Source: Bacilli bacterium (GTDB taxonomy: Bacteria; Bacillota_I; Bacilli_A; ML615J-28; CAG-313). From it: a DNA stretch of 64,000 nucleotides. The stretch covers positions 1 to 64,000 of the forward strand of contig JAFVWY010000001.1 of NCBI GenBank assembly GCA_017501465.1, in the 5' to 3' direction. Below the pieces are notes generated by a model that was not told where the DNA came from, did not search any database, and saw only the letters and a program-made list of their open reading frames with translations. The first letter of the stretch is position 1. Every line of letters starts with the position of its first letter. This document shows positions 1 through 64,000 of this stretch, piece after piece. The position numbers and the translations under genes are program-made.

Positions 1-3000
1 GATTTCACAATCTCTATCGAAGTATAGATCAATAATGCCAAGTTCTACTGCAACTTTTGCTAATTCGATCATTGGTTTTAAGTCTTCAATGAATAATTCT
101 TTATTGTAATCACGAGGATCAGTTCCGAATTCAACTAATTCCATAATTGATTCATAAGGAATTCTTGTAACAACTTCAAAGTTATAAATATGAGCGATAA
201 CTTCTGTAATGATTTCTGATTCAACAGCTTTAGCTAAAATATCTAAAACAGCAAGTGCATTTTCTTCTGATAAGAATTCTCTATCTAAGAATTCTTCATT
301 TTCGATGAAGTCAGATAAATTAGTTAAGTAAGCAATGTTGTTGTTTGCTAAGAATGCGCATACATCATTAACAATATTAGTTAATGCTCTTTCTTCATTA
401 TCCCAATCAGAAACTGAAGTGATTTCAGCAAGACCGATAGTTCTTAATACTTTATTAACAGCTCTAATTCTTGTATCAGAATTTTCTGTTAAATGAAGAT
501 CGAATAAATTAGCAATCATAGCTCTAATTAATTCAGGTTGATCTAAGAATAAGTTTTCATTATAGTAGTAATCAATTACACCAAATTCAACAGCATTTCT
601 AGCTAAATCAACAAGAGTATGGAAATCTTCAACGGCTAATTCTTTAGTCATATCAGCATCTGCAATGATAAATTGAGCAGATTCAGGAACTAAATTAGCA
701 TTAGCATAATCAAGAACACCAATTGATAACTCATAAACTAAAGTAGTGTCTAATACTTTTTCGAATGCATCAATTAATACTAATACGTATTCTTCTGTTA
801 AGAAGTCTTTAGCATTAATTTCTACATTGCCAAAATCAGAAATGTGGTGGATTGGGAATACTTCTTCAGTGAATAATCCTAAAGCAACAATAGCATATGC
901 TTCAGCGAATTCTGCACCATCGTTAGCCCAATCGATATTTTCGATATCAGCATCAACTAAGATACTTGTATCTAAACGACTATTTAGATAATTTAATAAT
1001 TCAACATCATAAACATCTAAGTAGTTCAAATCAAATACGGCTTTGATAATATTTTGAACTGGTTCAACATTTGTCCAGTCAATTGGAGCATCATCACGAA
1101 CTAATGCTAGTCCATTGAATGCTACAAAATTACGAGCCATTTCAACAATTGCATGAGCATCTTCTACGAAGTAATCGTAAGAATATCTTTCAACATCTCT
1201 TAATCCTTCTAAGAATAAGCTTTCATCTGCAACTTCACCAATATATTCGTTATATAATGGTTCCCAAACTGCTTTAACGATTGATAAATCAATAACAGAA
1301 TCAACAATGTCTAAAACAGTTAAGATATTTGTATCATTTGCAAGTTTTTCATCTTCTAGGATATCGTCAAATGAACTAATGTATTCGAACTTGTCTTTTG
1401 CATCAAAGTATGAATCAATTTCTGAATCAATTAATAATGTGAATACATCATCAATAATGTCATAAATTTGTACAAAGTCTGATTCAAAATCAACAGTTTC
1501 TAATACTTCCGTTTCACAATCAATACCAGCATATGATAATAATCCAGCAAAGAATGTTACGTAATCTTTACTTACAATATTAGTATGTAATACTTTATCT
1601 AAGATTGCATTTACATGAGCAGAAGCACCAACGAATGTTACATCTTCTTCATAGTAAATATTATAAACTTCTAATGCGATAGCATGTCTTAAAGCTTCTA
1701 ATACAGATCTTAAATCATCAGCTAATTCAGCACCAGTTAATTCAGCACTAACTAAGAATGCTAAGTCTTCAGGTAAGTATAAGTCACCATATGAATAAGC
1801 AACTAATAATGCTTGTTCAGCAATTGTAGTATAAGAAATTTCTACTAATGCATCAACAACATAATTTAAGTTTTCTTCTGTCAAGTAATCTCTTAAGTAG
1901 AAACTGAAACCAGCAATTTCATCATAGTAATGAACTGGGAATTCTGGTTTAGCTAAAATGTTAGTAGCAATAATTCTATAAGCATTTACTACTCTTTCAG
2001 CATCAGATGCTAAATCAATAGCGTCTTGATCTACATCAGTAATATCAATGTAGTGGTCACTTACAATATTAATAATGTCATCAAGTTTAACTTCAAGATA
2101 ATTACTTGTAAATACAGTAGTAATTAAGGCTTCAACTGGAGCTACATTTGCCCAATCAATGATAGCACCATCACGATATATTCCTAAAACATCAAAGTCA
2201 ATAAATTCATGTACAACATCTAATAATGCATATACGTCTTCGATGAATAAATCAACTGGATATTCTTCACTATCAAATAATGGAGCAAGCATGCCCTTCA
2301 TATTGCCGAAGAACGCATCAACAACAGGGTTGTAAGCAACATTTAATAAATCTAATTCTAATGCTAATGATAATAAATCAACAACAGAATGTAAATTGTC
2401 ATTATTAACTAATTGTACATCATTAATAATAGCATCGATAGAAGTTAAATCCATAGTTTCAATCTTTTCTTTAATATCGAAATAAGAATCTAATTCAGAA
2501 CTTACTAAGATATCAAATAATCCATCAATGAATCTATAAACAACTTCAAAGTCATGTTCATAATTAACTGAAGCAGCATCAGCATAAGCAACAGTAATTC
2601 TGAATAATTCGAATGTTCCAACAGCTGTACGAGCATAATCAGAACCTAATAAATTAGAATGAATTGCGATATCTAAAATATTGTTAACATGTGTAGAAGC
2701 ACCAACTAAAGTAATATCAGGTTTAGTTGAAATTAATAGATTTTGAACTTCTAATTCAATAGCTTCTCTTAAGATATCTAATACTCTTGCATAATCTTCA
2801 ACTAATTCAGGACGAGTTAAATCTTGTTCGAATAAGTATTGAAGTTTTTCAGGAGTAACATCTAGTAATGTAATATAAGCTGCATATAATGCTTCAGTTA
2901 AAATAGTAGAATCACTTAATTCAGCTAATGCATCAACAACAACATTTAATACATCCTTAGTTAAATAATCATCAGTGTTAAATGACATATATTTAATATC

Positions 3001-6000
3001 ATTTAAGAAGTGGATAGGGAATAAGTCAGATGCTAAGATTTCTCTAGCAATTACAGCATAAGCTTTACCTAAAACAACACCATCGTTAGCTAAATCAATA
3101 TTAGCTAAATCCATGTTATATAAATCAACAAATGGAACGATTGTATTTAAGTAATCAACAACGTATTCTAAGTTATTTCCTAAGATATTTAATTTGAAAA
3201 TACCAGCAATGATATTTTCGATTGGAGTTGTATTTTCCCAAGCGATATATTGATTATCGAACAAGATACCGATAATATCGAAGTAGATAACTTCTTTAGC
3301 GATTGATAATACGCTATGTAAATCTTCAACTAAATCAGTTAATACATAATTTTCGTTATTGTAGATATCTTTTAAGCCCTCAGGTAATACAGGAGCAGCA
3401 TACTTATCTAATGTAGGAATTAAGAATGCATGTAATGTAGTTAAATCTAATAATTTATCTACTGCATCAATAATTGCTATACAATTTTCATTAGTTAAGT
3501 GAGTGCTTAATTCCTTAGTAGCATCTAAGATGTCACCAATCTTAGTTAATTCATTTTCTTCTAAAATGTCACATAACATTCTTACAACAGTAACAATGAT
3601 ATCAACATCATATTCTTCATCAACTAATGAATGATCAATTTCAAAGTAATCAACACCAATTAATGTAGCAATGAATTCTCTAATTAAATCAGTTCTATCG
3701 TGGATTAAATTTAGTTTATAAGCTTGACGAATAATGTGTTCGAAACTATTTGGATATACAACAGTAGTATCAACTTTGTTAATTAAATCCATTACTTTCA
3801 TTAACGCTTTTTCATCATCTAATAATTCTAATAATTCAGCGATAACTTTAAAGTCTTCTTGGAATTTTTCTACTGAATAATTGTAATAATCAATACTTAA
3901 TAATTCAACAAGAATAGGGTTATTTATTCCTTCAAACATTGGTGCAACATATGCATTGTATACAGGAATAAATAATTCAGCGATAAGTTGTGAGTTAGTT
4001 AATTCTTTAACAATTTCTACAACAGCAGAAATATTAATATCATTAATTACTCTATTATCTGATAAGATTTCACCAGCATTCATGATAGACATAATACTGT
4101 GAATTGTAGTTAATTGATTAGATTCTAACGCATCAATTACGATGTGTAGAATATTCTTAATCATTTCAGTTTCATTTGCATAAACGATAGCATCGTAATT
4201 TAACATATAATCATTTAAATTTAATGTATAAACTGCAAATTCAACTAATTCATCTTTGTGCATGCTTAACATTTGGATGCCTAAAATATTAGGAACTTCA
4301 TCAGCAAATGATCTAGCAAGAGATGTTAAATCTGTATTTTGATAATCTTTATATAATTCAACAGCAACTTCTAATGCACCATCGTCAACCATGTTTCTAA
4401 CTGAACCAACGATTGTTCTAACGTCTTCGATTAACATATCTGGAGTCATACCATCTAGTAAGAATCCTAAATAGTATGGTTCTAGGATAAGCATTACTAC
4501 TTCATATAGAACTGGAGCAAGAGCGTCTACTAATGTTGAATCTAATAAGATTTCAACGATATCTAATAAACCATTACCATTAACAACAGTAGCTAAAACC
4601 TTTAATTGAATTTGGTTTCTTACTACAGCTTTATTATAGTAATCCATAAATGAATCATAATCAGATGCATTATTTGCAACTAATAATTCAATAATTTCAC
4701 TAGCAATACCTTTGATAGTGTAATCAACTTCATAATCCCAATCAATTAGTGAACGATCAATTAATTCAACTAATTCAGAATCAACTAAGCCAATAGCATA
4801 ATCTAAGAATTGATCAAGTTTATTAGAGTCAGTATTAATACCGATATAATTCATACCGAATAATAAATCGATAATTTGATGTGCTTCATATTCAACTAAT
4901 AAGCTCATGTTATATCCTTGGAATAACATTGAAGGAACATGAATATTAACTAAAATTTGTAAAATATCAACAATAGTATTGTAATCTTCAACGATACCAT
5001 CAATACCAGCTTCACCCATTTCAGCTAAGAAAATAAAGTCTTCTGGTAATACTTCTTCTAACATATCGAATGCATAATTGATACCAGCTTTGAAAAATGA
5101 GAATCTATCAACATGATATAAAACATTAACAACATATTGTGCTATTTGATCATCAATCATGCTACGTTTGAAGTTATATACTAAATCAGTAATTTCAGAC
5201 ACTTGATCTACTTCAAATCCATACTTCATAAGTAATGCAACTTGAGAATAGATATCAGCAAGAACTTCGCCATCACTAGCAAGATCTAATTCATCAGCAC
5301 TAATGTTAATACCTAATTCGAAGCTATCAATAATAGCAATAATAGCTTGTTCTTTAACTTGTAAATATTGAATAGCGAAAATTGTTTCGATAACTTGTTC
5401 TACAGGAATAGTAGTTTCCCAACTAATTGTTGCATCATCTAATGCGATACCTAAGATATTGAAATCAACTAAACCATGTAATGATTTAACAATATTAGTT
5501 AAATCTTCAACTAACATGTCAACACTATAATCACTTAAATCAGCTAAATCAGCATAAACACCTAAGTCACCAAATAGAGGATAAACCATTTGATCATAAA
5601 TAGGGTTGAATAATACTTTAACTAATTGCATTTGAAGTACTTCTTCTACAATATATAAAGCTTCATGTAGGTTTTCATTAGAAACAATATTTCTATCATA
5701 TAAAACATCGTCAATTGTTTTAACAGTTTGAAGTAATTCATCTAACTTAAAGTATGTATCAATGCCTGCATTTTCAACTAACATTGTTTCAACTCTATCT
5801 AAAATTCCATAAATTACTTCGTAATCAAGGTCGTAGTTAACAGTAGCTAAATCTTCATATGCCACTTCGATTCCAACCATTGGTAATACGTTTGCTAAGA
5901 TGTGAGCCATATCAACACTTAAGATATTTAAGTGTAATACATTATCTAAGATAGTTGTTAATTCATCAGCTAAACCAACGAATGATACATCTTCACCATC

Positions 6001-9000
6001 TAAGATTACATATAATTCAGTTTCAACAGCTGCTCTTAAAATATCAACAATTGAGTTAACATCTTCGTATAATAATTCGGCTGTAATACCAGATTCTAAT
6101 ACGAATCTAAAGTCTTCTGGAACAAATTCTGTATATTGATCCATTACAACGTTCATTGCTTGTCTTACAAGTGTAGTTTCAACAATCTTATCTAGTGCAT
6201 CAACAACAGCAAGTAAGTATGGTTTTTGAAGTAATGAAACATAGTTCATATTCATTACTTGTTCTAAGTCGCTAACTTTATCAAATGGAACTACATCATT
6301 TGCTAACAATTCATCAATTAAAATTCTAACTGCTTCGGCAATTAATTTACCATCGTTAACTAAATCTAACTCTCCAGCAACAATAGCAGAAACATTAAAT
6401 ACGTTATCTGATACAAAGCCTAAAAGTTCTTCAAGTTTAACATCTAAGTAATTTAATGCAAAGATAGTCTCGATTAAATGATCAACTGCTTCAGAGTTCT
6501 TCCAATCGATTGTAGCATCGTCTAATGCGATACCTAAAGCATTTAAGTCTACGACTTCGTGTAATACATCAATAATGTTATTTAAGTCTTCTAATAACAT
6601 ATCAACGCTATAGCCTTCAAGATCAGTTAAGATTGCAACTAATCCTTCAGCACCTTCGAACATTGGGCTAACCATTTGTTCATAAATTGGATCAAATAAT
6701 ACTTTAACAAGTTGCATATTAACAACATTGTCAACAACATTTAATACTTCATGTAAGTTTTCATTTGATACAACATTTCTGTCATATAAAACTTCATTAA
6801 TATTTTCAATTGAATTAATATAATCCATTAATTTGTTGTAAGTATCGATATTAGAATTTTCAACTAACATTCTTTCTACGATGTCTAATACATTGTAGAT
6901 TGCTTGATAGTCTAAGTCGTAATCAACTGTTGCTAATTCATCATAAGAAACTTCGATGCCAGCCATTGGTAATACGTTCGCTAAAACATTAGCCATATCA
7001 ATACTTAAGATATTTAAATGTAATAAGTTATCTAAGATAGTTGTTAATTCATCAGCTAAACCAACGAATGATACATCTTCACCATCTAAGATTACATATA
7101 ATTCAGTTTCTACAACCGCTCTTAAGATATCAACGATTGAGTTAACATCTTCATATAATAATTCATCACTGATACCAGTTTCAAATAAGAATTGGAAATC
7201 AGCAGGAACAATCATATCGTATTGATCAACTACTACAGTAACAGCACTTTCCACAAGAGTTGTATCAACGATTAAATCTAATGCATCAACAACGGCAAGT
7301 AAGTATGGTTTTTGAAGTAATGCCATATAATTCATATTCATTACTTTTTCTAAATCACTTACTTTATCGAATGGAACCACATCTTTAACAAGTAATTCAT
7401 CAATTAAAATTCTAATAGCTTCTGCAATTAATTTACCATCGTTAATTAAATCAAGGTCTCTTGCACTTACAGAAGAGATATCAAACATATTGTCTGATAC
7501 AAAGAACAATAATTCTTGAAGTTTAACATCTAAGTAATTTAATGCGAAGATAGTTTCGATTAGGTGATCTACAGCTTCTGTATTTTCCCAATCAATTGTA
7601 GCATCATCTAATGCAATTCCTAAAGCATTAACATCTACTACTTCGTGTAATACATCGATAATGTTATTTAAGTCTTCTAATAACATATCAACGCTATAGC
7701 CTTCAAGATCAGTTAAGATTGCAACTAATCCTTCAGCGCCTTCGAACATTGGACTAACCATTTGTTCATAAATTGGATCAAATAATACTTTAACAAGTTG
7801 CATGTTAACAACGTTGTCAACAATATTTAATACTTCATGTAAATTATCATTTGATAATACATTTCTATCGTAAAGAACATAATTAATATTTTCAATTGAA
7901 TTAATATAATCCATTAATTCATTGTAAGTACTAATATCTGCATTACGAACTAACATTCTTTCTACGATGTCTAATACATTGTAGATTGCTTGATAATCTA
8001 AGTCGTAATCAACAGTAGCTAAATCTTCATAAGAAGCTTCAATGCCAACCATTGGTAATACATTTACTAAAATGTTAGCCATATCAATACTTAAAATATT
8101 TAAGTGTAATAAGTTATCTAAGATAGTTGTTAATTCATCAGCTAAGCCTTGGAATGCTACATCTTCACCATCTAAGATTACATATAATTCAGTTTCAACA
8201 ACTGCTCTTAAAATATCAACAATTGAGTTAACATCTTCGTATAATAATTCGGCAGTAATGCCAGATTCAAATAAGAATAGGAAATCAGTTGGAACGATTA
8301 AGTCGTATTGATCAGCAACAACAACTAATGCTTGTTCAACAATTGAAGTTTCAACAATCTTATCAAGTGCATCAACAACAGCAAGTAAGTATGGTTTTTG
8401 AAGTAATGCCATAAAATTCATATTCATTACTTTTTCTAAATCACTTACTTTATCGAATGGAACTACATCTTTTGCTAATAATTCATCGATTAAGATTCTA
8501 ACTGCTTCAGCAATTAATTTACCATCATTAACAAAATCAACTGCTTCAATTTCCATAGCAGAAATATCAAACATATTTTCTGATACAAATTCAACTAAAG
8601 CTTCTGATTTAACATCTAAGTAATTTAATGCAAAGATAGTTTCAATTAAATGATCAACTGCTTCAGAGTTCTTCCAATCAATTGTAGCATCGTCTAATGC
8701 GATACCTAAAGCATTTAAGTCTACTACTTCGTGTAATACATCAATAATGTTATTTAAGTCTTCTAATAACATATCAACGTTATAGCCTTCAAGATCAGTT
8801 AAGATTGCAACTAATCCTTCAGCACCTTCGAACATTGGGCTAACCATTTGTTCATAAATTGGATCAAATAATACTTTAACAAGTTGCATATTAACAACAT
8901 TGTCAACAATATTTAATACTTCATGTAAGTTTTCATTTGATACAACATTTCTGTCATATAAAACATCATTAATATTTTCAATTGAATTAATATAATCCAT

Positions 9001-12000
9001 TAATTTGTTGTAAGTATCGATGTTAGAATTTTCAACTAAAATTCTTTCTACGATATCTAATACATTGTAGATTGCTTGATAATCTAAATCGTAATCAATA
9101 GTTGCTAAATCTTCATAAGAAGCTTCGATGCCAGCCATTGGTAATACGTTTTCTAAAATATTAGCCATATCAATACTTAAGATATTTAAGTGTAATAAGT
9201 TATCTAAGATAGTTGTTAATTCATCAGCTAAACCATCAAATGATACATCTTCACCATCTAGAACAACATATAATTCAGTTTCCACAACTGCTCTTAAAAT
9301 ATCAACAATTGAGTTAACATCTTCATATAATGCTTCTGCTGAGATACCTGATTCGAATAAGAATTGGAAGTCAAGTGGAACAATTAAATCATATTGATCA
9401 GCAAGAACAACTAATGCTTGTTCAACAATTGAAGTTTCAACAATCTTATCAAGTGCATCAACAACAGCAAGTAAGTATGGTTTTTGTGCTAATGTGATAA
9501 AGTTCATGTTCATAACTTGTTCTAAATCACTTAACTTATCAAAATCAATTGCATTCTTATATAGTAATTCGTCAATTAAAATAACGATTGCTTCTGCGAT
9601 TAATCTACCATCATTACCTAAATCAATTTCATTTGTATTAACAGCACTAATATCAAAGATACTATCTGAAACATAATCTATAATTTGTTGTAATTTACCT
9701 TCTTTAGATAACGCTTTAATTGATAATAATTCACTAATTGCACTAACGAAATCATTAGCTTTTGCTTCAGTAGCAAATTGTGACCAATCCATTTCAGCTT
9801 CTAATAATACGAATTCAACAAATCCATAGTGAACTAATTTTTCAATAGAATCAATAATTGTATGAAGATCAGCTTGGATTTCAGCAAATGAATCATATCC
9901 ATGTCCAGGATTTAAATTCATGATTTCAGCTAAACCAGCGTTCATTGATTCTAAATTAATCATCATGTCATAGATAGAGTAGAATAAACCAGAAACAGCT
10001 TTAGAATCTACTACTAATCTTAAGATATCTAATAGACTATTAACGTAGTTATAATTTAATTTATTATCTTCTGAAACTAAGTCGATGATCTTATCCATCA
10101 TATCAGCTTCTGAATTAAATAAGTATTCATATAAATCTGCAAAGTGTTCGAAACCTAAATCATTAACGATTGAAGTAACAATTAAGAAAATCTTAGTGAT
10201 TCTATTTACTTCATCATTATAACCAACTCGAGGTCTAACATTTAATGAGCTTGCAACATTATCATCGAAGATTAATTCTAAATCATCCCAATTTACTCTT
10301 GATAAATCAAAGTTAGGCATGAACTTAGTAATAATTTCAGTAACTGCAAGTTCAAATCTTTCATCTGTTAATTGATCAAATACATGTAAGTTAAGAATTG
10401 TTTCGATTAAGTATGGAATTGCATCGATAACAGCTAAATTAAAGTTAACTTTAGATAAGGCAAAGCCTTCTAATAATTCGCTAGTTTCGTCTTTATAATC
10501 AAATTCATAAATATCAATAACGTTATAAACTGCATTCCAAATGCTGATAATGTCTTCAATAAGTTCTCTATCAGTAGCATCTAATAAGAATTCAATTGTT
10601 TGAGGGAATGGCATTTGGATTTCAGAAATTATAGGTCTAACTACTGGAAGAGCAGCTTCTAAAATATTTAATTCTAATAAATAATTAACGAAAATATTAA
10701 TACCTGTGAAGTATTCTTCATGATAGAATTCCATGAAATCAATACTACTGAAATCAAAACTATCAATAGAATTATATTTCCAATTAGGGTTAGTAAGAAT
10801 ATATTCAACTAAAGCTTTATAGCCAGCACCTAAATCAATACCATCATTTTCGATCAAAGTATTACCATTTTCATCAACTGATAATAATAATTCAACATTT
10901 AGAGCTTTAATGTCAAAATCAGGAACTAATTCAGCAACTACATTAACGATATCTTGAAGTTTACCACCGATGTAATTTAAGCCAAATAATAATTCAAATA
11001 CTTCTTGTCCAGCATATAATTCTGGGTTACCGATTGCTTGTGCATCATAATCGAATTCGCTTGATGTATCAGCAATACCTTGTAAGATACCCATAGCGAT
11101 AATATCTCTAACGATAAGAGCTAAATCTTGAATGTCTTCAACTAATTCAGCAATTGTAATATTATCAAGAGATAATAATGCATCATATGGTTCACCTAAA
11201 GCATCAGCAACGATAGGTAATGCGATAAATAATCCACAACCAATTACAGTTTGAGCAAGAATTGAATCAGTAATTTCAGCAACAATTGCGCTTACTAAAT
11301 CTAAGTTTTCAGTTTCTAAAATCTTCATTAAATCGATTGAAGAAGGATCTAAAACATTTTCTAATGAAGTAATTTCAAGATTTTCTAATAAAGTCATTGT
11401 ATCTTGAATTACAGCTTTAACACTGTCCACTTCTTGGTTCCAATCAATTGGAAGCTTTTCTAAAATTTCAGGATAGCCAAATTCATTTGCGGCATATTCA
11501 ATAAACTTGTCGCCTTTATCAACAAAGTAATTTAATCCACAAATAGATTCGAAAATAGCGATTAATTCATCACCAACAAGTAATGATGCATCTTCATCGT
11601 TAAAGTATCCTTGTGCAATACCTAAGTTATAAATTCCTTCAATTGCACTAACAATAGTTTTTAAGTCTTCAACTGTTCCAACAGATCCTTTTTCACCTAA
11701 GTCAAGAGCAAATTGTAATTCTTGTGGAACAGAATCTTTTAATAATTGAGTAGCAATTCCGATACCTTCGTCTAAGAATGATAAATCAGTTACTGATTCT
11801 AAAATATCTAGAATTGTATCTACAACTGTATGATGTTCTTCATCATAAGTAAATAATACTTCATAATCTAAAGTATCCATAACAGATGCGATTTCATCTA
11901 AAGTAGTAATAGTAACTACACCACTTTCTAACACTTCAACTACCATATCAATAATGTCAGCTAAAGCTTCGCCGTCTGCTTCAAAATCAATGTGTTGATC

Positions 12001-15000
12001 AGATAATTCTAATCCTTCAAATTCAGTATTTAGAATAGCGATTATTTCTTGTTCTTTAGCAGCTAATAAATTTAAGCTAAATAATTCTTGTAAAGCATCA
12101 CCAATATGTGGTAAGTTTTCAAGATCTAAGTTTTCGCCACCTAAAACAAAATCGATAATATTACTTTCGTCTACAGCTTGGATAACTTGTCCTAAAGTAG
12201 CAATATCTTCAGAAAGTTTTCCAGCATTTTCAGGAGTTGTATAGAAGTCTAAATCTGCAAGATCAGCAAATTCTCCTAAAGATGTAGCAAGAGTTTCTTG
12301 TAAGAATTTATCGTAAAGAGGAACAAATAATTCTTCAATATAATCAATTTCACTTGCTAATTCAAACAACTCAACAACTGAAGGTAAAGCCGTATTAATT
12401 ACTTCAGCAAGTTGTTTATTATCTTCTAGAATATTAGCTAAATCCATAGCATCTTTAATGCTTGAAATTTCAAGTTCTTCTAATAATTCAACGATTTCAG
12501 TTAAGCCAGCTAAAATATTTTTATTTGAAGCAACTGTATCAATTGAATCAAAATCAACAGTTGATGAATCAACTTCTAAAATATCTAAGATAGCTTTAAT
12601 AGTTTCCATTTTCTTATTATCAAAGAAATTTAATCCTAAAACTTTTTCGAAAATATCAACTAATTTTTCTGGGTTTTCCCAATTAACATTTAATTCTTCT
12701 TGTTGGTTAGTGATAATAGCATGTACATCTTCTAAAATGCCCATATCTAATGCATCATCAACAATAGAAAGAATTGTTCTAATATCTTCAACATATTTAC
12801 TAGCATCAAGATTTTCTAAATCAGCTAAGTCTATGTTGATTAAATTAGCGATTTCCTCAGGAAGCATGTTAGAACTTACAACAAAATTTAATGCAGTTGG
12901 AATAAACGCTTCAACGATTGACATTGTAACAATTTGATCAACAGCATCAACTAAAGATCTAACTAATTCTTCATCACTTAAAACGATGTCGATAAGATCT
13001 GCTTCTAATAAATCATTAATAGTTTTTATTGTATTATTTTTAGCAATAGCATTTGCAATAGTTTGAGCAGCGCCAGCTAAAATTTCACCATCATTTTCCC
13101 ATTCAATATCGCCAAGTTTAACAATTTCTAAACCAGCAACAGAAGCAATATATTCAACAATTTCTGTTTCTCTTGCTTCTAAAATATTTAAGCTAAATAA
13201 TTTTTCAATAGCAGGAATAACAGTTGTACTAATTAAGTCACCATTTACTGGAGTATCTTGATTAATGTAGTTTTCGATAATGCCTAAAGAAACGATATCT
13301 TCAACAGCACTAACTACAGTATTTAAATCTTCCAATAAATCAGCACCAGTATAAGATTCATCAAACTTAACAATTTCTGCTAAATCTTCTGGAATCATAT
13401 CAGCAACATATTTATCAAATGCAGGTTCAATAACCGCTTCAATTAATTGAGAATCTAAAATTCTATCAACAATTTCTAATACATTAAGTACATTTGTAGT
13501 ATTTAAAATATCAGTATTTTCTAAAATAGTATCTAGTTTATCAATTAACTCAGTTTGAACACTTGAAAGTGTAGTAATGTTAAGGTCAGATAATAATTGT
13601 TCAAGAATTGTTGCAACATCTTTTGCAATACCAACTTCATTTTGCCAATCAATCTTAGCAATGTCTTCTTCAGCTACTTCTAAACCAATAATGCCTAAAA
13701 CACCACTAATAATTTCATCGCCACGAGTGTTGAATAAATGCATATCATCTAAAGTTTCAACAATGAAAATTAAATTTTCACCTAATTCTTGTAAATTTAA
13801 AGGAGCATCTAATTCAAATAACTTCATTGGATCTTCAGCAATAACTTCTAAATTATCAATGATTTCATCGATACTATCACCAAAGATATCAAGAACAGCT
13901 TGAACTATTTCTTTTAAGCTACTTAAGTCTTCAACTAATTGATCTTTAGTTAAGTCAGCATTTACCAAGAATGCATATTCTTCAGGTACTAAGTCTTTAG
14001 CATAATTAAATCCAACAAAACCTAATTCTTCTACAATAGAAGTAGAAAGTACAGCTGTTGCTAAATGACCTAAAGCATAAATATTGTCTTTAGAAACCAT
14101 TTGTAATAATTCAAAGACATCAACTTCTTTTTCGCCACTAATTAAATCTAAAATTTCAGATAAAGTTAATTTTTTAAATACATCTTGTTTAAATTCTTCA
14201 AAGAATTTTAAGTAAGCATTAGATAAAATTTCACCATCATTAGCAAAATCTAAGTTTTTAACATCGATTGTAGATAAATCGAATCCTTCAATAGAACCTG
14301 CTAATTGATCAATCACAAATTGTTTTACAGAATCACAATTTAATAAATTTAATCCTAATAAATCTTTAATGATTGCAGCATATTGTTCATGTGCTAGTGG
14401 GATTACTACATCATTATCTGTTTCAGGTAATAAGTCTGTGAATTCACCAAGAACTGCTTTAATTGTAGCCATTAATTTAGCTTCACCAATGTTAGCTAAA
14501 ATGTCAGCAAGAGCACGAATATCTGCAGCAGCATCTGGGCCACTATATTCTTCTGGATCAAATTCTGGTAAACCTTCTACTAGAGGAACGACAAATTTAT
14601 TGATGAATGGAACAGCAATAACTTCTAATACATGTGATTCACCAACTTGTTGAATAATATATGCAAGATCAGTCATATTTTCATCAACAAGAATTTGTTC
14701 TAAATAATCCATTGGAGAATCGATTAAAGCTAATAATTCTTTGTATGATTTAATTTCACTATTTTCAAGAATATCAAATAAACCATTAATAGCATTGATT
14801 AATCTATGAGTTTCTTCACCCCAGTTAACATCCATAGCTTCAAAATCTTCAGCAGAAACATTAACGTCTAATAATGTTTTTAATACATATTCAGCAATAG
14901 CATCGCCATTGTCTTCTAAAATGTTAAGGTCTAATAATAGTTCAAAGAATTCATTGAATACTTCTCTAGCACCATCAAATTCTAAGTCTTTATTTTCGTC

Positions 15001-18000
15001 TAAAATGTCTAAGGCATTAAATTCAATAACGACCATTAACATCTTCATTAGAGTTTGAACGTCACTACATAATTCTTTACCAGTTAAACCATCTTTATAA
15101 CTTAAATCATCTTGTGCTAACCAATTAGATTGAACTTTGAAAATATCTATTAATTCAGCAGGAATAATATCTTTAGTTACGATTAATTGATTGTAAACTT
15201 CCGGTAAAATAACAGCGATTAATTCAGAATCAAATAAAGTAATTGCACCATTTAAAATAGTGATAATATTTTCTGTTGTTAAGAAGTAATCTAAGTTAAA
15301 TGAACCATCTTCTTTGAATAAGACAAAATCTTCATCTGAAAGAATAGGTTTTAAAGCATTAAATGCGTTTACTAAAATATCTTTTTCGCTAGTAGAATTT
15401 TCGATTTGTTCTGAATAGTTAATTCCATAAATATCTTCTTTTGTAACACGTACATTTAAGAATACAGCTAATGCAATACGGATAACTTTTCCTTCACGAC
15501 CTTCAAGTAATGTAGAACCGAATAAACGTTGAATAATATCCACGATTGCTAAATCATCATCAGCTGGTCTATATTCTAAGATTTCACTATATTTTTCGAA
15601 GTCTGCGTATAGTTGATGAACTGGTTGCTCTTCACTTGCTTGACGTTTAGATGTTGCATATTTTTCAGGAATATAAGTAGTTGCACCTAAATTTAATTTT
15701 GTTTCTTCACCAAGAAGTGTGAATAAACCCATCTTTTCAGCATCCATAACCATGTAAACGATATTGAAAATTTCTGCTGCAACAGTCTTTGAAGTAATAT
15801 TATCTGTTAAACCAGCTGAAATCTTATCGTTAGTTTCAATATCAGTAAAGCCAGCGCCTTCTTCAAATGAATTGATTAGTGGAACTGCAAATTTTTCAAT
15901 AGCATGAGGTAAAATAGCTAATAATAAATCTGAATCAACAGCAGTATCTAGTAAATCAATTACAAAATCAAATGTTTCTTCGTAATTTAAATATTTAACT
16001 AAATCGCCAGTGAAATCAGTTAAAGTATTACCTTTTGATTCTAAGAAGCCAACAAAGTCTTCATAAACATCTACTAATGCTAAGAAAACATTACGTTCAT
16101 CTTCCCAATGAATTTGACCACGATCATAATTTGTAAATCTTGTAAATTCATGTTTTAATTCTTCGCCTTCAATAACATCAAATAAATTGAATTTATCTAA
16201 AGCAGCTTCTACTAATAATGTTTTCAATTCAACAACTTGTCCATTGACAGTGATACCAGAAACATTAACTTTATCACTTAAGATTAATAAATCAAATAAG
16301 CCATTAATTAAATCTCTGTAAGCACTATAGTTGTATAAATCAATTTCTCCACTTAGTACGCCAATTTCATGAACTAATTTAGCCATTTCAACAAGAGTTT
16401 TGATATCTTGTTCCCAATCAGCACCTTCTAATTGACCTAATTCAATTAAACCTTTGAATTGTTCGAAGTCTAATTCTCCAAGTTGGAACTCTTTTGCAAC
16501 GTCAACAATTGGAACTAAAACATCTAAGAATAAATCACTTGTTACTAATTTAACTAAGATTGTTTCAATAACATCAGTTGTATTATCATTACCAATTAAT
16601 TCATTGATATCAATATTGCTGAAATCTAATTCTAATTCTTGGAATAATTCATAAATATCTACTAAGTTTAATAATTCTGTCTTCCAAGACATATGATCTG
16701 TAACAATTTCTTCACCATTCCATTTACCAATTAATGGTTCTACAACTGCCATATGTAAAGCACAGTTAATAGCAACTGGCATTAATTCGTGTAAGAATTT
16801 AGTTGAACCTAAATTAGAAACAACTTCACGAAGAACATCACAGTCAAGTTTTAAAGGATCAAATTCACTAGATGTAATATCACCTAATTCTAAAGCAGCT
16901 CTTACTGCATCTAAAATGTAAGGTAAATCAACTTTCCAATCAACAGCCTTTAAACCTTCTAAGTCTTGATTAGCAGGTTCTAAAATATTTTGTACCATTT
17001 CTAATTCGCCAGCAACTTCAATTGCAACAGGGAATATTTCGTACAAAATCTTAATTTGTTTTAATAAGTCAAATAATTCATCTTGTTTTGCATCATCTAG
17101 TGCCCAAATATCAATTGGGATAGCAGCTGTCTTATCGTAAGCTTCTGGTAAGATGTTTGCAATTTTAATTAATGTAATTATTTCTTCACGTAAATAAATT
17201 GTTTGTGTTGATGTTTCGATTTTAAATAAATCATCAAAGAAAACATCGTCTAGTCGTTTGCCTAAGAAATATTCTGGAACTTTTAATGTTTTGCCCACAG
17301 CAGAATCATTATAAGCATCAGATAATTCAAATAGCCAATCGATCATATCAGTATCACCTTCAGCAGCAACAGTACCGTTTGTGTCACCACCCATGATATC
17401 TAATACCATATCAACTGTATCTCTTTCAACTTCATCAACGATTGATAATAATCCGGCGATTGGAGTGCAAAGTAGAACTACAAATAAGAATGCTCTTGCA
17501 ACACCAATAGCTGCACCCAAACCACGTCTTTTCTTGTATGGACGATATTTTTTTGGATTGCGGCTTACAGTTACAACAACTTCGCCATCATAAACATCTG
17601 ATTTCACTACAACAACGCCATCTTCTAAATCACTTTCATGTTGTTCAATCTTTTCAGCGATTTTTCTACGTCTTCTTTTGATTGTGCAAAGACGAACAAT
17701 ACAACGAACTATGAAAGAAATTAGACGAATTACAAGATACAATACGTACACAACGATTGTACCAACAACTAAGATAACGAATCTTAAAGCAAATTCTACT
17801 ACGCTCATCAAGAAACTATAAGTATGAGTGCCTGGTACTAATAAATCAGCAAAATCTGGAAGTATATCACCAATAACTTCAACTATTGTTTCACGTAAAG
17901 TAGTAACATTTGACGATACGCCTAACATGTTTTGTAATAGACTTGTTGTAAATCCAGGAAGTGTTGCATCAAGTACTGCAGAAACATTTCCTAGAACTAG

Positions 18001-18147
18001 CCAAACTACTAATAGTAAGACTATAAGAACAACTGTTAATCGCATTTCCCTTTTAAAACCCGCAAGGAAACCAACTAAAGCTGCTAATGCTAAAATTCCC
18101 AATACGGCAAGTGAGAAGATTAACATTAATGTATTAGTGTTTATCAT
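1..18147 (-). CDS. Giant membrane-anchored repeat protein, at least 6,049 residues, C-terminus beyond the window
   Basis: The frame is open from the ATG at 18147 to base 1 and continues outside. The start has a Shine-Dalgarno AGAGGTG (18153-18159). Residues 1-240 hold about four membrane helices (near 5-30, 35-57, 110-137 and 213-238). A very basic loop lies between helices 3 and 4, and the motif GFLAGFKREMR follows helix 1; this resembles the CvpA family. By the positive-inside rule the C-terminal part lies outside the cell. The remainder is acidic, helical and repetitive. Units of about 180 residues carry a W-x-x-E type motif (for example VDWKVDL, IHWEDER, IDWQNEV), a 'VVDALDKIVETTLV' type helix and an 'ELLYEDVNSIVDIL' type helix. 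No LPXTG anchor, signal peptide or enzyme motif is visible in the sequenced part. It has its own promoter and lies downstream of a 1,098-residue relative. The function is unknown; a surface fibre or adhesin is an inference. Confidence 0.93.
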   Translation of the reverse strand, partial: MINTNTLMLIFSLAVLGILALAALVGFLAGFKREMRLTVVLIVLLLVVWLVLGNVSAVLDATLPGFTTSLLQNMLGVSSNVTTLRETIVEVIGDILPDFADLLVPGTHTYSFLMSVVEFALRFVILVVGTIVVYVLYLVIRLISFIVRCIVRLCTIKRRRRKIAEKIEQHESDLEDGVVVVKSDVYDGEVVVTVSRNPKKYRPYKKRRGLGAAIGVARAFLFVVLLCTPIAGLLSIVDEVERDTVDMVLDIMGGDTNGTVAAEGDTDMIDWLFELSDAYNDSAVGKTLKVPEYFLGKRLDDVFFDDLFKIETSTQTIYLREEIITLIKIANILPEAYDKTAAIPIDIWALDDAKQDELFDLLKQIKILYEIFPVAIEVAGELEMVQNILEPANQDLEGLKAVDWKVDLPYILDAVRAALELGDITSSEFDPLKLDCDVLREVVSNLGSTKFLHELMPVAINCALHMAVVEPLIGKWNGEEIVTDHMSWKTELLNLVDIYELFQELELDFSNIDINELIGNDNTTDVIETILVKLVTSDLFLDVLVPIVDVAKEFQLGELDFEQFKGLIELGQLEGADWEQDIKTLVEMAKLVHEIGVLSGEIDLYNYSAYRDLINGLFDLLILSDKVNVSGITVNGQVVELKTLLVEAALDKFNLFDVIEGEELKHEFTRFTNYDRGQIHWEDERNVFLALVDVYEDFVGFLESKGNTLTDFTGDLVKYLNYEETFDFVIDLLDTAVDSDLLLAILPHAIEKFAVPLINSFEEGAGFTDIETNDKISAGLTDNITSKTVAAEIFNIVYMVMDAEKMGLFTLLGEETKLNLGATTYIPEKYATSKRQASEEQPVHQLYADFEKYSEILEYRPADDDLAIVDIIQRLFGSTLLEGREGKVIRIALAVFLNVRVTKEDIYGINYSEQIENSTSEKDILVNAFNALKPILSDEDFVLFKEDGSFNLDYFLTTENIITILNGAITLFDSELIAVILPEVYNQLIVTKDIIPAELIDIFKVQSNWLAQDDLSYKDGLTGKELCSDVQTLMKMLMVVIEFNALDILDENKDLEFDGAREVFNEFFELLLDLNILEDNGDAIAEYVLKTLLDVNVSAEDFEAMDVNWGEETHRLINAINGLFDILENSEIKSYKELLALIDSPMDYLEQILVDENMTDLAYIIQQVGESHVLEVIAVPFINKFVVPLVEGLPEFDPEEYSGPDAAADIRALADILANIGEAKLMATIKAVLGEFTDLLPETDNDVVIPLAHEQYAAIIKDLLGLNLLNCDSVKQFVIDQLAGSIEGFDLSTIDVKNLDFANDGEILSNAYLKFFEEFKQDVFKKLTLSEILDLISGEKEVDVFELLQMVSKDNIYALGHLATAVLSTSIVEELGFVGFNYAKDLVPEEYAFLVNADLTKDQLVEDLSSLKEIVQAVLDIFGDSIDEIIDNLEVIAEDPMKLFELDAPLNLQELGENLIFIVETLDDMHLFNTRGDEIISGVLGIIGLEVAEEDIAKIDWQNEVGIAKDVATILEQLLSDLNITTLSSVQTELIDKLDTILENTDILNTTNVLNVLEIVDRILDSQLIEAVIEPAFDKYVADMIPEDLAEIVKFDESYTGADLLEDLNTVVSAVEDIVSLGIIENYINQDTPVNGDLISTTVIPAIEKLFSLNILEARETEIVEYIASVAGLEIVKLGDIEWENDGEILAGAAQTIANAIAKNNTIKTINDLLEADLIDIVLSDEELVRSLVDAVDQIVTMSIVEAFIPTALNFVVSSNMLPEEIANLINIDLADLENLDASKYVEDIRTILSIVDDALDMGILEDVHAIITNQQEELNVNWENPEKLVDIFEKVLGLNFFDNKKMETIKAILDILEVDSSTVDFDSIDTVASNKNILAGLTEIVELLEELEISSIKDAMDLANILEDNKQLAEVINTALPSVVELFELASEIDYIEELFVPLYDKFLQETLATSLGEFADLADLDFYTTPENAGKLSEDIATLGQVIQAVDESNIIDFVLGGENLDLENLPHIGDALQELFSLNLLAAKEQEIIAILNTEFEGLELSDQHIDFEADGEALADIIDMVVEVLESGVVTITTLDEIASVMDTLDYEVLFTYDEEHHTVVDTILDILESVTDLSFLDEGIGIATQLLKDSVPQELQFALDLGEKGSVGTVEDLKTIVSAIEGIYNLGIAQGYFNDEDASLLVGDELIAIFESICGLNYFVDKGDKFIEYAANEFGYPEILEKLPIDWNQEVDSVKAVIQDTMTLLENLEITSLENVLDPSSIDLMKILETENLDLVSAIVAEITDSILAQTVIGCGLFIALPIVADALGEPYDALLSLDNITIAELVEDIQDLALIVRDIIAMGILQGIADTSSEFDYDAQAIGNPELYAGQEVFELLFGLNYIGGKLQDIVNVVAELVPDFDIKALNVELLLSVDENGNTLIENDGIDLGAGYKALVEYILTNPNWKYNSIDSFDFSSIDFMEFYHEEYFTGINIFVNYLLELNILEAALPVVRPIISEIQMPFPQTIEFLLDATDRELIEDIISIWNAVYNVIDIYEFDYKDETSELLEGFALSKVNFNLAVIDAIPYLIETILNLHVFDQLTDERFELAVTEIITKFMPNFDLSRVNWDDLELIFDDNVASSLNVRPRVGYNDEVNRITKIFLIVTSIVNDLGFEHFADLYEYLFNSEADMMDKIIDLVSEDNKLNYNYVNSLLDILRLVVDSKAVSGLFYSIYDMMINLESMNAGLAEIMNLNPGHGYDSFAEIQADLHTIIDSIEKLVHYGFVEFVLLEAEMDWSQFATEAKANDFVSAISELLSIKALSKEGKLQQIIDYVSDSIFDISAVNTNEIDLGNDGRLIAEAIVILIDELLYKNAIDFDKLSDLEQVMNMNFITLAQKPYLLAVVDALDKIVETSIVEQALVVLADQYDLIVPLDFQFLFESGISAEALYEDVNSIVDILRAVVETELYVVLDGEDVSFDGLADELTTILDNLLHLNILSIDMANILENVLPMAGIEASYEDLATIDYDLDYQAIYNVLDIVERILVENSNIDTYNKLMDYINSIENINDVLYDRNVVSNENLHEVLNIVDNVVNMQLVKVLFDPIYEQMVSPMFEGAEGLVAILTDLEGYNVDMLLEDLNNIIDVLHEVVDLNALGIALDDATIDWKNSEAVDHLIETIFALNYLDVKSEALVEFVSENMFDISAMEIEAVDFVNDGKLIAEAVRILIDELLAKDVVPFDKVSDLEKVMNMNFMALLQKPYLLAVVDALDKIVETSIVEQALVVVADQYDLIVPTDFLFLFESGITAELLYEDVNSIVDILRAVVETELYVILDGEDVAFQGLADELTTILDNLLHLNILSIDMANILVNVLPMVGIEASYEDLATVDYDLDYQAIYNVLDIVERMLVRNADISTYNELMDYINSIENINYVLYDRNVLSNDNLHEVLNIVDNVVNMQLVKVLFDPIYEQMVSPMFEGAEGLVAILTDLEGYSVDMLLEDLNNIIDVLHEVVDVNALGIALDDATIDWENTEAVDHLIETIFALNYLDVKLQELLFFVSDNMFDISSVSARDLDLINDGKLIAEAIRILIDELLVKDVVPFDKVSDLEKVMNMNYMALLQKPYLLAVVDALDLIVDTTLVESAVTVVVDQYDMIVPADFQFLFETGISDELLYEDVNSIVDILRAVVETELYVILDGEDVSFVGLADELTTILDNLLHLNILSIDMANVLANVLPMAGIEVSYDELATVDYDLDYQAIYNVLDIVERMLVENSNIDTYNKLMDYINSIENINEVLYDRNVVSNENLHEVLNVVDNVVNMQLVKVLFDPIYEQMVSPMFEGAEGLVAILTDLEGYSVDMLLEDLNNIIDVLHEVVDLNALGIALDDATIDWKNSEAVDHLIETIFALNYLDVKLEELLGFVSDNVFNVSAIVAGELDLVNDGKLIAEAVRILIDELLANDVVPFDKVSDLEQVMNMNYVSLLQKPYLLAVVDALDKIVETTLVRQAMNVVMDQYTEFVPEDFRFVLESGITAELLYEDVNSIVDILRAAVETELYVILDGEDVSFVGLADELTTILDNVLHLNILSVDMAHILANVLPMVGIEVAYEDLATVNYDLDYEVIYGILDRVETMLVENAGIDTYFKLDELLQTVKTIDDVLYDRNIVSNENLHEALYIVEEVLQMQLVKVLFNPIYDQMVYPLFGDLGVYADLADLSDYSVDMLVEDLTNIVKSLHGLVDFNILGIALDDATISWETTIPVEQVIETIFAIQYLQVKEQAIIAIIDSFELGINISADELDLASDGEVLADIYSQVALLMKYGFEVDQVSEITDLVYNFKRSMIDDQIAQYVVNVLYHVDRFSFFKAGINYAFDMLEEVLPEDFIFLAEMGEAGIDGIVEDYNTIVDILQILVNIHVPSMLFQGYNMSLLVEYEAHQIIDLLFGMNYIGINTDSNKLDQFLDYAIGLVDSELVELIDRSLIDWDYEVDYTIKGIASEIIELLVANNASDYDSFMDYYNKAVVRNQIQLKVLATVVNGNGLLDIVEILLDSTLVDALAPVLYEVVMLILEPYYLGFLLDGMTPDMLIEDVRTIVGSVRNMVDDGALEVAVELYKDYQNTDLTSLARSFADEVPNILGIQMLSMHKDELVEFAVYTLNLNDYMLNYDAIVYANETEMIKNILHIVIDALESNQLTTIHSIMSIMNAGEILSDNRVINDINISAVVEIVKELTNSQLIAELFIPVYNAYVAPMFEGINNPILVELLSIDYYNYSVEKFQEDFKVIAELLELLDDEKALMKVMDLINKVDTTVVYPNSFEHIIRQAYKLNLIHDRTDLIREFIATLIGVDYFEIDHSLVDEEYDVDIIVTVVRMLCDILEENELTKIGDILDATKELSTHLTNENCIAIIDAVDKLLDLTTLHAFLIPTLDKYAAPVLPEGLKDIYNNENYVLTDLVEDLHSVLSIAKEVIYFDIIGILFDNQYIAWENTTPIENIIAGIFKLNILGNNLEYVVDYLNTIVPFVDLYNMDLANIDLANDGVVLGKAYAVIAREILASDLFPIHFLNDIKYMSFNTDDYLTKDVLNVVVDALAELSDSTILTEALYAAYITLLDVTPEKLQYLFEQDLTRPELVEDYARVLDILREAIELEVQNLLISTKPDITLVGASTHVNNILDIAIHSNLLGSDYARTAVGTFELFRITVAYADAASVNYEHDFEVVYRFIDGLFDILVSSELDSYFDIKEKIETMDLTSIDAIINDVQLVNNDNLHSVVDLLSLALELDLLNVAYNPVVDAFFGNMKGMLAPLFDSEEYPVDLFIEDVYALLDVVHEFIDFDVLGIYRDGAIIDWANVAPVEALITTVFTSNYLEVKLDDIINIVSDHYIDITDVDQDAIDLASDAERVVNAYRIIATNILAKPEFPVHYYDEIAGFSFYLRDYLTEENLNYVVDALVEISYTTIAEQALLVAYSYGDLYLPEDLAFLVSAELTGAELADDLRSVLEALRHAIALEVYNIYYEEDVTFVGASAHVNAILDKVLHTNIVSKDYVTFFAGLLSYAGIDCETEVLETVDFESDFVQIYDIIDDVFTLLIDSEIDSYFDAKDKFEYISSFDDILEDEKLANDTNILTVLDIVDSVIDLSIVKAVWEPLYNEYIGEVADESLFLEGLRDVERYSYDYFVEDAHAIVEMARNFVAFNGLALVRDDAPIDWTNVEPVQNIIKAVFDLNYLDVYDVELLNYLNSRLDTSILVDADIENIDWANDGAEFAEAYAIVALGLFTEEVFPIHHISDFGNVEINAKDFLTEEYVLVLIDAFEKVLDTTLVYELSIGVLDYANANLVPESAQFIIADADMTKELAVEDFHTLVDLARNAVEFGVIDYYYNENLFLDQPELIRAMIANLFDLHLTENSDTRIRAVNKVLRTIGLAEITSVSDWDNEERALTNIVNDVCAFLANNNIAYLTNLSDFIENEEFLDREFLSEENALAVLDILAKAVESEIITEVIAHIYNFEVVTRIPYESIMELVEFGTDPRDYNKELFIEDLKPMIELAKVAVELGIIDLYFDRDCEI
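5400..9560 (-). repeat. Four tandem 1,086-bp repeats inside the giant gene
   Basis: The same DNA returns every 1,086 bases (362 codons, in frame). For example 'ggtttttgaagtaatg' occurs at 6221, 7307 and 8393, and a variant starts at 9479. The block starting near 5870 recurs near 6956, 8042 and 9128. The three inner copies are almost identical. The outermost parts (5.4-5.8 kb and 9.5 kb) are more diverged, and one period further out on either side the match is no longer obvious. Each 362-residue unit is itself two related halves of about 181 residues. The boundaries given are approximate. Confidence 0.93.
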
Positions 18148-18178
18148 ATGTACACCTCTTTCTGTATATTACTCTCTT

Positions 18179-18207
18179 ATTCTACCAAAAAAATGGCTTA
18201 TTGGCAA
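18179..18207 (-). promoter_or_regulatory. Sigma-A type promoter of the giant gene
   Basis: On the minus strand TTGCCA (18207-18202) is followed by a 17-base spacer and TAGAAT (18184-18179). This predicts a start near 18172 and a leader of about 25 bases with the ribosome site AGAGGTG. A terminator upstream separates it from the previous gene, so the giant gene appears to be its own transcription unit. Confidence 0.7.
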
Positions 18208-18364
18208 GCAAATTAACTCTTTTTTGATATTTTTTGGAAAAAACTACCAAAAATGCGATATTGGGCGAGTTTTAGGCCTTATATTAAATTATAATTCAAG
18301 TAGGAAATATTTGTTAAATTAAAACATATGATTTTATATTACTTTTTATGCATTTAAATATAAA

Positions 18365-18390
18365 AAAAGAACCCGTCTCAGGGTTCTTTT
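18365..18390 (-). terminator. Intrinsic terminator after the 1,098-residue repeat protein gene
   Basis: Ten-base stem AAAAGAACCC / GGGTTCTTTT with a six-base loop; on the minus strand it is followed by a T run. It lies about 15 bases past the stop codon of the gene ending at 18406. Confidence 0.85.
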
Positions 18391-18405
18391 TATTATATTT
18401 TTATT

Positions 18406-21400
18406 CTAAATTATATCCCAAATACTAACTCCTAAATACGTTTCGTTAGTTAGTTTTGTCTTAATTGCAAGGGCAGTTTCAGCTGCATAAGTACCTTCAT
18501 TTTCAGATATAATTTCTTCTAAATTAAACTTGAAATTATCATTATATCCAGCCTCAAATAAGCTAGTTAATGCGTTCATTCCATCAATTTCTTCAGTCCA
18601 ATTTTTACTTCTTAATTCTTCATTTTCGAATGGCTCTCCACCATTAACATACTCGCTTAAAACTAGTGTAATACTAGCACCAGATTTAGAAATATGTATT
18701 TGTTTTCCATCTAACTTATCGTTTAAAATTGTAGCTAAATCGAAGTAATCTCTAATGATTTGAGAAGTCGATAATGCTTGAATTGTAGTATCTTCTTGAA
18801 CATCTTTACTACTGTCAAATGATGCTAAAATAGTCAATTCACTTTCCCAATTATAACTAGCCCAATCAGCAGTTAATGCATCGTTTTCATCTATAAATCC
18901 AGTTGGATTATCTATGTTTTTAATTAAATTTGTGTTACTTAAAACTTCAATAATTAATGCATTAAACTCATTATCATCAACTGTTATATCTGCGTCACAT
19001 CTCGTATCATTACCAAATAAATAGCTATCTTTTAATTGTTCTAATAACTTTCCTAAACCAACAGGATTACTTTGTAGAGTAGTCTCATCTATTGTTTCTA
19101 ACTCATTAAATGATTTAATAATGTCAACAAGTTTAGGGATTTCTAAAGTCCATTCATCTTTATTACTGTTGGATGAATTTCTATCAAACACGCCGGCTAA
19201 TTCAACATTAATATTTGAATTTTCCAAGACTGATTGGATTTTATCAGTTAAGAAATCACAATTTATAACCATTGAATTATTTAATGCTAAAGCAGTTTCT
19301 TCGATGGCCTCATAATCTTCATCTGTTAAATTGTTCATATCAATATTCATAAAATCATGATTTTTAGCTACTGTCACAGCTTCTTTAATTCTTTCTATTT
19401 CTTCATTCCAAATTTCATAGCTTTGCACAGGCTTATTATTACCTTCTTCATCTATGCCACATTGTTGTAACAACCAATCACTTAGAATATTTTCTTCCGG
19501 AATAACTAACTTAAAGATATCTGGAAGAATAACTCTTAATGTATCAGATTCATTTAATTTTTTTAAAGTATCAATTATAGCATCAACATCTAAATTAGAT
19601 AAATCACTACCAAAGTCTTCATCTAAAAAACCATTATTTTGAATAGCATCTATCACATCAAACATTTTTTCAATTTCTAGTTTCCATTCAACATTAGTAT
19701 GATTCTCAACAATTAATTTCTTTTCAAATGTATCGCTAATTACACCTAGGAATTCATCACATATATATTCCATAACAAACTGAATACTAATATATGTAGA
19801 ATCACATAATTTCATTAAAGCTGTTTGAACAACTGAAATATCAACTTCTTCTTCTGAATCAGTAATTTCTAAAATAGTAACTAGACACTCTAATAATAAT
19901 TTAAACTCGTTTTTAAACTCATCAACATCAAGATCGATAGTTCTCTCAACTATCTGATTAAACTTTTCACTCTTAATGTCACTCAAATCATTATCAGTTA
20001 ACATTTTATCAATAATATTAATTAAACTACCATTGATAATATTACAAGAACAAATACTATCTATTATATCATCTAAAGTCTTTGAGCCAGTAGATTCAGA
20101 AAGTATTTCTAAAATGTCTAAATCTTCAAGATTAGTAACTCCATTTTCTTTTAATAAAGTCAATAGTGATTCAATAACTTTAGCTAAATTATTAATTTCA
20201 TAAGACCAATCAGAAACATTTAAATTAAGTTCAATACCCATATCCGCTAAAGTTTCATTCATTCCTGTAAGGCCAAGAATTGCTTCAAGAATTGCTGATT
20301 CATTTCCCTTAACCGTAGATAAATTAAAAGCATTCTTTAAAACGTATGATACAGCAGAACCATTATTGATGATATCAAATTCGCCGCCATTCAAAATACC
20401 CAATTTATTAATTTCCACCAAAACATTACCGACTATTAATAAATCATTTTCTAAATTAATTTTAGTTAAATCTAAGACATTAAGTAAATCTGGATATTCT
20501 TCTCCAATCTCTTTTTTTAATTCTTCTTGTAAAAAATCATTTGCGTAAACAATAACAACTTTTCTAATCAATTCTGATTCATTTAAATTTTTTCCTATTT
20601 TTGCCAAAATATTAGGGAATTCAGGATTATTTAATATAGCAAGTGGATCTTCAAAATCAATGTCTAATTCGATAATTCCATTCAATAATTCATTTAAGCT
20701 ATCTAATAAATGGATTTTCTCTTTTTTCCAATCCACATCAACTAAATTAGAAACATCAATTTCTTCAATAGTATAATCAATCACTTCAATACCTATAGGT
20801 AAAACTACATTTAATATTTCACTATTTTTCAAAGCATTTATTATTTGATCTTTATTGTTAATCAAATATTGAATTAATTCTTCTTCATTTTCGCCATCAA
20901 GACTTGTAAAAACATTAACAAGAGACAATACATTTTCTATCTCAGCAACAAAGTTTAAATTACCATTTTGAGTTTTAATGGTGATCATATTACCAAGAAG
21001 TTTTGATTCTAGTTTATTATTATCACCAGAAAATACAGTTAATACTTTAATAAAAGATGAATTATCAAAAACTTCTAACCCGTGTTCAATTTCTTTCAAC
21101 ATATTTTCTTCTTCTGATACTAATACTTGTTGTTGTGAATCGGTCATTTGATTAAAAGACACAATCACTTCTTGAACTAAACCCTTTGCACCTAATAAAA
21201 TAAATACCCAAAACCATACCACTAAAAAGAATGTAATAACATTAATTCCTACACCAATAAATCTCATCCAAAATTTTTTAATTGTTGGAATAGGTAGCAA
21301 TGTACGAACTATGATTGCTATCAAAGGTCTTAATATTAGTATTAAGAATGTGTACATACATATATAAATTGGTATTTTTACAATTGCCATTGATGCAGCA

Positions 21401-21702
21401 GTACAAAAATCTTTTAATGCCGAATCATTTGCAATTTGATTTATACCAAAGCTTTCCTTTATTAAATCTTCAATTATACTAGATAAACTCATATTTCCTT
21501 GGCCAAATAAGGCACCAAAATTAAATGTACACATTGATTTAGCCAATAGATTAGTAAACACAAAAGCAAGTATTATTGAAATTATTGTAGCAATTAATCT
21601 ACTAATACTTCTTTTGAAACCTCTTAAAAACGCCAATAATAGCGATAAGCCAAATAAGACCCATAAACCTATGTTTACATATCCAATAATTTGTTCTAAC
21701 AT
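18406..21702 (-). CDS. CvpA-like membrane domain plus repeat protein (smaller relative of the giant protein)
   Basis: 1,098 residues. The N-terminus has four membrane helices (about 8-28, 34-55, 112-140 and 147-180) with the motif LLLAFLRGFKRSISRLI, as in CvpA-type proteins. The remaining 900 residues are acidic and helical, predicted outside the cell. Seven copies of a W-x-x-E motif occur (VDWKKEK, SDWSYEI, EWKLEIE, IWNEEIE, EWTLEIP, NWESELT, NWTEEID), matching the motif in the giant protein downstream. The spacing is less regular than in the giant and there are no near-identical copies. The start has the ribosome site GAGGTGATATC. It begins 47 bases after murA, so it is probably cotranscribed with it, and it ends at its own terminator. 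The head domain and repeat type make it a paralogue of the giant gene. The function is unknown. Confidence 0.9.
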   Translation of the reverse strand: MLEQIIGYVNIGLWVLFGLSLLLAFLRGFKRSISRLIATIISIILAFVFTNLLAKSMCTFNFGALFGQGNMSLSSIIEDLIKESFGINQIANDSALKDFCTAASMAIVKIPIYICMYTFLILILRPLIAIIVRTLLPIPTIKKFWMRFIGVGINVITFFLVVWFWVFILLGAKGLVQEVIVSFNQMTDSQQQVLVSEEENMLKEIEHGLEVFDNSSFIKVLTVFSGDNNKLESKLLGNMITIKTQNGNLNFVAEIENVLSLVNVFTSLDGENEEELIQYLINNKDQIINALKNSEILNVVLPIGIEVIDYTIEEIDVSNLVDVDWKKEKIHLLDSLNELLNGIIELDIDFEDPLAILNNPEFPNILAKIGKNLNESELIRKVVIVYANDFLQEELKKEIGEEYPDLLNVLDLTKINLENDLLIVGNVLVEINKLGILNGGEFDIINNGSAVSYVLKNAFNLSTVKGNESAILEAILGLTGMNETLADMGIELNLNVSDWSYEINNLAKVIESLLTLLKENGVTNLEDLDILEILSESTGSKTLDDIIDSICSCNIINGSLINIIDKMLTDNDLSDIKSEKFNQIVERTIDLDVDEFKNEFKLLLECLVTILEITDSEEEVDISVVQTALMKLCDSTYISIQFVMEYICDEFLGVISDTFEKKLIVENHTNVEWKLEIEKMFDVIDAIQNNGFLDEDFGSDLSNLDVDAIIDTLKKLNESDTLRVILPDIFKLVIPEENILSDWLLQQCGIDEEGNNKPVQSYEIWNEEIERIKEAVTVAKNHDFMNIDMNNLTDEDYEAIEETALALNNSMVINCDFLTDKIQSVLENSNINVELAGVFDRNSSNSNKDEWTLEIPKLVDIIKSFNELETIDETTLQSNPVGLGKLLEQLKDSYLFGNDTRCDADITVDDNEFNALIIEVLSNTNLIKNIDNPTGFIDENDALTADWASYNWESELTILASFDSSKDVQEDTTIQALSTSQIIRDYFDLATILNDKLDGKQIHISKSGASITLVLSEYVNGGEPFENEELRSKNWTEEIDGMNALTSLFEAGYNDNFKFNLEEIISENEGTYAAETALAIKTKLTNETYLGVSIWDII

Positions 21703-21749
21703 GATATCACCTCATTATAATTTTACCACATAAATATATTTTTCAATAA

Positions 21750-22997
21750 TTATATATAAATTTTTATTTCTATTCCAATCTTTTTTAACTTTTCTATTAT
21801 CTTTTCATATCCTCTTAAGACTATATCAAAATTATCGATTATTGTTTCATTTGAAGATATAACCCCCGCTACTATTAAAGCAAATGCACATCTTAGATCG
21901 TGTGCAGATACTATACCTCCTTTTAATACTGAAGGGTAAATTAAAATTTCATTGTTAATAAAATGAATATGCCCATCAAGTTTATTTAGTTCTTTTATTT
22001 GAGATATTCTATTGATATATATATTATCTTTTATTTTACTAATACCGTTTGAGGTTAATAGTACTACAGATAATATTTGTTGTAAATCAGTTGGAAAAGA
22101 AGGATATTCAAAGATTTCTAAATCTATTGGATTGATCTTTTTAATTTTCTTAACTTCAATAATATCCTGTTCTACGTTCACTATTAACCCTAGTTTTTTT
22201 AAAACTTCTAATACACTATACATATATTTCACTGGCGCATTTATTAACCTTATACTAGATGTTTGTGTTGATGCAGCAAGTAATGCGTAACTCCCCGCTT
22301 CAATTCGATCAGATACAATATTAAAATGTATATCCCTATGAATAATTTCCCCCTTTATAAATAATTGATTTTGAGCAATATTAATCTTTTTACCCATCAA
22401 TTTTATAAACTCAATTATTTCTAAAACTTCTGGTTCTAATGATATATTTTTAATTACAACTTCCTCTTTTATATAACAACAACTTAAAATTGTATTAATT
22501 GACGCGCCGACACTTTTATTTAACAGCTTAATTTCATTATTTCTTTCTTTAAATTTATTGATAAAAATAAAGTTTCTATTATTTTTTACTAAATAACCTA
22601 ATTGTTTAAAAGCATCAATATGATAATCGATTGGTCTATCTGTAAAATTACAACCTCCTGGGAAAGTCGTAATACACTTGTTGTATCTAGCCAATAAAAC
22701 TCCAATCAAGTAATAGGATCCACGTAATTTATTAATCTTATTGTTTAATATAATATGATTTACTTTTTTGGCTTTTATCTTTAAAATTTGTTTGTGTCTT
22801 AAATATTTTACATTAACACCAATAGACTTAATAATTTCTATTAAGATTTCTACATCTTTAATATTAGGTACATTATATAATGTTACAGTTTTATTTGTTA
22901 GAAGGGCTGCACAAATCACTGGTAAAACAACATTTTTACTACCGCTTATTTGAACTTCCCCTGTAACTTTAACAGAGTGTTTAACCATGGCTTTCAT
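21750..22997 (-). CDS. murA: UDP-N-acetylglucosamine 1-carboxyvinyltransferase (divergent MurA)
   Basis: Transfers enolpyruvate from PEP to UDP-GlcNAc, the first committed step of peptidoglycan synthesis, in the cytoplasm. Family marks visible: ISGSKNVVLP near the N-terminus (the Lys-Asn pair), FPGGCNFTDRPIDYH with the catalytic Cys, FPTDLQ, and DLRCAFALIVAG near the C-terminus. The length (about 415 residues) is normal. The usual 'RF.hv.EL.rMGA' stretch is much altered (NRISQIKELNKLDG), so this is a diverged copy. I prefer the ATG at 22997 (MKAMVKHSVKV) because GGGGGA precedes it by seven bases; an ATG at 23012 is possible. It is divergent from the aspartase-like gene and upstream of the CvpA-repeat gene. 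Confidence 0.9.
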   Translation of the reverse strand: MKAMVKHSVKVTGEVQISGSKNVVLPVICAALLTNKTVTLYNVPNIKDVEILIEIIKSIGVNVKYLRHKQILKIKAKKVNHIILNNKINKLRGSYYLIGVLLARYNKCITTFPGGCNFTDRPIDYHIDAFKQLGYLVKNNRNFIFINKFKERNNEIKLLNKSVGASINTILSCCYIKEEVVIKNISLEPEVLEIIEFIKLMGKKINIAQNQLFIKGEIIHRDIHFNIVSDRIEAGSYALLAASTQTSSIRLINAPVKYMYSVLEVLKKLGLIVNVEQDIIEVKKIKKINPIDLEIFEYPSFPTDLQQILSVVLLTSNGISKIKDNIYINRISQIKELNKLDGHIHFINNEILIYPSVLKGGIVSAHDLRCAFALIVAGVISSNETIIDNFDIVLRGYEKIIEKLKKIGIEIKIYI

Positions 22998-23049
22998 AAA
23001 AAAATCCCCCATTAAATTATATTTTCAAAAAAAACATATATTCTTTATT

Positions 23050-23078
23050 TTGCAATTATATTTAATTTATGATATTAT
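23050..23078 (+). promoter_or_regulatory. Promoter of the aspartase-like gene
   Basis: TTGCAA (23050-23055), 17-base spacer, TATTAT (23073-23078), with TGA just before the -10 (extended -10). The ribosome site AAGGAGG follows at about 23103. Confidence 0.7.
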
Positions 23079-23115
23079 TAAAAGGTCTGTTATTAAAAAC
23101 AATAAGGAGGTACCT

Positions 23116-24252
23116 ATGAGATATCGAATCGAAAAAGACTCCATCGGTGAAAAACAAGTACCTGCTGAAGCATATTACGGAATCCAAACTTTAAGAGGAA
23201 AGGAAAATTTTGAAATTACTAAACGCGGTATTTCTAGACAAATGATTAAAGCGTTAAGTACAATCAAAAAATCAGCTGCCATCGCAAATAATAGTTGCGG
23301 TTATTTAGATGATGATATTTCTAAAGCCATTCAATTAAGTTGTGATGAAATTATTAATGGTCGACTACATGGTCAATTCATCACTGATTTAATTCAAGGC
23401 GGAGCTGGCAATAGCATTAATATGAATGCTAATGAAGTAATAGCTAATAGAGCAAATGAAATGATGGGTGGAAAAAAAGGTGTATATAATTTTGTACATC
23501 CACTAGACCACGTTAACTTAAATCAATCAACAAATGATGTAATTCCAACTGCAGGTAAAATTGCAATTATTAGACAAACCAAAAAATTAATTGTAGAATT
23601 AAAAAAACTTGGTAATGTAATTGTTTCTAAAGGTAAAGAATTTGAACTTAATAATTTAGGTCCAACTTTTGAAGCTTTTGCTGTATGCTTATCTAGAGAT
23701 ATTAAAAGAATCGAATCATCAATAGAATCAATGTACGATATTAATATGGGAGCATTCTCAAGTGATATTGATGCTAAGTATTCTAAGAAGGTCGTATCAT
23801 GTATTGCAAAATTCACTGGTGAACCTTTTAAAAGTCCAAGAAATATTTTTGAATCAACAAGAAATTTAGATTGTTTCTTACAACTATCACATGCTTTAAA
23901 GCTTTTATCAGTTAATCTTTCTAAGATGAGTTATGATTTAAGATTAATGGCTGGAGATAATCTATATTCAGTCGCAGAAATTAGTTTACCTAAAATACAA
24001 CCGGGATATTCTGATATTTCTGAAAAAGCTAATACAGCTGTATTGGAGATGGTCAGTCAAGTAGCCTATTTTGTAATTGGGATGGACACTACAATTTCTT
24101 TCGCATTAGAATCAGCTCAATTGGACGTTAATGTTAACTTACCAATCATCCTATGTTCACTATTTGATTCTCTAAATTACATTAGACGAGCTTCTAGAAC
24201 TTTAAAAGATAAAGTTTTTGAAGGTATTAAAATGGTAATAAATAATGAATAA
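23116..24252 (+). CDS. Aspartase/fumarase-superfamily protein lacking the catalytic motifs
   Basis: 378 residues. The N-terminal half clearly matches aspartate ammonia-lyase: RIEKDSIGEKQVPAEAYYGI, IQGGAGNSINMNANEVIANR and LNQSTNDVIPTAG. Compared with the family as I know it (about 470 residues), the 'GRTHLQDAVP' segment is missing. The serine loop 'GSSIMPGKVNP' reads GYSDISEKANT. A stretch after INMGA is shortened, and the C-terminal domain of roughly 80-90 residues is absent. The protein should therefore not catalyse ammonia elimination. Yet the frame is intact with a good promoter, a strong GGAGG ribosome site and a terminator, which suggests a retained pseudoenzyme rather than decay. The ATG at 23116 is chosen by the ribosome site; upstream in-frame starts overlap murA and lack one. 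Confidence 0.85.
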   Translation: MRYRIEKDSIGEKQVPAEAYYGIQTLRGKENFEITKRGISRQMIKALSTIKKSAAIANNSCGYLDDDISKAIQLSCDEIINGRLHGQFITDLIQGGAGNSINMNANEVIANRANEMMGGKKGVYNFVHPLDHVNLNQSTNDVIPTAGKIAIIRQTKKLIVELKKLGNVIVSKGKEFELNNLGPTFEAFAVCLSRDIKRIESSIESMYDINMGAFSSDIDAKYSKKVVSCIAKFTGEPFKSPRNIFESTRNLDCFLQLSHALKLLSVNLSKMSYDLRLMAGDNLYSVAEISLPKIQPGYSDISEKANTAVLEMVSQVAYFVIGMDTTISFALESAQLDVNVNLPIILCSLFDSLNYIRRASRTLKDKVFEGIKMVINNE

Positions 24253-24255
24253 AAT

Positions 24256-24289
24256 AAAAGATAGATAAACATTTGTTTATCTATCTTTT
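24256..24289. terminator. Bidirectional terminator between the aspartase-like gene and mscL
   Basis: Fifteen-base stem AAAAGATAGATAAAC / GTTTATCTATCTTTT with an ATTT loop and T/A runs on both sides, between convergent genes. Confidence 0.85.
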
Positions 24290-24293
24290 TTTA

Positions 24294-24914
24294 TTATTCA
24301 ACTTCTAATTCTTCTTCTGTATTTTTTCTTGAAATTTTAGCATTTAGATCTTCTCTAAATTTTTTCATTCTGGCAGCAACTTTTACAACAACAAATAAAG
24401 TAACAGCAACAATTAAGAATGAAATTACCGCATTAATAAATGTTCCCCAATCAATTGTAGAAGACAATTTATAAACGTAAGTTGTACCGTGTAAATTATA
24501 TTTACCAATAATTGTAGATTTAGCACTTTCGATTAATTGTAAATTTCCTTGAACTTGTTCTGGAGTATAAGTTTCATTAGCTAACTTTGTTGCTAAATCA
24601 TGTAATTGACTTGCTTCAAATTTTTGACCTAAACCAATTGCAGTATTCATACCTTTTTGAGCGTCATTTGCAGCTGGAAGTACAGTTACTAAACCTTTAA
24701 TACCTCCAGGAACTCTCCATGTACAAATGCTCATTAAAATATTAACGAATGCAGTTACGATAGCGTTGAAAGCACCCCCAATAATTACACCGACAGCCAT
24801 ATCTAAAACATTACCCCTAGTAATGAATTTTTTGAAATCATTTACTAGACCTTCGCCAGCAGCTTTACGTTGTCTTTTTAATTCTCTTTTTTCTTCTTTT
24901 GTTAATTTAGCCAT
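24294..24914 (-). CDS. mscL: Large-conductance mechanosensitive channel MscL, with long extracellular loop
   Basis: Opens under membrane tension to release solutes during hypo-osmotic shock. The N-terminal amphipathic helix and first membrane helix are typical (FKKFITRGNVLDMAVGVIIG), as is the second helix (VISFLIVAVTLFVVVKV) followed by a charged tail. The protein is 206 residues against about 120-150 for the family. The extra length lies in the loop between the helices (about 90 residues), which is predicted extracytoplasmic. The start has GGAGAAA upstream, and it lies 12 bases after glyA, so it is the last gene of the DUF4097-glyA-mscL unit. Confidence 0.93.
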   Translation of the reverse strand: MAKLTKEEKRELKRQRKAAGEGLVNDFKKFITRGNVLDMAVGVIIGGAFNAIVTAFVNILMSICTWRVPGGIKGLVTVLPAANDAQKGMNTAIGLGQKFEASQLHDLATKLANETYTPEQVQGNLQLIESAKSTIIGKYNLHGTTYVYKLSSTIDWGTFINAVISFLIVAVTLFVVVKVAARMKKFREDLNAKISRKNTEEELEVE

Positions 24915-24926
24915 TGTTTTTCTCCT

Positions 24927-26342
24927 TTAAAATTTTGTTTTGAATTTTCTTGCAAATTTTAGTACTCTTTTTTGAAGTGTTTTTATTTCCTCTTCAGTTT
25001 TAGCTCTAAGGGCTAAATCAATGAATTCAGCAATTAACTCCATATCTGCTTCCTTCATACCTCTAGTAGTAATCGCAGGAGTACCAAGGCGAATACCACT
25101 AGCATAAGCTGGTTTTTCTGTTTCACCAGGAATTGTATTTTTATTACATGTGATATTCACGCTGTGTAATAATTGTTCAGCTTTTTTACCAGTAATACCA
25201 TGAGTAGACTTAACATCAACTAATATCATATGATTATCAGTTCCACCACTTACTAATTTAAATCCTCTTTTTAATAAAGCTTCAGCTAATGCTTTACTAT
25301 TTTTAATAATTTGTCGTTGATATTCTTTAAAGTCTTCTGTTAAAGCTTCTTTAAAAGCGACAGCCTTTCCTGCAATTACATGCATCAAAGGACCACCTTG
25401 AATACCAGGAAAAATATTTGAATTAATTTTTTTAATTATTGCTTCATCGTTAGTTAAGATTATTCCACCGCGTGGACCTCTTAATGTTTTGTGTGTTGTT
25501 GAAGTCACTATATCTGCATAGTCTATTGGATTCGGATGTAATCCAGCAGCTACAAGTCCTGCAATGTGCGCCATATCTACCATTAAATATGCACCATTTT
25601 CATGAGCAATTTTTCCAAACTTTTCAAAATCAATAATTCTAGGATATGCACTCGCACCTGCAATAATCATTTTCGGTTTTACGTCTTTGACCAATTGTTC
25701 AAGATTTTCATAATCAATTAAACCAGTTTGTTGATTAACTGAATAGTGAACAATGTTATAGTCTTGGCCTGAAAAACTCATATTATGTCCATGTGTTAAA
25801 TGGCCACCATCATTTAGTGACATACTTACAACTGTATCACCAATATTTAATAATGCTCTATATACAGCCATATTAGCTTGTGAGCCTGAATGAGGTTGGA
25901 CATTAGCGTATTTAGCGTTAAATAAATTGCATATTCTCTCAATTGCTAATTCTTCAATAACATCAACATTTTCACAACCACCATAATATCTCTTGTGAGG
26001 ATAGCCTTCCGCGTACTTATTAGTCATTATTGAACCCACTGCTTCTAACACAGCTTCTGAGACATAGTTTTCTGAAGCTATTAATTCAATATGTTCTTTT
26101 TGTCTTTTTTGTTCCTCACATATTGCTTTATAAACATCTATATCTTTTTTAAAAAGTTTTTTATTAATGGTATTCATATATATTACAAAACCAAATCCAA
26201 ATACCATAACCCCTATATAACCAGTAATAAAAATTACTGCTGTAAAATAACTTTCTTTACTTAAATATATAGTTTCAAAATACATTGCAAAAAACAATAG
26301 TACTCCAGTTATCATTAATATAAAAGAAATATATTTTTTCAT
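24927..26342 (-). CDS. glyA: Serine hydroxymethyltransferase with N-terminal membrane anchor
   Basis: PLP enzyme converting serine plus tetrahydrofolate to glycine plus methylene-tetrahydrofolate. The catalytic core from about residue 60 is canonical: [13 protein letters not shown], the PLP lysine in [14 protein letters not shown], and [12 protein letters not shown]. What is odd is residues 1-55: two hydrophobic helices (about 4-26 and 31-55) that SHMT normally lacks. The start at 26342 has a good ribosome site (AGGTGATT). The internal Met56 (26177), where a normal SHMT would begin, has no Shine-Dalgarno. The extended form therefore seems to be the translated one, giving a membrane-tethered enzyme with the core on the cytoplasmic side. 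It sits between two membrane-protein genes in one operon. Confidence 0.93.
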
Positions 26343-26350
26343 ATAATCAC

Positions 26351-28198
26351 CTAATATTGTATACCATCAGAATCTCTATATGCAATATAAGTCGGAATAG
26401 TAAATGTCTCAACTTTTTGGAAATATTGATCATATAATTCTAAATCTTTCATGTTAGTTAATATATTTTTATAATTATCAATTAAAACATCTCCAGCGGG
26501 GTCATCAGCAATAAGATTTTTAGCAAAAATGAAATACAATGTAGATTTAGAATTCATACCTACATACTCAAAACTATCAGCTTTAACAAATTTAATTGAA
26601 GCTTCTGTTTGTTTTGTTTGAATTTTTGCGGCTGTAAACTCAGCTTCTTGAATTGTTAAAAAATTTCCCAAACAATTAATTGTATAAGCTCCTTTGACTT
26701 TATTCATTATAACTGTTTTAGTAGTTTCTACGTTGGCATCACTTTCCACATTAAAGAAAACAATATCGCCATAAACACTTATTACTTCAGTATCTAAAGT
26801 TTTTGCGTTAGCCAATGTGATATCGGCAGTTGATGAAGAAACCAATCTAATCTTATTAAGACTATTAATTGTGTTAACTTCGACTTGACCTTTAGTAGTA
26901 TTAAAGTCAATAGAATTACAATTAATCTCTTTAAACTGTATATTGCCTTGACTAGATATTAAATTAATAGATTGTGCATTTAATTTAGATACAATTATTT
27001 CTGAACTTAAATTGTTTATTTTAACTGTATCAATAGAATTATTTTCAAAGACAATCTGACCTGAATTAGATTCTAAATTTAAATCTTGGATGATAGAATC
27101 TTGAATTCCTAAGCCACAATTAGAAGTATTAAAGTTACCTTCATGAATATTTGTTTTTACAAAATAAGAATTGCCTTGATACATTTTTAAATAAATAGTA
27201 TTAATATTTAAATCTTGGATATCCACAATCCCATTATTAATATAAATACTGATATTTAAATCATGTGGGAGTGTAACTTCCATAATTGGCATTGGTTCTT
27301 TCAGAAAATTAAAAATGTCATATTTATGTATATTATCAATTGTAATATCCAACTTATTACCATTATCAGATATATCTAAATTTTTATCAAATTCACTACG
27401 AAGTTTTATGTTGAATGATTCTCCGTATCTAATGTATAGTTTTGCTTCATCTATATTAAATTTAATACTATTAAAATCTTGAAACTCATTTAAATCATAT
27501 GTTTGTGTAAATCTTTCAGGATCTTTTTGAAGATATGATCTTTTTAAATAAGTATCCATTGTAAAATTACAAATAATAGATACAATAAATACTACAACAA
27601 AACCAAGTAAAACTTTACTAAATAATTTTTTAACTTTTATCTTTTCTTCTATAAAATCTACAATAGAGAAATCTTTAAGTTTATTTTCTTTTTTAAATGG
27701 TTTTAATATTCGATCAAATAAGAAGTTGATTATTAAAATAAAGATGTCTAATAAGTATATATATAGGAATAATAAAGTTCCTAAATAACTAATAATTAAA
27801 AAAGCCATCCAAATAATTTCATTTTTGTCAACTAGAGTTAACAAGTCAAAATAATTAATACTACTTCTAACAAATAAAAATGTTAATAGAATGAGTGTAC
27901 TGACAGCAAATAAAAAAGCAAAAGAAGAAACGAACATTTTAAAGATATCGTCACTATGATGTTTTCTTTTTCTTCTTTCTAAATAATTAATACCTTCGCT
28001 TTCATATATACCTTCAGCAATCTTTTTAGGATCTTCTAGACCAGCAATAATTTTTTCTTCTTGAGTTCCTAAATCAATTTCATTATTAATTTTAGATTGA
28101 TATATATTGATAACAGTTTTTCTTTTATTTTTAGGTAAGTACTTTAGTTCTTCTTCAAGGGTAATTAAAAACTCTCTTACTGTCACCTTATCACTCAC
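26351..28198 (-). CDS. Membrane protein with HAAS (DUF1700-like) N-terminus and DUF4097-like beta-repeat C-terminus
   Basis: 615 residues. Residues 1-75 resemble the HAAS/DUF1700 helical domain ([16 protein letters not shown], then [19 protein letters not shown]). Hydrophobic helices follow near 90-110, 128-160 and 193-215. From about residue 235 a long beta-rich region with short repeats ([29 protein letters not shown]) resembles DUF4097 putative adhesin domains, predicted outside. HAAS proteins often pair with PadR-type regulators, but none is seen here. The start is GTG at 28198 with a weak ribosome site; a second GTG at 28186 is also possible. It is the first gene of the operon with glyA and mscL, with a promoter at 28220-28248. 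Confidence 0.82.
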
Positions 28199-28219
28199 TT
28201 TCTTATATTCATTATTTAT

Positions 28220-28248
28220 ATTATAACATTAAGAAAAAAAATAAACAA
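28220..28248 (-). promoter_or_regulatory. Promoter of the DUF4097-glyA-mscL operon
   Basis: Minus strand: TTGTTT (28248-28243), 17-base spacer, TATAAT (28225-28220), with TGT before the -10 (extended -10). Confidence 0.7.
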
Positions 28249-28265
28249 GAATAAAATAAATAAAA

Positions 28266-28290
28266 AACTATGCTTATTTAAAGCATAGTT
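28266..28290 (-). terminator. Terminator of the tRNA-Tyr/tRNA-Gln unit
   Basis: Stem AACTATGCTT / AAGCATAGTT with a short loop; on the minus strand it is followed by TTTTTTA. It lies 14 bases after the tRNA-Gln 3' end. Confidence 0.85.
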
Positions 28291-28304
28291 ATTACTCTTC
28301 ATAA

Positions 28305-28379
28305 TGGTAGGCCATACTTGATTCGAACAAGTGAGTGACGGAGTCAAAGTCCGTTGCCTTACCGCTTGGCTAATGGCCT
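28305..28379 (-). tRNA. tRNA-Gln, anticodon TTG
   Basis: 75 bases including the encoded CCA. The acceptor stem is AGGCCAT/ATGGCCT, the anticodon stem ACGGA/TCCGT encloses CTTTGAC (anticodon TTG), and the T-arm ACTTG/CAAGT encloses TTCGAAT. The discriminator base is A. Confidence 0.96.
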
Positions 28380-28391
28380 AACAATTAAAAA

Positions 28392-28476
28392 TGGTGGAGG
28401 GGGACGGATTCGAACCATCGAACTCGGAGAGAGTGGATTTACAGTCCACCGCGTTTAGCCACTTCGCTACCCCTCC
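28392..28476 (-). tRNA. tRNA-Tyr, anticodon GTA
   Basis: 85 bases including CCA. The acceptor stem is GGAGGGG/CCCCTCC, the anticodon stem GTGGA/TCCAC encloses CTGTAAA (anticodon GTA), and there is a long variable arm as expected for class II tRNA-Tyr. It is the first gene of a two-tRNA unit. Confidence 0.96.
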
Positions 28477-28496
28477 CTATTGGATATTGCTATAAT

Positions 28497-28525
28497 ATTG
28501 TACTACATATTTTTATTTTTGTAAA
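28497..28525 (-). promoter_or_regulatory. Promoter of the tRNA unit
   Basis: Minus strand: TTTACA (28525-28520), 17-base spacer, TACAAT (28502-28497). The -35 lies inside the 3' end of yabQ. Confidence 0.6.
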
Positions 28526-28938
28526 GTGTTTTGATTATTATTCTTGATTTTTTTTATTTTATACAAAGAAAATGTAGTCTTAATGATCAACAATGGCTGA
28601 ATTAATTTATTGAATAAGATACCAATTTTATTAAACAATGGTTTAAAGTGTTTAATTTGTTTCAAAAATACATTTCTTATCAAACAATAATAAATAACAA
28701 AACTTATTATTAAAATTAAAATAGAATATTGTGGAATATATCCTTCGTGCATCTTAAATGCAAAATGGTAGGTAACAATTATAAACAAACATGTATACAC
28801 CAACTGAACTATTATTTTTAATATTTTTCTTTTCTTAAATAATAAGTTAATCAAATCATAACACGATGCTATTGATATCGCAAACGCAATTAAAGATAAC
28901 AATATCTTAAACTCTTCTTTAAAACTATAAACGATCAT
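28513..28938 (-). CDS. yabQ: YabQ-like sporulation membrane protein
   Basis: 141 residues with about four hydrophobic segments (near 9-28, 42-62, 70-92 and 105-120) and a basic C-terminus. The layout fits YabQ, a membrane protein of spore cortex formation in Bacillus. The identification rests mostly on its direct coupling to yabP, with a four-base overlap (ATGA), which is the ancestral order. Sequence similarity on its own is weak. Confidence 0.7.
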   Translation of the reverse strand: MIVYSFKEEFKILLSLIAFAISIASCYDLINLLFKKRKILKIIVQLVYTCLFIIVTYHFAFKMHEGYIPQYSILILIISFVIYYCLIRNVFLKQIKHFKPLFNKIGILFNKLIQPLLIIKTTFSLYKIKKIKNNNQNTLQK

Positions 28939-29216
28939 TTAAATATTTTCCCAAAAAAGCTTTGTTTTTCTTTTTTCTTATTTTCTTTATCAATATATTC
29001 TAAACTATTGATGTTTCCTTCAATCCATATTTGACCTTTATCAATATCTAGTTGTTGCATAGCAAGATTAGTACCAGTAACCAATAATAATCCGAGCTTT
29101 GTATCAATTAAGAATTCCTCATCATTTAAGCTATCAATTTTATTAATGCCTGTTATATTTAATTTTTTTCTTGATGTTAATTGTACATCATGGTTAGTAT
29201 CTAATTTATTATTCAT
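28935..29216 (-). CDS. yabP: YabP-like sporulation protein
   Basis: 93 residues, the normal length for the YabP/YqfC family. Recognisable family pattern: DVQLTSRKKLNITGINKID, then EEFLIDTKLGLLLVTG, LDIDKGQIWIEG and a C-terminal FFGKIFK. In Bacillus YabP acts in spore formation in the mother cell. The start has the ribosome site GAGGTG. Overlaps yabQ by four bases. No sporulation-sigma promoter could be assigned with confidence. Confidence 0.87.
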   Translation of the reverse strand: MNNKLDTNHDVQLTSRKKLNITGINKIDSLNDEEFLIDTKLGLLLVTGTNLAMQQLDIDKGQIWIEGNINSLEYIDKENKKKEKQSFFGKIFK

Positions 29217-29270
29217 ATTTACACCTCACTATATCTTATTAATGATGATAATAAAATATGATAAAAAGAA

Positions 29271-29292
29271 AAACCACACTGATGTGTGGTTT
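29271..29292 (-). terminator. Terminator of the lysS-lipoprotein unit
   Basis: Nine-base stem AAACCACAC / GTGTGGTTT with a four-base loop; on the minus strand it is followed by TTCTTTTT. The stop codon of the lipoprotein gene lies in the stem. Confidence 0.85.
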
Positions 29293-29772
29293 ATACTTCA
29301 ATTGTCTTTGTCCATTCGATAAATAATGGTTCATATTCAGATCTAACAGATTCATAACAACAAAATTGACAAGCCCAAAATGCAGTAGTAGTTTTGAAAA
29401 AGTAAATTCTAAAATAATATGCTTTTTCAGTTCTGTTTAACACATATTGAATATATGATAAACCTTCTTGATTTTCTATTTCGCACTCACCAATATTATT
29501 ATTAGTATAAAAAAGTTCGATATAACGTTCTAATGTTACAGAATCAAAATCATAAATATTAGATTCATTAATTGATTTTTTAGTTTCTTTAAAAACACAA
29601 ATAAAAGAATTATCATCTTCTAAGTATAACTCATAATCTTCATGTTTAAATTTATTGTAATCAGATGAGGCTTCAATTGAAAAACCTTTTGTTTTATATT
29701 TAGAAGTTTCACTACAACCATAAATAGAGATAGATAAAATTACACTAAATAAAATTAATATAAACTTCTTCA

Positions 29773-29773
<1 letters not shown>
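29291..29773 (-). CDS. Small predicted lipoprotein, unknown function
   Basis: 160 residues. The N-terminus is a type II signal peptide: MKKF, a hydrophobic stretch, then SIYGC with the lipidation Cys at about residue 20. The mature part is acidic with several aromatic residues and three further cysteines in 'ACQFCC'; no family is recognised. Its start overlaps the stop of lysS by one base (TAATG), so it is translationally coupled to it. It ends in a terminator. Confidence 0.83.
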
Positions 29774-31323
<1,550 letters not shown>

Positions 31324-31346
31324 TTAAATAATTAATAGGTTTATAT

Positions 31347-31377
31347 AAAAGGAGTAGTAAATTCCACTACTCCTTTT
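31347..31377 (-). terminator. Probable terminator after the M16 peptidase gene
   Basis: Twelve-base stem AAAAGGAGTAGT / ACTACTCCTTTT with a seven-base loop, just past the stop at 31385. The T run on the minus strand is short (TTTTATAT). Confidence 0.7.
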
Positions 31378-31384
31378 AATTTTT

Positions 31385-34288
31385 CTATTTTAATAACATT
31401 TCTTTTGTTTTGAAAATATTTACTGATTCCTCAATTTTCTTTTCATTACCAACTACACAAACATTATTTTGTCTTAGAATTGATTCGATAATTGGTCTAA
31501 CATTTTTAATATCTTGTAAAGTAGCATCAATCATTTGTTTCTTTTCTAATCTAAAGTCCTCTTCAGTTAAGCCTTTTAAGTAAGCAGAAAAACTTCTTGA
31601 TCCTTTTCCTGCAGGAGATAAAGGATAGTCATAACTACCTACTGCACCAATAATAAACTTTAACATTTCATCTTCAGTTGCAGTAAAATTATCAATATAA
31701 TCTAAAACACCTTTATAAACATTTAAAGTATTTTCCAAATTTGGATCGCGATAAGATACAAAATATGAATCCCCAGTAGAGCCAAATCCACACATGCATC
31801 CATATGCTCCACCTAAAACCCTAACTTGTTTCCATAAATAATCAGTAGAAATAATATTTTGGAATACATTTAACGCACCAGTATATGGAAGTCCATCTTT
31901 TTTATAGTTACCACATAATGCTACATATAATACATCGTATGGAGCCTTAAACCCTTCATTTAATTGGTTAGGAACGAAATGAAACTCTTCAGTTCTATCG
32001 ATTCTTTCAGGTAGACGAGCAATCAACTTTCTTATTTCTTCTTCAAAAATTAAATATCCCTCTTGACTACCTGTAAAACTAACCATTAAGTTTTCTTTTG
32101 TAAATAAGTATTTAGAAATTTCAAGAACACCATTTAATAACTTAGGATATTCATTTTCATAATCTTTTAATACTTCCATTAAATAACCAAAATAATTAAT
32201 ACCACCAATTGAATCACTATAATAATTCAACTCATCTATATATGATTGAGCTCTTGTAATACCTACAACATGCCCTGCACCTGCAAATCTATTTTGTGTT
32301 TTTGCAACTTCTACTTGAAGACATTCTAAGACTCTTTGTTTCATATCATAATTAGTATCATGAATCATTTCATTAATAAAATGTAGTGCATATGACACTT
32401 TATTATATACCGCTTTAGTAGTAAAAGCAAAACCTACATATGGTTCATCATTTTTAACCTTTTTAGTATACATGCTTGTACCAATACCACCTGTATGAAT
32501 GTCTATATCTTGATCAAGTGTTTGATATGTATGATCTTTTGTATCTAATGAACCAATTAATGCAATAAACATTCCATAGTATTTTAATAAATGAGCTGGA
32601 ATATGTTTAGCATTAAAAATTAAATTGATAATAGCAATACCATTAGTAGCGTAGTTATGATGAATTGTTAAAACTCCGTCTACATTATGTACATTATTAG
32701 ACAAAGGAACTACATCATAAGATAAGTCCTCTTTTTTAAGAAGTGGAATAGTAGCTAAATCTTCTTTTGTGTCATCACTTGCTTGATAAGCCTTTAAATG
32801 TTTAGTATCTTCTACTAATTGAATTAATTCTTCATTAGATAAACTTGCTTTATAGTTAGATAGTTTTTCTTTTAATTTTAATTCCTTTTCCTCTTGAAGA
32901 TTTTCATTAGGATTGACTAATACTAAAACCTTATGAGTATTATCTAAAATATATTTTTGAACAAGCATTTCATAGTAATTAGTATTTAATTGTTCTTTTA
33001 AAAATCCGAAAATTTTATCAAATTCACTCCATTCAAAAACATCTAAATCATTATGAAGCCAAGTGCTTAACGCATTAAGACCATAAATCAAGCCTTTACT
33101 CATTCCACCAAATTCTGCTTCACGAAGTCTAAATTCGTATTTATTAATAGCTGCTTCAAGGGCTTTTTTATCAAACCCATTTTCAACAATATGTTTTAAA
33201 GTAGATTCAATAACCTCAATAAAACGATCTTTATCAGTATCTTTGGCATCTTTAGTAGTAACATTAAATAATGGTTGAAGAATTGATGATTCATAACTAC
33301 CAACAACATAATTTCCAATTCCTGCATCAAGAATTGCTCTTTCAAGAGGAGCTCCTTGAGCACCTAATAAAACTTTTGTAATCATATCGAATGCGTAATT
33401 TTCAGTAACTGAAATACCTTTAGGTAATGCAACTCCATATGATATATATGATTTACTTTCAGTACCTTGTTCTTTAGTTACAGGATATTCAACTACTTTT
33501 TCTTTGATAGTAGCAAATGGTTTTTGTTCTTTAATAGTAGAATCAATTTCGATTTTATCAAATTTAGATAAGTATTCTCTATCTAAATATTCTAATCTTT
33601 CTTCCATGTTACAATTACCATAAATAAAAATATAACTATTTGTAGGATGATAATATTTTTGATGGAATGCTATAAATTGTTCATAAGTTAAATCTGGGAT
33701 ATAATCAGGGTTCCCTCCAGATTCTACTCCATATGAAGTATCTGGAAATAATGAATTAAATGTTTCTCTTGACATTGTTTCCTCAGGAGATGAAAAGGCT
33801 CCCTTCATTTCGTTGTAAACAACGCCATTATATATTAATTCAGAATCAACACTTTCTAATTCGTAATGCCAACCTTCTTGTTGGAAGATTTCTTTTTTAG
33901 TATATATATTAGGATAAAAAACTGCATCAAGATAGACATCCATTAAATTCTTAAAGTCTTGTTCGTTACATGAAGCTATTGGATAAACAGTTTTATCAGG
34001 AAAAGTCATTGCATTTAAAAATGTATTCAAAGAAGACTTCATTAACTCAACAAATGGTTCTTTTGTTGGATATTTTTTTGAACCGCAAAGAACTGAGTGT
34101 TCAATAATATGTGGAATACCAGTATCATCATAAGGAGGTGTTCTAAAACCAATCGCAAATGACTTATTTTCATCACTTGATGGTAATAATAAAACTCTAG
34201 CCCCTGTTTTAATGTGTTCTAATAAAATCCCTTCACAAGCAATATCCTTTAATGTTTGTTTTTTTAATACCTTATAATTCTTATACAT
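31385..34288 (-). CDS. M16C metallopeptidase (presequence-protease/insulinase type)
   Basis: 967 residues, the expected length for single-chain M16C peptidases. The inverted zinc motif HIIEH lies near residue 60 (GIPHIIEHSVLCGSKKYP), and a downstream glutamate lies in VVYNEMKGAFSSPEE, the usual third ligand region. These enzymes form a closed chamber that degrades short unfolded peptides. No signal peptide is seen, so it is presumably cytoplasmic. The ATG at 34288 has AGAGGTGA upstream. It lies 10 bases after an unknown gene with which it is cotranscribed. Confidence 0.93.
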   Translation of the reverse strand: MYKNYKVLKKQTLKDIACEGILLEHIKTGARVLLLPSSDENKSFAIGFRTPPYDDTGIPHIIEHSVLCGSKKYPTKEPFVELMKSSLNTFLNAMTFPDKTVYPIASCNEQDFKNLMDVYLDAVFYPNIYTKKEIFQQEGWHYELESVDSELIYNGVVYNEMKGAFSSPEETMSRETFNSLFPDTSYGVESGGNPDYIPDLTYEQFIAFHQKYYHPTNSYIFIYGNCNMEERLEYLDREYLSKFDKIEIDSTIKEQKPFATIKEKVVEYPVTKEQGTESKSYISYGVALPKGISVTENYAFDMITKVLLGAQGAPLERAILDAGIGNYVVGSYESSILQPLFNVTTKDAKDTDKDRFIEVIESTLKHIVENGFDKKALEAAINKYEFRLREAEFGGMSKGLIYGLNALSTWLHNDLDVFEWSEFDKIFGFLKEQLNTNYYEMLVQKYILDNTHKVLVLVNPNENLQEEKELKLKEKLSNYKASLSNEELIQLVEDTKHLKAYQASDDTKEDLATIPLLKKEDLSYDVVPLSNNVHNVDGVLTIHHNYATNGIAIINLIFNAKHIPAHLLKYYGMFIALIGSLDTKDHTYQTLDQDIDIHTGGIGTSMYTKKVKNDEPYVGFAFTTKAVYNKVSYALHFINEMIHDTNYDMKQRVLECLQVEVAKTQNRFAGAGHVVGITRAQSYIDELNYYSDSIGGINYFGYLMEVLKDYENEYPKLLNGVLEISKYLFTKENLMVSFTGSQEGYLIFEEEIRKLIARLPERIDRTEEFHFVPNQLNEGFKAPYDVLYVALCGNYKKDGLPYTGALNVFQNIISTDYLWKQVRVLGGAYGCMCGFGSTGDSYFVSYRDPNLENTLNVYKGVLDYIDNFTATEDEMLKFIIGAVGSYDYPLSPAGKGSRSFSAYLKGLTEEDFRLEKKQMIDATLQDIKNVRPIIESILRQNNVCVVGNEKKIEESVNIFKTKEMLLK

Positions 34289-34298
34289 ACGTCACCTC

Positions 34299-34835
34299 TT
34301 AATATAAATGTAATTCTTCTCTTACCATTGTAAATATAGAATATACTGGATGATAAGATTTATCTGTATCTAATTGATCAATAATCACTTCATATTCAAT
34401 TAATTTATTTTGATCAGGTTCTAAATTATTAACTAAAACAGTCTCTATTTCTTCTTGAACTTTATCAATAATCTTTTTATTGTCATCAGTTAATTTATCA
34501 AAAGAATATAAATGTCCTTTTAAGTCATCTATATAGAAAAAATAAACAATTAAAGAACTATATTTAGAAAATAATTGTATATCACTCTTAAAATATTCTT
34601 GATACATAATAGTCATTTCTGTTATCAAAGAAATAATATATCGATATCCCGGTTCAAAAAAATCCGCTAAATCTTCTTCTACTTTATTGTATTGTTCATG
34701 TTGTTTAACAATAAAATCCAAAACAACAATAACATCTTCAATTAATACATATACTGAAGGTACATTGTTTTTTATCAATTCAATAAATTTATGATTATCA
34801 CTAATGTATCTTGAATAGTCTTCATATATGTTCAT
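34299..34835 (-). CDS. Unknown protein upstream of the M16 peptidase
   Basis: 178 residues, acidic and mostly helical by composition, with no membrane segment or signal peptide. No family recognised. It is the first gene of a two-gene unit with the M16 peptidase (10-base gap) and has a good promoter and an AAGGAAGTGA ribosome site. A role related to the peptidase is only suggested by position. Confidence 0.8.
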   Translation of the reverse strand: MNIYEDYSRYISDNHKFIELIKNNVPSVYVLIEDVIVVLDFIVKQHEQYNKVEEDLADFFEPGYRYIISLITEMTIMYQEYFKSDIQLFSKYSSLIVYFFYIDDLKGHLYSFDKLTDDNKKIIDKVQEEIETVLVNNLEPDQNKLIEYEVIIDQLDTDKSYHPVYSIFTMVREELHLY

Positions 34836-34871
34836 TTATATCACTTCCTTTAAAATTAATAGATTAAATAA

Positions 34872-34900
34872 ATTATACAATAAAAGAATCATTTTGTCCA
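34872..34900 (-). promoter_or_regulatory. Promoter of the unknown gene and M16 peptidase
   Basis: Minus strand: TGGACA (34900-34895), 17-base spacer, TATAAT (34877-34872). Divergent from the yebC promoter. Confidence 0.7.
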
Positions 34901-34961
34901 TAAAAATAAAGTTCCAAACAAAAAAATAAACAAATGACTTTATATTTATTAGATTCTATGG

Positions 34962-34967
34962 TATAAT
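34962..34967 (+). promoter_or_regulatory. Extended -10 of the yebC promoter
   Basis: TATAAT preceded by TGG (extended -10); no good -35 at the right distance. The ribosome site AAAGGAGAT follows. Confidence 0.55.
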
Positions 34968-34999
34968 AACTTGAAATTTAAACAAAAGGAGATCAGTAT

Positions 35000-35737
35000 A
35001 TGGGAAGAGCACATGAAGTGCGTGCAGCTTCTATGGCTAAAACTGCTGCCGCAAAATCAAAATTAAATAATAAGTACAGCCGTACAATATATATGGCTGC
35101 CAAATCTGGTGTTCCTGATCCTGAATCAAATTTAGCACTTAAACGTGAAATTGAAAAAGCTAAACGTGAACAAGTAAATGCAGATACTATCAAAAGAGCT
35201 ATTGAAAAAGCTAAAGGTGGAAGTATGGAATCATACTACCCAGTACGTTATGAAGGTTTTGGACCTAACAATAGTTTATTAATGATTGAATGTTTAACTG
35301 ATAACGAAAATAGAACTATGACAGCAGTTAAAATCGCATTACAAAAAACTGGATGCAAACTTGGTGTTAGTGGTTCTGTTAGACATATGTTCAATTATTA
35401 TGCTGTATTCACATTTAAAGGTATGACTGATGAAGAAGCTTTTGAAGCTATCATGATGGCTGATTTAGAACCTGTTGATGTTTCAATGGAAGACGATATC
35501 ACAACAGTTTATGCTAAAAATGAAGATTATCAAGAAATTAGAGATGCGCTTGTTGCTGCAAAACCAGATTTAGAATTCTTAGAAGATTTAGTTACATATG
35601 TTCCTCAAACATATTGTGAATTATCAGATGAAAAAGAATTCTCACAATTAAGACGTCTTCAAGAAATGTTAGATGATATTGATGATGTTCAAGACTTCTA
35701 TCATAACATTTCTAACTTACCAGTTGAAGAAGAGTAA
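35000..35737 (+). CDS. YebC/PmpR family protein, YeeI/YeeN subtype
   Basis: 245 residues. The family pattern is clear: a basic helical N-terminus (MGRAHEVRAASMAKTAAAKS), then SGVPDPESNLALKREIEKAK, YEGFGPNNSLLMIECLTDN and KLGVSGSVRHMF. The start MGRAHE rather than MAGHSKW points to the YeeI/YeeN branch. YebC proteins were long annotated as transcription regulators; more recent work links members of the family to translation of difficult (proline-rich) sequences. Ends at a terminator; single-gene unit. Confidence 0.93.
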   Translation: MGRAHEVRAASMAKTAAAKSKLNNKYSRTIYMAAKSGVPDPESNLALKREIEKAKREQVNADTIKRAIEKAKGGSMESYYPVRYEGFGPNNSLLMIECLTDNENRTMTAVKIALQKTGCKLGVSGSVRHMFNYYAVFTFKGMTDEEAFEAIMMADLEPVDVSMEDDITTVYAKNEDYQEIRDALVAAKPDLEFLEDLVTYVPQTYCELSDEKEFSQLRRLQEMLDDIDDVQDFYHNISNLPVEEE

Positions 35738-35742
35738 GAACT

Positions 35743-35773
35743 AAAAGGATCATAAGTTTCTTATGATTCTTTT
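35743..35773 (+). terminator. Terminator of yebC
   Basis: Fourteen-base stem AAAAGGATCATAAG / CTTATGATTCTTTT (one G-T pair) with a TTT loop and further T residues. Confidence 0.85.
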
Positions 35774-35781
35774 TTAATATT

Positions 35782-35810
35782 TTGACTTTTTAGACATAAA
35801 ATAGTAAAAT
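35782..35810 (+). promoter_or_regulatory. Promoter of hslO
   Basis: TTGACT (35782-35787), 17-base spacer, TAAAAT (35805-35810), immediately after the yebC terminator. Confidence 0.75.
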
Positions 35811-35864
35811 ATTAATAGTCAAAATTATTATTTCCAAAATTTATAAATTTATTAAGAGGTTAAT

Positions 35865-36740
35865 ATGAATAATTTTTTATTAAAGGCGTTAGCGTATGAT
35901 AAACAAGTTCGTATATATGTGGTTAGATGTGATGAAGCTTTAAATGAAATTGCTGAAAGACTTAATTATTATCCAAGTGCTTTAGCGGCTGTAGGAAGAG
36001 TAATGGCATTTACTACTATGATGGGTGGAATGTTAAAATTAGAAGAAACAGTAACTGTTAAAGTAGAAGGTGATGGTCCAATAGGATTAATTATGGCTGA
36101 AGCTGATGCTCATGGTCATATTAGAGCGTATGCTAGTAACCCTCATTGTCATTTTGAATACAATGATTTAAATAAACTAAATGTTAAACAAACAGTTGGT
36201 TCAATGGGCTATATCAGTGTTATTAAAGACTTAAAACTTAAAGAACCTTTTATTGGTACTATTCCAATTATAAATGGTGAACTTGGTGAGGATTTTGCGT
36301 ACTATCTTGCAGTTTCTGAACAAGTACCATCTGTTGTATCTTTAGGAGTTTTAGTAAATGAAAACAATAAAGCTATTAGTGCTGGAGGTTTTATTGTTCA
36401 ATTATTACCAAATACTAAAGAAGAAGTAATTGATGCTTTAGAAAAGAAAATTAGGAACTTGCCTACAATGAGTGAATTATTCTCTAGTGATTATACAATT
36501 GATGATATTGGAAAAATCTTAGGTGATGATACATATGAAGTAGTAGATAAATTACCTGTTTCTTTTAAATGTACATGTTCTAAAGAAAGATTCTCAAGTG
36601 GTATTATATCTTTAGGAAAAAAAGAAATTGAAGAAATGATTGAACAAGATCATCAAGCTAATACCATTTGTCATTTCTGTGGTAGTGAATATAAATTTAC
36701 TGAAGATGAATTAATTAAATTAAAAGAACAAGCGAAATAA
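35865..36740 (+). CDS. hslO: Hsp33 redox-regulated chaperone
   Basis: 291 residues, normal length. A cytoplasmic holdase activated when oxidation releases zinc. All four zinc cysteines are present near the C-terminus: CTC (in FKCTCSKERF) and CHFC (in TICHFCGSEY). The N-terminal domain has LLKALAYDKQVRIYVVRC and GRVMAFTTMMGGMLK. The ribosome site is AAGAGG. Has its own promoter and a shared terminator with maf. Confidence 0.96.
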   Translation: MNNFLLKALAYDKQVRIYVVRCDEALNEIAERLNYYPSALAAVGRVMAFTTMMGGMLKLEETVTVKVEGDGPIGLIMAEADAHGHIRAYASNPHCHFEYNDLNKLNVKQTVGSMGYISVIKDLKLKEPFIGTIPIINGELGEDFAYYLAVSEQVPSVVSLGVLVNENNKAISAGGFIVQLLPNTKEEVIDALEKKIRNLPTMSELFSSDYTIDDIGKILGDDTYEVVDKLPVSFKCTCSKERFSSGIISLGKKEIEEMIEQDHQANTICHFCGSEYKFTEDELIKLKEQAK

Positions 36741-36764
36741 AAAAGTGGAATTACTCCACTTTTT
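36740..36764. terminator. Bidirectional terminator between hslO and maf
   Basis: Ten-base stem AAAAAGTGGA / TCCACTTTTT with a five-base loop between convergent genes; the maf stop lies in the loop. Confidence 0.85.
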
Positions 36765-37302
36765 TTAACTCTTCTATCACTCTTGTTATTGGCAAGCCAA
36801 CAACATTATCATAATCGCCTTCTATACGAGTAACAAATTTAGATGCTCCTTCTTGAATAGCATAACTACCTGCTTTATCATATACATTTTCTTTTAATAT
36901 ATATTCATCAATTTCATTTTTAGTAAGTTCCTTAAAATACACTTTAGTTTCTTCCACAAACTTAATCTCGAATTTTTTATTTTTGATAATGACTGCTGTC
37001 ATAACATAATGATATCTATTTGACAACAAACTTAACATATGAAAAGCTTCATTATAATCTTTTGGTTTACCTAAAATAATATCATCTACTACAACAATTG
37101 TGTCTGCACTAATAATTGTATCCTCCTGATTTTTATTAAACACAGGCAAAGCTTTTTGATAAGCAACATCAATCAACGCATCTTTAATAGAGATATCTTT
37201 ATTAAATATCTCACTAGTATTTTCAGTAATAATTTTAAATTTGATGTTAGCTCTTTCTAAAAGTTCTTTTCTTCTTGGTGATTTTGATGCAAGTATTATC
37301 AT
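36751..37302 (-). CDS. maf: Maf-type nucleoside triphosphate pyrophosphatase
   Basis: 183 residues. Hydrolyses non-canonical nucleotides or dTTP/UTP to monophosphates. Family motifs: ASKSPRRKELL at the N-terminus, ISADTIVVVDDIILGKPKD, and DKAGSYAIQEGASKFV. The ribosome site AAGGAG precedes the ATG. Last gene of the tilS-ftsH-rqcP-maf unit. Confidence 0.95.
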   Translation of the reverse strand: MIILASKSPRRKELLERANIKFKIITENTSEIFNKDISIKDALIDVAYQKALPVFNKNQEDTIISADTIVVVDDIILGKPKDYNEAFHMLSLLSNRYHYVMTAVIIKNKKFEIKFVEETKVYFKELTKNEIDEYILKENVYDKAGSYAIQEGASKFVTRIEGDYDNVVGLPITRVIEELKKVE

Positions 37303-37329
37303 ATATACTCCTTAAATATAAAGACAGGA

Positions 37330-37593
37330 TTATTCTCCTGTCTTTTCTTTTTCGCTAACTAATTCATACATCAATAGAGCATCTTCTTTTTTTGTTGATT
37401 CAATAAGTCTTGTGATTTTAACATCAACGATTTTTCTACCAAATATAATAGTTATAATATCACCAACTTGAACTTCTTTCGATGGTTTGGCTGGTTTACC
37501 ATTTACCAATACTCTATCAGCATCACTCGCTTCCTTAGCAAGTGTTCTTCTTTTAATTAGTCTAGATACTTTTAAATATTTGTCTAATCTCAT
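37330..37593 (-). CDS. rqcP: S4-domain RNA-binding protein RqcP (YabO)
   Basis: 87 residues. A single S4 domain: [21 protein letters not shown], then VLVNGKPAKPSKEVQVGD. In Bacillus RqcP works with RqcH to add alanine tails to nascent chains on stalled 50S subunits. Its start overlaps the ftsH stop by one base. In Bacillus the gene lies beside yabP-yabQ; here that pair is about 8 kb away. Confidence 0.93.
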   Translation of the reverse strand: MRLDKYLKVSRLIKRRTLAKEASDADRVLVNGKPAKPSKEVQVGDIITIIFGRKIVDVKITRLIESTKKEDALLMYELVSEKEKTGE

Positions 37594-39533
37594 TAGTTAT
37601 TTGTATTTTCCTCATTAGTTTCAATGAAACTCATTTGCTCATTTAATTTAGCTTTTTTCTTTTCCCACCAACCAAGTTGACCAGTTTCAACTAATTCTTG
37701 AATGTCTTCCTTAGTTAGAGTTTCAATTTCAACTAAATGTTGAGCAATAAGATTTAATAAATTTCTATGTTCTTTAAGAGTAGCTTCACCCAAAGTATAA
37801 CATTCATTGATAATCTTTCTAACAGCTTCGTCAATTTCTAAAGCAACTTGATCTGAGAAATTCTTTTCATTCATGTAATCTCTACCTAAGAATACATTTC
37901 CTGAATTTCTTTCATATTGAATAGGTCCTAAATCACTCATACCATATTCAGTAACCATTGCACGAGCAATATATGTAGCTTTTTGGAAATCATTATGAGC
38001 ACCAGTAGTCATTTGATTGAATACTAATTGTTCAGCAATTCTACCCGCTAATAAACTTGTAATGTTAGCTTTTAAAGAAGTTTCTGTTTCTAGGAAAGTT
38101 TCTTCTTTTGGAGTCATTAAGTTGTAGCCACCAGCTTCCCCACGAGGAATAATTGTAACTTTTTGAACAACTTGAGCATGTTTTAATTTTAATCCTATTA
38201 CTGCATGACCTGCTTCATGGAATGCAACTAATGCTTTTTCTTGTTCAGTATACTTTTTAGATTTCTTAGCAGGACCCATGATTACTCTGTCAATAGCTTC
38301 ATCAACATGATAAATCTTAATTTCTTTAGCGTTTTCTCTAGCTGCAAGTAATGCTGCTTCATTTAATAAATTTTCTAAATCTGCACCACTGAAGCCAGGT
38401 GTACGTTTAGCAATATCTAATAAATTAATTTTACTAGATAAATGTTTGTTTCTTGCATGAACTTTTAAGATTTGTTCACGAGCTTTAATATCTGGTTTGG
38501 AAATATGAATTTGTCTATCAAATCTACCAGGTCTAAGTAAAGCAGGATCTAAAACATCTGCTCTGTTTGTTGCGGCCATAACAATAACACCAGAGTTTCC
38601 GCTAAAGCCATCCATTTCAACTAATAATTGGTTTAGAGTTTGTTCTCTTTCATCATGACCACCACCAAGGCCAGTACCTCTTTGACGACCTACCGCATCA
38701 ATTTCATCAATAAAAATAATACATGGGGCAGTTTGTTTTGCTGTTTTAAACATATCTCTAACACGGCTGGCACCAACACCAACAAATAATTCCACAAAAT
38801 CTGAACCAGAAATTGTATAGAACGGAACATTAGCCTCACCAGCAACCGCACGTGCAAGTAAAGTCTTACCAGTACCAGGATCACCAACTAATAAAATACC
38901 TTTTGGAATTCTAGCACCCATTTGGAAGTATTTTTGTGGATTCTTTAAGAAATCTACAACTTCAACCATTTCTTCTTTTTCTTCATCTAAACCTGCAACA
39001 TCTTTAAATGATGTTGTACTCTTTTTAGTAAGTTGAGCTCTGCTCTTACCGAATGAAAATGCCTTATCATTACCAGCATTTCCACCTCTAAACATAAACA
39101 TAAAGATAAATACAACAGAGATTATCATTAAAATAATCCAAATTAAATTTAACCAATCAAATGTACTAACAATTTCTGTACCATTAATAACAACATTATA
39201 AGCACCTGTTGTTACACCATGAGTAATATTTAAATAATCTTGTTGATTTAAATAACATATAAAAGAATCTTTGCCATCTTCTCTTAAATTAATAAATTCT
39301 TCAGTATATTTACCATATGCTAGTAATACATTAATATTACCATCGCCTTCTTGGCCTGAGAATGTAATTTCTGATATTTGTTCAGCATCTAATCTTTCAT
39401 AAAATTGATTAACCGTAATTGTTTCTTGTCTTGAATTACCACCAAAAAATTGTATGGCAATTCCAACAATTAATGAAATTACGATCATTAAAACAATCAA
39501 ATCTCTAATGCCAAATTTACGTTTTCTTTGCAT
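37593..39533 (-). CDS. ftsH: ATP-dependent zinc metalloprotease FtsH
   Basis: 646 residues. Membrane-bound AAA+ protease. Two membrane helices (about 10-28 and 128-147) flank an extracytoplasmic domain. Walker A is GDPGTGKT near residue 220, with [15 protein letters not shown] (Walker B) and the second region of homology [18 protein letters not shown]. The zinc site is HEAGH near residue 440. All catalytic residues are intact. The ribosome site TAGGAGGAAA is strong. In the unit with tilS upstream, the ancestral Bacilli order. Confidence 0.98.
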
Positions 39534-39542
39534 TGTTTCCTC

Positions 39543-40793
39543 CTATTTCATACCAAGAATGAATAATACTTGGTTTTCTTTATTTGTTAAAACTAATAAG
39601 TTATCTCTGTATATATGTGAAACTTTTTTATTAGTTAAATAATCACTAACACTTCTTAACTTACCATTAATTAATATTTTATCACCTGGAAGTCTATTTC
39701 TTATTCTTACCGGTAAAGCATATATATTATACCATACTTTACTATTTATGGTCTCAAAATAACAAATATTTTTATCGACAATAATTTTTCCAAAATTATC
39801 TATTTCAATAGTAGTATCGCCACATATTTCAATATCAATTTCAGGAATTTTATTAATATAACCAATTCTAATATAACCATACTCTTTAATAAAAGTCAAA
39901 TTATCCTTAACTTGATTAACAATTAAAGATTTGTCATTGTTTATTTGCTTTAATAATTCAGAAATAAGTTGTTTAGATAGTTGATATTGTTTAAGAAGTT
40001 CAAATAAAATTTGTTCTTGTAAGTAAAGTGATTGATTTTTAAAATCATCTAATTTAATACTTATAATATTATTATGTGTTTCTACACTTGTTTTTATAAA
40101 ATTATTTATTTTCTCAAATAGTAATTTATTGCAATTTAGAATATGTTCTTTAAAAATTTCAATTTCTTTATAAATTGAAGGATTTTCTTCTTCCATTTGT
40201 GGAACAATTAAATGACGTACTCTATTTCTTAAATATTCATTAGAGCTATTTGATTTATCTTCAAAAAATAAAATATTATTAGTTTTTGCGTATAAATAAA
40301 TATCTTCTTTACTAACGCTTAATAGTGGTCTATAAATAAAATAATTGTTCCATTTTTGAAGTTTTTCAATACCTGCATAACCTTTTAAAGATGTAGATTT
40401 AATAAGTCTCATAATTATTGTTTCTAAATCATCATTAGCATGATGTGCAGTAAGTAAATATTTTGCGTTTTCTTTTTCCATTACATCTTTGAAAAATTCA
40501 TATCTTTTGTTTCTAGCGTTTGCTTGAAAGTTTTGATGAGTATCAAAAAATAATTCTTTGACATAACATTTAATATTAAGTTTCTTACATAAATTAACAA
40601 TATATTCTTGTTCTTTAAAAGATTCTTCTCTTTGTTGATGATTGACATGTGCAACTATTAAATTATTAGTGACATCTTTAACCAAATTAAATAGTACCAT
40701 CGAATCAACACCAGTTGATACACAAACTACGACAGTATCATTTTTAATTAACTTTGATAAATCATATTTTACTTGATTGAAAAGTTGATTCAT
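39543..40793 (-). CDS. tilS: tRNA(Ile)-lysidine synthase TilS
   Basis: About 416 residues. Converts C34 of tRNA-Ile(CAU) to lysidine, so that it reads AUA. The PP-loop motif reads VSTGVDSM where the family usually has SGGVDS; the following Asp and Ser are kept. Other marks: AHVNHQQREES, LLTAHHANDDLETIIMRL and RNRLPGDKI in the C-terminal domain. I place the start at the ATG at 40793 because AGAAAGGAG precedes it; an ATG at 40820 lies upstream of that site. A consensus promoter lies about 70 bases upstream. Confidence 0.94.
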   Translation of the reverse strand: MNQLFNQVKYDLSKLIKNDTVVVCVSTGVDSMVLFNLVKDVTNNLIVAHVNHQQREESFKEQEYIVNLCKKLNIKCYVKELFFDTHQNFQANARNKRYEFFKDVMEKENAKYLLTAHHANDDLETIIMRLIKSTSLKGYAGIEKLQKWNNYFIYRPLLSVSKEDIYLYAKTNNILFFEDKSNSSNEYLRNRVRHLIVPQMEEENPSIYKEIEIFKEHILNCNKLLFEKINNFIKTSVETHNNIISIKLDDFKNQSLYLQEQILFELLKQYQLSKQLISELLKQINNDKSLIVNQVKDNLTFIKEYGYIRIGYINKIPEIDIEICGDTTIEIDNFGKIIVDKNICYFETINSKVWYNIYALPVRIRNRLPGDKILINGKLRSVSDYLTNKKVSHIYRDNLLVLTNKENQVLFILGMK

Positions 40794-40868
40794 ATTGGTA
40801 CTCCTTTCTAATTTTAACATATTACTTTGAATTTTACGTGAAATAAATTTAAATTTTCCATTATATTT

Positions 40869-40897
40869 ATTATAAACATTTATATTTATTTTGTCAA
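40869..40897 (-). promoter_or_regulatory. Consensus sigma-A promoter of the tilS-ftsH-rqcP-maf unit
   Basis: Minus strand: TTGACA (40897-40892), 17-base spacer, TATAAT (40874-40869): a perfect match to consensus. The predicted leader is about 70 bases. Confidence 0.88.
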
Positions 40898-40915
40898 TTT
40901 AAAGAAATTAAAAAA

Positions 40916-40935
40916 TACCTAACTATTGTTAGGTA
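40916..40935 (-). terminator. Terminator after ddl
   Basis: Eight-base stem TACCTAAC / GTTAGGTA with a four-base loop; on the minus strand it is followed by TTTTTTAA. Confidence 0.88.
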
Positions 40936-40947
40936 ATAAAATATATA

Positions 40948-42042
40948 TTATTTTTTAAATACAATCTTATTTTTTGTTAAAACTGAACTCTCAAAATTTC
41001 TTAAATATTTATTTTTCCTATTGTGTACATATATAGCTTCTCTTATTTGTTCATCCAATAATAATTTAAAAGATATTTGATCTTTATACATATAATTAGA
41101 TAACGCACCAGGAATTGTATTAATTTCATTTAAATATACATTGCCTTCGCTTTCAAGATAATCAAATCTTACAATTCCATTCATCTCTAATAACATATAT
41201 GCGTCTATTGTATGTTTTTTTAAAGTGTTTTGTAATGTTTCATTTTCTAAATAATTATGGTTAATATCTTTATGATGATTAATATATTTTTCGTTAAAAT
41301 CAAAAATACTATTTTCTTTATCAATTACTTCTATGCTAGATGTTTGATAGTGATCTTTTCTTTTATAACAAGCAATCGAATACTCTTTAAAATTAGTTAG
41401 TTTTCTTTCAATAATAATTTTATCATCATATATAAATGCTAATTTTATTTTATCAATTAATTCAATTTGATTATTCACACAAGAAATACCTATACTAGAA
41501 CCCAAATGTGCTGGTTTTATAATTACTGGATACTTTAAATCTTTGGTTTTTTCAAATATTTTATCTCTTTCACTATCCTTTAACACAATATGATCTAAAA
41601 CAGGAACGCCAATAGTTTTTAATATTCTTTTGGTCATATCTTTATCTTGTGAAATACTACTTGATAATAAACCTGATGATGTATATGGTATATTTAAAAA
41701 ATCAAGTATCGAAGATATAGTTCCGTCTTCAACTCCTTGGCCGTGTGTACAATTAAAAATAAGGTCTATTTTCTTCTTATTTTGGAATTTTTTAAAGACA
41801 TTTAAGAAACCTATACCCCCAACGTTTTTAAAAATCAAATATTTTGATTTAATTTTTTTTATTTTTTTAAAATATTCAATATCTATAAATTTTTTACTAT
41901 AATATACATCATTAGTTTTACTAATATATATAGGATATATATTGTATTTGTTGTGATCTAAATTATGAATCACTTGTAATCCAGTAATTATAGATATATC
42001 ATGTTCTACACTTCTACCACCAAAAATAACCCCTATATTCAT
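40948..42042 (-). CDS. ddl: D-alanine--D-alanine ligase
   Basis: 364 residues, ATP-grasp enzyme making the D-Ala-D-Ala dipeptide for peptidoglycan. Marks: VIFGGRSVEHDISIITG at the N-terminus, VIIKPAHLGSSIGISCV in the ATP-binding part, and NEINTIPGALSNYMY near the C-terminus. The ribosome site GGGGGT precedes the ATG. It is the last gene after the alpha/beta hydrolase and murF, four bases from the murF stop. The operon is exceptionally AT-rich. Whether the second substrate is D-Ala or another D-amino or hydroxy acid cannot be told from the sequence. Confidence 0.95.
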   Translation of the reverse strand: MNIGVIFGGRSVEHDISIITGLQVIHNLDHNKYNIYPIYISKTNDVYYSKKFIDIEYFKKIKKIKSKYLIFKNVGGIGFLNVFKKFQNKKKIDLIFNCTHGQGVEDGTISSILDFLNIPYTSSGLLSSSISQDKDMTKRILKTIGVPVLDHIVLKDSERDKIFEKTKDLKYPVIIKPAHLGSSIGISCVNNQIELIDKIKLAFIYDDKIIIERKLTNFKEYSIACYKRKDHYQTSSIEVIDKENSIFDFNEKYINHHKDINHNYLENETLQNTLKKHTIDAYMLLEMNGIVRFDYLESEGNVYLNEINTIPGALSNYMYKDQISFKLLLDEQIREAIYVHNRKNKYLRNFESSVLTKNKIVFKK

Positions 42043-42045
42043 TTT

Positions 42046-43539
42046 TTACCCCCTACTAAAATAATAATCAGTTAAATCATTTTCAATTAAAATAGTATAA
42101 TATTCTAAAATTTTTCTGTTTCGAATTAAATTAAATGCCTCTTTTAAAGAATCAACAACCACATATTTAGAATAATTAACCTCCTCCAAATATTTTATCA
42201 GTGGTTTAACACATTTATTATTAATTAAATATGTAAAATCTACACACTTTATAATTTTATCTTTAATAACTTTATAGTATTCCTCTAATAATTCATCTTG
42301 TTCTACAATACCAGGAGTTATTAAAATATTATATGAATTTGAAAGACTTAATGATTCTAATGCATTTAAAAAACCTAAATAGTTTGAATTAAAAGAATCA
42401 TCAATAATTTGACAATTATCAAAAGTCAATAACTTTAAACGATGTTCCATAGGCTTAAGCATTTTTATGTATTCAATTACTTTATTTTTATCAATTCCTA
42501 AATATAAACAAACAGCATAAACAAAAGTAAGATTTAACGCATTATGTCTACCGATTAAGTTAACATTTAATAAATCATCATTAACTTTAAAACTAAGATT
42601 ATTAAAAGATTCTAAAACATCTTTTATTTGGTATGTTGAATTATTTTTGAATCCAATTCTGATTATTTCTAAATCATTAGGATATAAATACTCATCTAAT
42701 TCTTTGATATCAGAATTGATAAATAAAGTTTTAATATTATTCGACTTTAAAATTTCCAATTTAGTTTTAATGATATTATCAACATTTTTAAAACTTTCTA
42801 AATGTTGAGTGCCAATTGATGTAATAATACCAATATCAATATTAACTAATTTATTAATTTTTTCTATATCTTTTGGTTTGGTCGCTCCCATTTCTAATAT
42901 ATATACTTCGATCAAATCATTTAAATTATTATTAATATCTTTTGAAATTCCTAATAAAGTATTATATGAATTAGGACTATAATGTAATAAAAAATCATTT
43001 GAAAGTATTTGTTGTAAGTAGTATTTTGTTGTTGTTTTACCAAAACTACCAGTAATTCCAATTTTAATACAGTCAATATTTGCAATTTTTTTATGTGCTT
43101 TGGAAGTATAATATTTATTTATTAAACTTTCTATAGGGTAATTAATTAAGTTAGATAAAATAATAATGAAGGGTAAAATATATAATAATAAATATATTAA
43201 ATTTTGATTAAAAACAATAAGCACTGAATAAATTAAAATAATCACACAAATTAATCTTATTAATCTTTTAGTAAATTTAAGTTTTAATATTTTTTTCTCT
43301 TGATTAATTATGTTAACAAAAATTAAAGTAACCAAAAAAATACCAATAATATTATTATTTGTAAATATATATAAAGTTCCAATGATTAAAACCATTAATC
43401 TAGAAAAAGCATTTAAACTATATATATAATATTTTTTAAATGTCATAAAGTATTTATGATTCTTATATGAGCTTTGTTGAAAAATCTTTAATTGATTCAC
43501 TAATTCGACTATAAAAGATAAAAGTAAAAATATATACAA
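42046..43539 (-). CDS. murF: MurF-like Mur ligase with N-terminal membrane domain
   Basis: 497 residues. Residues 1-150 contain about four or five hydrophobic helices, absent from classical MurF. Then follows a Mur ligase core: P-loop GITGSFGKTTTKYYL near 163-178, EMGATKPKDIEKINKL, GTQHLESF, GRHNALN and MEHRLKLL. The EMGA motif and the position before ddl indicate the ligase that adds D-Ala-D-Ala to the UDP-MurNAc-tripeptide, here held at the membrane. The start is two bases after the hydrolase stop. A general 'Mur ligase family' label would be the conservative alternative. Confidence 0.88.
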   Translation of the reverse strand: MYIFLLLSFIVELVNQLKIFQQSSYKNHKYFMTFKKYYIYSLNAFSRLMVLIIGTLYIFTNNNIIGIFLVTLIFVNIINQEKKILKLKFTKRLIRLICVIILIYSVLIVFNQNLIYLLLYILPFIIILSNLINYPIESLINKYYTSKAHKKIANIDCIKIGITGSFGKTTTKYYLQQILSNDFLLHYSPNSYNTLLGISKDINNNLNDLIEVYILEMGATKPKDIEKINKLVNIDIGIITSIGTQHLESFKNVDNIIKTKLEILKSNNIKTLFINSDIKELDEYLYPNDLEIIRIGFKNNSTYQIKDVLESFNNLSFKVNDDLLNVNLIGRHNALNLTFVYAVCLYLGIDKNKVIEYIKMLKPMEHRLKLLTFDNCQIIDDSFNSNYLGFLNALESLSLSNSYNILITPGIVEQDELLEEYYKVIKDKIIKCVDFTYLINNKCVKPLIKYLEEVNYSKYVVVDSLKEAFNLIRNRKILEYYTILIENDLTDYYFSRG

Positions 43540-43541
43540 TA

Positions 43542-44312
43542 CTAATTTAATAATAATTCCTCCATTATATATTCGTAAAAACTTATTAAAACTAATTGAT
43601 ACTGATAAAAATTATCTATAAAAGGAAAATGGCCTGCGTTTTTTATAACTACTAAAGAACTTGATTTGATTAACTTATTCATCAGCTTGCCATCTTTTAG
43701 TTTAGTTTCTTGGTCATTTTCACCCCACAATAATAAAGTAGGAGTTTTAATGCGTAAACAATATTCTTTTAAGTCTTCATTAACTATATTTATAAAAGTT
43801 TTTTTCATGGTATGATCTAAACTATTATAATCTCTACTTCCACTATTTTGTATTAATTCAATATATTTACTTTTATTAATGGCTTTTAAAATGTTCTTTT
43901 TTAATTTAAATAAATGTATTAAACAACTTCTTTTTAAACTAAATCTTCTAATACCAGCAGATGAGGTTAAAATTAAAAATAATGAATTTCCATATATAGC
44001 CTCATATTTAATACTAACTCTACCTCCAAAAGAATGGCCAAAAAGAATTACTTTATCAATATTTAAATAATCGATAAAATCTTTTAATAATTTTACATAA
44101 TAGTCTAAATTAACACAAGATGGTGGATTTGGAGATATTTTAAATCCAGGGAAGTTAATAATATATATATTAGAGAATTTACCAATAGTCTCAAATAAAG
44201 GTCTATAGGTTGTTGTATTATTCATCCATCCCGGTAATATAATTGTATTAATTTTTTGGGAATTATTTATAAATTCATAATAAAAAGAAGTATAATCATT
44301 TTCAAATTTCAT
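43542..44312 (-). CDS. Alpha/beta hydrolase of the cell-wall operon
   Basis: About 256 residues. Alpha/beta hydrolase fold with nucleophile elbow GHSFGG (Ser), an oxyanion-type region ILPGWMNNTTTYRPL, a late acid in LLWGENDQE and the catalytic His in NAGHFPFID. The substrate is unknown. It stands first in an operon with murF and ddl, so a role in envelope precursor metabolism is plausible. The ATG at 44312 is preferred over a TTG at 44321. Neither has a clear Shine-Dalgarno, and a TATAAT lies only 13 bases upstream of the ATG, so the leader may be very short. Confidence 0.85.
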   Translation of the reverse strand: MKFENDYTSFYYEFINNSQKINTIILPGWMNNTTTYRPLFETIGKFSNIYIINFPGFKISPNPPSCVNLDYYVKLLKDFIDYLNIDKVILFGHSFGGRVSIKYEAIYGNSLFLILTSSAGIRRFSLKRSCLIHLFKLKKNILKAINKSKYIELIQNSGSRDYNSLDHTMKKTFINIVNEDLKEYCLRIKTPTLLLWGENDQETKLKDGKLMNKLIKSSSLVVIKNAGHFPFIDNFYQYQLVLISFYEYIMEELLLN

Positions 44313-44383
44313 AAAAATCAATTAATTATACTATTTACTTTTTAAAAATATTCTTTTTATTTTTAGTTAAATTTCATTTTAAT

Positions 44384-44398
44384 TTCTACATTGTAGAA
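44384..44398. promoter_or_regulatory. Palindromic operator candidate between the hydrolase and XRE genes
   Basis: Perfect 15-base palindrome TTCTACA-T-TGTAGAA in the divergent intergenic region. This is the size and place expected for autoregulation by the XRE protein encoded at 44463. Binding is inferred. Confidence 0.6.
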
Positions 44399-44462
44399 TA
44401 AAATTAAACTAAAACGAAAATTACCCAATTTAAATAATTATAATATTTAAGGGAGGGTCAGT

Positions 44463-44738
44463 ATGAATTTTGGAGAAAGATTAAAAAGATTTCGAGAAGA
44501 AAAAGATATTACTCAACAACAAATGGCTGAATTAATTCCAATGAATCAATCTAATTACTCTAAAATAGAAAGAAACGCACAACATCCAAGTATTGATCAA
44601 TTAATCAGAATTGTCGAAATTCTTGAGATTACACTTGATGAATTACTTGCTATTGATTCTTCTATTTATATTAAGAAAAGAGTAAAAGACATTGAAAACA
44701 ATGTTGAGGAAATATACAATCAATTATTTAAAAAATAA
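44463..44738 (+). CDS. XRE-family helix-turn-helix regulator
   Basis: 91 residues. The N-terminal 65 residues form a Cro/C1-type HTH (FGERLKRFREEKDITQQQMA, NQSNYSKIERNAQHPSIDQL). The C-terminal helix (KKRVKDIENNVEEIYNQL) may mediate dimerisation. Strong ribosome site GGGAGGG. Divergent from the hydrolase-murF-ddl operon, with a perfect palindrome between them, so it probably controls itself and perhaps those genes. Confidence 0.93.
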   Translation: MNFGERLKRFREEKDITQQQMAELIPMNQSNYSKIERNAQHPSIDQLIRIVEILEITLDELLAIDSSIYIKKRVKDIENNVEEIYNQLFKK

Positions 44739-44781
44739 AAAGGACTTAATAAAGAAGTTTTCTTCATTGTTAAGTCCTTTT
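44738..44781. terminator. Bidirectional terminator between the XRE gene and sufB
   Basis: Outer stem AAAAGGACTTAA / TTAAGTCCTTTT enclosing a small inner hairpin GAAG-TTTT-CTTC, between convergent genes. Confidence 0.85.
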
Positions 44782-44784
44782 ATA

Positions 44785-46191
44785 TTATCCAATTGAATTA
44801 GACATTTCTAATTTAATTAATTGATTAAGTTCTACTGCATACTCCATAGGAAGTTCTTTTGCAAAAGGCTCAATAAATCCCATGATAATCATTTCAGTAG
44901 CTTGTTGTTCAGTTAAACCTCTACTCATCAAATAGAATAGTTGTTCTTCGCTTACCTTAGATACTGTGGCTTCATGTTCAATATATGAGGAATCATTTTG
45001 TGTAATATTTGTAGGTATAGTATCACTTGAAGATATATTATCCAAAATTAAAGTATCACATTCAACATGACTTTTTGCATTTGTCGCTTTTTTATTGTGT
45101 CTTACAGTTCCTCTATAATTTACTTTACCCCCGCCACGGCAAATTGATTTAGAGATAATTTGACTTGTTGTATTAGGAGCCAAATGAATCATTTTAGCAC
45201 CTGTATCTTGATATTGACCGCTACCTGCAAAAGCAATAGAAATCGTAGTGCCTTTTGCGTATGGTCCTGCTAATATACATGCTGGATATTTCATATTTAT
45301 CATTGAGCCAATATTACCATCTATCCATTCCATGTGTCCACTTTCTTCTACATAAGCTCTTTTAGTTACTAAATTAACAATATTATTTGACCAATTTTGA
45401 ACAGTAGAATATCTACAATATCCACCTTTTTTAACATATATTTCAACAACAGCAGCATGTAAAGAATCTTTTGAGTATTTAGGTGCAGTACATCCTTCAA
45501 CATAATTTAGGCTAGCACCTTCATCAACTATAATTAAAGTTCTTTCAAATTGACCCATTTGTTCAGAATTAATTCTAAAATATGATTGTAGTGGCTTTTC
45601 AATTTTAACCCCCTTAGGGATATATATAAAAGATCCACCACTCCATACAGCTGTATTTAATGCAGCAAACATATTATCTTGATATGGAACTACTTTATTA
45701 AAATACTCTCTCATAATATCAGGATATTTTTTTAAAGCTGTATCTGTATCACAAAATAAAACACCTAAACTCTCTAATTCTTTAATAGTGTTGTGATATA
45801 CCACTTCAGATTCGAATTGAGTTGAAACCCCAGCTAAATATTTTTGTTCAGCTTCTTGAATACCTAGTTTATTAAAAGTTTCTTTAATCTCTTGTGGAAC
45901 TTCTTCCCAATCATTAGAAACATTTTTAGTAGATTTAATATAATAAATATATTCATCAAAATTTAATACATCTAAACTAGGTCCAAATGTGGGCCATTTC
46001 TTTTTATCAAATTCATGATATGCTTTAATTCTTAAATCTTTCATCCAGTCAGGTTCATTCTTACATTCAGAAATTTTTCTTACTACTTCTTCTGAAATAC
46101 CGCGACCCGTATCAAAATAAGACTCAGTTTCTGTTCTAAATCCATATTTATAATCAGTACCAATTTGTTCTAATTCTTTATTCTTCGACAT
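44785..46191 (-). CDS. sufB: Fe-S cluster assembly scaffold SufB
   Basis: 468 residues, normal length. Builds Fe-S clusters with SufC and SufD. Conserved stretches: [54 protein letters not shown]-like region replaced by [18 protein letters not shown], and [20 protein letters not shown]. The start is placed at the ATG at 46191 with AGGTGA upstream; the GTG at 46200 is part of that ribosome site. Overlaps the end of sufU and is the last gene of the operon. Confidence 0.96.
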
Positions 46192-46630
46192 CTTGTTCAC
46201 CTGTGTGTCCTTCTAATATAGCACCAATGGCTTTCCATGAAATAGTAGCACACTTTACCCTAGCCGGAAAATTAGCAACGCCTTGATAGGCAATAGCTTC
46301 ATCCAAAGCTTCTTCATCTTTTACTGGTTCGCCTTTAATTAAATTATAATAATCTTCAATAATACTTTTAGCTTGTTCAATAGTTTTGTCTTTTAATACT
46401 TCACTCATTACTGAAGCACTTGAACAACAAATAGAACAGCCAGTACCTTCATGTCTAATTTTAACTACTTTACCATTTTCTACTTTAGCTTGAACTGTAA
46501 TATCATCACCACAAGATGGATTTTTTAATCTTAAACTAATATAACCAGTTTCGCTAGTTAATCCCTTGTTTCTTGGTGAACGATAATGTTCCATAATAAC
46601 TTGACGATATAAATCATTTATTGAGTTCAT
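46178..46630 (-). CDS. sufU: Sulfur acceptor / scaffold SufU
   Basis: About 150 residues. The cysteines of SufU are present: [18 protein letters not shown] and VKCATISW. Bacilli SufU binds zinc and accepts sulfur from SufS. The start is the ATG at 46630 (AAGGAG eight bases upstream), overlapping the sufS stop as ATGA; a GTG at 46639 lies within the ribosome site. Confidence 0.95.
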
Positions 46631-47832
46631 ATTATCCACTCCTTAAAATAATCACATGCAGCATTAATTGCTTCTACTAATTTTTTGGCATCATCTAAAG
46701 TATTATATATATAAAAACTAGCACGAACAGTTCCCATACACCCCAAATAATGAGTGATTAATTGAGCACAATGGTGACCAGCTCTAACACAAATGTTATG
46801 TGTGGATAAATAAGTAGCAGTATCATGTGGGTGGATACCTTTGATATTAAATGTAATAATTCCACTTTCAGGATACTTTGTATATAATTCTAACATCTCA
46901 TTATTTCTAATATGTTCTGCAACATATGTAGCAAGTTCTAAGGAATGCTTATGAACATTATCCATACCAATATTTTCTAAATATTGAATCGCAGGTTTTA
47001 AACCAATTAACCCTGCAATACTTGGAGTTCCAGCCTCAAATTTTTCAGGAGCATCCTTATACGTAGCTTCATACATTTCTACACCATCATTCATATCGCC
47101 GCCAAATTCAACTGGATCTAGTGAATTTAATAAATTATATTTACCATATAAAATACCACTACCTGTTGGACCTAACATTTTATGAGATGAAAATGCTAAA
47201 AAATCTACATCTAAATCTTTAACATCTACTTTCATATGAGGCACAGCTTGTGCACCATCACATATAACAATTGAATTAAATTCATGTGCAAGTTTAGTTA
47301 ATTCTTTTACAGGATTAACAACACCAAGTACATTAGATACATACGTAATATTTACAACTTTAGTTTTATTATTTAAAACTTTTTTAAAGTTTTCAACAGT
47401 TATTTTATTATTTTCATCTAGTTCTACAAAAATCAATTTTGCACCTGTAGCTTTAGCAACTCTTTGCCAAGGCATAACTGCACTATGATGATCTAAAACA
47501 GATACAACTATTTCATCATCTTTATTAATTTTTGGTAATAACATATTCGCAAGCATATTTAAACCATTAGTAGTACCTTTGGTATATACTACCTCTTTTG
47601 GTTTACAATTAATAAATTTTGCTACAACATTTCTTACATCTTCATATTCATCTGTAGCTCTACTACTCATATCGTATACACCTCTGTGTACATTAACTCC
47701 ATATGTAGTATAATATTCATTAATTTTATCAATGACTTGTTTTGGTTTAATTGAAGTTGCAGCTGAATCTAAATATATCATTTCTTTATTATTTTCTAAC
47801 AAAGGAAAATCAGCACGTTTAACTTCATTCAT
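46627..47832 (-). CDS. sufS: Cysteine desulfurase SufS
   Basis: 401 residues. PLP enzyme supplying sulfur from cysteine. The PLP lysine is in FSSHKMLGPTGSGILYG, the catalytic Cys region is NICVRAGHHCAQ, and the N-terminal IYLDSAATSIKPKQV is typical. The order sufC-sufD-sufS-sufU-sufB equals that of Bacillus. Confidence 0.97.
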   Translation of the reverse strand: MNEVKRADFPLLENNKEMIYLDSAATSIKPKQVIDKINEYYTTYGVNVHRGVYDMSSRATDEYEDVRNVVAKFINCKPKEVVYTKGTTNGLNMLANMLLPKINKDDEIVVSVLDHHSAVMPWQRVAKATGAKLIFVELDENNKITVENFKKVLNNKTKVVNITYVSNVLGVVNPVKELTKLAHEFNSIVICDGAQAVPHMKVDVKDLDVDFLAFSSHKMLGPTGSGILYGKYNLLNSLDPVEFGGDMNDGVEMYEATYKDAPEKFEAGTPSIAGLIGLKPAIQYLENIGMDNVHKHSLELATYVAEHIRNNEMLELYTKYPESGIITFNIKGIHPHDTATYLSTHNICVRAGHHCAQLITHYLGCMGTVRASFYIYNTLDDAKKLVEAINAACDYFKEWII

Positions 47833-47840
47833 AAAATCAC

Positions 47841-48581
47841 CTACTTTAATAATTTAGCAAACTCCGCATATATAATTTGTTGAAGTTCTTCACTTTTTAT
47901 ATTTCCTAAAATTGGTTCAATAAAACCTAAGATAACCATTTCTTGAGCTTTAGTTTCTGTTAAACCTCTACTCATTAAATAAAATAATTCTTCTTTATCA
48001 ATTGATCCAATACTAGCACTATGTGATGCTACTACATCATATTCATCAATTAATAAATTTGGTTGTGCTTTAACAGAGGCATTTTTAGATAAATTTAATC
48101 CTCTAGTCATTTGTCTAGCATCACTTTGTCTCATACCGTTCTTAATAAATGCATTATTATTAAGAGTAAGATAAGATTGATCTTTTGCTATAGCATAAGT
48201 TTCTAATAAACTTTTTGTTTGTTTAGCATAATGATTGATTAAGATATTAGAAGTCATCACTGAAGAGTCAATACCTAAATATAAATTAATAATGTGAACA
48301 TCTGCATATATATTATTTAAATCAATATTAAGATTAAATTCATAATTATCTTTATTAAACGAAATATTATAAATAATTAATTTTGCATCTTCTTCTAATT
48401 TACAATTTATTTTAGCATTAGAGTTGTAAAACAATACCTCTAAAGATGAATGTTTATCCATAGAAATTGATAATTCACTAACAGAAGAATTCAAATCTTG
48501 ATAAATAATTTTGTTTTCATTCTCATTAATGACTAGATGTTCATTACTTTGGAAAGTATAAGTTTGAACAATTTGTGACAT
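47841..48581 (-). CDS. sufD: SufD-like Fe-S assembly protein, short form
   Basis: 246 residues, against roughly 400-430 for usual SufD. The C-terminal beta-helix part is recognisable: NGMRQSDARQMTRGLNLS, DVVASHSASIGSIDKEELFY and [19 protein letters not shown]. The N-terminal helical region is missing. The ATG at 48581 follows the sufC stop by one base, so the short form is not caused by a frameshift nearby. Presumably it forms a SufB-C-D complex as usual. Confidence 0.9.
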   Translation of the reverse strand: MSQIVQTYTFQSNEHLVINENENKIIYQDLNSSVSELSISMDKHSSLEVLFYNSNAKINCKLEEDAKLIIYNISFNKDNYEFNLNIDLNNIYADVHIINLYLGIDSSVMTSNILINHYAKQTKSLLETYAIAKDQSYLTLNNNAFIKNGMRQSDARQMTRGLNLSKNASVKAQPNLLIDEYDVVASHSASIGSIDKEELFYLMSRGLTETKAQEMVILGFIEPILGNIKSEELQQIIYAEFAKLLK

Positions 48582-48582
48582 A

Positions 48583-49407
48583 TTACTTTACCTTATTGTT
48601 GGGATTAACAGCACATGTTCCTAGAGAAGTAACTGTTCTAATAGGTTCTTCATCTACCATTCCAAGTTCTAATTTTAACCAATCATAACCATCTCTATCT
48701 ATTTTTTCAACAAGTTCGTTCTTACCAGATTTAACAATTTTGCCACCCATTAAAACGTGCACAAAGTCTGGTTTAATGTAATCTAGTAATCTTTCATAGT
48801 GTGTGATAACCAATGCACCAAAAGAGTCTGACTTCATATCATTAACATTTTCACCAACTATTCTTAATGCATCAACATCTAATCCTGAATCAATTTCATC
48901 TAAAACAGCGAATTTAGGTTTCAACATTTTCATTTGTAAAATTTCATTACGTTTCTTTTCTCCACCACTAAAACCCACATTAACATATCTGTGAGGTAAA
49001 TTTGAATTCATCTTTAATTCTTTAGTAGCAGTTTCTAAAGATTTGATAAATTTGAATAAAGAAATGTGTTCATTTTCTTCTAATCTAGTTTCCATTGCTG
49101 TCTTAATAAAATCAGAATTAGTAACACCAGTAATTTCAGCAGGATATTGCATTGCTAAAAATAAACCTTTTCTGCTTCTTTCATCAACACTCATTTGTAA
49201 AACGTCTTCGCCATCAAGTAATATTTGTCCTTGAATTACTTGATATTTATAATGTCCCATAATAGTTGATGCTAAAGTTGATTTACCTGTTCCATTAGGT
49301 CCCATAATAACATGCATTTCGCCAGTGTTCATTTCTAAGTTAACACCTTTTAAAATGACTTTGTCTTCAACTTTAACCCATAAATCGATAATTTGTAACT
49401 TTGACAT
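48583..49407 (-). CDS. sufC: SufC ATPase of the Fe-S assembly complex
   Basis: About 274 residues. ABC-type ATPase: Walker A GPNGTGKST, signature FSGGEKKRNEIL, Walker B FAVLDEIDSGLD, His switch ITHYERLL. The start is the ATG at 49407 (GAGG eight bases upstream) rather than an ATG two codons earlier, which is too close to the ribosome site. First gene of the SUF operon. A C-terminal extension of about 20 residues ends in VTSLGTCAVNPNNKVK. Confidence 0.96.
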   Translation of the reverse strand: MSKLQIIDLWVKVEDKVILKGVNLEMNTGEMHVIMGPNGTGKSTLASTIMGHYKYQVIQGQILLDGEDVLQMSVDERSRKGLFLAMQYPAEITGVTNSDFIKTAMETRLEENEHISLFKFIKSLETATKELKMNSNLPHRYVNVGFSGGEKKRNEILQMKMLKPKFAVLDEIDSGLDVDALRIVGENVNDMKSDSFGALVITHYERLLDYIKPDFVHVLMGGKIVKSGKNELVEKIDRDGYDWLKLELGMVDEEPIRTVTSLGTCAVNPNNKVK

Positions 49408-49440
49408 ATTCATTACCTCACTTATTTTTTTAAATTAAAA

Positions 49441-49477
49441 TGCTATAATAAGATTTTTTACCTTTCTTATTATAGCA
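49441..49477. promoter_or_regulatory. 13-base perfect inverted repeat over the SUF promoter -10
   Basis: TGCTATAATAAGA (49441-49453) and TCTTATTATAGCA (49465-49477) with 11 bases between. The right arm contains the -10 of the predicted suf promoter. It could be an operator, or a terminator for the gene ending at 49504; a U-rich tail is weak. Confidence 0.6.
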
Positions 49478-49497
49478 CTTTTTAGTAATTTCAGCAA
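49469..49497 (-). promoter_or_regulatory. Promoter of the SUF operon
   Basis: Minus strand: TTGCTG (49497-49492), 17-base spacer, TATAAT (49474-49469), with TGC before the -10 (extended -10). Confidence 0.65.
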
Positions 49498-49503
49498 GGA
49501 AAA

Positions 49504-50292
49504 TTATTTATCAAATAAATTCTCTTGTAATTTTATATAAATACACTTGATTTCATTGTCATATAAACTAACAATTATATTATCTCCAATTTGAATATTT
49601 TCATCTAGAGATGTTTTTTTCATATCACCAATGGCAAGATTTCCACTTTTTTTATCATAATATGTATCAGCTTGATTCATAATTTTCAAAGTCAATTTTT
49701 TAACTTTGTTAAAACCATCCATATTTAATTTAATATTACCCTTACTCGCATCAGGCATAACTACTCTTTTCTTCATCCAAATAGAATAAGGGCTCATGCC
49801 GTGGAAACCAATAATTTCTAATGTAGTATAATCAACAACTAATCCTGCACATGTTGTACCTAAGTTCACAAAAATTTGATATTCTATTTTTGGGATAAAT
49901 TCTCTTTTTTCTAAATCATAAGAAACCTTTTGAATATCACCATATTCATTGATAATGTCAAACTTAACAGGATTTTTAGGTTCTATATATGTTCCTTTTT
50001 TTAACTCATATACAGCATCAAATAAAAGTTTTGTTTCTTTTTCGAAATCTTTAGTTAATTCTCTATTCTTTTTTTTAAAGAAAAATGAAGTATACCAACT
50101 ACCGCCAATAAATATTAACATCAATAATATTACTAGAACTAAATAAATAGGATTAATATCATTATAAATAGTTACTCTTATCATTAAAACTATAAACGCT
50201 ATACCTAATATTGTATTAATAATTGGTGTTAGTAAATTAGGTTTATGTTTTTTAATATCTTTTTCTAAATACTCTTTATCAGGTCTTTCCAT
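49504..50292 (-). CDS. Unknown membrane protein with two helices
   Basis: 262 residues. Two hydrophobic helices (about 22-42 and 47-70) near the N-terminus, then a cytoplasmic charged segment and a beta-rich C-terminal domain. No family recognised. Strong ribosome site AGGAGG. Single gene between the SUF operon and a divergent permease gene. Confidence 0.82.
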   Translation of the reverse strand: MERPDKEYLEKDIKKHKPNLLTPIINTILGIAFIVLMIRVTIYNDINPIYLVLVILLMLIFIGGSWYTSFFFKKKNRELTKDFEKETKLLFDAVYELKKGTYIEPKNPVKFDIINEYGDIQKVSYDLEKREFIPKIEYQIFVNLGTTCAGLVVDYTTLEIIGFHGMSPYSIWMKKRVVMPDASKGNIKLNMDGFNKVKKLTLKIMNQADTYYDKKSGNLAIGDMKKTSLDENIQIGDNIIVSLYDNEIKCIYIKLQENLFDK

Positions 50293-50438
50293 ATAACCTC
50301 CTAGTTATTTTATTTAATTTTATCACATATATATATTTTTTGCAAGAATCAAATCTAAATTTTAACTGAACAATTTTTTTCTTAACATATTATTTTACAT
50401 TTTAAACAAAAGAGGTGTATATTAAATTGGGTGATAAT

Positions 50439-51500
50439 ATGAAAAATAAAGTAATTAATTTTATTACAAAAACTTCTAGCGGAATGGCTACTGGATTATT
50501 TGCAACATTAATTATTGGTTCTATTATTAATCAATTATGTAGTTTGGGCAATGGATTTCAAATAGGAATGGATGTTGCTAAAACATTAATTTGTTTAATG
50601 GGGCCAGGAATTGGTCTAGGTGTGGCATTAGCAACTAAAGAAGATAAAACCACTTTAGATTTGGTCTCTTGTTTAGCAATAGGTGGCATTGCAAGTTGTA
50701 TCAATCTACAAGCCTTTGATAATCCCATTCCAACCTTTACAGTTAATGGTGGAAGTAAGAACCCATTGCTAATATATTTAGTAGTAATCTTTACAATTCT
50801 TATTGTAAAAAAAATTCTTATTAAAAAAACTCCTGTAGATATACTATTAGTTCCACTTGTATATATATTAGTAGGAACAACACTTGGTTTTATTTTAATA
50901 TATCCAAGCTATTATCTAATTTATTTCATTCAAGAAATTATATCTATTTCAATGCCTTTAGTCCCAATCCCAATGTCTATTATAATTTCCGTTATAATGG
51001 GTATGGTACTTACAATGCCAATCTCTAGTGTCGCAGTATGTGTAGCAATTAGTATCGGTGATACTCCATTAGCAGCAGGGGCTGCACTTATTGGATGCAC
51101 TGCACAAATGGTAGGTTTTGCAACTCAATCTTTTAGAGCTAAAAACAGCATTGGTAAATCAATTAGTGTAGGAATTGGTACTTCAATGTTATATTGGCCG
51201 AATATAATCAAAAAACCAACAATTTGGTTACCAACCATTATCTCTAGTGCTATTTTAGCACCGATTGGTGTTTGTTTGCTAGATACTTATGGAACTAGCA
51301 ATGGAGCTGGAATGGGCAGTTGTGGTTTAGTAGGTCAATTATCTTGTTTAGAAGTTATGGGATATAATAATCCAAATGCATATATATCAATTTTCGTTAT
51401 TCAATTTCTTGGTTCAATTTTATTAACTTTATTATTTGATTATATTTTTAAAAATTTATTACATTTATATTCTGATGAAGATTTAAAATTAGACCTTTAA
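50439..51500 (+). CDS. PTS IIC-like membrane permease
   Basis: About 353 residues with eight to ten hydrophobic segments and glycine-rich loops. The pattern (MATGLFATLIIGSIINQL, GPGIGLGVALA, SNGAGMGSCGLVGQLS) fits the PTS_EIIC_2-type permease family. No IIA or IIB partner and no sugar gene lies nearby, so phosphotransfer is not shown and the substrate is unknown. The start at ATG 50439 has GGGTGAT upstream; GTG 50415 or TTG 50427 are possible. Confidence 0.78.
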   Translation: MKNKVINFITKTSSGMATGLFATLIIGSIINQLCSLGNGFQIGMDVAKTLICLMGPGIGLGVALATKEDKTTLDLVSCLAIGGIASCINLQAFDNPIPTFTVNGGSKNPLLIYLVVIFTILIVKKILIKKTPVDILLVPLVYILVGTTLGFILIYPSYYLIYFIQEIISISMPLVPIPMSIIISVIMGMVLTMPISSVAVCVAISIGDTPLAAGAALIGCTAQMVGFATQSFRAKNSIGKSISVGIGTSMLYWPNIIKKPTIWLPTIISSAILAPIGVCLLDTYGTSNGAGMGSCGLVGQLSCLEVMGYNNPNAYISIFVIQFLGSILLTLLFDYIFKNLLHLYSDEDLKLDL

Positions 51501-51527
51501 AAAAGAGAGGATATCATCCTCTCTTTT
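51501..51527. terminator. Bidirectional terminator between the permease gene and the oxidoreductase
   Basis: Twelve-base stem AAAAGAGAGGAT / ATCCTCTCTTTT with a three-base loop and a T run, between convergent genes. Confidence 0.9.
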
Positions 51528-51531
51528 TTTA

Positions 51532-54500
51532 TTATTCTTCAACTGAAAAATCCATTTGAAGCATTCTTTGATAATTAGCATAACGTTTCTTAGCTTCAGC
51601 TTTATTTTGTACTAATAATCTTTCAGCTTCTTGTGGGTTAATAGTCTTTAATTGAGCATAACGAGTTTCGCTCATTAGATATTCATCATATTTAGACCAA
51701 TCTGGTGCCTTAGAATCTACAGAAAGAGGGTTCTTACCTTGTTCTGCTAATCTTGGATCGTATCTTAATAATGTCCAATAACCACATTCAACAGCTAATT
51801 TAGCTTGTTCTTGTGATTTACCCATACCACGTTTTAAACCATGGTTAATACATGGAGAGTATGCAATAACGATTGATGGTCCATGATAACTTTCAGCTTC
51901 TTTCATAGCTTTTAATAATTGAGCTTGGTTTGCACCATGAGAAACATAAGCAACATATACATGTCCATAACTCATTGCAATAGCAGCTAAGTCTTTCTTC
52001 TTACCTGATTTACCTGCAGCTGTAAATTTAGCAATTGAGGCTGTTGGAGATGATTTAGAAGATTGACCACCAGTATTTGAATATACTTCTGTATCTAATA
52101 CTAAAATGTTAACATCTTCATTATTAGCGATAACATGGTCTAAACCTCCGTAACCGATGTCATATGCCCATCCGTCACCACCAAGGATCCATTGAGATCT
52201 CTTAACTAAATAGTTCTTTAAGCCAAGAATTTCTTTAGCAGTAGGACAATCAGAAGCTTCAAGAATAGGAAGTAATTCATCTCTAACTTCTGCAGTAGCA
52301 ACACCATCTTCACGGTTAGCTAACCATTTTTCGAATAACACTTTAACTTGTTCATTGCAAGCACCTTCTTCAAGGGCTCTTTCCATAACAACTGCGATAT
52401 GATCACGAAGAGCTGTATCGCCGGCTTTCATACCGAAACCAAATTCAGCATTGTCTTCGAATAAAGAGTTTGCCCAAGCTGGACCTCTACCATCTTTATT
52501 AGTAGTATATGGACTAGTTGGATAAGAACCACCATAGATTGAAGAACAACCTGTAGCGTTAGCAATAACCATTCTATCACCAAATAATTGAGTGATTAAT
52601 TTAACATATGGAGTTTCACCACATCCACCACATGCACCACTAAATTCAAATAATGGTTGTGCAAATTGTGAATTTTTAGGATTTGAGAATTTATCTACTA
52701 AATTGTCTTTATAAGTAACTTCATTGAAGAAATAGTTAGCTTGTTCTGCAGAACCAGCTTTTAGAGCTTCTTCAAGTGGAACCATAGTAAGTGCTTTACC
52801 TTTTGGAGCTGGACATTGGTTAACACAAACTTCACAACCTGTACAGTCAAGTGCAGAAATTTGTAATGAATATTGTAAACCTTCTAATCCTTTACCAATA
52901 GGTTTTAATGTATTAACACCTTTTGGAGCTTTAGCCATTTCTTCTTCAGTAGCTAAGAATGGACGAATTACAGCGTGTGGACATACAAATGCACATTGGT
53001 TACATTGAATACAGTTTTCAGGATTCCATTTAGGAACGAAGTTAGCTGTACCACGTTTTTCGTATTGAGCTGTACCTGATGGTAATGTTCCATCTGGATA
53101 TTCAGCAAATACAGAAACTGGTAAATCATAACCTTTAATTGCATTAACTGGATCAGCAATGTCTCTTACAAATGCTGGACGATTTTCATCAACTTTAGCT
53201 TTAGCAACTTTTAATTTAGCCCATGCTGGATCAACAGCAACTTCAACTAAACCTTGAGCACCACGATCAATAGCTTGATAGTTTAATTCAACAATAGCTT
53301 CACCTTTACGGCTATATGCTTTATAAGCATATTTCTTCATTAATTCTTGAGCTCTTTCATAAGGCATGATTTGTTCATTTAATTTGAAGAATGCAGATTG
53401 AAGAATTGTATTAGTTCTGCTTCCTAAACCGATTTCTCTTGCTAGGTGAACAGCATCAATAATATAGAATTTAGCATTTTTAGTAGCTAATTGTTTTTTG
53501 AATGAATTTGGTAAGTGTTTAACGATTTCATCAGCGCTATGAACTGTATTTAGTAGGAATGTTCCACCATCTTTTAAGCAACTTAACATATCATATTTTT
53601 CAACATAAGCTTCATTACTACAACTTACGAAGTCTGCTTTATTAACTAAGTATGGAGAAGTAATTGGGTTAGGACCAAATCTTAGGTGACTTCTTGTAAC
53701 ACCACCAGACTTTTTAGAGTCATAAGCAAAGTAAGCTTGAGCATATAAATCAGTATTATCACCAATGATTTTAATAGTATTTTTATTAGCACCAACTGTA
53801 CCATCACTACCTAAACCATAGAATACTAATTCAGAAACTTCATCATTAACTCTAATTTCTGGACCAACTGGAATACTTAAATGAGTAACATCATCATTGA
53901 TACCAACTGTGAAATTGTCATGACCTTTCTTAGCTAAATGTTTGTATACTGCAATAATTTGAGCAGGAGTTGTATCTCTACTTGATAAACCATATCTACC
54001 ACCAATGATATATGGAGCATGTTTTCTTCCATAGAAAGCATTCTTAATATCTAAGTATAGAGGTTCACCATTAGATCCTGGTTCTTTTGTTCTATCTAAA
54101 ACAGCAACACGTTTAACTGTTTCTGGTAAAACCTTGAATAAATATTCAGGTGCAAATGGACGATATAAGTGAACTACAACACAACCAACTTTTTGACCTT
54201 GTTTATTTAAATAGTCAACAGTTTCTTTAATTGTTTCAGTAGCACTACCCATAGCAACAATAACATCTGTAGCATCTTCAGCACCATAATAAACAAATGG
54301 AGCATAATGACGACCAGTTTCTTGAGAGATAGCTTCCATATATTTTGCTACGATAGCAGGAACTGCGTCATAGTATTTATTTTGTAATTCTCTAGTTTGG
54401 AAATAAACGTCATCATTTTGAGCTGTACCACGAGTTACAGGATTTTCGAATGTTAACGCTCTTTCACGGAATCTCTTAACTGCATCCCAGTTAATTAATT

Positions 54501-55080
54501 TTTTATATACTTCATAATCCATTACTTCAACTTTTTGGATTTCATGACTTGTTCTGAAACCATCAAAGAAATGTAAGAATGGAACGCTTGCTTCAATACT
54601 AGCTAAGTGAGCAACACCAGCTAAGTCCATAACTTCTTGTACACTTGATGTTGCAAGCATTGCAAAACCAGTTTGACGAGCAGCCATAACGTCTTGGTGA
54701 TCACCAAAAATTGATAATGATTGAGCAGCTAAAGCACGAGCGGCAACGTGTAAAACACATGGTAATAATTCACCAGCAATTTTATACATGTTTGGTATTT
54801 TTAATAATAAACCTTGGCTGGCAGTAAATGTAGTTGTGAAAGCACCAGCTTGTAAAGAACCATGAACTGATCCTGCAGCACCAGCTTCAGATTGCATTTC
54901 TACTACCTTAACAGGCATACCAAAAAGATTTTTTCTACCTTGACTTGACCATAAGTCTACATTTTCGGCCATTGGAGAAGAAGGTGTGATTGGATAAATT
55001 CCAGCTACTTCAGTAAAAGCATACGCAGCATGAGCGGCAGCAGTATTACCATCCATAGATTGGAAAACTTTTTTAGACAT
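51532..55080 (-). CDS. nifJ: Pyruvate:ferredoxin (flavodoxin) oxidoreductase
   Basis: 1,182 residues, the normal single-chain length. Oxidises pyruvate to acetyl-CoA and CO2, reducing ferredoxin. The N-terminal domain has GNTAAAHAAYAFTEVAGIYP and PITPSSPMAE. Two 4Fe-4S motifs are CIQCNQCAFVCP and CTGCEVCVNQCP. The thiamine-diphosphate domain has GACGGCGETPYVKL, GGDGWAYDIGYGGLDH and LDTEVYSNTGGQSSKSSPT. All are intact. The ribosome site TAGGAGGAA is strong. Its base composition is noticeably less AT-rich than its neighbours, as often seen in highly expressed genes. Indicates fermentative anaerobic metabolism. Confidence 0.98.
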   Translation of the reverse strand: MSKKVFQSMDGNTAAAHAAYAFTEVAGIYPITPSSPMAENVDLWSSQGRKNLFGMPVKVVEMQSEAGAAGSVHGSLQAGAFTTTFTASQGLLLKIPNMYKIAGELLPCVLHVAARALAAQSLSIFGDHQDVMAARQTGFAMLATSSVQEVMDLAGVAHLASIEASVPFLHFFDGFRTSHEIQKVEVMDYEVYKKLINWDAVKRFRERALTFENPVTRGTAQNDDVYFQTRELQNKYYDAVPAIVAKYMEAISQETGRHYAPFVYYGAEDATDVIVAMGSATETIKETVDYLNKQGQKVGCVVVHLYRPFAPEYLFKVLPETVKRVAVLDRTKEPGSNGEPLYLDIKNAFYGRKHAPYIIGGRYGLSSRDTTPAQIIAVYKHLAKKGHDNFTVGINDDVTHLSIPVGPEIRVNDEVSELVFYGLGSDGTVGANKNTIKIIGDNTDLYAQAYFAYDSKKSGGVTRSHLRFGPNPITSPYLVNKADFVSCSNEAYVEKYDMLSCLKDGGTFLLNTVHSADEIVKHLPNSFKKQLATKNAKFYIIDAVHLAREIGLGSRTNTILQSAFFKLNEQIMPYERAQELMKKYAYKAYSRKGEAIVELNYQAIDRGAQGLVEVAVDPAWAKLKVAKAKVDENRPAFVRDIADPVNAIKGYDLPVSVFAEYPDGTLPSGTAQYEKRGTANFVPKWNPENCIQCNQCAFVCPHAVIRPFLATEEEMAKAPKGVNTLKPIGKGLEGLQYSLQISALDCTGCEVCVNQCPAPKGKALTMVPLEEALKAGSAEQANYFFNEVTYKDNLVDKFSNPKNSQFAQPLFEFSGACGGCGETPYVKLITQLFGDRMVIANATGCSSIYGGSYPTSPYTTNKDGRGPAWANSLFEDNAEFGFGMKAGDTALRDHIAVVMERALEEGACNEQVKVLFEKWLANREDGVATAEVRDELLPILEASDCPTAKEILGLKNYLVKRSQWILGGDGWAYDIGYGGLDHVIANNEDVNILVLDTEVYSNTGGQSSKSSPTASIAKFTAAGKSGKKKDLAAIAMSYGHVYVAYVSHGANQAQLLKAMKEAESYHGPSIVIAYSPCINHGLKRGMGKSQEQAKLAVECGYWTLLRYDPRLAEQGKNPLSVDSKAPDWSKYDEYLMSETRYAQLKTINPQEAERLLVQNKAEAKKRYANYQRMLQMDFSVEE

Positions 55081-55115
55081 AACAAATTCCTCCTAGTTAT
55101 TTTTTTACGTGTATT

Positions 55116-55144
55116 ATTATAACACATTTCACTTTTTTTTGCTA
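55116..55144 (-). promoter_or_regulatory. Extended -10 promoter of the oxidoreductase gene
   Basis: Minus strand: TATAAT (55121-55116) preceded by TGT; the -35 position holds TAGCAA (55144-55139), a weak match at 17 bases. Confidence 0.6.
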
Positions 55145-55273
55145 CTAAAATATAATGTAAGTTTTTTTATTCATCTTTCTAATATATTTTTGAGAATCGA
55201 TTTTTTCCTATATAAAAAAGCAAAATGTATATTTTCTAATAAGTTTGTTAATAATAATTTGGGTGATTAAATT

Positions 55274-55789
55274 ATGAAAAACACAGAAAAATACATTGGT
55301 TTAGTTTGCCAAAATGAACCTTTATTTCAAGAACTTTTTAACAGAATTGTTCTAAATGTTATTGGCCAAAAAGAACCTTATAAATATCGATTAATAACTT
55401 TTGATAGTACAAGAAAAATTAAATATGACTATATTTTATTTGTAGAGTCTTACCCTTTTTTTGAAATAAATAAATTAAGGTATTATATATATAATAATGA
55501 GTGTATATTGATACTAAATAATGACTTAGGGGAAGAACAGGCTTTCAAACAATCCACTCAAATAATATCATATTCATTTGACTCACACGCTGATTATAAA
55601 ATCAACAATATAAATGTTAACAACTATATCATTCTTTTTGACTTAGAATATAACGGTTCAGTGAACCCTATGTATTTTTGTACAAAAAATGAAGATGAGT
55701 TAAACTATTTGATTTCTATTATTATTTTTTTAATTTGTGAAAACTATAATTTTAATGTAATTAAAAATATCGTACAAAAAATAAAATAG
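55274..55789 (+). CDS. Unknown protein
   Basis: 171 residues, very AT-rich gene, no membrane segment certain (a hydrophobic stretch LISIIIFLICENY lies near the C-terminus). No family recognised. A short stretch, QIISYSFDSHADYKINNINV, loosely recalls the 'ITYG...ADY...NI' strand of Mur ligases, but no P-loop is present. The ribosome site GGGTGAT precedes the ATG. Isolated, convergent with rsmI through a shared terminator. Confidence 0.7.
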   Translation: MKNTEKYIGLVCQNEPLFQELFNRIVLNVIGQKEPYKYRLITFDSTRKIKYDYILFVESYPFFEINKLRYYIYNNECILILNNDLGEEQAFKQSTQIISYSFDSHADYKINNINVNNYIILFDLEYNGSVNPMYFCTKNEDELNYLISIIIFLICENYNFNVIKNIVQKIK

Positions 55790-55807
55790 CCATTAATAGG
55801 CTATTTT
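55783..55807. terminator. Bidirectional terminator between the unknown gene and rsmI
   Basis: Nine-base stem AAAATAGCC / GGCTATTTT with a seven-base loop; it includes the stop codons of both convergent genes. Confidence 0.8.
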
Positions 55808-56655
55808 TTAATTTTCTCATATACTTGTTTTTTTGATATATGTCTATCATTAGCAACCATTTTCATTGCTTCTTTAGAATCAATTCCATTATCTATATAA
55901 TGGTTGTAATGTTCTTCAATAGATAAATCATTTAACTCTAAAACAACATTACTTAAAGGGTTAGAGTTTCCCTCTAAAATAATTACCATTTCTCCTTTGA
56001 TAGAACTAACCGCTTCTAATAACTCGCCAGGAGTCCCTCTTAAAAATTCTTCAAATTTTTTAGTTAGTTCTCTTGCAAGAACAACTCTTCTATCCGGATA
56101 TATATCTACAAGCATTTTTAAAGTTTCTTCAATTCTATGTGGAGATTCATAAAAAATAATTGTTTCACTTCTACTATACATATCCTTTAACTCTTGTCTT
56201 CTTTTTGCAGACTTTGAATTTAAGAACCCAGCAAAATAAAAAGGATGAGCAGTGATTCCCGAAGCAACCAAGGCTGTTAAACATGCGCTAGCGCCAGGTA
56301 CAACAATTATATCAACATCATTTTCTAAAGCATCTTTCGTAACAACCCACCCTGGATCACTTATGACCGGCATTCCAGCATCGGATATAATAGCTACATT
56401 ACTTCCACTTTTAACAAGATTAACGATTTCCATACTAATATCATTTTCATTATATAAATGAACACTTTTTAATTTAGTATGAATATCATAAAAATCTAAT
56501 AATTTCTTTGAAGTTCTTGTATCTTCACAATAAATTATATCAACTTGTTTTAATGTGTTTATAGCTCTAAAAGTAATGTCTTCTAAATTTCCAATAGGAG
56601 TAGCAACTAAATATAATTTAGCATTATCTTTTTCGAAACTCTTTTGTCTTTTCAT
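55801..56655 (-). CDS. rsmI: 16S rRNA (cytidine1402-2'-O)-methyltransferase RsmI
   Basis: 284 residues. Methylates the ribose of C1402 in 16S rRNA. Family marks: LVATPIGNLEDITFRA, YCEDTRTSKKLLDFY, SDAGMPVISDPGW, VVPGASACLTALVASG and FYESPHRIEETL. Two bases after trmN6; last gene of the tmk operon, as in Bacillus (yabC). Confidence 0.97.
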   Translation of the reverse strand: MKRQKSFEKDNAKLYLVATPIGNLEDITFRAINTLKQVDIIYCEDTRTSKKLLDFYDIHTKLKSVHLYNENDISMEIVNLVKSGSNVAIISDAGMPVISDPGWVVTKDALENDVDIIVVPGASACLTALVASGITAHPFYFAGFLNSKSAKRRQELKDMYSRSETIIFYESPHRIEETLKMLVDIYPDRRVVLARELTKKFEEFLRGTPGELLEAVSSIKGEMVIILEGNSNPLSNVVLELNDLSIEEHYNHYIDNGIDSKEAMKMVANDRHISKKQVYEKIKK

Positions 56656-56657
56656 AT

Positions 56658-57401
56658 CTACCTCTTTGGTTGATAATTAAAAATTTTTAAGACTTCTTTA
56701 GTATAATCACCATTTAGGTTATGTACATAAAGAGGTTTTAAAATTTTAAGTCCACCTTTTTTATAGCTCTTTTTTCCTTCAACTAATACTAATAAACTTT
56801 CAGTTGAAGTTTTTTTAGGATATACAAATTTAATTCTTTTAGGTTCAATACCATATTTTCTGAAAGCTTCTAAAATATCTAATAGTCTTTCGGTTCTATG
56901 TACCATCGCAAAAGTACCATTGTCTTTTAATAATTTTTTAACCGAATCTAATAATTCATCTAAATTTAATGTTACTTCATGTCTTGCAATCGTAAGATAA
57001 TCATTTTTATTAGTATTACTAGTTTCTTTATAAATAAAAAATGGTGGATTACAAGTTATTACATCATATTTAGAAACGCCTACTTTTTTATAATACCCTC
57101 TAACATCATCATTTGTAATTATAATCTGATTTGATAAATTATTTAATTGAACACTTCTTATAGATTGTTCTGCTAATTCCTTTTGTATTTCAATTCCCTC
57201 AATTAAAGCATTAGTCTTTAAGGTTAGGAATAGCGGAATAAAACCATTACCAGATCCTATATCCAAAATAGTTTTATCTTGGGGATTAATAGTTACAAAA
57301 TCAGCTAACAAAGTTGAGTCTAAGGAAAAGTTAAATTTTTCAGTATCTTGAATAATCTTTAAACCTTCATATCCTAATAAATCATTAACTACTTCAGCCA
57401 T
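56658..57401 (-). CDS. trmN6: tRNA1(Val) A37 N6-methyltransferase (YabB/TrmN6 family)
   Basis: 247 residues. SAM-binding motif ILDIGSGNGFIPLFL and the N6-adenine catalytic motif CNPPFF. The N-terminus LGYEGLKIIQDTEKFNFSLD is typical of the family. Two bases after ricT. The exact tRNA target is inferred from the family. Confidence 0.92.
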   Translation of the reverse strand: MAEVVNDLLGYEGLKIIQDTEKFNFSLDSTLLADFVTINPQDKTILDIGSGNGFIPLFLTLKTNALIEGIEIQKELAEQSIRSVQLNNLSNQIIITNDDVRGYYKKVGVSKYDVITCNPPFFIYKETSNTNKNDYLTIARHEVTLNLDELLDSVKKLLKDNGTFAMVHRTERLLDILEAFRKYGIEPKRIKFVYPKKTSTESLLVLVEGKKSYKKGGLKILKPLYVHNLNGDYTKEVLKIFNYQPKR

Positions 57402-57402
57402 A

Positions 57403-58218
57403 TTAGTTTTTTCTTGGCACTACTTCAACTTCACTTGCATAATGTGAAACTGGTAGTGAATCGGGAGATTCTTGTGTTCTTACAATTTGTTTAATATAAT
57501 CAACACCAATAACTTTACAATAATCACAAGTCGGTGTTTTTACATATGTACCAACAGATGGTACTAATTCTTTTAATTCTTGATATAGTTGGTTTTCAAA
57601 AGCAATACAACACATTAGTTTTCCACACACACCACTAATCTTATTAGTATTTAAACTCATAGACTGATCTTTAGCCATTTTCATAGTAACAACATCAAAA
57701 TTTCTTATAAAACTTTTACAACAAATTTCTCTACCACAACTACCAATACCGCCAATTAATCTAGCGCCTTCTCTAGCACCAATTTGTCTAAGTTCAACTC
57801 TAGATTTAAAGTGTGGTGTTAAGTGTTTTAATAAATCTCTAAAATCTACTCTATCTTCAGCTGTGTAAAATAATATTACTTTTGATCGATCAAATGTATA
57901 CTCTGCATCTAAAGGTTTCATATCAATATCTAGTCTTAAAACTTCTTTTTTAAAAAAAGCAAAAGCCTCTTTAGCATCTTCCATATTCTTTTTATCTTGT
58001 ATTACATCTTTTTCAGTGGCTTTTCTTAATATTTTTTTTAGTTCTGTTTCAAAAGTAGATTCATCTAACTGTCTATTATCTAAAATAACCTTGCCAAGTT
58101 CAATACCTCTAACGGTTTCAACTATTACGTAATCACCGGCTTCAAATTTAATATTTAGTGGATTAAAAAAGTAAATACGACCAGCTCCTTTAAATTGAAC
58201 GCCTATTACTTCAACCAT
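57403..58218 (-). CDS. ricT: RicT (YaaT), PSP1-domain Fe-S protein
   Basis: 271 residues. PSP1 domain with a rich cysteine set: GSCGREICCKSF, GVCGKLMCCIAFE and CDYC, which in Bacillus ligate a 4Fe-4S cluster. RicT forms a complex with RicA and RicF that steers RNase Y and affects development. RicA and RicF are not in this window. 12 bases after holB. Confidence 0.95.
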   Translation of the reverse strand: MVEVIGVQFKGAGRIYFFNPLNIKFEAGDYVIVETVRGIELGKVILDNRQLDESTFETELKKILRKATEKDVIQDKKNMEDAKEAFAFFKKEVLRLDIDMKPLDAEYTFDRSKVILFYTAEDRVDFRDLLKHLTPHFKSRVELRQIGAREGARLIGGIGSCGREICCKSFIRNFDVVTMKMAKDQSMSLNTNKISGVCGKLMCCIAFENQLYQELKELVPSVGTYVKTPTCDYCKVIGVDYIKQIVRTQESPDSLPVSHYASEVEVVPRKN

Positions 58219-58230
58219 AATATTTCCTTT

Positions 58231-59178
58231 CTATAGACTTTGAAATAATCCCGCATAGATCAAATCAGAATTGATTTTTAAATTAATTTCTTCAATAGCG
58301 TGATTTATTTTTTCTATTTGTTCTGTAATTTGATTAACAATTGTAGAATCAAATTCAAGATTATCTAATAATTCTTTAAAATGTCTACAAGTTCTTTTTT
58401 CAATATATCTAATTTGTTCTCTTTTGAAAAGAGTAAGTATTTCTAAAAACCATACATGAGCATTCAAAGAGTTTAATAATTTCTTATTTAAATAATATTC
58501 TATATATATATCTTTTTTACTGATCATTGCATTTATAATCTTTTTGAACATATCATAAGAATTAATAATAGTTCCTTCTTTTAAAGATTCTTTAGCAGCT
58601 TCATAACTACCAAATAATTCAGACAATATATATGAAACATCTTTTTCTATACCTTCATCATGTAATGTATTAGCAAGTTGTTCTTTATTAATCGGTTTAA
58701 ATCTAATCAATTGAGCTCTAGAAGTTATAGTTTCTAAAAGCATATTAGAATTTTCTGTCAAGAGTATTAAATAATTATTAGGAGTAGGTTCTTCTAAAAA
58801 CTTTAAAAGTGAATTTGCAGCTGCACGATTCATTTTTTCAGCACCATTAATAATAAATATACGACTCTTATCTGTTAAAGATGTCATATGGCCTTCTTTA
58901 ATAAGAGAATTAATTTGATCTTTACGAATGTTGTTTTGAATTGGTTCAATTAGAATTACATTTGTATGAGTTCCGTTTGAAACTCTTTTACAATTTTCAC
59001 ATACGCCGCAAGCTGAATGATTATCAAGGCACAATAATTTTTGAGCTAAAAATATTGCAACTTCCTTTAAACCAGAACCTTTTTCTCCTTCAAATATATA
59101 TGCATGAGACAAATGATTTTTAGCAAAACTATTATTTAATATTGTTAGTACATCATTTTGATATTCTAAAATATTCAT
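58231..59178 (-). CDS. holB: DNA polymerase III delta' subunit
   Basis: 315 residues. Clamp-loader subunit. Zinc module CLDNHSACGVCENCKRV, a degenerate P-loop region FEGEKGSGLKEVA, and sensor region NSLLKFLEEPTPNNYLIL. Directly adjacent to tmk. The usual Bacillus genes between tmk and holB (darA and yaaR) are absent. Confidence 0.95.
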   Translation of the reverse strand: MNILEYQNDVLTILNNSFAKNHLSHAYIFEGEKGSGLKEVAIFLAQKLLCLDNHSACGVCENCKRVSNGTHTNVILIEPIQNNIRKDQINSLIKEGHMTSLTDKSRIFIINGAEKMNRAAANSLLKFLEEPTPNNYLILLTENSNMLLETITSRAQLIRFKPINKEQLANTLHDEGIEKDVSYILSELFGSYEAAKESLKEGTIINSYDMFKKIINAMISKKDIYIEYYLNKKLLNSLNAHVWFLEILTLFKREQIRYIEKRTCRHFKELLDNLEFDSTIVNQITEQIEKINHAIEEINLKINSDLIYAGLFQSL

Positions 59179-59811
59179 TTACATTCCTCTTTCTTTAATA
59201 TATCCTAAAACGATATTATTTACTCTAGAACACTCTTCTTCAATTGAACAATTTCCATCAACAATTCTAACTCTATCTTTAAATCTTTCTGCTAATTCTA
59301 AATATCCGTTATATACTTTTGTGTGAAAATCAATTTTTTCATGTTCTAATCTATCTAATTCTTTTTGATTAGCTTTTCTATTTAAACCAATTTGTGGATC
59401 AACAAGTAAATAAATTGTCAAATCAGGCATAAACCCTTCAGTTGCAAATTGATTCATATTTAACACATTATCAATGCCTAGACCTCTTGCAACACCTTGA
59501 TAAGCTAAAGAAGAATCGATAAAACGGTCACACACAACCAATTTACCTTCGTTAATAGCCGGTATTACAGTTTCGCATAAATGTTGACGTCTACTTGCTG
59601 CATATAATAATGCTTCAGTTTTGTCATCCATTGCAATATTATCATTATCGAGAATTACTTCTCTAATTTTTTCTGCAACATAACTTCCTCCAGGTTCTCT
59701 AGAATAAATTACATCAATATCTAATTTAGCTAATTCTTGTTTTAATGAAGCAATCACAGTAGATTTACCACTGCCATCGTTTCCTTCAATTGTTATAAAT
59801 AAACCTTTCAT
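59179..59811 (-). CDS. tmk: Thymidylate kinase
   Basis: About 210 residues. Phosphorylates dTMP to dTDP. P-loop TIEGNDGSGKST, YSREPGGS and CDRFIDSSLAYQG are all present. The start is the ATG at 59811, with GAGG upstream; the GTG at 59823 belongs to the ribosome site. First gene of tmk-holB-ricT-trmN6-rsmI. Confidence 0.97.
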   Translation of the reverse strand: MKGLFITIEGNDGSGKSTVIASLKQELAKLDIDVIYSREPGGSYVAEKIREVILDNDNIAMDDKTEALLYAASRRQHLCETVIPAINEGKLVVCDRFIDSSLAYQGVARGLGIDNVLNMNQFATEGFMPDLTIYLLVDPQIGLNRKANQKELDRLEHEKIDFHTKVYNGYLELAERFKDRVRIVDGNCSIEEECSRVNNIVLGYIKERGM

Positions 59812-59830
59812 ATAAAACCTCACTATATAT

Positions 59831-59836
59831 ATTATA
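59831..59836 (-). promoter_or_regulatory. Extended -10 of the tmk operon promoter
   Basis: Minus strand TATAAT preceded by TGG; no good -35. Confidence 0.55.
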
Positions 59837-59867
59837 CCACATTTTTATTAATTCGGCTTTCTTTTAA

Positions 59868-60479
59868 TTAATTATTAATTGATGTTATGACTAACACAAT
59901 ACCATTATAAATTTTTAAGTATCCTTTTTTAGATAAAGCCTCGTTATCGATACCTAGTGGAAAACTATTATTTAAAGTGTATTTTTCTAAATTGTATTTT
60001 AATCCTTTGATTGAAATCGTTGAAGATGGTGAATAACTAAACACTGATATATATGAATATACTTCATCAAAATAATATTCATTATTTTCGGTTAATATAA
60101 AAACAGTAGAATTATTATCCATCATTTTAATATTAATTCCTTTTAAAGTGAAATTTACAAGTATTTGAATATTCGCAATTGTGTGTTCTAATCTTTTCCC
60201 CATACAACCCAAAAGAATAATCTCTTTATATCCTCTTTTAATAGCTTCGCAAATTGCTACATATGTATCTGTTTCATTTTTCTCCTTTGGCAATACTATT
60301 TTTTCAACATCAATATTAGTGTCTTCCATTGAGTCAAAATCTCCGATCAAAAGGTTAACAGGTAAATTATATTCTTTCGCATATATATAACCGCCATCAA
60401 CAGCAATAATAAAGTCATTTTTTTCAAAACTAAAATTAGGATATGTGAACTCTCCAGCACCAATAATATAACACTTCAT
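59868..60479 (-). CDS. thiN: Thiamine pyrophosphokinase
   Basis: 203 residues. Makes thiamine diphosphate from thiamine and ATP, the cofactor needed by the oxidoreductase encoded at 51.5-55 kb. Family marks: IIAVDGGYIYAKEYNLPVNL, LIGDFDSME, KEKNETDTYVAICEAI and LGCMGKRLEHTIANI. Own promoter; no thiamine riboswitch upstream (the leader is only about 15 bases). Confidence 0.93.
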   Translation of the reverse strand: MKCYIIGAGEFTYPNFSFEKNDFIIAVDGGYIYAKEYNLPVNLLIGDFDSMEDTNIDVEKIVLPKEKNETDTYVAICEAIKRGYKEIILLGCMGKRLEHTIANIQILVNFTLKGINIKMMDNNSTVFILTENNEYYFDEVYSYISVFSYSPSSTISIKGLKYNLEKYTLNNSFPLGIDNEALSKKGYLKIYNGIVLVITSINN

Positions 60480-60498
60480 TTTTTTTACCTCTTTTTTT

Positions 60499-60527
60499 AT
60501 TATACTATATATATAAAACTAATACAA
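60499..60527 (-). promoter_or_regulatory. Promoter of thiN
   Basis: Minus strand: TTGTAT (60527-60522), 17-base spacer, TATAAT (60504-60499). Confidence 0.7.
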
Positions 60528-60544
60528 GATATTTTAAATTAAAA

Positions 60545-60576
60545 AAAAGATATTGTGGGTATCCACAATATCTTTT
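60545..60576 (-). terminator. Terminator of the amidase gene
   Basis: Fourteen-base stem AAAAGATATTGTGG / CCACAATATCTTTT with a four-base loop and a T run on the minus strand. Confidence 0.9.
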
Positions 60577-62368
60577 ATTTTTTAATTACTGTATCTAATG
60601 TATAAGTTGTTCCATCGATTGTTACTTGGATTTGAACATTTTGTCCATCATCTAAACTAGTACAATCGTATATTCCTTTAGTTTCCATTTCAGTTAGATT
60701 AACAGAATAAGTAATTTCGTGATTAGCCAAAATAGTTTGAGATATATATTCTCTAGCTACTAATGTTAAATACTCGTACCATCTATAAGTCTTGATAATG
60801 ATTTCAGGACAAGACTTCGCTTCATAGAAATCAGAGTGTTGTTTCATATTCATCATACCTAGACCATATTTATTTAATAAACCAGCCATTAATCTGGCAT
60901 TATTTTTCATTGACACTTCATAATTACCATCAGAATTAACACACATTTCAATTCCTATTCCATTTCCATTTCCGGTTCCTGGATTACTACCATCTGTCGC
61001 ATGCCATAATATATATGTATCTGGAAAACTTTGATATATAGAATGTTCATCAACTGTATAACACCATGATGCATCTCTTCCATCGTCTCTATAAGCTTGA
61101 TTATATTGAAGATTTGCAAGAAGCAATGCATCTCTACCAGCATAGGACATGCCAGTTTCATGAACAACTACCCATAACACATTATCATCATTAGGCATTA
61201 CATAACCTTCATATAATAGTTGGTCTAATTTTTCTTGAGGTATGTCTGGTCTTTTAGTAGATGTAAATTTTCTATAACTAACTGGATTAGCCTCGTGATC
61301 AATTAATAAATCACTATTAATATCTGCTAAAGAACCATCATATAAAACAAGGTAGTCTTCTGTTGTTTTAGTAACTGTTTCTAAGAATGTTAAAATGTAA
61401 TCAATATCTGAAATATCACTTGGTCTAGCGTCTAAATTAACATCATACAATTCCCAATGATATTCTGTACTACCAAATCTGACTTCAGCCATTAAATGAG
61501 TGGATTTAGCCTCTTTCGGTAAATGAAGAGTTGTATAATCATAAATTAAAGTAGGATCTTCAGCAATCCATCTAATTCTTCCACCATATAAAGGTAATTC
61601 AGTAGGTAGTTTAGTTCCTTCTTCTAATTTAGTATTTTTGAAGAAATCATTTATATATGTAGTCCATTTATCATATCTATCTGCATAGCTAATACCCATA
61701 GAGATAAACTCATATGTTTCAGTATATGATTGATTATTTTTTGTAAGTTTTAATTGCATAGATACACTCTCATCATATTCATGATCAATTCGTTTACCAT
61801 CATGTGTTAAAAATGCAGTATTTGAAGAAACATACTCAATTTGAATTTCTTTATCGCCAGGATAACTAGTTAATAAACTAATATCCCCATTGTGTATGCC
61901 ACTAGGCATTACACCATTTAAATAGTCAGCAACCTTTTTAAAATATGAAGTTAACTCTTGATGCACAGTGATTTTTTTTGTAAAATGATGTCCTGCAATT
62001 ACTATATCTAAATTAACAGTTCTATGTGCAAAACTTTCCGCCATAATTACTTCAAATTCATCATTAAAATATTTTTTTTGATCAACAGCATAGTCAATAG
62101 AAACATCATTTACAACTTTAGGTAAATTTAATTTATTACCAACATATACAGTTGATTGAATGGTAGATTCAAAAGAATTATATATATTTTGAGCCTGTTC
62201 ATATGTTAAACTTTGCATACCTTCGGTAGCTCCACATTCACATTTACCATCAATAAATTCATGTGTATGATCATTACTTCCATTATCACAACCAAAAATA
62301 AAAGTACAGCTAAATATTACTCCTACTAAAAATATATATGTCATAATGTGTTTAATTTTTGTTTGCAT
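60575..62368 (-). CDS. N-acetylmuramoyl-L-alanine amidase lipoprotein
   Basis: About 597 residues. Type II signal peptide with lipobox IFGC (Cys near residue 27). Next comes a short His/Cys motif HTHEFIDGKCECG, then about 320 residues of beta-rich sequence with several Ig-like domains. A C-terminal amidase_2 (type 2, zinc) domain follows. Likely zinc ligands are the His in WVVVHETG and the His and Cys in KQHSDFYEAKSCPE. It should cleave the MurNAc-L-Ala bond on the cell surface. The start is the ATG at 62368 with GAGGTGA upstream; the GTG at 62377 lies in the ribosome site. Confidence 0.92.
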   Translation of the reverse strand: MQTKIKHIMTYIFLVGVIFSCTFIFGCDNGSNDHTHEFIDGKCECGATEGMQSLTYEQAQNIYNSFESTIQSTVYVGNKLNLPKVVNDVSIDYAVDQKKYFNDEFEVIMAESFAHRTVNLDIVIAGHHFTKKITVHQELTSYFKKVADYLNGVMPSGIHNGDISLLTSYPGDKEIQIEYVSSNTAFLTHDGKRIDHEYDESVSMQLKLTKNNQSYTETYEFISMGISYADRYDKWTTYINDFFKNTKLEEGTKLPTELPLYGGRIRWIAEDPTLIYDYTTLHLPKEAKSTHLMAEVRFGSTEYHWELYDVNLDARPSDISDIDYILTFLETVTKTTEDYLVLYDGSLADINSDLLIDHEANPVSYRKFTSTKRPDIPQEKLDQLLYEGYVMPNDDNVLWVVVHETGMSYAGRDALLLANLQYNQAYRDDGRDASWCYTVDEHSIYQSFPDTYILWHATDGSNPGTGNGNGIGIEMCVNSDGNYEVSMKNNARLMAGLLNKYGLGMMNMKQHSDFYEAKSCPEIIIKTYRWYEYLTLVAREYISQTILANHEITYSVNLTEMETKGIYDCTSLDDGQNVQIQVTIDGTTYTLDTVIKK

Positions 62369-62386
62369 ATTATTCACCTCAATATA

Positions 62387-62414
62387 ATTATAACATTTTG
62401 ACGAATTTTGTCAA
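62387..62414 (-). promoter_or_regulatory. Promoter of the amidase gene
   Basis: Minus strand: TTGACA (62414-62409), 16-base spacer, TATAAT (62392-62387), with TGT before the -10. Confidence 0.75.
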
Positions 62415-62416
62415 AA
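62396..62416. promoter_or_regulatory. Operator candidate over the amidase promoter
   Basis: Perfect 7-base inverted repeat TTTTGAC-(7)-GTCAAAA covering the -35 and most of the spacer. Confidence 0.5.
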
Positions 62417-62427
62417 TAAACAAAAAA

Positions 62428-62453
62428 AAGAATAGAATATTTATTCTATTCTT
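62428..62453 (-). terminator. Terminator of the ecfT-truA unit
   Basis: Twelve-base stem AAGAATAGAATA / TATTCTATTCTT with a two-base loop, followed on the minus strand by TTTTTTG. The truA stop lies in the stem. Confidence 0.85.
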
Positions 62454-63180
62454 CTTCATAATAAACCTTCCATAAATATAATCCATGGGCAGGAGCAACA
62501 TATGGAGCAAATTTTCTATCACATCCATCAATCACTTCTTTAATATAACTAGGATCAAATTTACCTTCTCCAACTTTTAACATCAATGCAATAATTATTC
62601 GCACCATGTTATACATAAAACCATTCCCAACAATTCTAAATTCTAAAATATCATCATTCACAATTAAATCAAAAGATTCAATTGTTCTTACTGTATTTTT
62701 AATTAAATGATTTTTAGAAAAGGACTTAAAATCATGTGTTCCTTTAACAAATGTCATTGCTTCTTTTATTTTTTCAATATTAATTCTATTATGAAAGTAA
62801 TGTAAATATTTAGATTTCATTGGACAAAACTCCCCAATAGAAACGAAATATCGATACTCCTTTTTTATAGCATGAACCCTTGAATGAAAGTTGTCATCAA
62901 CATATTGTACTTCTTTAATATATATACTAGGATACAGTTTTTTATTTAAAATCTTTTTTAAATTTTTTTCAGGAACTATTTGAGGGGAATCAAAATGTAC
63001 AACTTGTCCTACTGCATGTACTCCTGCATCTGTACGCCCAGCCCCTTTAATAACAACTTCTGTTTTTAAGATTTCTGTTAAAACAATTTCTAAAGTTTCT
63101 TGAACTGAATTATAATTTTTTTGTCTTTGAAAGCCATGAAAACAACTACCATCATATGAAATTATTAATTTATATCTCAT
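62446..63180 (-). CDS. truA: tRNA pseudouridine(38-40) synthase TruA
   Basis: 244 residues from the ATG at 63180. Catalytic Asp in GAGRTDAGVHAVGQVVHF; N-terminus YKLIISYDGSCFHGFQRQ is typical, as is NGFMYNMVRIIIALML. The ATG overlaps the ecfT stop by one base (TAATG) and has GAGG upstream; an ATG at 63237 would add 19 residues with no family match. Downstream of ecfT, the usual Bacillota order. Confidence 0.96.
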   Translation of the reverse strand: MRYKLIISYDGSCFHGFQRQKNYNSVQETLEIVLTEILKTEVVIKGAGRTDAGVHAVGQVVHFDSPQIVPEKNLKKILNKKLYPSIYIKEVQYVDDNFHSRVHAIKKEYRYFVSIGEFCPMKSKYLHYFHNRINIEKIKEAMTFVKGTHDFKSFSKNHLIKNTVRTIESFDLIVNDDILEFRIVGNGFMYNMVRIIIALMLKVGEGKFDPSYIKEVIDGCDRKFAPYVAPAHGLYLWKVYYEEE

Positions 63181-64000
63181 TATAAAATCCTCAATAATAT
63201 ATATGTTGTAAAGATTCCTACGAAAATAAATAACCAAATAAAATCACTAAACTGTAATTTCATCTCATTTAATTTAGTTCTTTTCTCGCCAGGTATATAT
63301 CCTCTTGCCTCCATTGCGATGGCAAGTTCATCAGCTTTTTTAAAAGAAACAACAAACATAGGTACTAACAAAGATATAATTTGTACTACTTTGGCTTTTA
63401 AGTTTCCCTCATTAAAATCTACTCCTCTTGATGCTTGTGCTTTTAATATTTTATCAGCCTCTAAAAATAAAGTAGGTATAAATCTTAATGCAATAGAAAC
63501 CATCATAGCAAATACACTAGTTTTAATATGTAAAAGTTCAAGTGGCTTTAATAATGACTCAATAGCGTTATTTAATTCTGTTGGTTTTGTTGTTAAAGTA
63601 AGGATAGTTGTAAATAGAATTAAAGTCAAAACTCTTAAAATAATAAATGATCCACTAATCAAGCCTTCTTCATATATAGAAAGTTTAATAGTGTTTTGAT
63701 TTAAAATAGCCCCGTGCATTGGTAATCCTAATATATATATTATTAATACAGTTGTTAATACGAAGAAAATAAATTTCATCGGTAAATATTTTCTTATTAA
63801 TAGATAAATAGCTGCAATAAACGAAGCTACTACTATATTATTCCAAGTGAATTTGAAATAATGTATATATATAACAGTTCCATTGTTTCTAAATATAACC
63901 TGAAATACAAAAGCAAAAACAAGTAAAAAAACAATTGATTTTAAACTTTTTAAATATTTCGAAAGTTGTACTTTTGTTAAAAGTATCAAAATTAATGCAA
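63180..64000 (-). CDS. ecfT: Energy-coupling factor transporter membrane component EcfT, N-terminus beyond the window
   Basis: At least 272 residues; the frame is open to the window edge, and the usual N-terminal 'LDPRTK' segment is not yet reached. The TTG at 63989 is therefore not the real start. Several membrane helices; two Ala-Arg-Gly type coupling motifs are visible (QASRGVDF and EARGYIPGEKR) that contact the two ATPases. Together with EcfA1, EcfA2 and substrate-binding S proteins it imports vitamins. The ATPase genes are expected just outside the window. Confidence 0.93.
   Translation of the reverse strand, partial: ALILILLTKVQLSKYLKSLKSIVFLLVFAFVFQVIFRNNGTVIYIHYFKFTWNNIVVASFIAAIYLLIRKYLPMKFIFFVLTTVLIIYILGLPMHGAILNQNTIKLSIYEEGLISGSFIILRVLTLILFTTILTLTTKPTELNNAIESLLKPLELLHIKTSVFAMMVSIALRFIPTLFLEADKILKAQASRGVDFNEGNLKAKVVQIISLLVPMFVVSFKKADELAIAMEARGYIPGEKRTKLNEMKLQFSDFIWLFIFVGIFTTYILLRIL

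Follow-up and report, generated by a model that had tools for sequence, protein, structure and literature searches.

The first 18 kb of the stretch of DNA analysed here (the window, 64,000 nucleotides from the genome of a Bacilli bacterium) contain most of a gene that, as judged from its sequence, is a genuine protein-coding gene under selection. Its giant product is predicted to consist of a four-helix head homologous to CvpA/Colicin_V, a long tandem array of all-helical units and a tail. We lean, at a little better than an even chance, towards the reading that this protein is an envelope-anchored, strongly acidic helical rod and belongs to the core surface components of bacteria in which sortase and TagB/F are missing.

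The giant gene extends beyond the contig end

On the minus strand, the frame that begins with ATG at position 18147 is open to position 1, i.e. over 6,049 codons with 0 stops; the other five frames contain 234-949 stops each, and the chance of a frame of this length at the local base composition is ~10^-207. Base 1 of the window is also base 1 of contig C7 in an assembly of 22 contigs and 1.56 Mb. Thus, the assembly truncates the gene, and the frame ends only because the contig ends. Using the tail of the homologue in the same-genus genome G001 as query, we found the missing 3' part on contig C15 (G000:C15:1-4137). C7 and C15 have an exact 27-bp end in common in fitting orientation and frame, as would be expected for contigs of one assembly graph. 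Moreover, in G001 a single contig crosses the join point uninterrupted, and genes for M29 and M18 aminopeptidases lie downstream of the giant gene in both genomes, supporting the join. We infer from these sequences that the joined gene ends at L066:4137 and encodes a protein of 6,049 + 1,378 - 9 = 7,418 aa (831 kDa). The first-pass annotation had described a single gene of more than 6,049 codons that leaves the window; the frame is indeed open without a stop, its end could be located, and the true size is larger still. The annotation had also ranked the product among the largest bacterial proteins. It is large but no record, as giants of Apilactobacillus kunkeei reach 8,000 aa and proteins of >5,000 aa are a recognised class in bacteria (PMC11573180).

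The codon-position GC of the gene (48/25/16%) is similar to that of the neighbouring genes, and dN/dS is 0.18-0.28 between recently duplicated 362-aa blocks that differ by 10-15% in DNA. The head is present in 12 of the 15 genomes of the family; in seven of these, the gene is uninterrupted and encodes 4,045-4,800 aa, and in the others it meets a contig end. It could be argued that the gene is an assembly artefact or decayed, i.e. that misassembled repeats inflate the frame or that no single protein is translated, given that a contig break lies inside the gene, that contig ends are met here and in four other genomes of the family, and that repeats can be expanded in short-read metagenome assemblies. 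However, the uninterrupted copies in seven related genomes, the DNA differences and purifying selection between the repeat copies, and the same-genus contig that bridges the join all argue against this explanation, which we regard as highly improbable and nearly excluded.

The N terminus is a CvpA-type membrane head

The N terminus of the giant contains strong hydrophobic segments at residues 4, 119 and 209 and a fourth at ~36-56; a basic loop (residues 145-210, charge +8.8) lies between the third and fourth head helices. By inspection, this N terminus is polytopic, in agreement with the earlier suggestion of a membrane head instead of a signal peptide. The positive-inside charge pattern and hydropathy suggest a membrane topology in which the array is outside the cell.

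The curated cut-off of the Pfam model for CvpA/Colicin_V (PF02674) is 29.3 bits. The head of the window giant gave no single-sequence match to this model at E up to 10, and the heads of giants in relatives matched it weakly in three of 10 cases. The product of the adjacent gene, a short sibling of the giant, reached 21.8 bits, and some of the siblings in relatives exceed the cut-off when pieces are summed. In profile-profile comparisons with hhalign, the scores were 92.6% for the giant against CvpA, 97.9% for the short sibling against CvpA, 99.4% for the giant against the short sibling and 99.7% for the giant against f2; siblings matched CvpA at 97.8-97.9%, and reversed and unrelated controls reached at most 2.7%. 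On these profile comparisons, the head of the giant is a homologue of CvpA/Colicin_V with a four-helix domain, as the first-pass annotation had proposed from the sequence. The heads of the giant and the short sibling have the four-helix layout of CvpA; however, ordinary members stop after the membrane helices, whereas the giant continues for thousands of residues.

The array consists of acidic units predicted to be all-helical

An iterated profile detected 34 units over residues 407-6852 and 0 in shuffled or reversed controls. Unit starts are mostly 171-200 aa apart, and the strongest period is 362 aa, corresponding to a two-unit block. Thus, the earlier description of a repeat pattern that stays in frame throughout holds, but a fixed spacing of 181 residues does not. 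The unit is possibly a doubled ~90-aa element: a half-unit comparison with hhalign gave 76% at one cut point and 14-25% at others, and repeat spacings in relatives are often multiples of ~91, which is suggestive only.

An AlphaFold model of a four-unit stretch is all-helical (pLDDT 87.7, pTM 0.70), as had been read from the sequence, and extrapolation from these four modelled units suggests that the array has the shape of a rod. The model of the short sibling is of moderate quality (pLDDT 71, pTM 0.40). In Foldseek searches, the best match of the four-unit model in the PDB had E 0.61 and a TM of about 0.1, and nothing significant was found among viral models; the best match of the sibling model had E 0.014 and a TM of 0.10. 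Neither model has a significant structural match to armadillo/HEAT-type solenoids. A PDB sequence search with the unit profile gave no match.

Beyond the head, the chain is strongly acidic (net charge about -986, pI 4.05); the median values for neighbouring proteins are 12.7 for D+E and 11.7 for K+R. The tail after the array comprises ~566 aa. No known domain from Pfam, NCBIfam or PHROGs was accepted in head, array or tail, and in the C-terminal 1,378 residues no Pfam model, DUF5776 included, scored above cut-off. Matches to CmpA/OmpA-like (49 of 300 bits), CecR_C, Gly_radical and Flavi_NS2B were weak, sub-threshold or of low complexity and were rejected as composition matches; a BAG-domain match in one relative lay just above cut-off (24.5 vs 23.4 bits). 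The earlier statement that no adhesin or enzyme domain is recognisable therefore extends to the tail beyond the first-read sequence. A C-terminal membrane helix is absent from all full-length copies. A sortase-anchored wall protein was rejected, with no C-terminal hydrophobic segment and no sortase in 43 genomes, including that of the window.

The giant gene lies in a conserved housekeeping neighbourhood

Start codon, a strong ribosome-binding site and a promoter-like site are all found in fitting positions, as noted in the first-pass annotation, and a terminator closes the upstream gene (Table 1). Expression is probably constitutive. The short sibling P0003 has divergent units, and its tail is ~40% identical to that of the giant of G001. 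The gene order is murA, short sibling, giant, followed by ABC-F or M29/M18 peptidases. The murA-sibling-giant order recurs in the family, except that the sibling is absent from this position in two genomes and stands alone in one. The neighbourhood is of the housekeeping type and is not a variable island, being conserved between genera.

Table 1. Coordinates of features in the window
Feature	Position	Strand	Remarks
Giant gene, residues 1-6049 of a putative 7,418	1..18147	-	Rest on contig C15 (L066:1-4137), overlap 27 bp
CvpA/Colicin_V-like head, residues 1-240	17428..18147	-	Four membrane helices
Tandem array of ~181-aa all-helical units, residues 407-6049 (to 6852 on C15)	1..16929	-	34 units in all
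Recent two-unit (362-aa) tandem duplications, residues 2940-4384	4996..9330	-	Three full copies compared, 85-88% aa identity, dN/dS 0.18-0.28
Ribosome-binding site AAAGAGGTG, 5 nt before ATG	18153..18161	-	
Promoter-like site TTGCCA-17-TAGAAT of giant gene	18179..18207	-	
Intrinsic terminator, short sibling/giant gene interval	18364..18391	-	
Short sibling P0003, 1,098 aa, CvpA-like head	18406..21702	-	Match to Colicin_V (E 2e-4) does not reach the curated cut-off
murA-like gene (EPSP synthase family)	21750..23012	-	Conserved upstream neighbour
Fumarase/aspartase-family lyase	22987..24252	+	Conserved divergent neighbour

The window also encodes an amidase, a Mur ligase and a YabQ-like sporulation gene. 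The latter (28516-28938, minus strand) encodes a YabQ-like spore cortex protein in a gut bacterium with a small genome and hints at sporulation. The Mur ligase lies in the stretch of lowest GC (40001-44000, 20-22%) together with an alpha/beta hydrolase and a Ddl-like gene; Mur ligase and hydrolase have TTG starts. At 24930-26342 (minus strand), a serine hydroxymethyltransferase frame has ~64 extra N-terminal residues resembling two membrane helices, which are not present in the enzyme of a relative (L079:2702-3979); the extended frame possibly reflects a wrong start or a membrane-tethered enzyme.

The head-plus-array plan recurs within the class

The relatives are metagenome-assembled genomes, mostly from gut (goat, rabbit and deer among the sources), and are filed as Bacilli, Erysipelotrichaceae or Anaeroplasma. 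The seven full-length relatives of the giant have 17-21 units each, and the arrays of relatives are less acidic than that of the window giant. In a tree of the units, the first and the last units pair between genera; the middle consists of lineage-specific duplications of one or two units. The tails differ between genera but are conserved within a genus; in the genus of the window, the giant and the short sibling have the tail in common.

Outside the family, proteins of 1,000-2,900 aa with a head-plus-array plan are present in further families and orders of this class and, therefore, the architecture is not a one-off. The sister family has the head as well, and a sample of 392 genomes of the phylum yielded it in three more families; every head match in this sample lies within a frame of >1,000 aa, and these arrays are internally repetitive too. 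In one other family of the class, two head-plus-array genes, encoding 2,636 aa and at least 985 aa, are arranged in tandem on L125 (G348:C43:5000-20000; positions 4001-11920 and 12032-15001). In a distant family, a frame that by eye resembles an M29-type aminopeptidase (L124, 13495-14805) lies ~2 kb past the array gene, a position that parallels that of the M29 gene after the giant gene in the family of the window.

One possibility, which we regard as rather unlikely, is that the protein is a giant adhesin whose array serves as a long stalk and holds out the tail towards the mucus of the host, feed particles or other cells, similar to giant surface proteins in other bacteria of the gut or in symbionts. 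The gut origin of related genomes and the conservation of the tail within the genus, including the short sibling, are consistent with this, and the logic of a long stalk is known from the A. kunkeei giants (PMC12863079). By contrast, the lack of an adhesin or carbohydrate-binding domain in head, array or tail, the differences between the tails of different genera, and a housekeeping neighbourhood conserved across genera argue against an adhesin.

A second possibility is that the CvpA head is the working part, with a function in small-molecule export or envelope stress, comparable to the bile-salt resistance of enteric bacteria, and that the array regulates the head from outside as a sensor or cap. 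The head is the part recognisably common across orders, and EHEC and Vibrio need CvpA to resist deoxycholate (PMC6705877), which may be relevant for hosts that live in guts. However, the window genome also encodes a separate, ordinary CvpA of 271 aa, an exporter has no obvious need for 34 units, and purifying selection acts on the array as well, beyond the head. Therefore, we consider a working head quite improbable.

Precedents exist for the parts of the giant

The first-pass annotation had considered the architecture to be without a known parallel. This view finds no support in that form, given that the plan recurs as described above and that each piece has a known counterpart: the head in CvpA, a head with an outside domain in MarP, and helical rods in the giants of A. 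kunkeei. The head of MarP (Rv3671c, mycobacteria) is probably CvpA-like. MarP has four N-terminal membrane helices and an outside C-terminal domain (PMC4992679). Thus, as in the giant, a four-helix membrane head bears an outside domain; however, in MarP this domain is a single serine protease, whereas the giant has a helical array in which no enzyme is recognised and which is >20 times longer.

Giant1-3 of A. kunkeei, which has a 1.5-Mb genome, are proteins of 3,000-8,000 aa with helical repeats predicted to form long rods and with a conserved C-terminal segment (PMC12863079). They resemble the window giant in size, in the long internal array of helical repeats, in the conserved C-terminal segment and in the size of the genome, a likeness judged from their published description. 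They differ in carrying DUF5776 tails, a Sec signal peptide and, in Giant1, a beta-solenoid N-terminal domain, and in being found in the culture supernatant; the window giant has a polytopic head, no Sec signal peptide by inspection and none of those domains. The main clusters of huge bacterial proteins are involved in peptide/polyketide synthesis or are attachment or surface proteins (PMC11573180). The window giant is of the same size class (>5,000 aa) but is without a recognised known domain. In the limited open-access literature covered, we found no description of the combination of a CvpA-type head with a giant helical array.

The cell-wall setting is consistent with a surface role

Sortase was found in 0 of 43 genomes of the order, the window genome included, and a TagB/F-type enzyme for wall teichoic acid in one of the 43. 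Similarly, in a survey of related orders, sortases were missing and teichoic-acid pathways incomplete (PMC10868615). Wall transpeptidases are present in 13 of the 15 family genomes and in 11 of the 28 genomes of the sister family. The 17 sister-family genomes without one (G015-G017, G021-G026, G035 and others) include several that are at least 94% complete, which suggests a patchy loss of the wall within a single family. We rejected, as a general rule, that the array replaces peptidoglycan, because the family keeps its transpeptidases and array proteins of the sister family occur in genomes both with and without them. Arrays in relatives without wall transpeptidases also mean that a peptidoglycan-tied role is not general.

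A structural or surface role is suggested by the location, charge and conservation of the protein and by the lack of the enzymes that usually anchor surface proteins; the lower acidity of the arrays of relatives counts against it. In the envelope-anchored rod that we favour, the CvpA-type four-helix head would insert into the cytoplasmic membrane without a signal peptide, and the acidic helical chain of ~7,000 residues would leave the fourth helix and extend outward as an elongated rod or fibre that traverses the wall and reaches past it. The array would thus form a membrane-held layer that serves as polyanionic spacer and scaffold, with a structural, surface-forming job. Array length would evolve by tandem duplication of one- or two-unit blocks with retention of the head, the first units and the tail. 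The 1,098-aa sibling would be a short version with a head of the same kind and a tail in common within the genus. A more specific proposal, which we think unlikely, is that the protein is a stand-in for teichoic acids, i.e. that membrane-anchored arrays with ~1,000 net negative charges supply the polyanion of the envelope together with an anchored surface layer; array length would then be tuned through unit duplication.

Altogether, these observations point to an undescribed family of CvpA-headed giants across uncultured gut Bacilli with small genomes. Such giants are easily missed, since contigs end within the repeats and the units are not represented in any database model. Some of their hosts are walled and some apparently wall-less, and they are without the usual Gram-positive surface-decorating enzymes. 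If the favoured reading is true, such cells would make their surface layer from a single membrane-anchored protein, and the poorly understood CvpA module would have a role as a structural anchor.
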